A stretch of DNA of 64,000 nucleotides from Aphanomyces cochlioides (taxonomy: Eukaryota; Oomycota; Saprolegniomycetes; Saprolegniales; Verrucalvaceae): positions 124,001 to 188,000 of the forward strand of contig JAHQRK010000009.1 in assembly GCA_019828595.1 (NCBI GenBank), in the 5' to 3' direction. Below are positions 1-64,000 of the stretch, one piece after another; position 1 is the stretch's first letter, and every line of letters starts with the position of its first letter. The translations under genes and the position numbers were made by a program. A model generated the notes under the pieces. The model saw only the letters and a program-made list of their open reading frames with translations. It made no database searches and had not been told where the DNA came from.

Positions 1-705
1 CTCTTCCGATATCTACCAGCCCTTGATCAAAGCTCTCGAGTCATCGAGCCACCCTCCACGTGCGAGTTCCCCAGCTATATGGCCATAAGTACCGATGCCC
101 ATCATTTAATCATTTCGTTGGATTCTCTCCCGCCATCAAAGGAACGGCTGTCCCAATCTTGTCTACCAAACACTGCGAAAAAAATGCCAGCATTTGCGGG
201 CGTCATACATATCATCTCTCAGCAGAGGAGCACCGCAAGTCGCGCTCCAATACACATACAATTAATGCCCTGACGACCATGTTAAAGCCCATATATCAAT
301 CAGCACCATCGAGACAAGCAAGACCATCAAGTACAGTAACGTCAAAGCGCCAATTTTTCGGTTTGATTGAAATCGAAGTTGCTTTGGATGTCGATATCTC
401 GACCACTGTCATCCAGATTGAAACTCTGAAGGTGGCAACGTGTTCGCCGATTCCATGAAACTCTATCTTAGATCAAAGGAGACAGTTTATACCGTTAAAG
501 TGTTGACAAGTCGATACGATCAGATGAGTCAAATAATCGGTTTGAGAAAAATACTTGACTTCAGTATGGAGAAACTTCGTTTTATCCGAATTTTTATTTC
601 AGAAATATATATTGAGTTATACAGGCAAATATAAAATTTATAAAATTATAGAATAATAGGGAGCCTTCTCGCTAGTTGTTAGCGAGTACGATAATTATTT
701 GTCAT
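1..705. other. No gene recognised
   Basis: Moderately AT-rich stretch before the first repeat. The ORFs present are short and show no family signature. The only notable point is an 18-nt motif at 551-568 that recurs exactly at 3604-3621 and has ATACT/AGTAT ends. Confidence 0.5.
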
Positions 706-961
706 AATATTGTGGATTCGCTAGAAATTTCCCAATTTGGATTCGTTTTTTGTATCAATCTCCAATCGCGCCAATACATTGGATGAATGAAAATTAGAAC
801 AGTACTTTCTCTCATGGAAACTGTACTTTCTTTAAAATTTTATTCAGCCAATCAAAATTGCCCAAAATATTTATTAGCCAATGGCGTCGATTGGTGAATC
901 GATCCGCCGGCGTGATTCGATTGAACGGGGTCTGGAAATTCGTATCAAATCAACAATATAT
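706..961 (+). repeat. Inverted repeat copy, left (~256 bp)
   Basis: Read on the plus strand, this block matches the reverse complement of 10390-10637 almost base for base, with a few substitutions and small indels. Shared parts include the AATATTGTGGATTCGCTAG end, two CCAAT-type boxes (CAGCCAATC, TAGCCAATGG) and the CGTATCAAATCAACAATATA end. The pair brackets both MFS genes and the DD34E transposon. It could be two copies of a MITE-like element in opposite orientation, or the ends of one large unit; I cannot tell which. Confidence 0.8.
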
Positions 962-1290
962 AAAATTGTACAAGTTTTTGTGCTTCACCCTGATTGGTCA
1001 GTTCCAAACCGATTAATTGGCACAGACCGAAAAATTTGCGCTTCTCTTTCTATGCATCGTGGCAGTTTCGTTGCCAGTCATCAGTGTTAACGAAATATTA
1101 ACCGGAAAATATCGATTGTGAGAAAAAATCTCTGTCGCCTGCATTGGAATGGTCAATCGCAACTTTTCGTCGAAAAGTTCGCACGTGAAGATTGGTAATG
1201 GTCCAGATGGGATCGAGCACTTGTTTTGCGCCTGGAACAATCGCAAGAGAATATTTCCCACTCACTCTTGGATTCACACCTAGTCGACCG

Positions 1291-2652
1291 ATGTTTTGGC
1301 GCAACCCGACGGCGCTCGCCCAAGTCATTCTCGTCTCGACGGTCTGCTTTACATGCCCGGGGCTGTACAATGCGCTCACCAACATTGCTGCTGGCGTCGC
1401 TGACCCGACGATCGCGTACAATGGTAGTGCGATCTTGTATGCGTTCTTTGCCGTCTTTGGTTTCTTTGGTGGCGGTGTCGTCAACATTATCGGCCCCAAG
1501 TGGACGCTCTTCATTGGCACGTGGGGCTACGTTTTGTACTCGCTGTCGCTCTTGTTCATGGACAAGAACTACGACAAGGAGCACAACGAATATGCGTCGT
1601 TGGCCAAGCTCTACTTTTATATCGCGAATGCGCTTCTAGGCGTTGGTGCCGGCTTTTTGTGGACGGCGCAAGGCCAAATGTGCATGGCGTACCCGACGCA
1701 AGAAACCAAAGGCACGTACTTTGCGTACTTTTGGGTCATTTTCAACCTCGGCGGCACGCTGGGCGGTTTCATGGCCTTTGGCACCAACTACGATTTGTCC
1801 ACGGAAGGCGCGTCTGCGTCCACATTGACGTACATTATCTTTTTGATCCTCATGTCGTGCGGCGCGCTCTTGTCTCTCTTCTTGGCGAACCCTGAAAACG
1901 TTGTCAGGAACGACGGATCGCGTGTCCTTGTCGCGCGTTTGCCGTCGCCCACGCAAGAAATCCTCGCCACGGCGCGGGTCTTTGTCGATCCCAAGATGTT
2001 GTTGCTCTTCCCGCTCTTTGCCTACTCCAACTGGTTTTACAGCTACCACTCGTTTTTCAACACGGCGCTCTTCAACACTCGGTCGGCGTCGCTCTCGTCT
2101 GCCTTCTACTGGGCGGCGCAAATGCTCGGGGCGTACACCGTCGGCATCTTCCTCGATCGCCCTGGCCCCAAGAAATTCAAAGCGCTCCGATCGATTTTGA
2201 TCATTGGCACGAGTGTCATGATCATGTGGGGCGCGGCGTGCTGGCTCCAGCTCGACTTTGACTTGAGCAACGACGAAGGCAAGAAGAAGAACATTGACTT
2301 CCAAGAAGGAAGGTTCTATCCCAAGTGGTTGCTCTACATGTACTTTGGTTTCAACGACGCTGTGGTCCAAGTGTGGTCATATTGGCTCATGGGCCAGCTC
2401 TCGGACGATTTGGGCACATTGGGGCGCTACTCTGGTTACTACAAGTGCGTGCAATCCGGCATGGCGGCCGTCGCGTGGCGTTTGAACGGTATCCCCATCT
2501 CGGGCATTGCCAGTGTGACCGTCAGTTGGGCGATCACGGCACTCGGCATGATCGGCGCGTACATTTCCGTGTACAACTACTTGGCCGACGCCCCTCGTGA
2601 CCGCTACGATGAATTCGACATGCTCGATGAAGTTGCCAAGGATCGCCGTTGA
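1291..2652 (+). CDS. UNC-93-like MFS transporter, copy 1
   Basis: Encodes 453 residues, exactly the length of the paralogue at 5197-6558. An upstream in-frame ATG at 1192 would add 33 residues. I chose 1291 because the protein then begins MFWRNPTALAQV, matching MFFKSPTALSQV of the paralogue. The sequence is very hydrophobic with about ten to twelve membrane segments, for example around VILVSTVCFTCPGLYNAL, the glycine-rich FFGGGVVNIIGPKW, and FILMSCGALLSLFLANPENV. This pattern fits the UNC-93/DUF895 branch of the major facilitator superfamily, found in many fungi and oomycetes. The substrate cannot be read from sequence. No introns are needed. The ORFs on the opposite strand are shadows caused by codon bias. 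Confidence 0.9.
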   Translation: MFWRNPTALAQVILVSTVCFTCPGLYNALTNIAAGVADPTIAYNGSAILYAFFAVFGFFGGGVVNIIGPKWTLFIGTWGYVLYSLSLLFMDKNYDKEHNEYASLAKLYFYIANALLGVGAGFLWTAQGQMCMAYPTQETKGTYFAYFWVIFNLGGTLGGFMAFGTNYDLSTEGASASTLTYIIFLILMSCGALLSLFLANPENVVRNDGSRVLVARLPSPTQEILATARVFVDPKMLLLFPLFAYSNWFYSYHSFFNTALFNTRSASLSSAFYWAAQMLGAYTVGIFLDRPGPKKFKALRSILIIGTSVMIMWGAACWLQLDFDLSNDEGKKKNIDFQEGRFYPKWLLYMYFGFNDAVVQVWSYWLMGQLSDDLGTLGRYSGYYKCVQSGMAAVAWRLNGIPISGIASVTVSWAITALGMIGAYISVYNYLADAPRDRYDEFDMLDEVAKDRR

Positions 2653-5196
2653 ATTGCATGTTGTTTCTGACCTATTTGCTCGTCTTCTGTATAACTATAT
2701 AGTCCTTAGATAAACGTTCCCCTTTTTCCCCATCAGTCCCCTTTATCGCCCTGTGATAGACCCCAGAGGGGGAAACCTTCTAACCGTCTTTACAGCCGTT
2801 AAAATTAACCAAGGCATCCTCACAAGCCCCCCAGATGATGAGCAACAAGAGCGACTACTATAATAGGTGTCACTGCGTTTGTAAAGACTGCGCCGTGACA
2901 ATCGAGCCCCGTCCATTCTTTTTGAGTAATTGGGTTCCCCCTGACACGCGGTCGGACTGTGTTGATAAATCCATCAAGAAGCCAGGCTTGAGACCATGTC
3001 TAATGAATCCCCCCGCTTCCATTTCAACGCATTAGTCCACTGCGTTGCCTCTACCCAACGGGAGGGGGAACAAACGTGACGACGTTGGTGTCTATTGCAA
3101 GCACCTGAACGCAGGGGAAGACTTACTTGAGTTCAAATCGTTTCAAACTTGGATCACGACCGCCACGTGAGTGGGTCGAGGGCCGTTGCACATATCAAAC
3201 TCGACCCGTGAGCAATCAAAATAGCTACGGTAACTGTGGTAACAGTACCATGCCACTCTCCCCGGTGGGACATACCACTCGAACGAATCACATGAATCTC
3301 CAAGGCCAGATGCCTTGCCGCCGTGGATTTGGGCATTCCGTCTGTCCAGACGGCGACATTCCTTTAGCCTCCTCGATACCGAATCGACCAAGTGCCATCA
3401 GCTCGCGCTTTCGCCTTGAAAGGGCAAAGTGCACTTTGCACTTTAAGTACAGTCAAGTATTGTCAATTTCATTCAAAATTGTGAAATGTATCGATTTTTC
3501 AAATCGATCTGCAAATCGCTCAGCCAATCAGAATCGAGTATTTACCTAATTCACGCAAAACACACCCAGACACACGTGTAATTAATTTGGGACGTTTCCA
3601 TTTATACTTGACTTCAGTATGATCGAATCGATTTGGAATAGAATTCGATTTTGGTAAAAAATACAAATTTGGGTGAAAAAGACAATACTGTAATCTCGGA
3701 AAATTCCCAGGTGCACATCACACTCTCTGTCTTGTTAACAATAGCAACTCTTCGAAAGAAAGTATTGTGTGCACTCGAATTCGTCCCAAAGATGCACGAA
3801 TGTTGCCGTCGACTACAGAGTCGTTGTCGTCGTCGTGGCGAGTTCTACCGCCAGAGGAGCTCTCTCGATCGATACATTTGTACCCAGACGGCGATTCCAG
3901 CCTAGTCGATGGATTTTATCCACTCTCCCCCGTCTGCAGCGATCATGCCAAAAAGTTGTTTGACGTGCTTGGCCCAGGTCTCAACAATGAAGCTCAACCA
4001 TGTGTATGCGCCACGTCGGGCTCTCTCGCTATTCCGGACGCAAGACGGATCCAATCCACATCGCTTTTTTACCCACAACTCCACCTAACTTACGAACGAT
4101 CGTTCCATGCAATGCAAGTCATAGCTGGCGTCAGAGGACCTCCGACCTCTTCAACCGTCCAGAAAGTCAATCGTCTTTGTCTTTCCGCCACGTTGCGACC
4201 ACCGCCACTCGTCTCTCTCTCGCGCCTACAATAATCAACTCAGGTCGCCGTCCAACTGTGCGCAAGTTGGTTGTCTTCGCACGGCAGATGGATCGTTTTC
4301 ACGCATTTTTCAATGCGCAATTACAAATGGCAGCATCGGAATTGGGCTTGCCTCCGGTAGGAATCGCCACTTGGTGTTTTTTTGCCTCCTGGTGCTTGCC
4401 GTCCAGTCAAGTCGTTCATCCTCCTCGTGTCTGTCCTATGATGGTTCGATTCTTATCTCTGCGCCGTCATCGCCTCGTCGTGGTGCTGTGCTGCATTTCT
4501 TTGTCTTTCTGGATTATTGTGCACGTTGAATTTAAGCACACACACACACACGACCTGAGTCCGCTCAGCTTTTTCGCCACCTTTGAACTTTTTTTCACAA
4601 TCGCGGTGACCGCTTGATGGCGGCGGCTGGAGCTCGTCAGCCTTGATGGGAGCAGGCAGTTTCTTCCAAGCATTGAAAAAGGGACCATATACGTCTCGTG
4701 AATCGAGTTTTTACCCAACTGGAATGTCATGTGTCTGGACGATGACGGCGCCTCCATATTATGACTGACGTCGCTTGATTCCGCCACGTGACTAACATGA
4801 CGTTGCTGGTCACACTTAGTCCATTAGCTCTGCCTCTAGAAAGCTCAGTGTGGAGCAAAGCTAGCACCGCTGGACGAGTTTGAGCATGTCGAATCTTGCA
4901 ATCGACAAATTCCATCGCATTTGTGTCAACTTTTTGAAAATGCATATTTCAAATACAATGTATGCATTTTCGATGAAATTCGATGGAAATCGACTAATTT
5001 GCATTTTTGTGGGCAAAGGGACAAGTAGAAAAACTTTTTGTTACCAACGACGGCCGGCCTTCAAGAAAGTTGTTGGTTCAACGATTCAGACGCGAGAGAG
5101 AGAGGTCCGACGACTAGACAGGCGACAGCAGCAGGTTTGGAGAGCTTCTCCGACATTTTTTAACCTCAGTTTTGGATTTGCGCAGCGGTCGGCAAG
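2653..5196. other. 2.5 kb intergenic region between the two MFS paralogues
   Basis: No convincing gene on either strand. It contains an exact second copy of the 18-nt motif of 551-568 at 3604-3621, a (CA)n microsatellite around 4536-4552, and just upstream of the second MFS gene a CGACATTTTTT stretch (~5151-5161) that loosely resembles an oomycete initiator. Either this DNA separated the tandem duplicates after duplication or it holds decayed genes I do not recognise. Confidence 0.5.
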
Positions 5197-6558
5197 ATGT
5201 TTTTCAAGAGCCCGACGGCACTCTCGCAAGTGCTGATTGTAGCGTTTGTGTGCTTTACGTGCCCTGGTTTGTTCAATGCGCTCGGCAGTATCGCCGCTGG
5301 TATCAACGACGAAACGATCTCGTACAACGGCAGTGCGATCTTGTATGCGTTCTTTGCGGTGTTTGGTTTGTTTGGTGGCGGTGTGGTCAACATTATCGGT
5401 CCCAAGTGGACGTTCTTCATCGGCACGTGGGGCTATGTCTTGTACGCGTCGTCGCTCTTGGTGATGGACAAGAACTTTGACAAGGTCGAGAAAGTGTACA
5501 CGTCCGGTGCCAAGAACTATTTCTACGCGACGAATGCGATCTTGGGCGTCTGCGCTGGTTTCTTGTGGACGGCGCAAGGTCAAATCTGCATGGCGTACCC
5601 GACGTCCGAGACGAAGGGCAAGTACTTTGGCATGTTTTGGGTCATTTTCAACTTGGGCGGCACGTTGGGCGGCTTCTTGGCGTTCGGCACCAACTACAAC
5701 ACGACCGGCAACGTCGCGTCGACTGCGACGTACATTGTGTTTTTGGTGTTGATGTCTTGCGGCGCCTTCTTGTCGCTCGTGTTGGCGAACCCTGAAAATG
5801 TGATCCGCAACGACGGCACGGCGGTCAAGGTGGAACGTTTGCCCAGTCCTGCGTCTGAATTGATCGAGACGGCCAAGGTGTTTTTGGACCCCAAGATGTT
5901 GTTGCTCTTCCCGTTGTTCGCGTACTCGAACTGGTTTTACAACTACCACTCGTTCTACAACACGGCGTTGTTCAATGCTCGTTCTGCGTCGTTGGCCGCT
6001 GCGTTCTACTGGGCGGCGCAAATGTTGGGTGCGTACACGGTCGGTGTCTTCTTGGACCGTCCTGGTGCCAAGAAGTCCAAGGCGTTGAAGTCGATTTTCG
6101 TCATTGGTGTGCTCATCATGGTCATGTGGGCGTCTGCGTTGTGGATGCAGATCGACTTTGAGTTTGGTTTGGCGTCCAAGAAGAAGGGCATTGACTTCAA
6201 GGAAGGTCGCTACTGGCTCAAGGCGTTGTTGTACATGTTTTGGGGTTTCAACGACGCGATTGTGCAAGTGTGGTCGTACTGGCTCATGGGGCAATACTCG
6301 GACGATTTGGGCACGTTGGGACGCTATGCTGGTTACTACAAGTGCGTGCAATCGGGCATGGCGGCCGTGTCGTGGCGCTTGGGCGGTATTCCCATCTCGG
6401 CCAACGCGTCGTTGGCGATCAACTGGGGTTTGTCCTTCGTCGCCCTCATCTGCGCTTACATCTCGGTCCGCACGTACTTGGAAGATGCCCCTGAAGGCTA
6501 CAAGAGCGTGGAAACCCCCAACGCTGAAAAGACCGACGGCTTGATGATGGCTCATTAA
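5197..6558 (+). CDS. UNC-93-like MFS transporter, copy 2
   Basis: A 453-residue intronless paralogue of the gene at 1291-2652, in the same orientation. Both share nearly every membrane segment and the motifs GNPENVxRNDG-like, ALYxWAAQMLGAYTVG-like and GYYKCVQSGMAAVxWR. Differences lie mainly in the N-terminus, the central loop and the hydrophilic tail, which here ends in MMAH. It is a predicted polytopic membrane transporter of the UNC-93/DUF895 MFS branch, with unknown substrate. The ATG at 5197 follows an in-frame non-coding leader and begins directly before the first conserved segment, so the start is well supported. Tandem duplication is clear from sequence; functional divergence is not testable here. 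Confidence 0.9.
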   Translation: MFFKSPTALSQVLIVAFVCFTCPGLFNALGSIAAGINDETISYNGSAILYAFFAVFGLFGGGVVNIIGPKWTFFIGTWGYVLYASSLLVMDKNFDKVEKVYTSGAKNYFYATNAILGVCAGFLWTAQGQICMAYPTSETKGKYFGMFWVIFNLGGTLGGFLAFGTNYNTTGNVASTATYIVFLVLMSCGAFLSLVLANPENVIRNDGTAVKVERLPSPASELIETAKVFLDPKMLLLFPLFAYSNWFYNYHSFYNTALFNARSASLAAAFYWAAQMLGAYTVGVFLDRPGAKKSKALKSIFVIGVLIMVMWASALWMQIDFEFGLASKKKGIDFKEGRYWLKALLYMFWGFNDAIVQVWSYWLMGQYSDDLGTLGRYAGYYKCVQSGMAAVSWRLGGIPISANASLAINWGLSFVALICAYISVRTYLEDAPEGYKSVETPNAEKTDGLMMAH

Positions 6559-6860
6559 ATAAAACGCATTTCTCTTTGTTGTATCTCTCTCGAATGCTGT
6601 CCTCTGCTCTCTCTGATGGGAACAAGTCCATTGTTTTGGAATCTGGAGGACAGATATCCTCCGTGAATACGGTACGCCAGTCGACGAGAGTTGACCGAGT
6701 TGTCCGCCATATCATCAGCGTGTACTGTAGTTGGAGTCAGAGGCCCCGAAAAAGAAAAATATATTCTCCGGAAAACATCGGACAAATATTGCCGTTTGTA
6801 TGCATCCACAGAAAATTTGTCCTGTATTTTCCAAAATACTCAAAATTCTTTTCATGATTT
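6559..6860. other. Spacer between MFS copy 2 and the transposon
   Basis: No gene seen. It becomes AT-rich toward the presumed transposon end. Confidence 0.5.
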
Positions 6861-6976
6861 AATTATTGTATTTTCCAAATTCTTTGCAAAAAAGAAAAAG
6901 AAATAGCCGAGAAATATTCACCAATATCCGGATAGATGATCTATAATTGTTTGGCGCGCATTGTGAAAACAGAGAG

Positions 6977-8566
6977 ATGCATCGTCCTGTGGAAGAACGA
7001 ACGTTCGTGTTCAACGTATACACGAGCTCCTCAGAGACGCCGACGTTTCAACCCTCTAAGCGGAAGATATATGACTCAATTCTCCCTTTGAACACAACGG
7101 CCGTTGACATTCGAGACTCCCTCCTTGACTTTTACGATTCGATTGACGATCCACTATGGAAAGAGCCAAACACGTCGCATCGTCAAGAGGCATTGTTTCT
7201 TGTTCGTTGGCCGGGAGGAATAAAGCGGATTCGTTCGGCAATACGAAATGAAGATGACTGGGAAACATTTTTGAAAGACAACACTGAATCGTTGACATCG
7301 CCTCGTTACTCAGACTTGTCGAGCGTCAGCGTCGAAGTAGACGTTATCTTATGGACAAAGAAACAACCCAAGCGAGTATATCATGAAGATGGAGAAGGAA
7401 GATCAAAGCGCATTCGTATAACCACAGTTCAGATTGTGATTCGTCCCCCAGTTTATTTGCACGAAGGCAAGTCAAAACGTTCAACACGGGAATCCAGATC
7501 AGGCAAAGAAGTGCATGGCTCAAAAGCAATTGTTGCAACTTTGGAACTTCCGGAACTTGAGTTGCTGACAACGTTGTCTTTGGGCGATTTACGCGTGCGT
7601 TGCTTTGAACATTTGCACTCTGGAAATGATACCGCTAGACGAGCACTTGCCCAGATTGATCAAAAGCATGGAGGAGTTTACAAAGCTTGTGGATCAGGGA
7701 CAAAAATGGAGCATATTATTGATACCCGAATGATGAGGCAAATTGTACGCTCTATGCCACATGCTGCAGGTATTAAAACATTGACCATTGCCTTTGGGAG
7801 TGGCCCGATGGCAAGTGATTGTCTGGTGACTGCTACGCTTGATGGCGAGTTCCACTTTTCACAGTCTGACATATCAACCCCTTTACCTTCGGACGTTGCT
7901 GACTCCAACAAGAAAGCGAGTGCAGACAGCAAAATCTCCATGTCGATTGCTGAGAAAATTGTTCAAGCCGTAAATTCCCATCCTTTGAGTCCATATTACC
8001 ATGGTCTACACTCACGACATGCAATGTTCTTGGCAAATTATTTGAATCAACACCCTTCGAAAACGATCAAGTATGGCGCAATGTTCGATGTAGAGGATTT
8101 TGTTCAACTGTTTGAGGAATTGGAATTTCCAGACTGGGAGCATCGTACCGCACAGAAGGCATGTGGAAATGGTGAGCTGCCAATGAAAGACAAATTCCCC
8201 CCTAGTGAAGGAACTAACAAGCCACCCACATTCGTTTTCAAGCCACCGACATCATCTCTTGCTGACACGCTAGCAGCTCTAGTGCAAATGAAATCGCGCC
8301 AAATGGAAATGGGATGTGATACCTGGATTCGCGCCCTTCGTTATGTTGCAAAAGAAGCGCAAAATCAAGGGCTGATCCCATCTAACGAAATCCGACAAAT
8401 GGTGAAAGTTTTGCTGCATGATCGAAATACAAAGATGCTTGCCAATCTAGTGCAAGCCACGTCAGAGCCTCCACATACAATGACGCCTTCTCCAGCATCG
8501 TTTATTGATGAATACAAATCATTGATGGACCTAGGCTTTTTTTATTCTCCAACTAATGAAATCTAA
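6977..8566 (+). CDS. Transposon-borne ORF of unknown function
   Basis: An open frame of 529 residues from the ATG at 6977 (539 from an ATG at 6947). I do not recognise a family. The N-terminal third has a beta-rich look (ERTFVFNVYTSSSE). Around residues 130-190 is a strongly basic stretch with KKQPKR and RSKRIRI, which could be a nuclear localisation or nucleic-acid contact region (inference). The C-terminal ~100 residues are predicted helical. It lies inside the terminal repeats of a DD34E element and its stop codon overlaps the transposase stop by four bases. That makes it either a second transposon protein or a captured passenger. It is intact, with no internal stops. Confidence 0.75.
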   Translation: MHRPVEERTFVFNVYTSSSETPTFQPSKRKIYDSILPLNTTAVDIRDSLLDFYDSIDDPLWKEPNTSHRQEALFLVRWPGGIKRIRSAIRNEDDWETFLKDNTESLTSPRYSDLSSVSVEVDVILWTKKQPKRVYHEDGEGRSKRIRITTVQIVIRPPVYLHEGKSKRSTRESRSGKEVHGSKAIVATLELPELELLTTLSLGDLRVRCFEHLHSGNDTARRALAQIDQKHGGVYKACGSGTKMEHIIDTRMMRQIVRSMPHAAGIKTLTIAFGSGPMASDCLVTATLDGEFHFSQSDISTPLPSDVADSNKKASADSKISMSIAEKIVQAVNSHPLSPYYHGLHSRHAMFLANYLNQHPSKTIKYGAMFDVEDFVQLFEELEFPDWEHRTAQKACGNGELPMKDKFPPSEGTNKPPTFVFKPPTSSLADTLAALVQMKSRQMEMGCDTWIRALRYVAKEAQNQGLIPSNEIRQMVKVLLHDRNTKMLANLVQATSEPPHTMTPSPASFIDEYKSLMDLGFFYSPTNEI

Positions 8567-9657
8567 GTGGATTCCTCGATTAAGGCGTACAAGAGCATGC
8601 ATTGTTCCAAATCATCATCGACAATTTCAACATCGAGACCACAATTTCGCATGTAGTTCAACATCATCGATCGATCAACAGATGCCAGCGCGTCCATGTG
8701 AGCATCCCAAAATCGGGCGCGAGTCAAATTTGAATTGCGTTTCAAACTTGCTTTGTACACGTGAAAGCAATATTCGATGGGCATCAGGTCAGGTGAGAAT
8801 GGTGCTGTGTAGAGCACGATTGTGCCAACTGACTGAACAAGCTGCTCAAACTCTGGGCTATGATGGATTGTAGCATTGTCAATCACCACCACACTTCGCG
8901 CTTCGTTGAGTAGGAAATTTCCAAGACACGGAAGCAAATATCGTCTCGTCCAGAATAGAAATCCATCAGTATCAACTGTTCCGAGTGTTAAATCGTCATC
9001 ATTTGGATCCATTTTTCGTTGTACTAGCTGACACGCTTGAGGCAAGAAACCGTCCTGATCAGCAGCAGCAAGTAGCGTAAAGCGGTGTTCACACGTTGGG
9101 TCAAATATTTCACTGACACAGTTCTGCTGACCACGTACGCCCCATCCACGTCGACGTCTTGCATCATTGCGACCCTTATGTGTTTCATCGACAAATAAAA
9201 GGCAATGGGTATCATATCGTCGGATTGCATCAAGGAATTGAGAACGACAAATTTCGTCTTGCTGTGTCGCTCTTGCTGTCAATACTTGCAAGGTTAATCC
9301 AAGTGTTTGAAGCGATCGATGGATTGTCGAAAGTGCGTAGCAGTGTCCCGTTCTGAGGAAGAGATTTTCTTGCATCTCATCGAGATAGAGATGAGGGCTT
9401 TCTTCTGCAATGTGCTTGAGCTGGATAATGTCGTCACCCTCAAGTCGAGTGGTACAACACCGATGCCTTAGGCGTTTCGTTTCACAGGGGAGCTGTCCAA
9501 AGAGCTGAAAATGCTTGATCCAACGGTAAACGGTCACAAGATGAAGCGTTCGGGGCATTGATTGAATAATTTGGGATGGAGTTTGTCCGCACTCATGCAT
9601 ATCAATCACGAGCTGTTGAAGTCGTCGAGAGTTCCACAACCCCCCTGAACGTTGCAT
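8563..9657 (-). CDS. DD34E transposase (IS630/Tc1-mariner superfamily)
   Basis: An intact 364-residue transposase. The N-terminal ~60 residues form a helix-turn-helix region (SPSQIIQSM-like, VYRWIKHFQLFG). The catalytic DDE core is visible: Asp157 in LFVDETHKG, Asp260 in VVVIDNATIHHS, and Glu295 in FSPDLMPIEYCF. The 34 residues between the second Asp and the Glu give the DD34E spacing of the IS630/Tc1-mariner group. An uninterrupted frame and recognisable terminal repeats suggest recent activity. It converges with the unknown ORF at 6977-8566. Close relatives in oomycetes are expected from family knowledge but were not searched. Confidence 0.9.
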   Translation of the reverse strand: MQRSGGLWNSRRLQQLVIDMHECGQTPSQIIQSMPRTLHLVTVYRWIKHFQLFGQLPCETKRLRHRCCTTRLEGDDIIQLKHIAEESPHLYLDEMQENLFLRTGHCYALSTIHRSLQTLGLTLQVLTARATQQDEICRSQFLDAIRRYDTHCLLFVDETHKGRNDARRRRGWGVRGQQNCVSEIFDPTCEHRFTLLAAADQDGFLPQACQLVQRKMDPNDDDLTLGTVDTDGFLFWTRRYLLPCLGNFLLNEARSVVVIDNATIHHSPEFEQLVQSVGTIVLYTAPFSPDLMPIEYCFHVYKASLKRNSNLTRARFWDAHMDALASVDRSMMLNYMRNCGLDVEIVDDDLEQCMLLYALIEEST

Positions 9658-9770
9658 CGTGTTTTGTGCCTTGCACGAGCGTTCGATAATTGTCCATTTC
9701 CAGATAACAAAAAAAAAATTTCAAATAATAAAAGTTTATTTTTTGCAAAGAATTTGGAAATTACAATATT

Positions 9771-10389
9771 TGTAGTACTACGTTTTGTATGAAATAAAAT
9801 AAAGTTTGAGTGGAATGCGAATGGAATGCAATCCACAGAAGGATTTTTCTGCGGGAAAATGAGCCAATCACATTTCGAGAAAATCCAAAAATAGCATCAA
9901 GAGACTGACGTTTGACGAGTCGTAGATAAGATGCAATATGATGAAGAATCTATTGCTAAGAAGTGCAGCACAACAAACTAAGATAGTGAGAAGCGTTGAG
10001 CAGTTGAGGTGTTGTATTCCCTTTTCTTTCTGGCCACGCAACGCGATGTTTCATTTCAACTTATGGCTGGAATCTACTAGCGTGGTTTTATCACTCATCG
10101 TTATATTAGAGATATAACACCCTTAGAACTCTAAGGTAGTCTCAAGTATGCTGATGATTGCCTGCCTTTTGAAGTCAATAAAGGCATTTTCGATTGCCTT
10201 TTGAGACTTGCACGTAAGAGTCGCTGTCTCATGACTTGTGTTTTTGGCCAATTAAACACCGCACAACTTTTAATAACTATTGATTGGCTGAAATATACAT
10301 AGTAGGATTATTTTTCTGTGAATTCCGAAGACAAGTCATTCATATTCCAGTAGGGTAGAAATAAATATATTTGAGCAAAAATATTGAGA
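9771..10389. other. Intergenic region, no gene
   Basis: AT-rich, no coding signature. A short palindrome CCTTAGAACTCTAAGG lies near 10121-10136. Confidence 0.5.
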
Positions 10390-10637
10390 ATATATTGTTG
10401 ATTTGATACGAATTTCCAGACCCCGTTCAATCGAATCACGTCGATTCACCAATCGACGCCATTGGCTAATAAATATTTTGGGCGATTGTGATTGGCTGAA
10501 TAAAATTTGAGAGAAAGTACAGTTTCCATGAGAGAAAGTACTGTTCTAATTTTCATTCATCCAATGTGTTGGCGCGATTGGAGATTGATACAAAAAACGA
10601 ATCCAAATTGGGAAATTTCTAGCGAATCCACAATATT
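10390..10637 (-). repeat. Inverted repeat copy, right (~248 bp)
   Basis: Reverse-complement partner of 706-961. It ends in AGCGAATCCACAATATT at the right and starts in TATATTGTTGATTTGATACG at the left. The two copies differ by scattered substitutions and a few indels, so they are not an exact recent duplication. Confidence 0.8.
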
Positions 10638-10913
10638 TTGCAGATATTGTCCTTTTCAATGAAATGTGGACTTGGCAGGTCATTGGCCAAATCGCATAGC
10701 AATCGACTATGCTAAATTTAATATGAAATATTGTATAGTATACAAAGTTAAGTACAATTTCTTCCTAGCAATGGTACCTGCATCCCAGAATACCGTCATG
10801 CATGATTTCTACGCCCAATACAACCTCGTTATGAAGCGTCAAGACGCCGCGCGTAGTCAGCGTCCATCATGGCCTTTCCCCACGGCCTTTCCCCAAGTCA
10901 TAAAATTAAGGTG

Positions 10914-10985
10914 ATTTGATTGGTCAAAATATTGAAAATACTGATATATGCTTGGCTAGTCGATTGCTAGTCGATTCTGGCAAGT
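10914..10985 (+). repeat. Dispersed ~75 bp repeat, copy 1
   Basis: Contains TTTGATTGGTCAAAATAT, then GAAAATACTGATATATG, then a TCGATTG-TAGTCGATTCTGG core. The same order and near-identical sequence occurs at ~40467-40545 and, inverted, at ~49743-49821. The 3' end of the neighbouring SANT-like ORF lies inside it, which suggests a transposon end that has fused with or provides the tail of that gene. Confidence 0.7.
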
Positions 10986-11511
10986 CGATGAAATCACTTA
11001 CGACTGAGCGCTTTTTCATTGACTTTGGTCGTAATGCATTGTCTTCAAGATAACGCAGCGACAATGGTCTTTTCTCCTCCTGATCTGACTGCTCATCACT
11101 TGTCAAGATTGGGCGTGTTGATGGTCGATTGATCATAATTGGGCATAGTTCATCGTAATAGGGGCATTTTTTGTACACAGCAGCCTTTATAGACGACTCG
11201 TCGTCGATTCCTTGCCCCGTTGCAGCAAGCCAGTCCACAGCGCTTCTGTATTGCATTTCGAGATTTTGTATCTTACCTCGAACATCGGCAGGCTTGCGAT
11301 GCGTGATTCCAGCATCAACAAGCCTGCCGATGATTTGACCACATAACGCTTCTTTGGTCAGACCACTACGGTCACCACCACGCCACTTCATGTAGTTCCC
11401 CTCCATCGTCAGCCACTCCAACAATACTTGCAGGGAAGTTGGCCCGCCATTGACCCCGTCGTTATCCCAGCGAAAGCGCTTCTTCTTCTCACTTGACATC
11501 ATGACCACCAC
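10924..11511 (-). CDS. MYB/SANT-like DNA-binding domain protein
   Basis: Encodes 195 residues (193 from the second Met). The N-terminal ~125 residues resemble the MYB/SANT-like (trihelix-type) domain common in oomycete transposon-related proteins. Visible are RFRWDND, a helix around LLEWLTMEGNYMKWRGGD, and the KPADVRGKIQNLEMQYRSAV core followed by DDESSIKAAVYKKCPYYDEL. The remainder is polar and basic (MKKRSVVSDFIDLP), probably disordered. The last residues are read from a dispersed repeat, so the original C-terminus may be lost. Such proteins accompany Harbinger-type elements or act as regulators; no partner transposase is adjacent. The role is inferred. Confidence 0.65.
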   Translation of the reverse strand: MVVMMSSEKKKRFRWDNDGVNGGPTSLQVLLEWLTMEGNYMKWRGGDRSGLTKEALCGQIIGRLVDAGITHRKPADVRGKIQNLEMQYRSAVDWLAATGQGIDDESSIKAAVYKKCPYYDELCPIMINRPSTRPILTSDEQSDQEEKRPLSLRYLEDNALRPKSMKKRSVVSDFIDLPESTSNRLAKHISVFSIF

Positions 11512-11789
11512 CGTCTCAATTCAGATACAGTTCAGGAAGCTTGAGTGGTTTAGATGCCTATCTAAATTCAGATACATTTTGACCAATGACAACCAGTTTT
11601 CACATCTAAACTTTCAGCTAAAATACGTGTCTGACACCCACTATTATTTTGCAACGATCTCGAAAAAGATAATTTATTCCTTGGTAGTCGAGGGGATGAG
11701 TGAATAAGTTACTCCATCTGAAAAACTCACAGAATAAGTTACTCGAATTCCCTTGAGTAAAGAATAAGTGGAAAATACTATTTTGAGGA

Positions 11790-12113
11790 TCTCTAACTTA
11801 GAGCGCTTGCGCTTTGTTTGTGGGATCGCTGTGGAAAGCCACTCGATCTTCATGAACTTCCAACGAGACAAGAAGGAAGTCATGGCAAATACGCCAAGTG
11901 CTACCAAGTATGAGCCAGAGATTTTTGGAATCCCAATGGTTTCGCCCAAATGTCAATGTCGACTGCCACCTCTTGTTTCCCAAGAGCTGTCAAACTGTGT
12001 CTCGTGCGATTTCTTCGTACATGTTGTGTGCTCGTGGAATGATTCGGTCGCAAACACCATTCATTCACGAGGTCGCGAGGAAATTTCGTTGCTGAGGAGT
12101 ACAAAAATGTGAT
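11790..12113 (-). pseudogene. Possible transposase N-terminal relic
   Basis: On the minus strand several short frames together give a pattern seen in Tc1/mariner helix-turn-helix regions: TIGIPKISGSYLVALGVF followed in a shifted frame by LEVHEDRVAF, a stretch resembling the linker before the catalytic domain. At least two frame changes are needed and no catalytic Asp or Glu is present. If this reading is right it is a dead fragment. The identification is weak. Confidence 0.3.
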
Positions 12114-12183
12114 TGCGACACTGACACATTGGTGAAACTTCCTGCCAAAGTTGCATTGGAATCAACGCATTAAAAACCACAGC

Positions 12184-13560
12184 ATGACCACCAAACTGCT
12201 CGTCATGACGCTATTCTTCAGCTCTTTGTTGGCTCATGGCGAATCTACAGCCGCTATGCTAATTCGCCGGGAAATGTGTTGACGGCTGGCGATGATGGTT
12301 TGTGTTCGCCAAACACGACGGCCTGTATCGTTGACACGACATGCGCGCAAGTGTGGCATACGACCGCGTCCGATGTGGTCAAGTTTACCAATGTGAATCG
12401 ACTCGGCGATATGTCCCAGTATGCCCTGACGGCCTTGTATGCTCCTCGCGTTGTTGGAGAAATTGATGAGAACGTAGGGAGATCCAAAATTGCACCGTGC
12501 CATTCACGTTTGACGCGTCTTTCAAGCTGCCAGATCAACTCAATACATTGTGCGTCCATGACCAAACGTCGTTCAAAGTCCAATTGTTGTTGTAGTGCCG
12601 TCGAAAACTGCCTTCTCATGGACGACAACCTCCTAAACAACTTCGCCTGGCCGGAAATGCTTCATGAATTGTACTTGGGCAAGAACCATCATTTCCCCGT
12701 TGAGATCGCTGCACGACGTTGCGTTGAATGAAAGAGTCGTGACCAAGAAGCCTGTTTCATTCGCGGCGTTGTACGGACCGAGTTTGTTGAGAATCTCAAA
12801 CGAGGATCGCGACATTTCAAACGTCGTGATGGCGCATCCCGCACAATCGCTAGCGACATACATGAGATTCCAGCCGACGATTGGGATAACTTACAATAGA
12901 ACCAACGACGAGCTGAAGTCCACCTTGCTGATGCGGGCGATGGGATTGCCAGCCAAGTGTCTAGACGAAACAGGATCAACGAGGAAGAGCGCCTTTGAAT
13001 GTACATTTGGACTGCTTGGCTCATGGTCGAATAATCCAATGAGAGTTGCGTGATCTTGTTGCGAGCTGCATGCCTGACGCGCAAGTCAGAGGCTCATTGT
13101 CGGCAATCTAGCTTACAGCGTCTTGGTCACTGTTGGCTGTCGTGGTAGATCCGTCAATTGGTTATCATTGAGCCATCTAAGTCAAGCCATGAGTAGAGCC
13201 AAGAGATCACGAGACGCACAACGATATCAAGGAAGACGGAAGTCCCGACGGGATTTCATGGAGTAGACCGATACAAACAACGTCACCCCCGACAACCTAT
13301 GACGCTCCCAATTACACATGGTTGTACATTGGTATCGCTGTCGCGATTCTGCTTTTGTTGCTGTGCTGTAGCCTCTGTTACTTGTGGTGAAAGATCTAGT
13401 CTCTCCTAAATTTGGGATGATGTGACCGCGTCGGTTTACCGCGGGCTATCTCTGTCAAGTCGGATGACTCGTGTCGGTGATATGTCGCAGTGGAAAGACC
13501 AAATCGTGCGCCGTCATGACAAGTCGACGGTGCCAGAAATGGCCAAGAGCGCTGACGAGT
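12184..13560 (+). pseudogene. Decayed LRR receptor-like kinase gene
   Basis: The fragment begins with a good signal peptide (MTTKLLVMTLFFSSLLAHG) that hits a stop after 32 codons. In another frame it continues with a Cys-containing region (CSPNTTACIVDTTCAQVW) and LGDMSQYALTALYA. Further on there are short leucine-rich pieces (MLHELYLGKNHH). Near 13311-13390 an ectodomain end and membrane segment appear (YTWLYIGIAVAILLLLL), then FTAGYLCQVG, which looks like a degraded kinase glycine loop. Order and content match oomycete secreted LRR / TKL receptor kinases, but frameshifts and stops are numerous. The identification rests on this order and no single motif is decisive. Confidence 0.5.
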
Positions 13561-13689
13561 GATCCTCCGGTCGCGCCACGGGTTGAGTTGACAGAAGAGC
13601 TGAATTCTCTTCGAATGATATGTTGGATGCTCGACCATCATCATGAGTGTCAACCAGCGAGAAGGCATCGTATCGTGTCGCCAGAAACG

Positions 13690-14238
13690 ACTTGGATGTG
13701 CAAACTTTCAAACCATACGTGTGCAAGTTGGGCTATGAGTGCAATCCCACAACTGGTCCAAATCTCGCCTTGTGGAGGCTCCAGTGGGGGGGGCAATATA
13801 CTCAACGCCCCAAGCTGTGCTGCCAATCTAACATGCCAGCTCCATGGCATGAACCCCGACGTTGGCGGTAGTTGTGTCAAGATAGCACAGGCTGGCCAAC
13901 CTTGCGGCGGGTTTACAACATGTGCAGCTCAATGCGCTGCCCCGCTGGAATGCCAACACGACAATTTGCCTGATCTACCTGGAAAATGTGTCAAAGTGGC
14001 TCAATGCGGCGAGTCTTGCAACACGATAGCCAAGACGGGGGCTGTATGCGCCACTGGCTTCGTCTGCGATCAACAAACGCCATCGATCGATGGAACTTGC
14101 GTCAAGGTGGCGGGCTTGAACGAATCCTGCGGAGGCTTTCGGATGTGCGCTCCAATATGCCGAGCACCATACGAGTGCAAATTGAACAGCAGCATTCCCA
14201 ACTTGCCTGGTATTTGTGAAAGATCAGAGTGTAGATAG
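13690..14238 (+). pseudogene. Cys-rich repeat protein, 5'-truncated
   Basis: The open frame ending at 14238 encodes repeats of about 45-50 residues with regular cysteines. Each has a CVK(I/V)A start, a CGGF-x-x-CA core and a PLPG-C-like end; examples are AGQPCGGFTTCAAQCAAPLEC and LNESCGGFRMCAPICRAPYEC. A degenerate first unit (VCKLGYECNPTTG) is in a different frame, with a frameshift near a G-run at 13785-13792. No signal peptide or start codon is attached, although such proteins are normally secreted. It could be the remains of an extracellular adhesive or effector-like protein. It converges on the gene ending at 14274. Confidence 0.55.
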
Positions 14239-14273
14239 CTAAAGACTCAATTCGTCGCGCCAACATGGAGAAA

Positions 14274-16609
14274 TCATGGATGCCATGGGTAGGTCGGATA
14301 GAAATTGGACGTTGTCGTCGCTGGTCGAGTGGCGAGTTGCTCCAGGACAAGGCATTTGGCAGAGAGGTAATGATATTTCCACAGTCGAAAGTGCTACAAG
14401 CATGAGCATGGTGTTCCATCGTGCTTCGTCGAATCCACGAGTGTACCTTGAGTTTTGTGCGTTGGTGGTATTGACGCAACTTGTGATGACGTCTCCATCT
14501 CGACCAAACCCACGCCGCAATTCCACGTGGAAACCACATGCGAGCTACCACCATGAAATTCAAGATGATTTCAACAGTCAACGAACATACCAGCGTGCTG
14601 TACATCACACGACAAGTGTCGAAATCGGTCTCGAACTTGTCGAGGAGGATGCTCGGTCGAGAATGTCCAAAGAGTCTGTTTGTTTTGCAACATTGCTTGC
14701 TTCCATCGCCGCCACATCTTCACTTGGAGCGAGTGTGTATAATAGTCCTACGAAATCAATTCGCAATGAGCTCGTTGTAGATGACAGCAACGTACGTGAG
14801 CTCTCCTTCGCATTCTCTTGGGACGTTGTCGCCATTTGGAAAAGCAAAACTTGATCAACGTGAGGGCGTGAAACATCTCGGCCATCTCTATCGATGCTTT
14901 TCTGCACTTTAAGAAGAATGTGTTTGCCATCCAACGGCGAATGCATTGGCGAAATCGACGGTCAAGGTATTGCATATGCCACACTCGATCTTGTGCCTCC
15001 ATCGCTAGCGACCACAGGTAGAAATATCGCTGCAATGTTAGTTTCTAGCCACATTCAGTTGAACAAACGCGCAAGAGAGGATGAATTACCTTGTGAGCTT
15101 CAAGATAAGCTTGTACATGGACGTCTCTCCAAGCCACACGCCGAGTTTGCCAAGTAGAAAAGGCAGAGCTCAACATCACCAGCGCCGTTGCTGTACTCTT
15201 CCTTCAAGAGTACAACGTCGTTTGCATAGACATACTCGATGACGTACTGTCGTCGTTCCAAGTCTTGAGCGCGACGAAGTAGTTTCCAAAGCTTGAAATA
15301 GCGCCGACAGCACAGATCTCTATAAAACACATCGGCGCTGTGTTTACCAAGCCGCTACGTCCGTCGTTGTGTTTCGTACGTGCTGTGATAGCTTACCTGA
15401 TAGATATACAATCGCCACGCATTCCAGCATCTTGCGCACACCTGCAGCTCTTTCTTCCTTGCCTTTAGATGGATCTACACACGCAAAAGAAAGCTCAGTG
15501 TCGTCGTTCAAGTGCGTAGCTCCAACCAAACGAGCACGTCGAGTCACATATTTCCATCCATAAAACCACCGCGCTTGTCGTTGGCGTCTTCTTTGAAAGG
15601 CCATGACGACGCGAGCGAGTCGCTTTCTAGTTGTCCAATACAGCTTCAGACGATGAAAATGCCGACGGAGGGATCGCCGCCGCATCCATTGATCGACACG
15701 AGAGCGTGAGAGTTGATGGAATTTCTGGTGCATGAGCCAACGCTTCCAATCTTCCCAAGCTTGTCGGATCAACCATGCCACGTAGGGCTGCATGATCCAT
15801 CTCAAGACAAACTGCACCCATTGGCAATGGTATCTCCATGCCGTGAGCACACGTCGCAGTCGTAAATGCTACAAACTCTGTGAGTCCAACAAGCGTCAGC
15901 ATGGATCTACCCGTCGAAATGTTATCAAATGCGCTTTCCAGCCTTGCGACGGCGGTCTCGTGACCGCAGCGGCGGCGGATTCAGTCGGCTGAACTTGGAG
16001 CAAGGCTACAAAATCGCTCGACATGTCAATCCCAAAGTCATCCACGACGTACAAGGTGAGAGTCTCATCGTTGTCAGTTCTTTCCACGCGGCAAGCAGTT
16101 TCCGCAAGCGATGGACAACTTGGAACCGACGCACCTTGGCAGTGTTCCTCCATGAGCAAAGCACGGTACCCAGTGCTTGCACTTTGGCATGACGGAATGC
16201 GATGAGGCCGTTGATGCGCCGCTTTCTCCTCTTGTCTACTCCCATTCGGTCAACAAACTCATCGGCAAACCAATTAATCTACCGCGGAATTGCTTCCACC
16301 GGTCTAATCTATACACATCGTAGAGTGCCCTGCGTTGACGGCGGGGGCTGTGCACGCAAGCCTACAGAGCAATCACATCATGATCTGAAGGAAGAAGATG
16401 GTTGATGGGCACACTTTGAATTTCCCAAGCGCTGCGTGGAGGCCAACAAGCTCAAAGTAAGCTGCCGCGACTAGGACTTGATGCTTCTTCTGTTTCCTGT
16501 CTTGGACGTAGCGTTTCCACCGCTCAAAGACTTGACAAGCAACCTGAGCGGCATCGTGGCGGTTCGCCATGTATGTCGGTAAAATCCTTGAATCTTTGAT
16601 TTCCTCCAT
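14274..16609 (-). CDS. Sfi1/IQ-like tryptophan-repeat protein
   Basis: Spliced by hand: 12 exons, 601 residues, in frame throughout. Introns (plus coordinates): 16362-16414, 16236-16282, 16006-16052, 15869-15910, 15475-15526, 15355-15396, 15196-15235, 15030-15089, 14748-14795, 14545-14590, 14394-14446. The protein is built of repeated short helices with a Trp and flanking basic residues, such as QVFERWKRYV, LCSWRNTAK, LLAAWKELT, LTAWRYHCQW, AWEDWKRWL and RYFKLWKLLRR. This is the pattern of Sfi1 centrin-binding repeats and of IQ-like motifs, suggesting a centrosome, basal-body or calmodulin/centrin-linked role (inference). The start at 16609 lies 35 bp from the divergent gene's ATG; Met at 16570 is an alternative. 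Confidence 0.75.
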
Positions 16610-16644
16610 AATTCGATCCAAGTCCAAGTCAAAAGTGGTGCCGC

Positions 16645-18229
16645 ATGCCTTGGGTGGCCAACAACAACCAAGCGGGAGAATTCCGCCTACCATCGCATGC
16701 TGCCTTCTTGAAACAAGCGTCGGCTGCGTTGACGCCGACACAGACCTTTCGAGCCAAAGTCTATGAGCACGAGACGCCGTTCTGCGTCTACCTCCATCCA
16801 TCACATCAAGTCCTTCCGTCCGCTTCTGGGGCCGACAAAGCAGAGGACACGCCACTCTTTGTATACCCACGAACGTACGCTCAGTTCGTATCGCGGGTCT
16901 GCTTTGACGACAAAGTTCCTGAAGATTGCATCTGGTGCAGCAGCGAGCAGCTTGTCAATTTGGAACTCTGTGACGATCAACAGGCCTCCTGGCGATGGTA
17001 CAACCCCATGAACGATCCGATTGCAGCGTCCATCACGCTCGAGATCCGTCCTTTGCATGCTCTATCAGACGATCAAGCTCCATTGACGATTGACGTGGCG
17101 TCGGTGGCGGCTCGATTGCTCAAACTTGGCCATGACAACATTATCACCGAGAACGAACGCGTGGTCATCCACGACGAGGAGAAAGCGCTCTTCCTTCGCG
17201 TTGTGCATTTAGAAGGCCACGATCCCAACGAGACGGAGTTTACAATGCCGCATGTCTACCGCGGTCGCATCGATGCTTCAACGACGGTCGTCCACTTGAT
17301 CAAGGAGAACCCTGACGACGACACGTACGAGCTGCAGGACGACAATGCAGAATCGGCGGCAACGGCACTACCTCGCTCTTTCAAAGGCTCGGTCGTCGAC
17401 GTCTGGACGAGCGACGACGAGATGTTTCCCGTCAAGAAGAAACTCTTGTGGCCATGTATCAAGCTCACGTCGGCGGTCATGGCTGGCCATGGCATCCACA
17501 AAGACAGCGAAAGCGTCGTCCATGTCGACGTCGACTGCCTCACGTTTGACCGCGTCTTGCTCTACCTCGAGCATGCTGCTCTCCATCCCGACGAGCCTTT
17601 TCAGTTCGATCCGCATTTCACGGACGGACTCCTCCATGCCTCGAGAACTCTTGGCTGTCAAGTAATATCCACAGCGCGCTCCATGGTGGCATGTTCATCG
17701 TCTTTGTAGGGCCTGGAAGACTTGTGTCGCATGAAGATGGGCGAGTTTGAATCGCGCGTGCGGAAGCAAGCGATCTCGTACAACTACGTCGTGGAGCGCA
17801 ACCTCGTTGGGAATGAATTCTGGCTCATCATGGACGGCATGGTGCTGGACATTACGCGCTGGTTGCCGGAACATCCTGGCGGGTCGGAGCTCATTCCCAA
17901 GGAGGCGCTGAATGTCGACTGCGTCGGCATGTTTGAAGTCTTCCATGCGTCCAAAGCGTCGTTCCGGTCAGTCCATTGCGCCGATTCCTCATTGACTTAC
18001 TTGTCTGTGTAGATATCTCAAGCAGTTTTACATTGGCGAACTTGGCGCGACAGACAAAGCGCTCTGTCCAAATGGCCACACGCACAAGGAGATCCCGATT
18101 CCATCCGACGGATTCATGGACGAATTCAAACGCGTACGTCTTATGGAGGTCTCGTCGTGGCTGACCAACTGTGGCTAGTACACGACGTGGCGAATCGTAC
18201 CGGAAGAAGTTGTCCACGTTAGCTTTTAG
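16645..18229 (+). CDS. BTB-like plus cytochrome b5-like domain protein
   Basis: Four exons joined at introns 17662-17709, 17967-18012 and 18134-18178 give 481 residues. The first ~235 residues carry no family I can name. Residues ~250-345 look like a Skp1/BTB-type fold (FPVKKKLLWPCIKLTSAVM, then LLHASRTLGCQ-GLEDLCRM across intron 1). Residues ~355-460 are a cytochrome b5-like heme/steroid-binding domain: FWLIMDGMVLDITRWLPEHPGG contains the HPGG motif. A second conserved histidine would be the FHAS position just before intron 2. The domain combination suggests a ubiquitin-ligase adaptor or sterol/heme-sensing protein (inference). The short distance to the divergent Sfi1-like gene implies a shared promoter or an incorrectly long 5' end for one of them. 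Confidence 0.8.
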
Positions 18230-19416
18230 AGCTGGTAGTGCGAATTGGTCGAGAGCGAGCCGGACGATGTCGACAGATGCAGCGAAAAGGACGGCGGCGG
18301 CGGAGGCGACGTCTGTGGCTGTGATGCTGACGGCTCGACACGTTTATCCCGCCGCAGCATCATGGACGGTTTGGCGAGTTTACGAAAGCGGAGCATGGCT
18401 TCGTCCGTCTCGACGCATTTGTCTTCCACGAGGCTTTGGTAAATGTACATGTACATGTCCCCATATCGTCGATGGAATGCATCGTCATCTTCCCTACGAA
18501 GGTTGAGCATCAAGATGGAGGAGGAAGGTCCTGCCTTGGTGCTTGATAGCTCGTGAAAAAGGAGAAGAGGTCGTTGAATGCTCGCTCTCGCCGAGATTCG
18601 TCGAGGCGGACTGGGATCAGCCTCGGGGGTTCTTGAATTGGTTCGGGCACGAGGCCATTCACGAGGTTGTGGTTGTGGACATGGACCTAACTGGGTCGTC
18701 ATCGTGAGTTGAATGGACGATTGCTACGTGATTTGTGACGAGGACGCGCCATTCGCCGAGTGTTGCGGCGTTCTTGTGGACCTGAACGTGCATTTTGACT
18801 GGACATGCGCTGTAGAACGAGCCTTCTCTTGCTTTTCGCTTGGGATGACTCGAGTGAAACCCATCGGCAAGGCTCTCTTTGGGCGCTTTTGTCTCAAACA
18901 AGCTCAAGTTCTTGGACATGTTGGAATGCGAATGCTTGCAGTCGAACCTACAACAGCGTTGTGAGGCATGTGGGTCGTTTCATAGCTTGCGGACCGAATT
19001 CGTGCGTGTGAAAACTCGGTCGGGATCGGAACAAAATGCTTGACTTTGCGCTTGACTTGTTCGGCATTGTATCGCGGTGTGGTCTTGGAGTCGCGGGAAA
19101 TGTACGTTTGGTTCGTTTCACGCATGTACTCTTGCAACACGTCGTGGAACTCTTGCCACGATGCAAACGTGAGTCCTTCTAGCGATCTTACGGGGCATTC
19201 AATCCCCGTCTCGGCAAACTGCTCCTCGAGAAACTGGCGCGCTTTCACGTACTTGGATCGCCGCTTTTCGAGACGCCAGGCATGTGCAGATTCGTTTCCT
19301 TCTTTCCCATTTGGTGCTCGCTCGGACGGGGCGACGCTGTCGTCTGACGCTTCGATCACACTCGAGCTGTATTCGCCCAACAAGTTCATGCTCGAACGGC
19401 CGTCTCCATCAAGCAA
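18226..19416 (-). CDS. FAR1/ZSWIM-like DNA-binding protein
   Basis: Three exons (introns at plus 18948-18994 and 18632-18686) give 362 residues in frame; Met at 19389 is an alternative start. Residues ~50-240 resemble the N-terminal zinc-binding region of FAR1, MULE-transposase and ZSWIM proteins. Visible are LTFASWQEFHDVLQEYMRET followed by YISRDSKTTPRYN. After intron 1 come a Cys/His-rich part with CKHSHSN, SACPVKMHVQVHKN and WRVLVTNHVAIVHSTHDD (WRKY-GCM1-like C-x-H arrangement). No MULE transposase domain follows. The C-terminal third is Ser/Pro/Arg-rich. It may be a domesticated transposase-derived factor (inference). Its stop overlaps the stop of the converging cytochrome b5 gene by four bases. 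Confidence 0.65.
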
Positions 19417-19608
19417 AACCCCTACACCCTCAGATAACCCCTACACCACTCAACCCCTTCAACCCCTCACGTTATCCGGATGTTTTCCTTGCTGCGAGAG
19501 AAGCCAATTTGATTGGTCAATTTATGAAACCCCCGTTTGTTCTTAGCCAATCAAATCAATGCAATTCAAATTTAGCCAGGACTGCGCCAAAACGCAACGC
19601 ATCTCGAC
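19417..19608. promoter_or_regulatory. Bidirectional promoter region with CCAAT boxes
   Basis: The 192 bp between two divergent start codons contain GATTGGTCAA near 19512 and the opposite-orientation AGCCAATCAA near 19546. These are paired CCAAT-type boxes. Nearest the FAR1-like gene is a C-rich run of ACCCCT-type units (19419-19470), likely its 5' leader. Function is inferred from position. Confidence 0.5.
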
Positions 19609-21237
19609 ATGGACAAGCGGAATCCGATTCTCGGGCGTGGCAATTACCAAGCCAAAGTGGGCAATGACGGCAAGCAACAAAAGTTTAAGCTCGTCGAAGG
19701 CATGCGTATTGACAGCTCGTTGCCCCAAGTTCCAAGCATTCTTGCCACGAGGCTGGACAAGAAATGTGACCCGGATCGATTCGTGACAAGCGCGCAAGAG
19801 TTTGGAAGTGAACGCGCGGTGAAGAATGAGAGCATCTTTGCGCCGCCAAATGTGAACAAGGTGCTCCGCTTTTATGCCTTCTTTGAAGAATCAGTCGATG
19901 AAAGTCCCGCCGAAGTGTTTCGCCTTCGGAAGAGCATGCTTCTCTTCTACTTGACAGACGACACGATTGAAATCATTGAAAACAAAGTCGCCAACAGCGG
20001 ACTTCCCCAAGGCACGTTTCTCAAGCGAGGCAAGCTGTATAAACCGAATCAAGGCGGACACTACAAGATGGACGATCTCTATGTTGGCATGCACTTCCCA
20101 ATCTATGGTCGCATATTCAAGCTCTACAGCTGCGACCCATGGACGCGCGATTACTACAACTCATGCCGGATGAATCTCCATCCTGACATTGATATCCCCA
20201 AGGACGAGTACACGATCACACGTGAGGAGATTTCAAAGCTTTGTGGTGGCGACGTCGGTCATTTCTATGGCAAGAAGAACAGTGCGCTCAAATCCTTCAT
20301 GGAAGCGACGCTCGGAAACCACGGCATTCAGAGTATGAAGAAGAAACAATTCCTTGAAAACTGCCGCAAAGTGCTCAACTTCAAATGCGAATATGACGAC
20401 CGAGACAAGCTCTACGGCGATTTGATGTCGTACAGTCTCAACTTCTTTCTCGAAGACGACACGATTGAAATCAAAGAAGTGGAAAAACCCAACTCAGGCC
20501 GAGATCCCTTTCCACTGCTTCTTTCCCGCTGCCGTCTCCTGAAGCAATGGGAAGAAGCCATTCATGACGAACAAGCCAGAGGTGTGGAAGAGCCCACAGG
20601 TCGAGAAGCCTATTTCAACGAGGAAGACCTCTACGTCGGCGCGGTCATCAATGTTTACAGCCGCCCTGTCAGGTTGGTCGACGCCGACGAGTACACGAGG
20701 GCGTACTATAAAAACTCGTGGGGCATCGAGTTGGCTCCTCCCATGTACCATCAAGAGCCTCCAAAGGAGTCGAAGAAACCTGACCCACCGCCTTACACTG
20801 GCTACGGCACGGAGGAAGGTATATAGCTCGCGATTCGCGTCCACGAAGTGATGGTTGTCGTTGTAGATTCCATGGGTTCCGTGACACACTTGGTGCCCAA
20901 AGTGCCTAAGAAAGACTTCAAAAAGATGGCCGAGAACGACCGCAAAGTCCTGCGCTTTTCAGCCAAGATGATCTCCACGCGGCGAGAACAAGCGGCGCGG
21001 CAGTTCATCATTGCCTTTTATCTCGCAGACGACACGGTGTCGATCTACGAGCCCGAATGCCGCAACTCGGGCATCGTGAGCGGCAAGTTTCTGGAGCGCG
21101 GGGGCCACAAGAAACCCGACGGAACACGGTATCGCCTCGAGGATTTTCAAATCGGAACGGACGTCGCGTTCAACTCATACGCCTTCCACATCACGGATGC
21201 CGACGAGTACACGAAAAAGTACTTGCATCTACAGTAG
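19609..21237 (+). CDS. Triple-DM10 axonemal protein (EFHC/Rib72-like)
   Basis: Two exons, one intron at 20819-20866, 526 residues. Three DM10 domains are visible at residues ~80-195, ~265-385 and ~430-525. Each has a similar core: FYLTDDTIEI, FFLEDDTIEIKE and FYLADDTVSIYE, then NSG, a Phe-Leu-x-Arg-Gly patch and a DL/DFxxGxxxxxY-type strand ending in DEYTxxYY or similar. This architecture is that of EFHC1/EFHC2 and Rib72, inner-lumen proteins of ciliary doublet microtubules. That fits a zoospore-forming oomycete. No C-terminal EF-hand is visible, unlike some family members. The start is supported by the conserved NPILGRGNY-type opening. Confidence 0.88.
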
Positions 21238-21574
21238 GCATAGGATAACTCCTGTGAAATAAGCATGGATTTTTGCGTGTTTTTGTCGGCATGCTTCCAG
21301 CCACTGGCTATGACAAGCGCTCTATCCCATGGCTAGCTTCAATCCAAGTAGCGTTTGCGAGGAAGGACGCGCCAAAGAAGAAGAGAATGCGATGGAGAAA
21401 AAATTCACGAGCAAGTTATCGACCTCGTGACGGTTTCACATGGCATTATGTGGAATTTGATTGGAATTTATTTTATTATATGGCGTACTTGGTTCATTTT
21501 TAAAAATAGTGGTGCTTTTTTCGGTACAATCTGAAACGGCTGAGCGAGATTCCCTCGGCGTCTAGACAGAACTC
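21238..21574. other. Intergenic region, no gene
   Basis: Contains the DM10 gene 3' flank and the promoter region of the LRR-GLTP gene. No coding signature was seen. Confidence 0.5.
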
Positions 21575-24107
21575 ATGGCAGCCAAGCAAAGTCGCGCAAC
21601 TGACGGCGCGTCTGCTGCTGCATCAGCGCCTTCTTTATCGAATCCACTGCATCAGATCCACCATTTGACCAAAGAAATGTCCAAAGCAGTCGCGCTCAAT
21701 GTCGACACGACGATGCGCACTCGGACGCTCACGTCCATCTCCCACGCCCAGCGATCCAACTCGGAGCCGTCGTCGAGTGGAAGCGAGAGCAGCTCGGCCG
21801 AATCGTCGCCAAATACATCGCCAACGTCACTTGTGTCAACGATGCCATTGCCAGAAGATGGCCAAGTCCCTCCAAAACCACAAAAGACGTCGCCGCGACG
21901 ACGGACGGCGTCCGCAGAAGCTCTTCTCATGCCAGGCCGAGCGTTCCTGGAGAGCTTTTATATGTTTCTCAAGCAGCATGCCAAGTCGTTGCGCGTGCGG
22001 AATCCACGACTGCAAGTGCTCTTGAACCCGCCATGCTTGTACTACTTGGAAGGATGTTTCAATGCCATGCTCGTGCCGTCGTGGAGCCCCGAGACGGGCG
22101 CGTTGCTCCAGTGGCAAGCCAAGAAAGACGACGCCGAGGTAGCTGACCAAAGCGACAAAGTCCAGCAAGGCATGTCCAAGACAAACCGCATGCTCAAACT
22201 CGCGGGCTACGTCCTCAACGTGATCGACTTGAGCATCAAGTCGCTTCCAGACGCCATGCTGCTGCCGTCCACTTGCAACTTGGCCATCTTTAGCTCGCTG
22301 CTCTATCTCGCCATCGATGGCGTCGACTTGGAAGACATTCAAAACCTCAGCAGTCTTCGCAAACAACTCGTTGAGCTGCGCATCTCGCACTGCCATCTCC
22401 CCGACCTCGTCGCTGTCCTCGGCGACACGACAACGCCATGGACGAGCCTGAAACACTTGAGAGTCGTCGGCTGCGGGTTGTCCAAACTCGATCCAACGCT
22501 GGCGTTGGTGCCGCATATTCAAACGCTCGTCGTCGCTCGCAACCATCTCCAGACGCTCTCGCACTTGGAAAACTGCCCGCACTTGACGCGCGTCGACGTG
22601 AGCCAAAACAAACTGACGGCCGTCGCGGGAGCGCATCGATACTTGGCCAACGTCACGCATCTCGACGTGAGTTGCAACGAGCTCACGTCGACGTCCGGGC
22701 TCGAAAAGATGCTCGGCCTCCAAAGCGTCGACTTGCGGGGCAACCAATTGGTCTCGACGACTGAAATCGCGAGCCTTGTCTCGCTTCCGCTGCTCCAGAC
22801 CATCGATCTCGAGGGCAATCCGTTCGTGGACGCGCCGTACTACCGCACGCGCGTCCTCGAGCACTTGGGCAAAGATGTCGTCGTGGATCAAACGCCATGG
22901 ACAGAGGCAGAGCTTGCATTGTTTGACCGATTGCACCACCCGACGATCGACGTCGAGCACGACGTTACGTTGCCTAGAGGCGATTCCCCAGCGGCGTCTG
23001 CGAAGTCCATGTCCTGGACGGCGTCGCGAATACTTTTAGCCGTGTCGGCGTTCATGAACGAAATCCTCGGACGCGCCGTGATGCTCTGCTGTCTACTGGT
23101 TGTCGCTCATGTGTCTGCGCAGTGGATTTGGCCGCGGGATGCTCTCAGCGACGCCCGAGACAGCTACATGGCATGGACAGAAGCTTACCTCGCGGTGATT
23201 GCGCTTGCGACGGCGCTGCCAGTCTATGCAATCCCGCTGTGGATGAAGAAAGCGCCGAGGACGTCCAAGACACCGCTCTCGCCACGGGTACAATGTTCAA
23301 AACCCCACTCGAGCTCATCCTAGCGCCTTGTAGCTCACGACACAATTGAGTTTCAACGCGCAGACGCAAGCCACGATCGACGAGACGCAGCTTCCTCCTG
23401 CGTCATTAGATATTTTGTCGACGGCGCTGGAGATTCTCGTCGAAAAGGCGACGGAGATGCCCCTCCATGACTTCATCTCGATGGTCGGCGAAGTCTCCAA
23501 GCTCGTGGAATTCCTCGGACCTCCCGCTGCATTTGCCGCCAAGACGTGGCCGACCGACGAAGCGATTCTCCACCAAGTGTGGACGCAACACCGACGGAGT
23601 TCGACCATTTCCATCCCGAAACTTGTCCACGACGACACGGAGCGACACCAAAGTCATTCCATCACGCGGTACATATCTCCACCACGACTGTAGAGCTCAC
23701 TTTGGATGGCTAGCACGCTCTTGCGCATTGTGCCCGTCTTGATGTTTGTGCGAAGTTTATGCCTCGAGCTCGAGAAAGACGCGACGGCGACGCTGCAGCA
23801 TTGTCTTTCTGAGGCGTATAGTACGACGATCGCCAAGCACAACAAACACGCGTGGCTCGTCCAGAAGACGGTCCTCTCGACGATTCAATTGAGCTCCTTG
23901 ACGCGGGAAAACCTCCTCCACATGTGGGATCTCGACGAGGACGAGCCCGACGTCGAGCTCAAGGAACAGCGGCTTCATGCTTGCGGTCGCATGCTTGATA
24001 TGATTGTGGTAGGCTCGACACCGTCGCCGCTTGTTGGATTTCACGACACGACGCTTCTCTAGGTCCAGCTAGCCAAACTGCGAGACGTGTACAATATTCA
24101 CGAGTAA
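21575..24107 (+). CDS. LRR - membrane - glycolipid-transfer (GLTP) fusion protein
   Basis: Four exons (introns 23288-23333, 23669-23695, 24009-24062) give an in-frame 801-residue protein. Residues 1-130 are Ser-rich and polar. Residues ~205-430 hold LRRs (LVELRISHCHLPDL, LKHLRVVGCGLSKL, LTRVDVSQNKLTAV, LQSVDLRGNQLVST). Two hydrophobic segments follow near 500-519 and 537-557. Residues ~585-795 resemble a GLTP domain: DFISMVGEVSKLVEFLGPP, then SLWMASTLLRIVPVLMFVRS after intron 2, and HNKHAWLVQKTVLST, where GLTP proteins have their ligand-contact Asp/Asn/Trp/His set. The key DxxN-xxW pattern is not perfectly kept. Intron 2 is only 27 bp; a longer intron or a small indel is possible there. Function in lipid sensing or transfer is inferred. 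Confidence 0.75.
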
Positions 24108-24169
24108 GGCCATGGAGATGAACGCCGCGCCGCCGTGTAGAATCTTTTTTCATTTTGGTTTATAAGGGA

Positions 24170-24880
24170 GAAGAGGAAGCTGCATCGATAGATAATTCCA
24201 CGATGGGAGACGACCAAGAAGGACATGCAAGCGCTGGTAGACAAGTCCCCCCATGTGCCTGAGCCCCCCCCTCTGGGGGACACAGGGGGGGCTCAAGGGG
24301 GAAGCTAGGGAGCACCTTGCGATCGCTGGATCCATTCTTGTCGAGTTGTAGTTGACTGACTGCACGATAAGCTTCACCTGAGAGCTTCCATCCACGCGTA
24401 GCAGCTCTTGAAAGTGCGTCCTGTAAAGCGGTCGCGTCCGTCGAGTTCCTTGGGTTTGCAACGATGAATTTTGAGGCAGTCGACCACGACAGCACTACGA
24501 TGCTCAACCATTTCTACCGCATGCACGCACCATGAGGCACGTCTGGCTCGGCTACAGTGTCTTGCAGTCACTGTGTGCTTGAGAAGTCGATTTCTTGACA
24601 CTCCAGTCGTCGAGAAACTTTGCCAACCGAGCCAAAGAAGCGGCTCTGTCCGTGGAGTCTGTGGCGGCGCCGTCTTGAGCGCGACTGCGGCATTTTTCGT
24701 GGAAAGATCTCGCGTCAAATCGACCACAAAGGTGTTGTGGATCGCTCCCACACACACAAAACGTCGTCTTCCAATCATGGCGGTCCATTCCCGCTTGTCG
24801 ACGATGGGACAAGATGCGATTGGTGTATCAGGTCGACCTGGTCCCCATCGAAGTTCCTTCTCGCGCACGGCATTTCCGAA
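24170..24880 (-). other. Possible minus-strand gene upstream of DOPA-dioxygenase copy 1
   Basis: Minus-strand frames show coding-like pieces, such as IVDKREWTAMIGRRRFVCVG and ARSFHEKCRSRAQDGAA. One stretch is similar in position and sequence to the minus strand upstream of the second dioxygenase copy (~25900-25990, VDKEWTVVIGGHALV). That suggests a divergent neighbour gene was duplicated together with the dioxygenase. I could not build a complete model or name a family. Confidence 0.3.
24260..24295. repeat. G/C-run inverted repeat
   Basis: TGAGCCCCCCC at 24260-24270 is the reverse complement of GGGGGGGCTCA at 24285-24295, with a 14-base loop that itself can pair. It lies between the 3' ends of two converging transcription units, so it may form a terminator-like hairpin or stall polymerase. 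Only the structure is seen. Confidence 0.6.
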
Positions 24881-24894
24881 ATTGAACGCGAGAG

Positions 24895-25423
24895 ATGAAG
24901 TTTTTCGAGTGGCATTTCCACACATACTTTGACGAGACGGACCCCGCCGCGGTTGAAAAGGCCAACGCGATCCGCAACGCCTTGGTCGACATTCTCCACT
25001 CGCCGGACCGTCCGTTTGTCGCCGTGCCGTTGCATCATTTCTTCCCCGACTCGGACCAAGTCCAGCCGCGCAATGGACCAAACTACGGCCTCAACATGAA
25101 ACCCATCGGGCCCCATCCAGTCGGATCGTTTGAGACGTGGGCACCTGTCGAAAGCTTTGCCGCCGTCTATGACTGGTTTCTCAACAACCGCAATGGACTC
25201 GACATTCTCGTCCATCCGCTCACCAACGAGGTACATCCACGCCGCCGCCCATTCTCTTCATGCGTGCATGTGTGTGCAGGAAGTGAAGGATCATTCCGTG
25301 AATGCCACGTGGATGGGCACACCGCAGCCTTTGAAACTCTCCTTCTTGAGGGAATGGACGCCAGAACCTGCTTTGCAATATCCCCATTTCGGCCTCGGGT
25401 ATTCTAAAAAGCAAGACGCATAG
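24895..25423 (+). CDS. DOPA 4,5-dioxygenase-like protein, copy 1
   Basis: Two exons (intron 25231-25279) give 159 residues, the same length and intron position as copy 2. Family marks of the small DOPA-dioxygenase group are visible: the opening WHFHTYFD, the FVAVPLHHFFPDSDQVQP strand, GPHPVGSFETW, and DILVHPLTNE with its histidine, which together supply the metal-binding His set. A stop lies immediately upstream of the ATG in frame. In fungi and plants this family cleaves catecholic rings; the substrate here is unknown. It sits in tandem with copy 2, about 1.18 kb away. Confidence 0.88.
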
Positions 25424-25970
25424 TCTCTCCATGAGCGAGCGCATGAGCGTGCGTTCGTCTCCTCCTTGTAATGCATGATGAGTCCCATGAGTTGCATCGA
25501 CAGGTGGAATATGACGAGGAGGACAAGCGACGACGACGGCGGCATTCCACAATGTACCGCTTCCATTGCGTTGTTGTCGAGCCAGGGAGCTAACGACTGA
25601 GGTAGACCCTCTAGTCCATCGTTGTCGTACCTCTCTGCTGTCTTCCTTGTGAAGGACTCTTTCGCGCATCACTTCCTTCATATCCACTGGAATCGGTCGC
25701 AATGGAGACTTCTTGCTGAGTGTCCCCTTGCATATTTGCCATGACATGCCATCTGCATCCGCTTGGTGCCGCTTCCTCGTCCGTCAGTCGGAAGAGACGT
25801 GAAAAGCGCGGCATAGCACTCTTCCGACTCGAGGTTGCAGCTCTTGCAGTATTGAAGCATCAAGTTGATGGAAAGATCGCAAGTCACATCGACACAAAGA
25901 AGATGTCGTGGTCTCTCCACTGTAGCTGCTACGACACCAGTGCGTGGCCTCCAATGACGACGGTCCATTC
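25424..25970 (-). other. Possible minus-strand membrane-protein gene between the dioxygenases
   Basis: Coding-like minus-strand pieces occur in several frames: LLCVDVTCDLSINLMLQYC and ESEECYAALFTSLPTD at the 5' side, and SSLVLLVIFHLSMQLMGLIM, a convincing membrane segment, near the 3' side. They could be exons of one small gene divergent from dioxygenase copy 2 and convergent with copy 1. A full in-frame splice was not found, so decay is also possible. Confidence 0.3.
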
Positions 25971-26074
25971 CTTGTCAACCTTGGGACAACATGCCATTGG
26001 TTCATCGAGTCAAAGCTCATCCATCGACGTTCCTTCTCGAGGAACAGCGCGGCATTTCCGAATTGGCGCGCACG

Positions 26075-26599
26075 ATGCAGCTTCTCGAGTGGCATTTCCA
26101 CACGTACTTCGACGAGAACGATCCTGTTGAGATTGACAAAGCCAACGCGATCCGCAACGCCTTGGTCGACATTCTCCACTCGCCTGACCGTCCATTTGTC
26201 GCCGTGCCGTTGCATCATTTCTTCCCCGACTCGGATCAAGTCCAGCCGCGCGATGGACCAAACTACGGCCTCAACATGAAACCCATCGGGCCACATCCAG
26301 TCGGATCTTTCGAGACGTGGGTCCCGATTGAAAGCTTCGCCGCCGTCTTTGACTGGTTTCTCACCAACAGAAATGGACTCAACATCCTCGTCCACCCGCT
26401 GAGCAATGAGGTAAAACCCACGTCGCCCTTGCTAGCCTGAGCAATGAACAATTAGGACCAGCGCGATCACTCGGAGCGAGCGACGTGGATGGGCGAGCCC
26501 CAGAAGCTCAAGCTCTCCTTCCTGAGCACATGGAGACCCAACGTCGCTCTCCAATATCCCCACTTTGGCCTCGGCTATTCCAAAAAGCAAGAAGCGTAG
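26075..26599 (+). CDS. DOPA 4,5-dioxygenase-like protein, copy 2
   Basis: Two exons (intron 26411-26455), 159 residues. It is nearly identical to copy 1 from WHFHTYFDE through FETWVPIESFAA and NILVHPLSNE, then diverges in the second exon (DQRDHSERATWMGEPQ) before the shared YPHFGLGYSKKQ end. The frame is open upstream to an ATG at 25991; I prefer 26075 because it aligns with the only possible start of copy 1. Exon sequences are conserved while intron sequences are not, which indicates selection on both copies. Confidence 0.87.
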
Positions 26600-27167
26600 T
26601 CCATCCACCACCTTCGATATCCTTCCCTTCGTGTCTTTCATGCAATATCCTCCTTGGCATGTGAATTCCAGCTCGTGTACCTCTTCCTCTCATCGTGTCA
26701 ATGACATCCAGGACGCCGCGCTCTTCAATCCCTATCGTCGTCAAACTCTTGCTTAGGCTTTATACTCTCCCTTCATAGTGGCGGCTCCACGCTACAATAT
26801 ACCGTCAAGATGCTCGATTTCATGCGTGAACTCCCTCTGTGACCACATCCACAGGTGGAGCGTCTAGCAGTGCGCCCCTCCTTTCTTTGCCTTCAGCACA
26901 ACCGTCGGACAGAAGAAGATCGCGAAATCTTCCAAGATCTTCTCACCCACTGAGCTGGTCAAGTCTGAGCTGGTCAAGTCACGAGAAGCGTCTCATGCTG
27001 CTGGCCTTCCCAGGATAGTCTCGTCGACTCTATGGAGAATACGCTGAGCATGTTGACCTCATCTTTGGCTTGGAATCCATGGCGATGGCCATACACGAGT
27101 CTGTCATACTGGAAATCCAGATCCACTAACAGTTCCATCCTTCCATCCGTAAAGTCCATCGTGGCAT
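26600..27167. other. Intergenic region, no gene
   Basis: No family signature on either strand. Probably the 3' flank of the dioxygenase and the promoter of the following glycosyltransferase. Confidence 0.45.
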
Positions 27168-28810
27168 ATGGCAATCATTTTCTTGATTTTCAGCCTCTCC
27201 CACATGGCAATGCGACCTCTGGTCATGGCGGCAATCGCGGCTTTTGCGCACGCTGCGACGACGACAGCGTTGCCGAAAGAGCTACAAAATGGCCCAAGGC
27301 AGTACTTGACAGTGCGCGATCAAAACAAGGACGAGACGGACCGAACGAAGCGCCCAACTCTGCGCGTCGACCTCGACCCGACCACACAAAACATCCCGGT
27401 CGACCCCGCTCTTGCGCATCTACGGCCACCGGAACCACGAATTCCATCGACGTATGATATCTTTGTCGGAATTAGCGCCTTCCGTGATGGAATTCGATGC
27501 GGCACGACGCTCCTGACTGCGTTCCAGCGAGCCGATCATCCCGACCGGGTCTTCTTTGGCGTCGTGGACCAAGTCCATCCTGGCGATGACACCTGCCTCG
27601 ACTCGTACTGCCAGCAAGCTGCAGCAGTGTGGCCAAACGAAACGACCTGTCGGTACAAGCAACAGATCACCGTCGACACACGACCGGCGGATGAATCCCG
27701 CGGTCCGACGCTTGCTCGACACTACCAGCAACGACTGGTGGGCGACCAAGAGTTTTGCCTCCAAGTGGACGCCCACAGCGCCTTCACGAAGCATTGGGAC
27801 ACAGAAATCGTCCGCGACTGGAACGCCACGTCGAATGAAATGGCCATCTTGTCGACATATATCCACAACATTAACCAAAACATCCTCGACGACGGCACCA
27901 ACAAATGTCCGACCGCTTGATCTCTCGTGCGATTCTGACCGTTCAATTGTAGATGCTGCGCAATCGACTCACCTGTGCCAGACCAAACGTGGCGGATACA
28001 ACAATGTCCGTAATGTCGGCGCGGATTTAATCTACGACTCGACCATGCCGCAGATGTCCGCTCTGTGGGGCGCTGGGTATTCCTTTGGCAAGTGTCATGC
28101 CGAGAAACGCGTCCCCGTCGACTCGCACACGCCGTGGGTCTTTGATGGCGAGGAGTTTCAAAGAGCGTCGCATCTCTGGACGTACGGCTACGACATGTAC
28201 TCGCCCAGCGTCAAAGGTCTTATGGTTTACCACAACTACACAGCCGTGCCGGCCAAGTACCGCAGCTTGTTGTCACGTTTGGCGATTGACTTGATGTAGA
28301 TTTTATCATTTACCCGCCGCTACCGCCAAAGAGCGCTCCGTCGAGCAAGAGCGATCGAATAACCGCATCAAGTTTCTTCTGGGGATTCCATTCAAGGGGG
28401 AAATCGACGCGGAAGAGCTGTCGAAATACACTTACGGCCCTGTGAGATCCCTCGCTTCGTATCTCAAGTTTGCAGGCGTGGCATTTGTACCTAATGCCAC
28501 GGACAACCACTCGTGCTACCAACTCCACTGGGTCCCGTATGAACAGCCCGAGACTATCGAGGCATTACTCGCAGGGTGGACAATGATCAAAGCAACCCCA
28601 AAACCCACAAAAGTTGCGTCAACCGCCGCAACTCGCCGCCACAAAGTCGAGACGAAGAAACTTCGAGTGCAGACAGTCGAGATGGACCGTGTGGAAACCC
28701 GAGAGTATTCCTCACTCAGCCTAGTCGTTCTCGTCTGCGTCGTAATAGTCCTCGTCAGCGCCGTCCTGCTGCGGGAAAGCGGTCGATTCGGCAGTGCTAA
28801 GAACAAATAA
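27168..28810 (+). CDS. GlcNAc-transferase-family membrane glycosyltransferase
   Basis: Three exons (introns 27907-27952 and 28257-28299) give 517 residues. The N-terminus is a hydrophobic signal/anchor (RPLVMAAIAAFAHA), and Met at 27204 or 27210 is an equally good start. The catalytic region matches the GlcNAc (Skp1-GlcNAc transferase-like) family. Visible are IFVGISAFRD, CGTTLLTAFQRA, FCLQVDAHSAFTKHWD (the metal-binding D-x-H place), VRNVGADLIYDS, and LWGAGYSFGKCHAEKRVP followed by WVFDGEEFQRASHLWTYGYD. A second membrane segment lies near the C-terminus (SLVVLVCVVIVLVSAVLL), which is unusual and suggests anchoring at both ends. The acceptor may be a hydroxyproline or glycan (inference). Confidence 0.88.
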
Positions 28811-29776
28811 ACACGAATAGCTCAACCTGAACGTGGCAATCTCTCGCCTTGAAATCTTGACTCCATCTTGTCGCCGCTGCTATTCTGCAACGAGTAGATG
28901 CCAAAAGTTGAGACCAGCAGCTACCATTTCGTACAAGACATCGATCAAAGTACTCATTCACATGGGTGGAAGAAGTTCCACAAGACAGGCGTCACGATAC
29001 CGCTACGATAATGTCATCTTCCTTCTTGAACTACGTTATTCAAAGACTGCCAACACATCCAGCTTTTATCAATGGTAGAATACAGTATTAGATTGGCTCG
29101 CAGTCGACGTCGGCGGTGCTGTGGCATGCGTTTCTCGCTGACAAGTGGTGGCATTTCTTTGTTGACTCGATGCGACTTTTGACTTTCGACTTCAAAGTCT
29201 CTTTCTTTCTATATCTCTTATACATTTATAAATGACAAATATATGGCACTTCCAAATCGTTATCGCTGATGCAATGAGCACAAAAGACTGTCACGTGGAC
29301 CATGTACGCGATTGAAACTCACAGCATTGCGTCAACTTTGCCATCTACGACTACTGTAGTGGGGTCCTGTTCGTCTTGGGTTTCCTCAGTTTGCGATGGG
29401 ATTCGTTGTTGATTTTATCCCAGTGGGATGCCGGAATTGAGATCACATTTTTGATACTCAACCGACTTGTACCTCAAGTAAGAGATCTCGGCTATTTAGC
29501 GTACACCGCTTCGTTATAAGCGTAGGTAGCCGATGTGCTTCAATCGTGTGCAGTGGATGGCTTGTGAATGTCAGGAGCACAAGTATTTGATTGGCTAAAA
29601 ATAGAATTTTAGTGCATTTTGATTGGTTATGTAAATACAATTTCAATGGATAACCTCTAATATTTAATATATTTCGACACCGAATAGGGTCAAACTGCAA
29701 CTGAGCCACCTGATCAATGAATCTGAATCTTCAAACTCGACAGGTGAAGTCAGAGAGCACTTTTTCCCAAGTCGCG
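28811..29776. other. Intergenic region, no gene
   Basis: AT-rich. CCAAT-type boxes (GATTGGCTAAAA, GATTGGTTATG near 29590-29630) precede the acyltransferase relic and look like its promoter. Confidence 0.5.
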
Positions 29777-30885
29777 ATGGTCTCGTCGAGCAAGATGAGC
29801 GTGGCGGTCCGCCTCTTGGAGCCCGAAGGCTACATTGTCCATGCGCCGCCTACACAGACCATTACGATTTACTCGACGGATACCCCAGGGGCGATCCCGC
29901 GGGCAAAAGCCTACCTCCAAGCGAGGCTCAATGCAATTGTGCAAGCCAATCCATGGCTCACGGGCCGCGTCGTGACTGATTTCGTCGGCACGAACTTATC
30001 GCTTCAGTATGATCCAACGGCCAACACGCTCCCGCTGGAAGAATCGTCCATGCCAAAATTATCTACGGCCATGTTGGATTACGATTACGCCCTAGCGCTG
30101 TGCGCTCTTCATGACAATTTCCCATGGCATCAGCGATGGATACACATATTATCGCCTCTATGGAATGCTCAGCGCGACGACTCCAATTCAAACATTGGAT
30201 CCAAATCGATTTTATGAATTTGAACAAGTTTCCAACGTCAACTCGGCTTGGGGGAACGACTGCTGCGCTCATGTCGAGCTTCCCACTGATTTGCAACATC
30301 TTGGGCACGCTGCTCTTTTCTCCAAAGCCAAACTACGCTCTGCGTACCATCAGCAAGGACTGGATTGCACGGGAAAAAGCCAAAGCAGTCGCAGACTTGC
30401 CTAATGTGGCATTTGTCTCGACGAATGATGTCTTGACCTCATGGTTCTTTCGTCAATGCAACAGTGTCGTTGGCTTTATGACCATCAATTATCGTGGCCG
30501 CATGAAGGGGCTAGCCTCTCATTTGGCTGGCAACTACACTTCTTGGCTTGGCTATCAGCCTGAAGACTACGCTTCGCCAGCCTTGATCCGAGAATCCTTG
30601 ACCTCCAATGTTCTCCGACGTGTGCGCTCTGGCAACTTTCCGTGGATGTTCAAGGGCACTGCATCAGTGATCACGTCTTGGGCGACGCTGTACAAACCTG
30701 CCGTCATTCCAGAATGGACAATGCAAGAGCATCTTCCATGCAACAATCCTTCAGGCACGTGTCCCTTTACCAACCGTTGTGTGGTCTTTCAGCGAACACC
30801 CACCGAGCTTGGCGTGTTGTTGCTAACACGAATGATGCCTTCGATAGAAGACTCGGACGGCACATTTCAACGAGTATCCACCTGA
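29777..30885 (+). pseudogene. HxxxDG acyltransferase relic A
   Basis: Paralogue of the genes at 31782-32956 and 33098-34258. The 5' part is intact (AIVQANPWLTGRVV, then a Leu/Glu-rich stretch). Near 30107-30120 about 35-40 codons are missing compared with paralogue B, and the frame changes. HGISDGYTYYRLYGMLSA, the HxxxDG catalytic motif, is in a second frame, and the rest (GTTAALMSSF to the end, including LPNVAFVSTNDVLTSW and GYQPEDYASPALIRESL) is in a third. No plausible intron repairs it, so I call it a pseudogene. The family is the chloramphenicol-acetyltransferase/condensation-like fold. Confidence 0.75.
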
Positions 30886-31781
30886 GGAGTCTTAAACTTA
30901 TTTATCTATATGTTGCGTGTACAATTTGCTTAGACATTGTCTTGCAGTTCGCCATGAAAGTCCCAAATAGTCCACATTCCGCCTTGTAATAGATTGACTC
31001 ATGGACGAAGGAATGACACTTACCACTCGACCTTGTCGGCGTCAAAGAGTGGGGGAGAACAACCAGGATATCGTATACGTCTTGGGCTTCATTCTTTGCC
31101 ATCTTGTATGAGAAATGGCTTCGAGAAATGACTTGTGTCAGTGAATTATGATGCTACACTCTACCACGAGATATCTCAAAATTGAGCTAAAAATAGTTTG
31201 CGGTGACCAATCAGATTATTGACAAGCATGCCGACATGCCTTCGAACACGAAAATGCGATAGCAGAGACAGAAAACAATTGGGATGGACGCATCGATGTA
31301 TCACGATCCGATTTCAAGGAGAGCCCTTCTCTCACGTACACAAGAACCAAGCTAGGATGGTCACACGGGTATTTGGCCGGAGAAAATGCGAGTCTTGGGC
31401 TTATGGAGAGAACCTCCTCCATATTTGACAGCCTCTACTCAATGCAGATTTACAGTTAGATGAATGACAGTCCCTGCTCCATAGAATTTCAAGTTTAACT
31501 TTGATATGTCGGCTATCTCATGGGATGGGTCACGACGTGTCGAACAACACGGTATCAAAGCAGTCGTGGTGTATAAAAACTGATGGAGGTGTCAGTATGT
31601 TGTCATTTACGAGACACTCAAAATTTGCAGAGATGCCAATCTGACACGAACGCACACACACAGCATAAACGATAGTTTCGGCTGTCATGAAGGATCAATC
31701 TCTCGGTTCAAATCACGGACTCTTCCATTGCGAAGGTTCATTCGGCCATCACTTCCCAAAAGCATTCGAAAGGAGCAGACG

Positions 31782-32956
31782 ATGAAGCAAACCGTTCGCT
31801 TGCTCGATATCGAGTGGGTTTCCATCCTGGGGGTGACCATTTCAACCGTCACATTCTATGAGGCGATAAATCCGACAGCTGATCTCCACCAAGCAACGAA
31901 GACTTACCTCGATGACCGTGTGCATGGTATTGTACAGGCCAACCCTTGGCTCGGCGGTAGACATTCGTGTGGCTGGCTTGGATCCAACCTCGCTCTTGAT
32001 TATGATCGTGATGCCCCACAACCTATTCAAGTGGAAGAAGTGGAGCTTCCCCAACTTTCCCCCGATTTGAGCTACGATGCCTTTGTCAGCATGTGCGCGC
32101 CACTGGAAGTTCAGTCTGGTCTATCTGTTCTCACTGTCAATACTGACTTGCCGTTGATTCGCATCCACTCGATTAAAATCTCCGACACGCGTGGCGCTCT
32201 CTTCTTTTCACTTTCACATGGACTTGGCGATGGCGACACTTATTACCGCCTCTATGGCATGCTCAGTGCAGGCAAGCCAATGGAAGCCTTGACAGTCGAT
32301 CGTTTGGTTGATTTTGAGGCTCGAGCTGAAGCAGCCATTAAGGGTGGAAACGATGGCATGGCTATGTTGAAAAACCCTTTGTTTCTTTGCAACATGTTGT
32401 CGTCGGCCAGGCGGCGGTGACTGTCATGCGGACATTCAACTCTGCGTGGGTCGAGCAAGAGAAAGCCAAGTACAAGAGCATGTCGCCCACGGGATACGTC
32501 TCAACGAACGATGTCATCACGTCGTGGGTCTTTCGAAAGTGCAATTGCAAAGTTGGCTTCATGGCCATCAATTTCCAAGGCCGCGTCCAAGGTGTCGAGA
32601 ATCACTTGGCTGGCAGCTACGAGTTGGCATTGGGATATCAGCCTGAAGACTATGCAACGCCTGCTCTGATCCGTGAATCTCTGGCGGTGAATGGATTGCG
32701 ACGAGCGCGTTCTGGCGCTTTCCAGTGGATGCTCACCGGCGCGACATCGGTCATCACGACGTGGGCCACACTGTACGCACCAGCTCACTTGCCAGGGCGG
32801 TCTATGGTCGAGCACATGCCAGTTCTCGAGTTGAAACCATACTTCACATCAGGGGCGATCATCTTTCAGCGCACTGGTGATTCGATTGGAATGATCTATG
32901 CCAACCGAAATCCCCATAGCTTAGACGATGACGACGCTCTCATTCCTACAAAATGA
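31782..32956 (+). pseudogene. HxxxDG acyltransferase B, single frameshift
   Basis: The start MKQTVRLLDIEWVS aligns with MQRLKLLDVEWST of paralogue C. The protein runs through VQANPWLGGRHS, SDTRGALFFSLSHGLGDGD (HxxxDG) and GGNDGMAMLKNPLFLCNML. It then meets a stop at ~32420 and continues in another frame from RTFNSAWVEQEKAKYKS to the end. The break is one small indel, so it could be a sequencing error, but both paralogues are also broken. Intact, it would be about 390 residues. Substrate unknown; likely acyl-CoA dependent. Confidence 0.7.
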
Positions 32957-33097
32957 AATTGATCTCCACTGTGGTGGCGATAGTTCATCCTCCCTACACG
33001 ACCTCCAGAACGGTCGTGAACAACGATACTGGGCACATAGAGCTCTCTGGATAATGTCAAACGAGTCAATGTATTCAACAATAGTCAGCATCTTTGC

Positions 33098-34258
33098 CTA
33101 CGGAGTTAGTGCCGCTGCGTCACTGTCTCCCGTCAGATCGACGCGACTTACAGCCAAAACGCCAATCGACGTAGGTGTCCGCTGAAACACGACGATTGTG
33201 GCCGTGAAGGGGACATTTCCTGACGCGGAAGGAAGGTGCTCGATCATGGTCCACCCTGGCAATTCTGCTGGTTCATACAACGAGATCCACGAGGACACAA
33301 ATGTCGAAGTCTTGGACCACATGGACGGAAAATCTCCAGACCGGGCTCGACGATAGCCATTCGTCGCAAGGGACTCACGGATGATGGCGGGAGTCGCATA
33401 GTCCTTGGGTTGATATCCAATCGCGGACTCGTAGTTTCCAGCGAGGTGACGCTCCACGCCGTCAATTCGACCTCGATAATTGATGGCAATGAATCCAACA
33501 TCGCATTTCGTTGTGCGAAATGCCCACGACGTGATAATGTCGTTCGTGGAGACATAACCGACTGGCGATGCGCTCTTGTGCTTTGCTTTCTCTTCTGCGA
33601 TCCACTCTTGGTTGATGGTGTGCAGCGTGTATGACGGACTTGGAGTTAACATCAGAGTTCCAGCCAAGTTGACCATATAAGGCAAAGACGAGAAGAGCGG
33701 AATGGTATCGTTGCCTCCCTTGACTGTTTCTTTCACCTTGGATGAAAACTCCATGAACCGAGTGCACGTCAGCGCTTCAATCGGGGTCTTGGCGCTGAGC
33801 ATGCCGTAGAGGCGGTAATAAGTATATCCATCAGCAATGCCATGGGCGACGGAGAAGAACAAGGCGCCTTGCGTGTCCGAAATCGTGATCCAAGTCACGC
33901 GGATCATCGGATGGTTGCTGTTGATCATTGTTGCACCAGGAACTACTATTGAACGGCATGCACATGGCTGCAATCTGGCTGTAATCAAGTTGGTTTGAAA
34001 GATTTGGTAAACGAGCTTCTTCGACGATTAGTACAGACGGAGTGTGATTGAATTCGAGCGTGACGTTGGAGAGGAACAAGCCACTCGTGAGTCGTCCAGC
34101 AAGCCAAGGGTTGGCTTGAACTATCGCATCCACACGCTGCTGAATGTACGCTTTCGTGCTCGAGTGGGTTGCGTCAGTCGTCGAGTAGAAGGTGACGGTC
34201 GAGATAGACGGGCAAATGGCTGTTGACCACTCGACATCCAGTAGTTTGAGTCGCTGCA
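33098..34258 (-). pseudogene. HxxxDG acyltransferase C, single frameshift
   Basis: Minus-strand paralogue in opposite orientation to A and B; the start MQRLKLLDVEW is at 34258. The frame runs through STVTFYSTTDATH, AIVQANPWLAGRLT and AAMCMPFN, then shifts near 33950. It continues with MINSNHPMIRVTWITISD, ALFFSVAHGIADGYTYYRLY (HxxxDG) and KSASPVGYVSTNDIITSW to AALTP. The single indel lies next to a run of short repeated bases. Otherwise all motifs are kept, so it may be a recently broken gene or a base-calling error. Confidence 0.7.
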
Positions 34259-34259
34259 T

Positions 34260-34960
34260 CTTGGCGAAATTCACAATGAGCTCTGGTTTGCCTAGCGATG
34301 CTTGCAAAAGGCAGGGAAGAATCCACCGATCACGGCTTGAACACGACGACAGTCCATCCTTGTCCAATTACGCAGTCGAGCTAGTACGAGTGTGCACGGC
34401 TTCTGTTCTGGTGGGTTGTGAACTCTATGGCCCTACTTCACCAGAAAGATTCCAGAAGATGATTCTGGCACATCTTCTGTCGTCAATTGCATCCAGGTCC
34501 ATTGTATTTGCATTTTTCATGGACTCTTCGTCAGTGAAGCTCCTGCGTGTTTGATCATGAAGTAGACTGGAAGTTTGTAGCGGTGTCGCCAACCTTATCG
34601 CGTGGTTGTGCAGCACAACCACGCGCCGACATGGGTAAAAATATAGAAGTATTCAAGGAAAATATATTTAATATTGATGTGTGTAAAAATAAATAATTCT
34701 GGGAATCCTTTGAATAAATTATTTCTTCATTAATGATAGATAAATAACAGTCGTTCACGAAAAATTTGTGTCATTTTGTCAACAGAACACGAAACAAAAC
34801 ATTTTGGAAAGCATTCGCGATTTTGATATATCAAAAGATTCGCTATATTTGGTATAGTATATAAAATCAAAGGTATCTAAGATACCAAGGCTTTCACGAA
34901 ACGGAAGTTTCGTGTACTATCCGGATGTTCGTTCCCATTCCAAGTTTCCCGTCGACAGTG
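34260..34960. other. Intergenic region, no gene
   Basis: Becomes strongly AT-rich from 34640 to 34870, just before the Crypton relic. No gene seen. Confidence 0.5.
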
Positions 34961-34961
34961 C

Positions 34962-37180
34962 ATGATGAGCGAAGCCAACGAGAAGGATCGTAGTGTGCGC
35001 GTCATGTCAAATCGAATTGTACAAAGTACACGCAGGCAATATGATGGAGTCATCAAACGATTCCGTCGTTGGCTCATAACGAATCACCCTAGTGAAGTCG
35101 ATAACAGTGAGTTTGTCCTGCCCCTTGACGAGAACGTGTGCTTGGAGTTTCTCGCGTTTATGACAGTCAAACATGACTCAGCGGGAAGAGAACTTGTCCC
35201 TTCGCAAGCCAATTCTTTTTCTACAGTGAATAAATGTTGCAGTGCTTTGAAGTTCATATACTCCGAGGCAAAAATGAAAGTCCCAGACGAGCTCAGCATG
35301 CTAATCACACGTAACATCCACTACCGTTTTCCTTCATAACCCAAATGCTTGTAGATTTCTCGAGTGGCTACAAAAGGGAAATAGCACATGCAAAAGAAGA
35401 TGGCACAATGCGTCATAGTGAAGGAAAATCTGCAATATCTTGGACAGGTGCTCAATTATCTTTATTACTTGAATGAAGCACACTAGGCTATGAGTTTTTG
35501 TGTATGAAAGCTCTTTTGAACGATGATCGGGAGCACTCATCGTTCCTGTCAATGCATCCCTTCCTCGTTTTTTGTTGGAATCTCATGGCACTGTCAGTCT
35601 CGACCGCATCAATACGTTTTGAACACGTTACGTGGGAAGGTAGAGATCAGATATGCCAATGATACCAAGGTAATGCGATTAGGAGATTGCCTCATTGTAC
35701 AGTTTGAACGCTCAAAGAATGATCAAGAGGGCAATTTTTCGTTTCCAAGGCATGTTTATGCCAATCCCTTGCGCCCAGCGCTCTGTCCAATTCTAAGGTA
35801 GTTATCTATATAGATGTAGTCATTTTCTCTTGTCATTTAGTCTTGCGATACTTGTTTTCACCCGAGAATGTCCTATATCATCTACTTCGACACTGCTGTT
35901 TGGCCCTGGTGCTAAAGACAAGTTCTCAAAATGGTTGAGGAGGACTTGCAAGGAGTTTGGAGACGAGATCTTATCTCTAGGTTTGTCTATTCTTGAAATT
36001 GGGACGCATTCCTTTCGAAAGGGTGTCGCAACAGCACTCTCAAACAATCCTGGTGGCCCACAGTCAGTGTCGATTTGATTAAGGGCAGGTTGGAGTCTTG
36101 GCAACGTACAAAACAGATATATATTCGTTGGATCTGGTGGCGACCAGTTTGTAGGACGTGCCGCTCCAGGTAGAGATCATGAACTATACCAGTCGATTGT
36201 ATTCACTATGAACTTAAGGATTAAACGTGAATGAGCGAGAGTTTGCATGCCTGCCCCCCACATTTTTATGGCTCTGCCCTCAGTTCCACTGAATGGGAAC
36301 ATATCCTACCAGGCTATCGATCATGGTATTGTGACTCCTTCAAGCCCGTTGTTCCTTTCCTTCTGGCCTCTATAATATTTCATGAATTGTGGCTCGAGTC
36401 GAATTTACCCCCAAACCACCCACTATTCTTCTCGCCAGTATGGAGGTCGAACGTTCGAAACCAGCAGAGAAAGGCTATCCTTCATGGTTTTAATATGCAT
36501 CCTACATCAAATATGGTTGCCACTGGCATACCACCCCACGTGGCATTGATAAGCCGTGTGCAAAAAATTGAAGAGAGCCTTGGCTTCATGACAGAGACTC
36601 TAAATGATATACGGCATGAGCTAAAAAAATGTCCCCGTAGCGACTACAATGTGCCAGTTACAGTTGGCGCCATGGAGAATGCAATTGTAGACCTAAAGAA
36701 TCAATTACTCCAAGAATTTCGGCAACGGCAAGCCACATTTAATATACAGGAATCTTCGGCTGTGGAAACTGCAGTGAATGATGCTTCAAACAGGCCCTTG
36801 GTTTATCACAACCATTTTGCTGTAAAATCGACGAAATGCCATCTGTGCGCGTGTATGATATGTGGAATTTGTGGTTTTGTGGCTTACCTGACCAAAATAT
36901 CCCTCCTTTTCGTCTTCTCAAAGGACGCGACTTTTCTAGGCCACATGATCGAACGGCGTTTTCAAAGGCACAATATGTTATGCGAAGTATTCTCAACCAA
37001 GCTCTTTCGAAGGAGTTTGATGTCTCTAATCTCGATGTGAAATCTAAAAATGAAGTATTTGAGGAAGGCTTTACAAAATTGCGCGCAGATATCCCAACCT
37101 CTCATCGATATATTGATTTGAAATGCCACACTTTGTACGATATTCTGAGGAATTCATCCAAGCCCACATCAAAATCATAG
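34962..37180 (+). mobile_element. Degenerate Crypton (tyrosine recombinase element)
   Basis: A split tyrosine-recombinase coding region. The N-terminal SAM-like domain is open at 34962-35339 (TRRQYDGVIKRFRRWL, CCSALKFIYSEA). Later pieces include GYKREIAHAKEDGT, a probable catalytic-Arg region reading FCWNLMALSVSTASIRF where relatives have Arg at the Leu, FERSKNDQEGN, and GTHSFRKGVATAL (box II His-x-x-Arg). After an in-frame TGA at ~36077 comes LRAGWSLGNVQNRYIF. The C-terminal Crypton-type domain follows (WEHILPGYRSWYCDSFKPVV, MVATGIPPHVAL) and a shifted end (VYDMWNLWFCG). Two 43-46 bp stretches near 35640 and 35799 look like introns. Frame breaks and loss of the Arg indicate a dead copy. Cryptons lack terminal repeats, so the limits are approximate. 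Confidence 0.75.
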
Positions 37181-38065
37181 TCAAAACCGGAACAAGTTAC
37201 CCGTTACCCTAATTTCATATGACTTGATGTTGCTTTACGATTTGAGTTGATTTCTCACCTTTGGGGAATAGATCTAGTCGATTCGTTGTGCTGACATGGC
37301 TTAGAGCGACGTTACTTTCATAGTCGTCGCTGTTCATCAGTTCCAACTGTGTAGCATGGCTCTGACGAGCACCCAGCATTCGACATCCATCAAACCAAAG
37401 GTTTCCCAACCAAACCCAGCACAGGCAAGCGGTGTGTGAGGAGTAAACCTCGCGAACAGAGCACCATCAGAACAATTGAATTTGCAGAGGGGATACAGGA
37501 GGAAGCTTCAACCACAACCTTCGAGTCTGACCAGCCGCCAACACATTCATCAACGTCAATCATGCGATCATGAATTGGAAACTGTCGAACTGAATAAATC
37601 GAACGGCAATACCAATTTTAAGGGTTTTCGCGATTGTTTCGTGAACCCCCAAATAACATGAAGTAGTGCCGTCGTTCGTCCCACCTTAAACGAAGATAGA
37701 GGCAACCCAACCCACGATTCAAGTGGATGCTAGTCAACTCCTTTTTGGTGAAACTATGCCGATTTAAGTTTCGGGAGTGAGATATTCGGGCGACTCTGTA
37801 AATAACGATATCACAATCAGTGCATTCATTAGCAGCTGCAATTACAAGGCACCTTTCCCTTCCGACCTCGATGCACAAACACAATATCATCGAAATAATC
37901 TTTGCTAAGCTATATCTGATTCTGGGTGCATAAACATCCGCCATATGAATTGCTTGGCCCAGATGGCACGATTATTTGGGCCAGATCCCACGAGCAGACC
38001 AACAATCGGTCGACAGTTACTCGTTAAAGTTTTCTCAACAAAACATTGAACAGATAAACAAGCTG
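37181..38065. other. Intergenic region, no gene
   Basis: No recognisable coding signature. The last ~30 bp belong to the shared 3' flank of the truncated GH7 copies. Confidence 0.5.
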
Positions 38066-39121
38066 TTATCGATGGTTAACACAGCTCGACACAGACTTCG
38101 ACACTTCGTTGGGGATGCACTGAGAGTACCATTCCGAATACGCCTTGCACATGTACCCAGAGATACACGTGGTAGGACCAGCATAGTTGTTACCACCGCA
38201 TTGACCCCAAGCACCGACGGCACCAGATGAAGGAGCACTGGTGGAAGGAGCAGACGTTGGGCGAGTGGTAGGGGCCGACGTTGAAGGAGCAGATGTCGAA
38301 GGAGCCGAGGTCGAAGGACGGGTGGTTGGGGCCGACGTCGATGGGGTGTTCGATGGAGCCGACGACGACGGGGTAGGCTTCACCGAAGTGGTCGAGCCCA
38401 ACGTGCCGACACGGATGTTGCCGTACTTGACCGTCGCACCAGGGGATTGAGCCAACACATCCGCAGGCACACCGCTCGACGTGGGGCATGTACCACGACC
38501 CACACCAGGCACCGATGGGTCTTTCGTCACTGGGTACGTCGAGTCCAACCACAAGCAATTGGCAGCGTAGTCCACCCACAAACTCATCGTCAACACCACA
38601 CCCTTCTTCAACGCATCACCCATGGCCTTCAAGCCTCCCTTCTTCGAGTGGTCGTTGTTGTCACCAAACACAGTCTTGGCTTGGTTGCACACCTTTTCGT
38701 TCAACGAGTTGATGGCGTCAATGCCGCTCCAGTTGATGGGCGAGTTGTCAATCACCTTGCCGTTTTGGACGTAGAAGCGCTTGATCTCGACCAAGTTGCC
38801 GTTGGCCGTGTTGTCGTCCGTGATGAACTGGGTCACGACCGTGATGGGTTTGGTCGAGTCCACGGCAAAGTTGGAGCCAGGACCATAGAACGTGTTGTTG
38901 TTCATGCGGTAAGGGATGAAGTCACAACCGTCCTTGTCGCACACACCGGTGTATCGGTTGTTGGTGGCGTCGTCACCGCATTCCGTAGGACTCGAGCAGC
39001 GGTATTGGCTTGTCACCGTGCAAGGGTGAGACGTGTACGCTTGACTGATGGAGTTGGATTCCCAGATATCCATTTCAGCGCAGCACGAGCCGTATTGGCC
39101 AGAACCACCGTTGGGATCGCC
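38066..39121 (-). pseudogene. GH7 cellobiohydrolase fragment 1 (5'-truncated, stop-loss)
   Basis: The 3' part of a GH7 gene from just before the catalytic EMDIWES motif to the end. It has a Ser/Thr/Pro linker and a C-terminal CBM1 ([17 protein letters not shown]). The 5' half, including the signal peptide, is missing; homology ends at the junction 39121-39123 with fragment 2, which faces away. The stop used by the other copies (after CIPN) is changed from TAA to GAA at 38105-38107, so the frame runs 13 codons further. It differs from the mirrored copy at 51167-52135 by several substitutions. Without the first half it cannot fold as a cellulase. Confidence 0.85.
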
Positions 39122-39122
39122 G

Positions 39123-39834
39123 CGACAACACGGCCAACGGCAACTTGGTCGAGATCAAGCGCTTCTACGTTCAAAACGGCAAGGTGATTGACAACTCGCC
39201 CATCAACTGGAGCGGCATTGACGCCATCAACTCGTTGAACGAAAAGGTGTGCAACCAAGCCAAGACTGTGTTTGGTGACAACAACGACCACTCGAAGAAG
39301 GGAGGCTTGAAGGCCATGGGTGATGCGTTGAAGAAGGGTGTGGTGTTGACGATGAGTTTGTGGGTGGACTACGCTGCCAATTGCTTGTGGTTGGACTCGA
39401 CGTACCCAGTGACGAAAGACCCATCGGTGCCTGGTGTGGGTCGTGGTACATGCCCCACGTCGAGCGGTGTGCCTGCGGATGTGTTGGCTCAATCCCCTGG
39501 TGCGACGGTCAAGTACGGCAACATCCGTGTCGGCACGTTGGGCTCGACCACTTCGGTGAAGCCTACCCCGTCGTCGTCGGCTCCATCGAACACCCCATCG
39601 ACGTCGGCCCCAACCACCCGTCCTTCGACCTCGGCTCCTTCGACATCTGCTCCTTCGACGTCGGCCCCTACCACTCGCCCAACGTCTGCTCCTTCCACCA
39701 GTGCTCCTTCGTCTGGTGCCGTCGGTGCTTGGGGTCAATGCGGTGGTAACAACTATGCTGGTCCTACCACGTGTATCTCTGGGTACACGTGCAAGGCGTA
39801 TTCGGAATGGTACTCTCAGTGCATCCCCAACTAA
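39123..39834 (+). pseudogene. GH7 cellobiohydrolase fragment 2 (5'-truncated)
   Basis: Begins at the [14 protein letters not shown] region, downstream of the catalytic motif, and continues to a normal stop, with linker and CBM1. It is part of the left palindrome arm; its mirror image is 50454-51165, differing by at least one substitution (39171). It shares its 3' flank (to about 39890) with fragment 1, so the two are inverted copies of one ancestral gene's 3' end. Not functional. Confidence 0.85.
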
Positions 39835-40131
39835 GTGTCGAAGTCTGTGTCGTGCTGTGTTAACCATCGATAACAGCTTGTTTATCTGTTGAATTTTCTT
39901 GTGCTCCCGCGGGTTGAATGAGAGTGCAATGCGATCATATTGATAATCTTGTCTGGCAGAATCTGGTAGGGCCTTCTCTGCCACAGATCTCAACTTCGAT
40001 CAAGGCTGATAGAAACTGGAATACAGTTAATTTTTTAAGTTCATTCTATTTCATCAGGGCATGCAGATCGAAGGTGAACGAACTGGCGATGAAGTTGTTG
40101 TTCGGAATAGATGAGTAGTGTTGTGGGTGTC

Positions 40132-40475
40132 CTCGTTGACGAAGTTCCAGTTGTTGACTCTGGCAACTGTACGTCCTTCGTTTGGTTAACCGCAGTCGGT
40201 GCGGGTCCAGGACTACTTGGGATATTTGACACGCAACTCGATTCTAACGAAGACGTCAACCACCCAGTCTGGCAATTGTCGCTGATATCCCTGCATCTTT
40301 CAACTGATGTTGGAGTGATTTACCAACACATGCGATTCGACTGGTGTGATTCGATTGCGCAGGAAGTGGAAATTTGTATGGTGGACATCACATATCGACG
40401 ACATTCCTCGTTGACGAAGTTCCAGTTGTTGACTCTGGCAACTGTACAGTTGGTGCGGGTCCAGGACTATTTGAT
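40132..40475 (+). repeat. Direct repeat pair inside left arm
   Basis: The segment starting CTCGTTGACGAAGTTCCAGT with its following ~35 bases is present at 40132 and again at ~40407, each followed by GGTGCGGGTCCAGGACTA. The pair is mirrored in the right arm (about 49812-50156). Copy 2 runs directly into the dispersed repeat at 40467. Confidence 0.75.
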
Positions 40476-40545
40476 TGGTCAAAATATGAAAAATACTGAT
40501 ATATGATTGGCTAATCGATTGTTAGTCGATTCTGGTGAGTCGGTT
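40467..40545 (+). repeat. Dispersed ~75 bp repeat, copy 2
   Basis: Same sequence as 10914-10985 with a few changes (TTTGATTGGTCAAAATATG, then AATACTGATATATGATTGG, then TAGTCGATTCTGG). Also mirrored at 49743-49821. Confidence 0.75.
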
Positions 40546-42491
40546 CGATTCGACAGCCCAGTCCAATTTGGAATCGAATGAATAATATCGGCTTGCTTAA
40601 GAGTAATCATCAGCTGTAACGTTATTTACAAAGATAATTGGTGTTGCTGTAGAGTTTCAGGTATTAAGGAGCTTGTTGACATTGCATCATTTGTATCGAT
40701 TGAAGTTGTTAGCAATTTAGAGGAGGTGTCCAACTAATCGAACGAGCTCCACCTTGCTCATGAGTGGAAAGATAAATTAGCTTCAAATGCGCTCACATTT
40801 GTGCTTCAATGACTTCGTAGGATCATCGCAAGATTTATTTATTAGCAATATACCGTATTTGCCGTACTTTCGCACCTACGATTTTGCATCGCTGAGTTAC
40901 ACCTAAAGGCAAAAATTAAATGATTTTAGGATTTATCGATGAGTTGCACCTATTCCCTCTTGATTGGACAGAAATCAGCCTATCATGATGCTCAACCGAG
41001 AAAAAGTATTGGTATCTGCGTCGATCCCTTGGAATAGAGCTACGTGCGGTCGATGTCGTCGGTGTTTCTTGTGGAAGCGGAACAAGATCATGTACGTCAC
41101 ATGAGATTTGCGGCGACACAGTCCAAGTAAATGATGCGTTGATTTTCAAGCTTGAGGTTGTGTATAAAAATCACGATTCCAACGACCTTGATGGAATATC
41201 AGTCTATTTTAACCAATGAAACGGCAGAATGTAGAAGTGAAGCATTTTCCAATTTATCGTTGACTTGCACTTATCATATGATAATTTGACGACATGGCAA
41301 ATACGGTAGTTATGGAATAGCTCCAAAGTTTTTATACTTGACCATGCCCAGCATTCATTCTATACGGATAACAACTCAGATGATCCCGAAAATTTATCCA
41401 TACAAACTTCAAGTATAGTTGACGAGCACCCCTAAGGCCAAATCTGTCCTTTTCCATACATTTGGTCACAAAAGTCACTTCAGAAGAATCGCCATAACTC
41501 AATCGATTCTTTGAATAGGGCGATTTCAAGCGGTAATGTATCTTCCTCTAATCCACATCTATCGAAATTACCGCGTTTCTTATCCATAATATGACTCTCC
41601 AGAAATTTATCGACGGTCAAAGTGTGACTAGAATTTTGTTGTCTGTAGCTGATGTGTATCATACCAAATCGACAATAAAATTAAACCTATTTCGAACAAG
41701 GTTTAACTACAGTATTTTCTAGACAATAATTGTATGAACAATACATACATTCTTGTTACTTGATGCTTTCAAACGTTTGACCTTGACTTGAGTCGATGAT
41801 GTGGTCATTCATTAGTTTAGAGTCTAACGAGCTGGCATCAAGTGTGGTCATCGTGAATGACAGGACTAACATAAGTCACAAAACCTTGGTAAAGCATGGA
41901 GATCCAGCAGACAGCAAAACGATTATCAAGAAGACCAGAACATGAGCGCACACAAAAGGAAGTCACATTGTCAAACACGGCAGGAAGTGAAACATTTTAT
42001 CATGCGACAACGATGACATGATGAGCGGACAACATACTGTGGACGAATCTGTTCAAATTCGACAGCGATGAGCGAACCCAAGAAGTCGATTAGACCAAGT
42101 AGCCAGAGTGCACATCGACTTTCGGAGCCAAGAACGCACGAGCTCTGATAAAGAAGAGCAAGTTATTCTTGGAAGAACTGATTGCTGTCAATTCGGGTGA
42201 ATAGGGCGAGAACATTAAGTGCGAAAGTTAACAGATAGACAAAGCATATTCAAGGACAAGACTGACAAGGAGATCAAAGGACTAGTGCCGCTGGAGTGGG
42301 CTGGTGGTGAAACGAACCTACTACATGAGCAACTTCTTCAAATGTCCGGTGATACTTGCGTTGGTCAAGGAGTATGAGATGCTGAGGCATGCACACTGCG
42401 CACCACAGCACCAAAGGGTGTGTTCAAGTGAACAGGAAAACATACTGTTATCTCATGGTTATACAACTCATACACATTGACACTTGAGTGC
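40546..42491. other. Non-coding part of left arm
   Basis: Only short AT-rich ORFs. The right arm carries a 93-codon ORF (49068-49349, minus) whose left-arm equivalent is broken by the one-base indel near 41025. No family recognised. Confidence 0.5.
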
Positions 42492-44114
42492 TTAGTTGGG
42501 GATGCACTGAGAGTACCATTCCGAGTAAGCCTTGCACGTGTAGCCAGACACGCACGAGGTAGGACCAGAGTAGTTGTTACCACCACATTGGCCCCAAGCA
42601 CCAACGGCACCAGACGAAGGAACGCTGGTGGAAGGAGCAGACGTAGGGAAGGAACTCGGAGCCGACGTGGAAGGACGGCTGGTTGGGGCCGAAGACGATG
42701 GGGCCGACGTTGGCACCGACGAAGATGAGTTGGGCTTCACCGAAGTGGTCGAGCCCAACGTACCAACACGGATGTTGCCGTACTTGACAGTCACACCACC
42801 GGATTGAGCCAACACATCCGCAGGCACACCGCTCGACGTGGGGCATGGACCACGGCCAACACCAGGCACCGATGGGCTCTTGTCCACTGGATACGTCGAG
42901 TCCAACCACAAGCAGTTGGCGGCGTAGTCCACCCACAAACTCATCGTCAACACCACACCCTTCTTCAACGCAGCACCCATGGCCTTCAAACCACCCTTCT
43001 TCGAATGGTCGTTGGTGTCGCCAAACACAGTCTTGGCTTGGTTGCACACCTTTTCGTTCAACGAGTTGATGGCGTCAATGCCAGACCAGTTGATGTTGGA
43101 GTTGTCGATGACCTTGCCGTTTTGGACGTAGAAACGCTTGATTTCCACCAAGTTGCCATTGTCCGTGTTGTCGTCCGTGATGAATTGGGTCACGACCGTC
43201 ACGGGCTTGCTCGAGTCCAAGGTGTACGACGAACCAGGGCCGTAGAACGTGTGGTTGTTGAAACGGTAAGGGTTGAAGTCGCAACCGTCCTTGTCGCAAA
43301 TACCAGTGTAGCGGTTGTTGGTGACATCGTCACCGCATTCCGTGGGGCTAGAGCAACGAGTTGGCTCTGTCGTCGAGCAAGGGTGCGATGTGTAGGTTTG
43401 ACCGAAGCTGTTGGATTCCCAGATATCCATTTCAGCGCAGCACGAGCCGTATTGGCCCGAACCACCGTTGGGATCGCCCTTGCTTGGCGTCCAGTTCTTC
43501 ACGTTGGCTTCACCGTTGATAAACTTGATGTCGTGAGGACATTGGGCGTCGCAGTAACCTGTACCATAGGCGGCACCGGCCTTGTTCGTGGGGTACTTGG
43601 ACATACCACCGTCTTGGTCCATCTGGACAAAGTACAACGCACCGTTGAGACCGCAAGGCAGTTGCGAGGCATCCACATCGAACGTGAACTCCTTGTTGAG
43701 CAACTTGAACATCTTGTACTTCTTGTCGTCTTCGAGGAGGTAGATGCGCGAACCGACGTTGGCACCAGTCTTCAAGGCGATGCTCACAGTGTTGCCAGAA
43801 GCAGAGATACCGTACGTGCCAGTGTAGTCGGCACCGTCCAAGGCGCAGTTCTTGGCGCACGTGGCCGGGTCAGGGCACAAGGTCGAGTCCCACTTGTTGC
43901 CGGCGTAGCAGTTGGTGTAGCCTTCGACGTTGTGGGTCCAGCGCCAGTTGGCATCAAGCACGATCTTGGTGTTTTCGGTGGTGCATCCCGAGGCGGTACA
44001 CGTTTGGGAAGGGAGCGAAGGGTGCACTTCTGGCTTGCTCGTGCCGACTTGTTGGGCGTTGGAGAAGGCGACGAGAGCCGTGGCGAGGTAGGCGATGGTG
44101 GCAGCGGCCTTCAT
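42492..44114 (-). CDS. GH7 cellobiohydrolase with C-terminal CBM1, copy 3
   Basis: 540 residues; identical in the arm to the copy at 46173-47795. The start at 44114 gives a signal peptide ([20 protein letters not shown], cleavage before QQ). The frame is open for 55 codons further upstream, but those have no signal sequence. The GH7 catalytic domain spans ~21-455, with Glu228-Asp230-Glu233 in the EMDIWE motif (nucleophile and acid/base) and many paired cysteines. A Ser/Thr/Pro linker precedes a CBM1 ([17 protein letters not shown] ... [11 protein letters not shown]). Secreted; releases cellobiose from cellulose chain ends by family rule. The sequence directly before the ATG is conserved among the GH7 copies. 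Confidence 0.95.
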
Positions 44115-44160
44115 GGTTGGACTTGTTGTCGAAGATGTAAATCCGAAAATGAGGTCTTTG
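44115..44160 (-). promoter_or_regulatory. Conserved GH7 leader / initiator
   Basis: CTCATTTTCGGATT followed by a CTTCGACAACAAGTCCAACC-type leader lies immediately before the ATG here, at 46127-46172 and (slightly diverged) at 54676-54722. The CTCATTTT core resembles the oomycete initiator (TCAYTYY), giving a likely transcription start 35-45 nt from the start codon. Confidence 0.5.
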
Positions 44161-44211
44161 AGACTGAGCAATGCCAAAACCACTTCCATGACATATGCGT
44201 CGAAGTTGCTG

Positions 44212-46075
44212 CACGGCACTGACACTTGAAGCTCGTTTTTGTCTGGGTGTAGTTGGACATTAGCTATCATATGGCTCATTTTGAATATCCCACCAAGACT
44301 GAGTGTCGTGATGGGTTCGGCCTATTATGGACAGATCCAGCAAGAAGGTCGAGTAGATATCTGACTCAGACTTACTATCTTGGGTTATGTTGACAGTAAG
44401 AACATCAAAGAACCTGTCGGTTGTTTAATGAAAACAGTTCCTGCACGTATTAATATATTTTCACTTAATACTTGGTCGTAGGGGACGCATTTCAGTGATA
44501 CATGTATGTAACAGGAATCATATGCAGTGTACGATGATGAGAGAACAACAGGTGCTGAGGTCCCAATGATAGTTGAAACCAACCAATCCAGTTTGATTGT
44601 CAACTTGGAGTTCCACCCCAAATTGTGGTTTCTTGGTTGACATAACAGCAATGAATGCTGTCGACAGGGTTCTTGGATCAAGCACGTTATTAATAGTAGT
44701 TGAGCCCTTCCCAAAGGAGAATGCTTGCCTGAAACTACCCAAAGAAGTAGAGGCCTGGCCTGCTCGTAATGAATGCTATCTACCGTACTCATACAGTCAA
44801 CTGATATCTTTGTTCGTTGATTACGAAGTTTTATTCCTCTCTTCATAGAATGTGGAACCTTTAACATCCTGCTAAACGATCGCAACGCTTTTTGTTGACA
44901 GAACAGAGACATCTCGACGAGCGACTTTTGTCGTTGGCAAAGCTTTCCAAAGGGAATCAATTAAAGCTAGGGGATCGTTTGGCAATTCATCTACTAGATA
45001 GATGCCTGTTTGAAACTACCCCTCTCCAAGACTGCTTGGTCCATGCATGGTGCTTGGTAACTCTCAACGCTACTTGAGCACACCCAATTCCCCTGAGAAT
45101 TGTGATGGTTTCTGGCAACCAAAGACAATGCAGTAGTTCGATTCTCTCGTGCCCTGTACGTACGTATTCTTGCGTAGCGTGGTTGATCGCTTTCTGTGTT
45201 ACGACTGAGTTTGACGCGTCAACCACACTTGCGCATCAACGAGTTCAATATGCAGAAACGCGCCAATGAACCATAGAACAGGACAGAGAATCACGTTACA
45301 AAACAACTGCAATACGTCGACCAGCGACTTTCGGGTTGATCCAGAGCTGTCAGATTGTGGTCTTGCATCCCACATTCAGAAATTGTGTGGCCATGCATTT
45401 TTTGAAAATGTCGTGCAAATCACGTGCAATCGAGATGCACAAAGTCACACCACCAGGTTGACTCAATATAATTCACTTAGAAGTCTGATGCCGCCTCGAA
45501 AGAAACTTAACAGCTTAGGAGTGAGCAATTATATCCCCTGGCAGTTATCGTACTGTTTTTACAACTTCGCGTTGATCCGTTTTGTCTCTCGATGTGACTT
45601 TCTCGATTCTGGTGTGGTGTTTCCTGTTCTCCATGGAAGTCCATATCGCGTGTACCATCTATACAGCATATGTCAAGATGGCTTGGACATTCTCAACATT
45701 ACCTGCATCACTAGTCTTTACACAAACAAATCGTCACCAGAGGAACGAGCGACCTTACTGATATCAGCTTGCTCACGCACCATTGGAAAATGAAGCTGTC
45801 TTACTCGCTATATTGAGCTTGAAATTTCGCTGGCCAATGTCGCTCAATTCGCACGCTCAATCTTAAAAGCACCCATGCTAAGAAGTTACAGTACATGGTC
45901 TTTTGCGTTGTTTCCTGGCTCATATGATCTAATTGATGAGGGCGGAGTATACTCGAGTCCACATTGAACAGTGGGGGAAATCAAACTCCCTGCTGTATAT
46001 TAACGCAAATGCATCCGGATGGACCAATCCCATAGCACCAGGCCTACTATTGAAGTCCATCAAAACGTCGCCGTA
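44212..46075. other. Unique spacer of the inverted duplication
   Basis: 1.86 kb without an inverted counterpart. ORFs on both strands (up to ~190 codons) show no convincing family. A minus-strand piece at 44518-44742 (FSFGKGSTTINNVLDPRT) looks protein-like but is short. It acts as the loop of the palindrome and as the shared upstream region of the two divergent intact GH7 genes. Confidence 0.55.
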
Positions 46076-46172
46076 CAGCAACTTCGACGCATATGTCATG
46101 GAAGTGGTTTTGGCATTGCTCAGTCTCAAAGACCTCATTTTCGGATTTACATCTTCGACAACAAGTCCAACC

Positions 46173-47795
46173 ATGAAGGCCGCTGCCACCATCGCCTACC
46201 TCGCCACGGCTCTCGTCGCCTTCTCCAACGCCCAACAAGTCGGCACGAGCAAGCCAGAAGTGCACCCTTCGCTCCCTTCCCAAACGTGTACCGCCTCGGG
46301 ATGCACCACCGAAAACACCAAGATCGTGCTTGATGCCAACTGGCGCTGGACCCACAACGTCGAAGGCTACACCAACTGCTACGCCGGCAACAAGTGGGAC
46401 TCGACCTTGTGCCCTGACCCGGCCACGTGCGCCAAGAACTGCGCCTTGGACGGTGCCGACTACACTGGCACGTACGGTATCTCTGCTTCTGGCAACACTG
46501 TGAGCATCGCCTTGAAGACTGGTGCCAACGTCGGTTCGCGCATCTACCTCCTCGAAGACGACAAGAAGTACAAGATGTTCAAGTTGCTCAACAAGGAGTT
46601 CACGTTCGATGTGGATGCCTCGCAACTGCCTTGCGGTCTCAACGGTGCGTTGTACTTTGTCCAGATGGACCAAGACGGTGGTATGTCCAAGTACCCCACG
46701 AACAAGGCCGGTGCCGCCTATGGTACAGGTTACTGCGACGCCCAATGTCCTCACGACATCAAGTTTATCAACGGTGAAGCCAACGTGAAGAACTGGACGC
46801 CAAGCAAGGGCGATCCCAACGGTGGTTCGGGCCAATACGGCTCGTGCTGCGCTGAAATGGATATCTGGGAATCCAACAGCTTCGGTCAAACCTACACATC
46901 GCACCCTTGCTCGACGACAGAGCCAACTCGTTGCTCTAGCCCCACGGAATGCGGTGACGATGTCACCAACAACCGCTACACTGGTATTTGCGACAAGGAC
47001 GGTTGCGACTTCAACCCTTACCGTTTCAACAACCACACGTTCTACGGCCCTGGTTCGTCGTACACCTTGGACTCGAGCAAGCCCGTGACGGTCGTGACCC
47101 AATTCATCACGGACGACAACACGGACAATGGCAACTTGGTGGAAATCAAGCGTTTCTACGTCCAAAACGGCAAGGTCATCGACAACTCCAACATCAACTG
47201 GTCTGGCATTGACGCCATCAACTCGTTGAACGAAAAGGTGTGCAACCAAGCCAAGACTGTGTTTGGCGACACCAACGACCATTCGAAGAAGGGTGGTTTG
47301 AAGGCCATGGGTGCTGCGTTGAAGAAGGGTGTGGTGTTGACGATGAGTTTGTGGGTGGACTACGCCGCCAACTGCTTGTGGTTGGACTCGACGTATCCAG
47401 TGGACAAGAGCCCATCGGTGCCTGGTGTTGGCCGTGGTCCATGCCCCACGTCGAGCGGTGTGCCTGCGGATGTGTTGGCTCAATCCGGTGGTGTGACTGT
47501 CAAGTACGGCAACATCCGTGTTGGTACGTTGGGCTCGACCACTTCGGTGAAGCCCAACTCATCTTCGTCGGTGCCAACGTCGGCCCCATCGTCTTCGGCC
47601 CCAACCAGCCGTCCTTCCACGTCGGCTCCGAGTTCCTTCCCTACGTCTGCTCCTTCCACCAGCGTTCCTTCGTCTGGTGCCGTTGGTGCTTGGGGCCAAT
47701 GTGGTGGTAACAACTACTCTGGTCCTACCTCGTGCGTGTCTGGCTACACGTGCAAGGCTTACTCGGAATGGTACTCTCAGTGCATCCCCAACTAA
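46173..47795 (+). CDS. GH7 cellobiohydrolase with C-terminal CBM1, copy 4
   Basis: 540 residues, the mirror copy of 42492-44114, with the same signal peptide, EMDIWE catalytic motif, linker and CBM1. The frame is open upstream to 45933, but the extra residues come partly from the unique spacer and are unlikely to be translated; 46173 gives the signal peptide. With copy 3 it forms a divergent pair about 2.06 kb apart. The upstream regions are identical for only ~97 bp before they enter the spacer, so the two promoters differ beyond that. Confidence 0.95.
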
Positions 47796-50453
47796 GCACT
47801 CAAGTGTCAATGTGTATGAGTTGTATAACCATGAGATAACAGTATGTTTTCCTGTTCACTTGAACACACCCTTTGGTGCTGTGGTGCGCAGTGTGCATGC
47901 CTCAGCATCTCATACTCCTTGACCAACGCAAGTATCACCGGACATTTGAAGAAGTTGCTCATGTAGTAGGTTCGTTTCACCACCAGCCCACTCCAGCGGC
48001 ACTAGTCCTTTGATCTCCTTGTCAGTCTTGTCCTTGAATATGCTTTGTCTATCTGTTAACTTTCGCACTTAATGTTCTCGCCCTATTCACCCGAATTGAC
48101 AGCAATCAGTTCTTCCAAGAATAACTTGCTCTTCTTTATCAGAGCTCGTGCGTTCTTGGCTCCGAAAGTCGATGTGCACTCTGGCTACTTGGTCTAATCG
48201 ACTTCTTGGGTTCGCTCATCGCTGTCGAATTTGAACAGATTCGTCCACAGTATGTTGTCCGCTCATCATGTCATCGTTGTCGCATGATAAAATGTTTCAC
48301 TTCCTGCCGTGTTTGACAATGTGACTTCCTTTTGTGTGCGCTCATGTTCTGGTCTTCTTGATAATCGTTTTGCTGTCTGCTGGATCTCCATGCTTTACCA
48401 AGGTTTTGTGACTTATGTTAGTCCTGTCATTCACGATGACCACACTTGATGCCAGCTCGTTAGACTCTAAACTAATGAATGACCACATCATCGACTCAAG
48501 TCAAGGTCAAACGTTTGAAAGCATCAAGTAACAAGAATGTATGTATTGTTCATACAATTATTGTCTAGAAAATACTGTAGTTAAACCTTGTTCGAAATAG
48601 GTTTAATTTTATTGTCGATTTGGTATGATACACATCAGCTACAGACAACAAAATTCTAGTCACACTTTGACCGTCGATAAATTTCTGGAGAGTCATATTA
48701 TGGATAAGAAACGCGGTAATTTCGATAGATGTGGATTAGAGGAAGATACATTACCGCTTGAAATCGCCCTATTCAAAGAATCGATTGAGTTATGGCGATT
48801 CTTCTGAAGTGACTTTTGTGACCAAATGTATGGAAAAGGACAGATTTGGCCTTAGGGGTGCTCGTCAACTATACTTGAAGTTTGTATGGATAAATTTTCG
48901 GGATCATCTGAGTTGTTATCCGTATAGAATGAATGCTGGGCATGGTCAAGTATAAAAACTTTGGAGCTATTCCATAACTACCGTATTTGCCATGTCGTCA
49001 AATTATCATATGATAAGTGCAAGTCAACGATAAATTGGAAAATGCTTCACTTCTACATTCTGCCGTTTCATTGGTTAAAATAGACTGATATTCCATCAAG
49101 GTCGTTGGAATCGTGATTTTTATACACAACCTCAAGCTTGAAAATCAACGCATCATTTACTTGGACTGTGTCGCCGCAAATCTCATGTGACGTACATGAT
49201 CTTGTTCCGCTTCCACAAGAAACACCGACGACATCGACCGCACGTAGCTCTATTCCAAAGGGATCGACGCAGATACCAATACTTTTTCTCGGTTGAGCAT
49301 CATGATAGGCTGATTTCTGTCCAATCAAGAGGGAATAGGTGCAACTCATCGATAAATCCTAAAATCATTTAATTTTTGCCTTTAGGTGTAACTCAGCGAT
49401 GCAAAATCGTAGGTGCGAAAGTACGGCAAATACGGTATATTGCTAATAAATAAATCTTGCGATGATCCTACGAAGTCATTGAAGCACAAATGTGAGCGCA
49501 TTTGAAGCTAATTTATCTTTCCACTCATGAGCAAGGTGGAGCTCGTTCGATTAGTTGGACACCTCCTCTAAATTGCTAACAACTTCAATCGATACAAATG
49601 ATGCAATGTCAACAAGCTCCTTAATACCTGAAACTCTACAGCAACACCAATTATCTTTGTAAATAACGTTACAGCTGATGATTACTCTTAAGCAAGCCGA
49701 TATTATTCATTCGATTCCAAATTGGACTGGGCTGTCGAATCGAACCGACTCACCAGAATCGACTAACAATCGATTAGCCAATCATATATCAGTATTTTTC
49801 ATATTTTGACCAATCAAATAGTCCTGGACCCGCACCAACTGTACAGTTGCCAGAGTCAACAACTGGAACTTCGTCAACGAGGAATGTCGTCGATATGTGA
49901 TGTCCACCATACAAATTTCCACTTCCTGCGCAATCGAATCACACCAGTCGAATCGCATGTGTTGGTAAATCACTCCAACATCAGTTGAAAGATGCAGGGA
50001 TATCAGCGACAATTGCCAGACTGGGTGGTTGACGTCTTCGTTAGAATCGAGTTGCGTGTCAAATATCCCAAGTAGTCCTGGACCCGCACCGACTGCGGTT
50101 AACCAAACGAAGGACGTACAGTTGCCAGAGTCAACAACTGGAACTTCGTCAACGAGGACACCCACAACACTACTCATCTATTCCGAACAACAACTTCATC
50201 GCCAGTTCGTTCACCTTCGATCTGCATGCCCTGATGAAATAGAATGAACTTAAAAAATTAACTGTATTCCAGTTTCTATCAGCCTTGATCGAAGTTGAGA
50301 TCTGTGGCAGAGAAGGCCCTACCAGATTCTGCCAGACAAGATTATCAATATGATCGCATTGCACTCTCATTCAACCCGCGGGAGCACAAGAAAATTCAAC
50401 AGATAAACAAGCTGTTATCGATGGTTAACACAGCTCGACACAGACTTCGACAC
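47796..50453. other. Non-coding part of right arm
   Basis: Mirror of 39835-42491. It contains a 93-codon minus-strand ORF at 49068-49349 (VVGVSCGSGTRSCTS ... DALIFKLEVVYKNHD) with no recognised family, the direct repeat pair and the dispersed repeat at 49743-49821. Confidence 0.5.
49743..49821 (-). repeat. Dispersed ~75 bp repeat, copy 3 (mirror)
   Basis: Right-arm mirror image of the repeat at 40467-40545. Confidence 0.75.
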
Positions 50454-51165
50454 TTAGTTGGGGATGCACTGAGAGTACCATTCCGAATACGCCTTGCACG
50501 TGTACCCAGAGATACACGTGGTAGGACCAGCATAGTTGTTACCACCGCATTGACCCCAAGCACCGACGGCACCAGACGAAGGAGCACTGGTGGAAGGAGC
50601 AGACGTTGGGCGAGTGGTAGGGGCCGACGTCGAAGGAGCAGATGTCGAAGGAGCCGAGGTCGAAGGACGGGTGGTTGGGGCCGACGTCGATGGGGTGTTC
50701 GATGGAGCCGACGACGACGGGGTAGGCTTCACCGAAGTGGTCGAGCCCAACGTGCCGACACGGATGTTGCCGTACTTGACCGTCGCACCAGGGGATTGAG
50801 CCAACACATCCGCAGGCACACCGCTCGACGTGGGGCATGTACCACGACCCACACCAGGCACCGATGGGTCTTTCGTCACTGGGTACGTCGAGTCCAACCA
50901 CAAGCAATTGGCAGCGTAGTCCACCCACAAACTCATCGTCAACACCACACCCTTCTTCAACGCATCACCCATGGCCTTCAAGCCTCCCTTCTTCGAGTGG
51001 TCGTTGTTGTCACCAAACACAGTCTTGGCTTGGTTGCACACCTTTTCGTTCAACGAGTTGATGGCGTCAATGCCGCTCCAGTTGATGGGCGAGTTGTCAA
51101 TCACCTTGCCGTTTTGGACGTAGAAGCGCTTGATCTCGACCAAGTTGCCGTTGGCCGTGTTGTCG
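50454..51165 (-). pseudogene. GH7 cellobiohydrolase fragment 5 (5'-truncated)
   Basis: Mirror image of fragment 2 (39123-39834), with the same truncation point, intact stop, linker and CBM1. One difference was seen (51117 against 39171). No start, signal peptide or catalytic motif. Confidence 0.85.
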
Positions 51166-51166
51166 C

Positions 51167-52135
51167 GGCGATCCCAACGGTGGTTCTGGCCAATACGGCT
51201 CGTGCTGCGCTGAAATGGATATCTGGGAATCCAACTCCATCAGTCAAGCGTACACGTCTCACCCTTGCACGGTGACAAGCCAATACCGCTGCTCGAGTCC
51301 TACGGAATGCGGTGACGACGCCACCAACAACCGATACACCGGTGTGTGCGACAAGGGCGGTTGTGACTTCAACCCTTACCGCATGAACAACCACACGTTC
51401 TACGGTCCTGGCTCCAACTTTGCCGTGGACTCGACCAAACCCATCACGGTCGTGACCCAGTTCATCACGGACGACAACAAGGACAACGGCAACTTGGTCG
51501 AGATCAAGCGCTTCTACGTCCAAAACGGCAAGGTGATTGACAACTCGCCCATCAACTGGAGCGGCATTGACGCCATCAACTCGTTGAACGAAAAGGTGTG
51601 CAACCAAGCCAAGACTGTGTTTGGTGACAACAACGACCACTCGAAGAAGGGAGGTTTGAAGGCCATGGGTGATGGGTGTGGTGTTGACGATGAGTTTGTG
51701 GGTAGACTACGCTGCCAATTGCTTGTGGTTGGACTCGACATACCCAGTGACGAAAGACCCATCGGTGCCTGGTGTGGGTCGTGGTACATGCCCCACGTCG
51801 AGCGGTGTGCCTGCGGATGTGTTGGCTCAATTCCCTGGTGCGACGGTCAAGTACGGCAACATAAAGTGGGTGCCTTGGGTACGACGACCTCAGTGAAGCC
51901 TGGTCCTACGTCGGCTCCATCGAACACCCCATCGACGTCGACACCTAGCTCTCCAGCGACCACTGGCCCAACTGCTCGCCCCACGTCGGCTCCTTCCACC
52001 AGTGCTCCTCCGTCTGGATCTGTTGGTGCTTACGGCCAATGCGGTGGTATCAACTACTCTGGTCCTACCACATGCGTCTCTGGCTACACGTGCAAGGCGT
52101 ACTCGGAATGGTACTCTCAGTGCATCCCCAACTAA
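51167..52135 (+). pseudogene. GH7 cellobiohydrolase fragment 6 with compensating frameshifts
   Basis: Starts at the GGCGATCCCAACGG point like fragment 1 and contains EMDIWES. Near 51672 it lacks 11 bases (the codons ALKK in its relatives), shifting the frame. The shifted frame stays open for about 63 codons ([14 protein letters not shown], instead of [15 protein letters not shown]). A one-base loss near 51863 restores the frame, and a normal linker and CBM1 follow ([17 protein letters not shown]). The linker differs from that of fragments 1, 2 and 5, so it descends from a different paralogue or was converted. It lacks the 5' half and is not functional. Confidence 0.8.
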
Positions 52136-52959
52136 GCGTTCAAAGGGATAGTGTCGTTTTATATGTTTGGATAATGACACGTGTTATTTTGTGTCTCCTC
52201 AAATTGGCTCTATTGGTTGTTGGTACCTGCTGCTTTTGTGTTCAATCTCGTCCAAAGATGAAGTCGAAAGATATGAGTCTTAGATGTCACTAGAAGAGTA
52301 TGCTGTTCTTCGCAGACCATTTTGCATCAAGTTGTCTTCAAAGGTTAGTTTTGTCCCCTTCACTCATTGCGCCAGTTAACTTTTTCGACACAATAGAGTT
52401 CGAGCACTGTGATTATGCCCTGGATACCATCGCATTGCAGTCTTACGACGGCAAGTGAAGGAGAGGCACATGTGACGTACGTGATGGTAGGCGGCGTTAG
52501 CAGTGCACCTAAAATAGTGGCACCAACCGCGACCAATTTGCCCTTGACTTTTCGTTCAACATCTTGTAATAGTTTTAGTCTTCGAGGGGCGGATGCGTGA
52601 GATGACATTCTTCCTCGTGTGTGTGGTCAATTTGATATTTGATTGCTGTAATAGACGTCGTTACACCATTCGCTTGTGTAGTAGTCTACACCTTCCAAGG
52701 TGCATTTAGAGAGATCATAGCTACATGTCCCTTGAGCTGTCGCTGAAGCAATTGCAATATCAATCGACCCTATATGTTCACACCCGATGGCGTCAAGTAC
52801 ATCCTTAAGCAGTAGCCCATAGTGCCTTTAAGAGTATGACTATAACACAACGAGCTGGAGTTCAAAGTGAATGTCGTGGAGTCGTAGAGACTTCAACAGT
52901 TAGCCCGACTCCAAGTGAAAATACATGGCAAACATGACACAATCCATTAAACATCAAGC
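52136..52959. other. Intergenic region, no gene
   Basis: No convincing coding region. Short frames only. Confidence 0.5.
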
Positions 52960-54675
52960 TTAGTTGGGAATGCACTGAGAGTACCATTCCGAATACGTCT
53001 TGCACGTGCAGCCAGACACGCATGTGGACGAACCCGAATAGTTGTTACCACCGCATTGGCCCCACGCACCAACGGCACCAGACGAAGGAGCACTGGTGGA
53101 AGGAGCAGAGGTAGGAGCAGACGTTGGACGAGTGGTTGGCGCCGTGGTTGGACGAGTGGTAGGAGCCGTCGTTGGGCGAGTGGTAGGAGCCGTCGTTGGG
53201 CGAGTCGTAGGAGCAGTCGTTGGGCGGGTCGAAGGAACCGACGTAGGAGCCGACGAAGAAGGACGGCTCGTTGGCACCGACGAAGAAGGATTTGGCTTCA
53301 CAGACGTCGTCGAGCCCAAAGAACCCACCCGAATGTTGCCGTACTTGACAGTCGCACCGTCGGATTGAGCCAACACATCCGCAGGCACACCGCTCGACGT
53401 GGGGCATGGACCACGGCCAACACCAGGCACCGATGGGCTCTTGTCCACTGGATACGTCGAGTCCAACCACAAGCAGTTGGCGGCGTAGTCCACCCACAAA
53501 CTCATCGTCAACACCACACCCTTCTTCAACGCAGCACCCATGGCCTTCAAACCACCCTTCTTCGAATGGTCGTTGGTGTCGCCAAACACAGTCTTGGCTT
53601 GGTTGCACACCTTTGCGTTCAACGAGTTGATGGCGTCAATGCCAGACCAGTTGATGTTGGAGTTGTCGATGACCTTGCCGTTTTGGACGTAGAAACGCTT
53701 GATTTCCACCAAGTTGCCATTGTCCGTGTTGTCGTCCGTGATGAATTGGGTCACGACCGTCACGGGCTTGCTCGAGTCCAAGGTGTACGACGAACCAGGG
53801 CCGTAGAACGTGTGGTTGTTGAAACGGTAAGGGTTGAAGTCGCAACCGTCCTTGTCGCAAATACCAGTGTAGCGGTTGTTGGTGACATCGTCACCGCATT
53901 CCGTGGGGCTAGAGCAACGAGTTGGCTCTGTCGTCGAGCAAGGGTGCGATGTGTAGGTTTGACCGAAGCTGTTGGATTCCCAGATATCCATTTCAGCGCA
54001 GCACGAGCCGTATTGGCCCGAACCACCGTTGGGATCGCCCTTGCTTGGCGTCCAGTTCTTCACGTTGGCTTCACCGTTGATAAACTTGATGTCGTGAGGA
54101 CATTGGGCGTCGCAGTAACCTGTACCATAGGCGGCACCGGCCTTGTTCGTGGGGTACTTGGACATACCACCGTCTTGGTCCATCTGGACAAAGTACAACG
54201 CACCGTTGAGACCGCAAGGCAGTTGCGAGGCATCCACATCGAACGTGAACTCCTTGTTGAGCAACTTGAACATCTTGTACTTCTTGTCGTCTTCGAGGAG
54301 GTAGATGCGCGAACCGACGTTGGCACCAGTCTTCAAGGCGATGCTCACAGTGTTGCCAGAAGCAGAGATACCGTACGTGCCAGTGTAGTCGGCACCGTCC
54401 AAGGCGCAGTTCTTGGCGCACGTGGCCGGGTCAGGGCACAAGGTCGAGTCCCACTTGTTGCCGGCGTAGCAGTTGGTGTAGCCTTCGACGTTGTGGGTCC
54501 AGCGCCAGTTGGCATCAAGCACGATCTTGGTGTTTTCGGTGGTGCATCCCGAGGCGGTACACGTTTGGGAAGGGAGCGAAGGGTGCACTTCTGGCTTGCT
54601 CGTGCCGACTTGTTGGGCGTTGGAGAAGGCGACGAGAGCTGTGGCGAGGTAGGCGATGGTGGCAGCGGCCTTCAT
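52960..54675 (-). CDS. GH7 cellobiohydrolase with expanded linker and CBM1, copy 7
   Basis: 571 residues, signal peptide identical to copies 3 and 4 (start 54675). The catalytic domain is almost identical to theirs; one visible change is Glu to Ala in NEKVCN/NAKVCN. The linker is longer, with five [11 protein letters not shown] heptads in tandem (about 53120-53230). The CBM1 has [14 protein letters not shown] instead of [14 protein letters not shown]; the extra Cys and lost aromatic at that position may weaken cellulose contact (inference). Upstream identity with the other copies ends after ~50 bp, so it has its own promoter. Confidence 0.95.
53120..53230 (-). repeat. Linker-encoding tandem repeat
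   Basis: Units of about 21 bases encode Thr-Arg-Pro-Thr-Thr-Ala-Pro. On the plus strand they read TAGGAGCCGTCGTTGGGCGA-like units. Replication slippage would explain the length difference from the GH7 copies without them. Confidence 0.75.
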
Positions 54676-54726
54676 GGTTGGACTTGTTGTCGAAGGTGTG
54701 AATCCGAAAATGAGACTCTTCAGCAC

Positions 54727-55896
54727 ATGTGACCACGACAGGCTTGAACTTTGACACGATCTCGAAGAACTCTCACTCCTGCTGATTGTGGCATGGACAA
54801 ATTCTGAATTTGCGTGGCTATGCCTGCACGATACTCTACTCGTTCGGACTTTCAGACGGTAGATTATCGCCTGTCATGATTCATGCACTGTTTATGGCTG
54901 GCCCATGCAAGAATCGAGCGATGTACCATAGTTGACTTTGTCGTGTTTGGCTCCTGCATATAGACTCATTAACTATTCTTTCCTCTTTAACGAGTTTTCT
55001 GTCCTATGGCGATTGCATAACGATTGAAACTTGACCGCCTTGACAGAGATCTTGTGGATTGTCGTTCCCATTCATCTTTGTGTAAAGGCTGGAGTGGACT
55101 TGAAATGGGTGTGTTACTGGTACGTAATTGTCTTGGGTGTGGCCAGTCAACAAGCAGTACCCATCATTCGAATCAATGTCTATCAGCAAAACGGCGACAC
55201 TGTACGAGATACGCACGTCGTTGCGAAGCTCGAAGAAGCCATTCGCAGCATCCACAGCGAGCACCCTCCTTTGCCGCCAACTGAGCAGCTCTACCAACAG
55301 CTTGGACTCAACATTCACATGTCTTCCTATCGTTCGTTGAAGGTCCATGCGTTCTTATCATGACCTCAAGAGAGTCCTGCCATGTTAAGATGAGTCCAAC
55401 AACTGGTTTCTCTATGTAAAGCCGATCCAGGGGAAGAGCAGATCGGTCCATGACAGATTGGAGCAGTTGACGCGTTTGTAAGCACCTCAGCTGTTTCCAA
55501 GCCGATTCCTGTAAAATATATACGAAGGATAATGACTCCTCGCCTGGGAAAAGAACGACCGACTGGTTCAGCCGCATCATGGCTTCATTCGATCACAGTC
55601 TAAAGAACGACTCGCCACACATTGAAAAACCCGCAGACAACGCGGGCCAAAGTTCAATGCGCATGGACTCGATTGGGATAACGCTGAAGACATGACATGA
55701 TATATCCCCAGGACGAGCATATGCTTGGACACTCTCTTCGCTGACGATGGGTTTATGAACAGCGTTTGTAAGCTTGCGTTACACGCAGAAAAAACATCAA
55801 TGTTTTGGCTTGTCTAAGTACAGTCGCGCTGTCGCTCACGCTTGGACATCATGGCACGTTTGATCAGTCTTGATTTTCTTCTCTCTCAACCAAGCC
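54727..55896. other. Intergenic region with one uncertain ORF
   Basis: A plus-strand frame at 55031-55363 contains a coding-like stretch (AVPIIRINVYQQNGD ... VAKLEEAIRSIHSEHPP) but has no recognised family and its 5' end is unclear. Otherwise nothing seen. Confidence 0.4.
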
Positions 55897-57572
55897 ATGA
55901 AGATCGCCGTGACAATCGCTCTTGTCGCTTCGTCAATCATCGGCGTCGCCAACGCTCAAGTCGGTGCGTGGGGACAATGCGGTGGTAACAACTACGCTGG
56001 CTCGACCACTTGCGTCTCCAGCTACGAATGCCACACCTACTCGGAATGGTACTCGCAGTGCATTCCTGGCTCTGGCAACACTCCATCGTCCATCCCAACC
56101 ACTGCGCCAAAGACTACGCAACCAACTGCCAAGCCAACGACTGCACCAACCTCCGTGCCTACTGTCGCACGTACGCAAAAACCAACTCCTAGCACTTCCA
56201 AGCCTCAAGTCTCAACTCCTGCTCCATCGCAATCGACGTCCAAGCCAACGCCTGTCCGAGTCACGCCAAGTTCTGCTCCACCTGCTAACGGACAACTCAA
56301 CTTCCGCGCTACCGTGGACGGCATTACTTTGAACGGATCTCCTTTCTTGTTCAAGGGTGCCAACTACTTTGGTTTGGAAACTGATATTTCCGTTCCTCAC
56401 GGTCTCTGGGGTGGCGGACAATCCACGACGATTGCCAAGATTGCTGCCTTCCTCAAGAATAACGGATTCAATTCTGTCCGTCTTCCTTTCGCCATCGATG
56501 CTGTCTTGTCCAACTGTTGCGTGTTGACCACGGAGCTATAGTAGCGCTACACGCAACAAAAGTATGTTGTCAACCCCCGGACAATCATACTCCGCAGTCT
56601 ACCCAAGACCACTCGCGCCCACTATACTCTGGTCCAACACTATCCGGGGGATCGAACCCTAACCACCTGACCCTCAGGGTCTATACTCAGTTCAAGGTTG
56701 ACAACACCAACAAGGCCATCGACCCCACCAAGATCACAAACGAAGCTGCCTTGTTGAGCCAATTCAGCGGCAAGACTCTTTCGTACTTTGACGTGATGGA
56801 CGACACCATCAAGACGTTCGCTGACAACAAGATTGTTGTTTTGTTGGATGCCCACGTTTTGACCGCTGCCAGTGGTATCACTGAGCTCTGGTACACTTCG
56901 AGCGCCGACAAGGACAACTTTGAAAACGCCTGGAAGATTGTCGCCAACCGCTACAAGAACACGTGGAACGTCGTCGCTGCCGATTTGAAGAACGAACCCC
57001 ATGGCTCTGCCACCTGGGGCAGCGGCAACTCGGCCACAGACTGGAACCAACAAGCGTTGAAGATTGCCACAACCATCCAAGCTAATGTCCCTCGTTGGCT
57101 CATCTTCGTCGAAGGTATCTCGCAATCTTCGCGCGACCAAGCTGCTTACCCCACTTTCTGGGGTGAAAACTTGATGGATGTCCAACGTGCTCCCATCACT
57201 TTGCCCGTCGCTGACCGTCTTGTGTACAGTGCTCACGTGTAGAGCTCGGATGTCTCTGCTCAACCTTATTTCTCGGCTTCCAACTACCCAGACAACATGC
57301 CTGCTATCTGGGATCTCCACTTTGGCTTTGTCAACAAGAAGTATGGCCCAGTTGTGATCGGTGAATGGGGTGGCAAGTTCCATTCCTCGTCGGATATTCA
57401 ATGGCAAAAGAAGTTTGCCTCGTACTTGAGCCAAAACTCGATCGGTTTCTTCTATTGGAGCGTGAACCCCAACTCTGGCGACACTGAAGGTCTCCTTGAA
57501 AACGACTGGAACACCCCTCGCTCCGACAAGTTGGCTGTGCTTGCTACCCTCAAGGGCACGCCCATCCCTTAA
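55897..57572 (+). pseudogene. CBM1-GH5 endoglucanase, interrupted
   Basis: Signal peptide [20 protein letters not shown], then an N-terminal CBM1 ([17 protein letters not shown] ... [10 protein letters not shown]), a Thr/Pro/Lys linker and a GH5 domain. GH5 marks: [25 protein letters not shown], acid/base Glu in ADLKNEPHG, YSAHV, and nucleophile Glu in VVIGEWGGKF. Two defects: a ~170 bp segment (56521-56690) interrupts the gene between LSN and VDNTNKAIDP, and TAG at 57239-57241 stands where TAC (Tyr of HVYSS) is expected. The segment has GT...AG borders in phase, so it might be spliced, but it is longer than other introns here and contains stops. With the TAG, the full enzyme is unlikely to be made. 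Confidence 0.8.
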
Positions 57573-57748
57573 TCACCCAAACGAAAGGGGACGACTACAC
57601 GTTTGCGTGTATCTATGCTAGTAATCGCACCAACTTATATATATATGTAGAGTTAATCAACGTGATGTTGTTGAATTCCTCATCGTGTTGTAGTGCCAAC
57701 GACGCAGTACAATTCTGTCAAAGTAGATTGGATTATGCACTAGAGAGT

Positions 57749-60049
57749 TTAGATTTGCACACACTGGCTGTAGTACTCATTGGATTTCTGGCATTGATAG
57801 CCTGCAACACAAGTCGTCGGTCCGGTATAACCGTTTCCACCGCATTGCGACCACGCAGCAGCGAGGTTCTTGGTATCAACAGGGGCAACATCCGCAGCAA
57901 TACATTGCGAGAACCATTCCGTGTACTTGTGGCAAGTCCAGCCCGGTTGACAGTCTGTCGGTCCGTTGTAATCATTGCCACCACATTTGCCAAAGGGGGC
58001 GACAGGGACATTGCTATCGACTGATGTGGCACTCGTGGTTGGTGTAGGAATACATGGCGTTGGATCAGAACCAGGGCACGGAATTGACATATCAGGTTGG
58101 CTCGATGGCCCTGAAGTTGGAGAACAAGGCGCTTGAGGTGGCGGATTGGTAGCTAGTTGTTCGTCCGTGATACACTGCGAATAGTATTCGGTGTACTTGT
58201 GGCAGAACCAACCTGCCTGACAGTCTGTCACACCGGTGTACTCCTTACCACCACACTGGCCAAAAGGAGCAACGGGACCGCTGTTGGCATTCGACAGAGC
58301 ACTGGAGGATGGAGCACTGGTAGATGGAGCACTGGTGGACGGCACTGGGGTGACGGGGGCAGACGTGTACCTCACATGGCTTGGTGCTGGAGCAGACGAC
58401 GAGCTAGCTGCGGGTGATTGAGTTGGTACGGGAATTTCATTTGGCGGTAGGCATTGAGAGTACCATTCGGAGTATGCATGACAGACACAATCCGCTTGGC
58501 AAGTTGTTGTTCCTTTGTAATCCTTACCACCACATTGGCCGTATCGGACGACAGGACCAGAATAACTAGATGGAGAGGTTGGATTTGCTGGGGCAGATGA
58601 TGGTTGTGGGGCTGAGGATGTGGTCGGTGCCGTCGTCGGGGCGACCGTAGCTGGGGGAACTTGTCCAGTTGTTGTGCCCAAGTCACCCACACGAATATTT
58701 CCGTACTTGACAGTCGCAGTGGGAAACTGCGCCTCGACTTCAGCAGGCACGCCAGTCGTCGTAGCGCACGTGCCACGAGCGACACCTGGAAGAGACGTGT
58801 TCTTGTTGAGTGGATAATACGAGTCCAACCACAAGCAATTCGCAGCATGGTCAGTCCACAAACTCATGGTCAAGACGACGCCACTCTTGAGTGCCTCGCC
58901 CATGGCCTTCAAACCGCCCTTCTTGGCATGATCATTTGGATCACCAAAGAGAGACTTGGACTGGTTGCACATTTGGTCGGTGATCGAGTTGATGGGATCG
59001 ATGCCAGTCCAGTTGATGGCAGAGTTGTCGATCTTCACGCCGTTTTGGACGTAGAAGCGCTTGATTTCGACCAAGTTACCAGTGTCTGTGTTGTCGTCCG
59101 TGATGAACTGGGTCACGACCGTGATGGGTTTGGTTGAGTCGACGGCAAATTGGGATCCAGGGCCGTAAAAGTTGTGACTGTTCATGCGATATGGGTTGAA
59201 GTCGCAGCCGTCCTTGTCACACACACCGTCGAAGCGGTTGCCCGTGTCGTCATCACCGCATTCAGTTGCATTCACGCATCGATATTGGCCAGGACGAGCG
59301 CAAGGGTGTGACGTGTAGGCTTGACTGATCTTGTTGGATTCCCAGATGTCCATTTCAGCGCAGCACGAGCCGTATTGACCGACACCGGCATTGGGGTCCC
59401 CCATGCTGGGAGTCCAGTTGATGACATTGGCTTCGCCGTTGATGAACTTGATGTCGTGAGGACATTGGGCGTCGCAGTAACCCGTACCGTAGGCGGCACC
59501 GGCCTTGTTCGTCGAGTATTTGGACTTGCCACCGTCTTGGTTCATTTGCACAAAGTACAACGCACCGTTGAGACCACAAGGAAGCTGGGAGACATCCACG
59601 TCGAATGTGAATTCCTTGTTGAGCAATTTGTACATCTTGTAGTTATTGTCGTCTTCAAGGAGGTAGAGGCGCGAGCCCACGTTGGTGCTGTAAGGGCCAT
59701 GAGTGACCAGCCGCAGATTCACTTGGTTGCCTGACGTTGTGACACCGTACGTGCCAGCATAGTCAGCTCCGTCCAAGGCACAATTCTTGGCACATGTGGC
59801 TGGGTCAGGGCACAAAGTTGAGTTCCACTTGTTGCCTGTGTAGCAGTTTGTGTTGCCACCGACAGTATGAAGCCAACGCCAGTTGGCATCAAGCACAATC
59901 TTGGTATTGTCAGTCGTGCAGCCCGCGGCAGTGCACGTTTGAGATGGCAGCGGCGGGTGGACTTCAGGCGCATTTGTGCCAACTTGCTGGGCGTCCGAAA
60001 ACACGACAAGGGCCGAAGCGAGGTAGGCGATGGTGGTGGCAATCTTCAT
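57749..60049 (-). CDS. GH7 cellobiohydrolase with four C-terminal CBM1 modules
   Basis: 766 residues from the ATG at 60049, which gives a signal peptide ([20 protein letters not shown]). The frame extends 35 codons further upstream without a signal sequence. The GH7 domain keeps the EMDIWES motif and has a small insertion absent from its neighbours ([12 protein letters not shown]). Then follow four CBM1 modules separated by Ser/Thr/Pro linkers: [45 protein letters not shown] and [17 protein letters not shown]7 enzymes normally carry one or none. Modules 1-3 begin with an aromatic at the first contact position (Tyr, Phe, Phe), module 4 with Trp; all keep the CGG core. The last module ends at the stop (YYSQCVQI). 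It is the most diverged GH7 of the cluster. Confidence 0.95.
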
Positions 60050-61256
60050 GAGGGCAGTTGTTGTCAACGCGGTAAAACCGATAATGAACGACTTAGCTGT
60101 TGTCGAGGGCGACCATGCAGGGCAGGAGATTGCAAGATCCTTGACTCTCTTCATGGCCTCATCGCAAACTCAGCAACTGCAACACGCCGAGATTGTTTCG
60201 CTCGTCCGAGTTGTGGTGCTTCTGGACTCTTTCGGGCCGTTACTGTCCAAGTTACATTGGAAGTCCGAGCAACCCATCCCGCATTTGGAACAACAGAATG
60301 ACGTCCACATCTCGTGCCACAATATTTCAGATTCGACGGCAGCAGGACTCCTTCCTCCGCTTGAAAAGCATCATCGACACTTCGTCCTCGCATGCAACTC
60401 GAGCGGTTTTCAACGGATTTGTCGGCACCTTGGAAGATCTGCTCTTGATCATGAGGTGATTCGAACACTTTCGTGCTTGAATTCACTCGAACAGTTGATG
60501 CGATGTTGTCCTATGGCAGCAATTCCGAGCGACAGAAGAGCTCGATCATGGACTACTTGACTCGGAGGCCATCATTGACAACAAAAGTAATAGCTGTTAA
60601 AGGTATATCGTGGCCACTTCAAAATTCTCATGACGAGAAGCATTAGTAAGGCATCATCCATTAGCTAAGAATGGATTCTCACCCATTTCCACAACCATAC
60701 GCTAGAGACACCCTCGAGCAAAAAACACAATTAACACTTGTGGAAGTGTCCAAAGGCAAAATGATCACCACTCAAAGCATTTTGCATCACCAGCATAATC
60801 TTGACCTTCATACAGAAAATTTTAAAATTCATTTGATCTTGAACAATAATTATTTATAATATAATGCGATATTCAGATTTACTGTTAACAAATTACCCAA
60901 TAATTTACGCAAAAACATTGGGGGTCATTTAGCGCTCCAGAAACACTTGATCGTCCTGATAAATTAATTGTTGATAATAGGAATAAATTTGTTGAAGATT
61001 ATAATATTAAATCATTAGCGAAAGAATTTTTTGTATAAATCGATCGGGTAAAATTGCCAAATAACTGAAATGCGCAATACTTGAAATACACTTTATTACG
61101 TTTATTTTAATATGAATACGAACATTTTTTTTGTATTCACTCACGCCCTGGTATTCGCAAGTACTGTAGCCGTCGTACGTCAAATGACAGAGGTAGGATC
61201 GCAAGGGTGTAGACTTTTGAGCGCCAGCAGAAACATATATATATATTGATCAATCC
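60050..61256. other. Intergenic region, increasingly AT-rich
   Basis: Plus-strand frames at 60149-60560 ([20 protein letters not shown] and later pieces) may be a decayed gene divergent from the GH7 gene, but no model holds. From ~60850 the DNA is very AT-rich. A short frame at ~60914-61037 ends FVEDYNIKSLAKEFFV and has the Asn/Lys/Asp-rich composition of the small ORF at 63493. It is open only for ~40 codons. Confidence 0.45.
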
Positions 61257-62988
61257 TTAGACTTCAATCTCAAGCACATATTGTGGAATCATATTCAAAT
61301 ATGACAAGTCGCACACCTGCTTCAGTCGATCGATGTGCTTGGTCAGAAGCGCAAACTCTTTTTTCACCTCCGGATCCTCAGCATGAGCCATCAAATCTGA
61401 ACAAGTAAAAATTTTCTTGGCGTGCAACTTCTTTTGCAGGACTGGCCCAATATTTGGAATACATCTCACGCCGGCTCCCATCAAATCTTCCAAACGCAAA
61501 TTTTGAGAGATCAACTGTTGATTCTTGTACGAGCCGCCCATTCCTTGAGGCACAACAAATATCAGTTGAGCAAAGCGTGGGTTTTGTTTGATCTTGTCAA
61601 CAAGCTCCAACTTTGCAAACAATTCCACTAATCCTGCACAATCGACTGGATGGTTCATTGATTTTGTAATTTGAAACAACAGCAACGTATGATCCAAATG
61701 GATAAATGAGTCAATGGACTTGAATGTTTGAGATATCGGGATTTGATACACATTCTGAAAGACCATTTCCAAAGTAAAGTTTGTTGCAAACCGCTCATAA
61801 TGCCCCATGGTCTTATTGATCGTCAGCGATTTCTCTTGCTTTGGTTCGTCAAGTTGTGCGTACTTGAATGTATCACCTTCAAGAAATTTTTCATGCACGA
61901 GATTTTCAAACAACCACCCATTAAACGTAGACGCCTTTCCTGCACCGTCAAGCCACTTCATCAACTTTGCTCGCTCTTTGCTAAGTTTAACGGCGAGTTG
62001 GTTGTAAACCCGTATTCCAATCCAATCCGAACCAAACTCGAGTGTTGCAAATGTTGGATCCTCTTCAGGAATGTAATGCAGCAGTCGATGAACTACAAGA
62101 TTTAACGGCACAGACATTTCAAAGCACGCTTGAACATCCTCGAACGTTTTAATCTTCTCAATCGCTTGTTGCATGTCGATCAATCCCTTTCGATAGTATC
62201 TGGCTGATTTTGCCAGACAATAGCGCGGGACACCACCAAACTGTTTATATCTCTCGGCCAGTTCTTCGTCTGATATCTCCAAATTCAACACTTTGACGGC
62301 GTCACCCAACTCGCTCAATTCCCAAACAGGCATATACAGCTCGCAATGAGCTGCGTTCTTCCGCATCGAATCGAGCCAACCAAAATTGGGACTTGTGAAA
62401 GTTACCATTTTCGAACGAGCAGGGGGCACAAATGGTGGTCCATCGTAGAGATAAATCGCATTTGGAATACGTTTTCCAATGTTTGGGAAATCAGTGTTAT
62501 CCCAAATCATACTTGAACCATCAGGGCTAAACACGACACACTCCATCAACCCTCGATCCTTGTTGAAAGACGCAGTAACAATAATAGCCTCGTGGTGTTC
62601 ATTTCGGTATCGAGAAAAGAAGTAGTCATAAAAGATCGATTTGCCAATGCCTACACAAAACACACGCGTCTGTTATCCATCTTTTAATCGTATACAAGTT
62701 CAAACCTGGTGTTCCCGTCACTGAGATGTAGTCGTATGTCTGTAGAAGTTCAATTACACGAACATAATACGACGAGTACGCTTTTCTCACATAGTATTCT
62801 TCCGCGCGATACTTGAAAGCAGTTGGCAAGTCGACAGTCACGTTCTGCACACCTTGCGCTTCGCCGGCCACGTTCATCTGCGGGGCAGGAGCTGGGACGG
62901 GACTTTGTGCTAGGTTCTGGCTGCCGTCCATTTTGAAAGTGACGATATTACCCAATAATTGCTTATCTCGTTGAATATTATCAACCAA
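61257..62988 (-). CDS. Crinkler/RHS-type NTPase-nuclease protein
   Basis: Two exons (intron 62651-62705) give 558 residues; Met at 62931 is an alternative start. The intron splits the P-loop, which reads TGTPGIGKS once joined (Walker A, residues ~91-98). The pattern of a P-loop NTPase domain (to residue ~270) followed by a C-terminal region with HYERFATNFTLEMVFQ, LLLFQITKSM and LIFVVPQGMG is that of oomycete Crinkler-RHS proteins, where an NTPase is coupled to a restriction-endonuclease-like domain. The usual Crinkler N-terminal LFLAK-type secretion module is absent; the first ~50 residues are Pro/Ala/Gln-rich. It may act inside its own cells or be truncated. AT-rich flanks. Confidence 0.8.
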
Positions 62989-63492
62989 TCATATGCAACG
63001 AAATCAGCGAATGGCTGTCAAAATCTCATAATGAAAAAATGTGTGCGATCTTCGTATTCCAACAAATGTTCTTTTCAATTATTTAGATTTCCTTGGGTGT
63101 TAACAGTAAGTACTACTACATAGTAGTACTAACTCTTCTTTAGGTTTTTGGACTATGATACAATGTATATCACAATATGTTCATTTTAAGTTATTTGTTT
63201 TCGAAAAAAAATGAGAAACGTGAAAAAACAGTTTGCTTCAATTTTCATCACCGTGTCCCCCATTTTGGACGGGCGAAGTTACCGCACTCCAATATCTCAA
63301 CTATGTTGATCAGCATTTGGTACAAATATATTAAAATTTGATTTCCAACTTCCATTATAAAACATCACACAATTTTATAATTATTTTATATTTATTCAAA
63401 ACGGGACAATAACAATTGCACCTATTTTAATTATTGTAAAATTTAAAGCAAGATATAGAACATATTTATGTAATAATTACGAAAACCGTGAA
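62989..63492. other. AT-rich region with a perfect palindrome
   Basis: No gene. AGTACTACTA at 63110-63119 is followed by its exact reverse complement at 63122-63131, with a 2-base loop, about 120 bp upstream of the Crinkler-RHS start. Could be a protein-binding site or a cruciform. Confidence 0.5.
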
Positions 63493-63711
63493 ATGTTTGA
63501 CCACGTAGAGATTTATAAAACAAACGATGATGCTTATATTGTAATTACAAGTCCATACGGAGATAAAGATTATGAAGGATTCTATGGATTTAATAAAATC
63601 TATAAATTGTATAACGATTGGGCTACTACGTATTTTAAAAGAATGAGTAAAGCAGAAATAATTAACTGTAATAAAATATTTAAAAGCGAGTTTACATCTG
63701 TTTCAGTTTAA
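63493..63711 (+). CDS. Small AT-rich ORF, unknown
   Basis: 72 codons, strongly AT-biased codons, unlike the GC-richer host genes. The protein starts MFDHVEIYKTNDDAYIVITS and ends KRMSKAEIINCNKIFKSEF. It is rich in Asp, Asn, Lys and Tyr, a composition typical of large DNA viruses of the mimivirus kind (and of AT-rich genomes in general). I do not recognise a family. It is followed by three degenerate ~50 bp tandem units. If it is of viral or bacterial origin it would be a recent insertion. Confidence 0.4.
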   Translation: MFDHVEIYKTNDDAYIVITSPYGDKDYEGFYGFNKIYKLYNDWATTYFKRMSKAEIINCNKIFKSEFTSVSV

Positions 63712-63838
63712 CTCATAGTCAATGAAATAACCATATTTTTTGTCCATCATTTGTTTGAATTTAACTCAATGTCAATAAAAGACGTGTTTTTATATGTCCA
63801 TTTGATTGAAAATAACTCAATGTCAGTCATTATATATT
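63706..63838 (+). repeat. Degenerate ~50 bp tandem repeat
   Basis: TTTAACTCATAGTCAATGAA, TTTAACTCAATGTCAATAAA and AATAACTCAATGTCAGTCAT start successive units of about 50 bp (near 63708, 63760 and 63810). The first two also share a TTTTT-A-TGTCCAT part. Begins at the stop codon of the small ORF. Confidence 0.7.
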
Positions 63839-64000
63839 TGGTTAATCGGAACTGACTTGATTTATTATTGGAAAAATATGCCGTTTTCCCGACAAAAACC
63901 TGATGAACATAACAGACAGTCCAACATTTACTCACAAAAATTGAACATCCAAACTTGACCAATTCAAAAATTCAATATTTAATTAATTTTAAAAATACCT

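Follow-up and report, generated by a model that had tools for sequence, protein, structure and literature searches.

How did two inverted arms of about 5.1 kb, each carrying a cellulase gene, come to be almost identical in the genome of Aphanomyces cochlioides, an oomycete that is a root pathogen of sugar beet (PMC11653986)? We addressed this in a window of 64,000 nucleotides (the whole stretch of DNA that was analysed, C89:124001-188000), taken from a single assembly of 76.2 Mb in 94 contigs. The GH7 cluster lies 162-184 kb inside contig C89 (2,775,065 bp). Positions are those of the window unless a contig is named. An earlier sequence-only reading had offered two answers, recent duplication or continuing arm-to-arm gene conversion.

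The features that define the inverted repeat are the following.

39123 to 44217, no strand: left arm, high-identity part, separated from the reversed 46070-51165 by 3 substitutions and one 1-base indel
46070 to 51165, no strand: right arm, high-identity part, delimited by self-BLAST and base-level alignment
44218 to 46069, no strand: spacer of 1,852 bp, holding the upstream regions of both arm genes beyond about 103 bp from each ATG
39903 to 42491, no strand: arm sequence from fragment I to gene G, containing pieces of dispersed repeats

Self-BLAST (E-value 0, far beyond chance) and base-level alignment showed that the two arms are reverse complements, which bears out the earlier description. 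Their identity is 99.94% (3 mismatches in about 5.1 kb), the substitutions being T/C at 39171/51117, T/A at 39853/50435 and C/T at 44212/46075, the last at the sixth base from the inner arm end, while the single 1-base indel is located at 41028/49259. In the base-level alignment, the segment between I and G contributes 0 substitutions and this one indel. The sequence-only reading had listed one indel (at about 41025) and the substitution at 39171/51117; both are present, but 39853/50435 had been missed and 44212/46075 fell just outside the arm limits that it had set. The spacer, which it had put at 1.86 kb and called unique, measures 1,852 bp and has a single match, itself, in the 76.2-Mb genome when the search passes over simple repeats and very common words. 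With near-identical inverted arms and a unique spacer, the locus is a palindrome, and the inverted repeat is real in this assembly. Beyond 39123/51165 the homology goes on at lower identity, takes in a second truncated GH7 fragment and ends at about 38104/52136. The idea that the spacer itself is a decayed palindrome was rejected, its longest inverted match being a 12-mer.

Each arm holds one complete GH7 gene, and two more complete genes lie outside the palindrome.

42492 to 44114, minus strand: G_L, complete GH7 gene with a CBM1, 540 aa, cellobiohydrolase-like
46173 to 47795, plus strand: G_R, complete GH7 gene with a CBM1, protein identical to that of G_L
52960 to 54675, minus strand: H, complete GH7 gene with a CBM1 outside the palindrome, its catalytic part almost identical to G and its tail different
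57749 to 60049, minus strand: K, more distant complete GH7 gene with four CBM1 stretches, 78% to G

As had been noticed before, the complete gene of each arm faces the spacer. Its 5' end is spacer-ward, and the two proteins of 540 aa are identical. The product of G is a full-length GH7 domain (positions 1-434 of 435 of the Pfam GH7 profile, 653 bits) followed by a CBM1 (CBM_1 profile, 46 bits). Its EMDIWE stretch aligns with EMDVWE of PDB 1q9h and fits E-x-D-x-x-E, which we take to be the catalytic motif of GH7. The best PDB matches to G are cellobiohydrolases, 1q9h being the first (E 6e-183), and a cellobiohydrolase-like activity is predicted for G. Before the ATG, G_L and G_R have about 103 bp in common, followed by unrelated spacer sequence, and G and H have 39 bp in common. 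As a separate observation, H matches the database protein P0001 (AC1031_021024) at 563 of 566 aligned residues, and the last 20 or so residues of P0001, which differ from H, reflect a different gene model.

At the outer ends of the arms, the earlier reading had placed one truncated GH7 fragment. This fragment (I) is present, but it had overlooked a second one (O) further out.

39123 to 39834, plus strand: I_L, truncated GH7 fragment starting at about profile position 291, outer end of the left arm
50454 to 51165, minus strand: I_R, truncated GH7 fragment, mirror of I_L
38066 to 39121, minus strand: O_L, outermost truncated GH7 fragment starting at about profile position 191, with a CBM1, head-to-head with I_L
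51167 to 52135, plus strand: O_R, outermost truncated GH7 fragment, head-to-head with I_R, with substitutions of its own and a different tail
38038 to 38816, no strand: segment of O_L 98.8-99.1% identical to I, a putative local conversion tract

Both I and O are devoid of the N-terminal part of GH7. O belongs to the duplication, since the alignment of the arms runs gaplessly through the O-I junction (39121/39123 and 51167/51165). The tail of O_R departs from that of O_L at 51863 (tail break 38413/51863). O_L was probably overwritten by I over 38038-38816, because BLAST found this segment 98.8% identical to the inverted 39123-39902 and 99.1% identical to 50386-51165. From its head-to-head arrangement, the O-I pair looks like an older GH7 palindrome that would have undergone a deletion of its centre.

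Divergence is distributed unevenly along the arms. Before the tail break, 10 substitutions and an 11-base gap separate O_L from O_R, and the inner arm outside gene G (39123-42491, 3,369 bp) carries 2 substitutions and one indel. Fisher's exact test on 10 of about 705 (outer, a length entered by hand) against 2 of 3,369 (inner) gave p = 1.1e-6. Removal of the stretch common to O_L and I gives the more careful test, which rests on 4 substitutions in 305 bp against 2 in 3,369 and yields p = 6.1e-4. When all 5,792 ungapped columns are taken together, 10 of the 13 mismatches fall within the outer 506 and 0 of 10,000 shuffles match such a split, a test that presumes one rate for the whole arm; the coding part is avoided when the comparison is made outside gene G.

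The nature of the outer differences was then read from their letters. Eight of the 10 are letters specific to one side (3 to O_L, 5 to O_R); the other two, 38805 and 38633, where O_L has the letter of I and O_R has the letter of G and H, were left out of the uniqueness test. With a 17-base context (8 bases on either side), 7 of the 8 side-specific letters (3 of 3 for O_L, 4 of 5 for O_R) were unique within the sequence searched, namely the window, C17:1-200000 and two further 10-kb stretches, and with a 13-base context (6 bases on either side) 6 of the 8 were. The exception in the longer context is an O_R letter also found in three copies on contig C17, and the additional one in the shorter context is a second O_R letter found in another GH7 copy of C17. 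Because most side-specific letters occur nowhere else in the sequence searched, most outer differences look like mutations that arose since the duplication, and some may be imports; 38805 and 38633 need not be new mutations, so that part of the outer divergence may have been imported. With divergence higher in the outer piece than in the inner arm, the inner 5.1 kb seems to have been homogenised since the duplication. For the age of the duplication the arms are too similar, on the assumption that the O differences post-date this duplication.

The alternative that survives best is a very recent inverted duplication without conversion between the arms, in which one or both outer fragments would have been overwritten from other GH7 copies. 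It accounts directly for near-zero divergence over 5.1 kb, it suits a C17 cluster full of recent copies, and it agrees with a left outer fragment of which 780 bp were overwritten by the inner one or copied from it, and with the 1 of 8 side-specific letters (2 of 8 in the shorter context) present in other GH7 copies. What speaks against it is that the 7 (or 6) remaining letters, found nowhere else searched, point to mutation and not import, and that the three O_L-specific letters fall outside the stretch overwritten by I, although donors among unsearched or lost copies are possible. We consider this explanation unlikely. Of the two answers offered by the sequence-only reading, homogenisation of the arms by conversion is favoured by the outer divergence, the tracts shared by G and H and the pair c133/c137, with recent duplication as a possibility.

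That pair belongs to a large family. The GH7 profile has at least 65 matches in the genome, a lower bound in which exons and fragments are counted apart. The 16 matches above 600 bits lie on two contigs only (12 on C17, 4 on C89), and six of them form three head-to-head pairs, the window pair and two on C17, of which we covered 1-200000, 248001-258000 and 268001-278000.

C17:270356-273007 and 273491-276142: palindrome c270/c274, with 2,652-bp arms, 2 mismatches (99.9%) and a 483-bp spacer
C17:132497-134576 and 137001-139064: palindrome c133/c137, 96.8%, with a 2.4-kb spacer

Between the c133 and c137 arms, positions 0-1799 (counted from the ATG) have 9 mismatches. The 200 bp upstream have mismatches at 28 of 182, and the sequence immediately downstream at 23 of 90; further out the alignment is no longer clear. 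A homogenised gene body between diverged flanks is the expected remnant of conversion in an older palindrome, and c133/c137 may be one, while recent duplication accounts for the c270/c274 data equally well. The three palindromes probably arose separately, because their arm ends differ. In the region C17:50-116 kb, duplications are numerous in both inverted and direct orientation, at 97.7-99.96%. Copy-number change driven by the structure itself is plausible in view of the two other GH7 palindromes and the wealth of recent duplications on C17.

These other palindromes also bear on a second alternative, that a palindromic read or a haplotype mis-join made the second arm. What can be said for it is that the witness is a single assembly. 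Palindromic reads with a missed adaptor are expected to have no single-copy spacer. The absence of a unique spacer and the strict identity of arms that would mark such reads were not found here: the 1,852-bp spacer has its single match, the arms differ at four places, the outer pieces differ at 10 places and by an 11-base gap and have different tails, and the same assembly holds other GH7 palindromes with other breakpoints and spacers. A read chimera is unlikely because of the single-copy spacer, the non-identical arms and the graded outer divergence; graded divergence and different flanks would also be hard to obtain from a mis-join. Taken as a whole, an assembly artefact seems to us very improbable.

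Comparison of G with H, outside the palindrome, showed a similarity confined to one part of the gene.

53269 to 54714, no strand: stretch of H 98.7% identical to G (BLAST), a putative conversion tract

This stretch starts 39 bp before the ATG and reaches approximately to where the catalytic domain ends. G and H have 4 mismatches in the first 1,354 columns and 56 in the last 308 (0 of 10,000 shuffles), and their dS rises from 0.023 in the catalytic part to 0.404 over the 45 final codons, the latter on 135 bases, in a table that covers 8 of the 14 gene copies (without c171, c176, c181, c254, c270 and c274). The third alternative, that purifying selection alone keeps these conserved catalytic domains alike, was rejected and deserves almost no credence, since the non-coding and synonymous sites contradict it: the rest of the arm is about as similar as the gene itself, and within a single gene the dS of G and H goes from 0.023 to 0.404.

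The same contrast was found in A. euteiches, where P0002 and P0003, different records compared as proteins, are identical at 444 of 444 catalytic residues and at 36 of 45 tail residues. Between the two species, every pairing of catalytic parts gives 95.3-95.8% identity, and the tails match best as G with P0003 (43/45) and H with P0002 (41/45), against 39/45 for G with H. Trees (LG+G4) were made from 17 of 20 rows (without Ac_c270, Ae_P0011 and Ae_P0015), the A. euteiches rows being a selection from at least 120 matches listed. The catalytic-domain tree placed G and H together (100/95), apart from P0002, P0003 and P0007 of A. euteiches, and a grouping of G with P0003 and P0007 was rejected by the catalytic-domain data (AU p = 6e-68). 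The tail tree paired H with P0002 (91/88) and G with P0003 and P0007 (93/88), with modest support, and on the tail alignment alone (48 columns) the grouping of G with H was not rejected (AU p = 0.213). In this subgroup, catalytic domains cluster by species, and the tails tend to pair across species, again with modest support. Conversion of catalytic domains within each species is the simplest reading of these trees, and the same trees would result from a swapping of tails.

The explanation that we favour, and hold to be probable from the sequence comparisons, is an inverted duplication followed by arm-to-arm conversion of the inner 5.1 kb, as part of a wider ectopic conversion among GH7 genes. 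A GH7 gene with a CBM1 and a relic of two head-to-head GH7 fragments would have been duplicated in inverted orientation around the 1.85-kb spacer; conversion between the arms would then have held the inner 5.1 kb alike, while the outermost 1 kb escaped it and diverged. The O-I fragments would descend from a GH7 palindrome older than this duplication, its centre deleted. The sequence itself shows the structure, the uneven divergence, the tract of identity with H and the catalytic-domain tree, and from these we infer conversion as the process, the sequence of events and the deletion of the centre. Ectopic conversion among the GH7 genes of the genome would homogenise catalytic domains and leave the linker/CBM1 tails and the upstream regions distinct. 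What is unusual is that the stretch homogenised between G and H is the catalytic domain and ends at about the linker, the targeting tail and the upstream region staying distinct.

We read this case as concerted evolution by gene conversion, a kind known from nematodes and yeast, here in an oomycete cellulase family. In the Caenorhabditis passages of PMC1803023, paralogous gene pairs form near-perfect inverted repeats for which conversion is a proposed mechanism, and, as here, head-to-head paralogues in near-identical inverted repeats are separated by a spacer; paralogues within a species are more alike than orthologues, and one case has homogenised 5' parts and diverged C-terminal parts. The structure was demonstrated in three species there and in the DNA of one species here, and, unlike the nematode case, the homogenised part of G and H is the catalytic domain. 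The Saccharomyces flip/flop passages (PMC9731477) likewise describe gene-bearing inverted repeats of about 4 kb kept alike within strains and species, the repeat sequences agreeing between two independent long-read assemblies for seven strains; they differ in a 24-kb middle with 15 genes and in a demonstrated orientation polymorphism, against one assembly here. Arms of human Y-chromosome palindromes are also more than 99.9% alike, which the part of PMC3723533 concerned attributes to gene conversion, but on another scale and in a part of the chromosome without recombination.

For the GH7 family itself, the relevant passages of PMC5907361 report 39 GH7 genes in A. euteiches, a large family not found in A. 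astaci, and thus a similarly large set in a plant-pathogenic Aphanomyces with many CBM1 proteins; unlike here, these passages do not describe palindromes or conversion, and 'tandem' and 'gene cluster' have 0 occurrences in the main text. The terms 'gene conversion' and 'inverted' have 0 occurrences in the main texts of PMC8780586 and PMC7720654, and neither GH7 nor cellulase is mentioned in the portion of PMC11653986 consulted. In Phytophthora sojae, full virulence is reported to require a GH7 enzyme (PMC7343703). Among the titles and abstract openings listed from open-licence PMC papers there was no earlier report of this GH7 palindrome, and the genome paper of Botkin et al. (2022) may describe it. 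The kind is already known; the case itself did not turn up in the part of the open-licence PMC literature that was searched.

A broader proposition is put forward tentatively, as something we find possible but somewhat less than evenly probable. GH7 clusters of Aphanomyces would repeatedly form head-to-head palindromes and lose them by central deletion, independently in A. cochlioides and A. euteiches, and the palindromes would act as conversion engines that spread one catalytic-domain cassette and leave promoters and linker/CBM1 tails untouched, so that the enzyme cores would undergo concerted evolution while targeting modules and expression grow more diverse. Should the favoured explanation be right, cellulase trees in these oomycetes, and perhaps those of other secreted-enzyme families, would reflect conversion as well as descent; the catalytic domain would be a misleading basis for copy counts, for 'recent expansions' and for orthology calls, and tails and flanks would preserve the real history better. 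One oomycete family also provides palindromes that seem to differ in age (99.94%, 99.9% and 96.8%), through which formation, homogenisation and collapse could be traced.

Proximity of the window cluster to a telomere was rejected: the first bases of C89 are not telomeric, and the cluster lies well inside the contig. The TTAGGG and TTTAGGG patterns (4 units) gave 0 matches. C17 opens with a telomere-like array; the first of its GH7 matches lies about 15 kb away from this array.

The repeated material on C17, the second contig rich in GH7 genes, and within the arms of the window's palindrome was located as follows.

C17:34625-49889 (L012, L013), tandem array adjoining GH7 fragments
C17:155209-156996 (L024), tight palindrome with arms of 806 bp at 99.9% identity and a spacer of 176 bp
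Window ~40130-41669, dispersed repeats in the left arm, with their mirror in the right arm

The tandem array has a period of ~1,069 bp and comprises ~14 units with an identity of 99.6-99.9%, and one of its frames encodes a Pro/Ser/Thr-rich stretch. Numerous duplications, both inverted and direct, occupy C17:50000-116000; they range in size from 0.9 to 7.1 kb with identities of 97.7-99.96%, and contain GH7 fragments together with other reading frames. The GH7 profile gave no match inside the tight palindrome. The dispersed repeat pieces in the arms of the window's palindrome matched many contigs at 68-94% identity, and those of the left arm include a direct repeat of 43 bp (40130-40172/40405-40447); one repeat element apparently lies nested within another.

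Contig ends of the A. cochlioides assembly carry TTTGGGGG arrays, in which the outward-running strand is the G-rich one.

C17:1-347, array at contig end
C1:7-341, array at contig end
C2:2709921-2710292, array at contig end
C4, C6, C7, C12, C18, C19 and C20, arrays also at contig ends

At the left ends of C1, C4, C12 and C17, the array matches begin at most 8 bp from the terminus. At the right ends, the last 22-unit match among those listed stops 6-182 bp short of the terminus in six of the seven contigs checked (C2, C6, C7, C18, C19 and C20), and that of C24 lies 3.8 kb from the terminus among the 100 of 164 matches listed. An excerpt of PMC11139960 gives TTTAGGG as the telomere motif suggested for oomycetes; four units of this motif had no match in the assembly. 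The TTTGGGGG arrays look like a non-canonical telomere repeat, and none of the titles listed for 15 of 53 papers that contain both TTTGGGGG and telomer concerns an oomycete.

Other reading frames of the window were the following.

55870-57239, + strand, two overlapping frames in different phases
1192-2652 and 5197-6558, two UNC-93/MFS-like transporter frames
8563-9657, DDE_3 transposase-like frame

The overlapping frames, which adjoin GH7 genes, encode a CBM1 in one frame and a GH5 cellulase domain in the next; perhaps both belong to a single GH5+CBM1 gene that either contains an intron or shifts frame. The two transporter-like frames are 77% identical at the DNA level.
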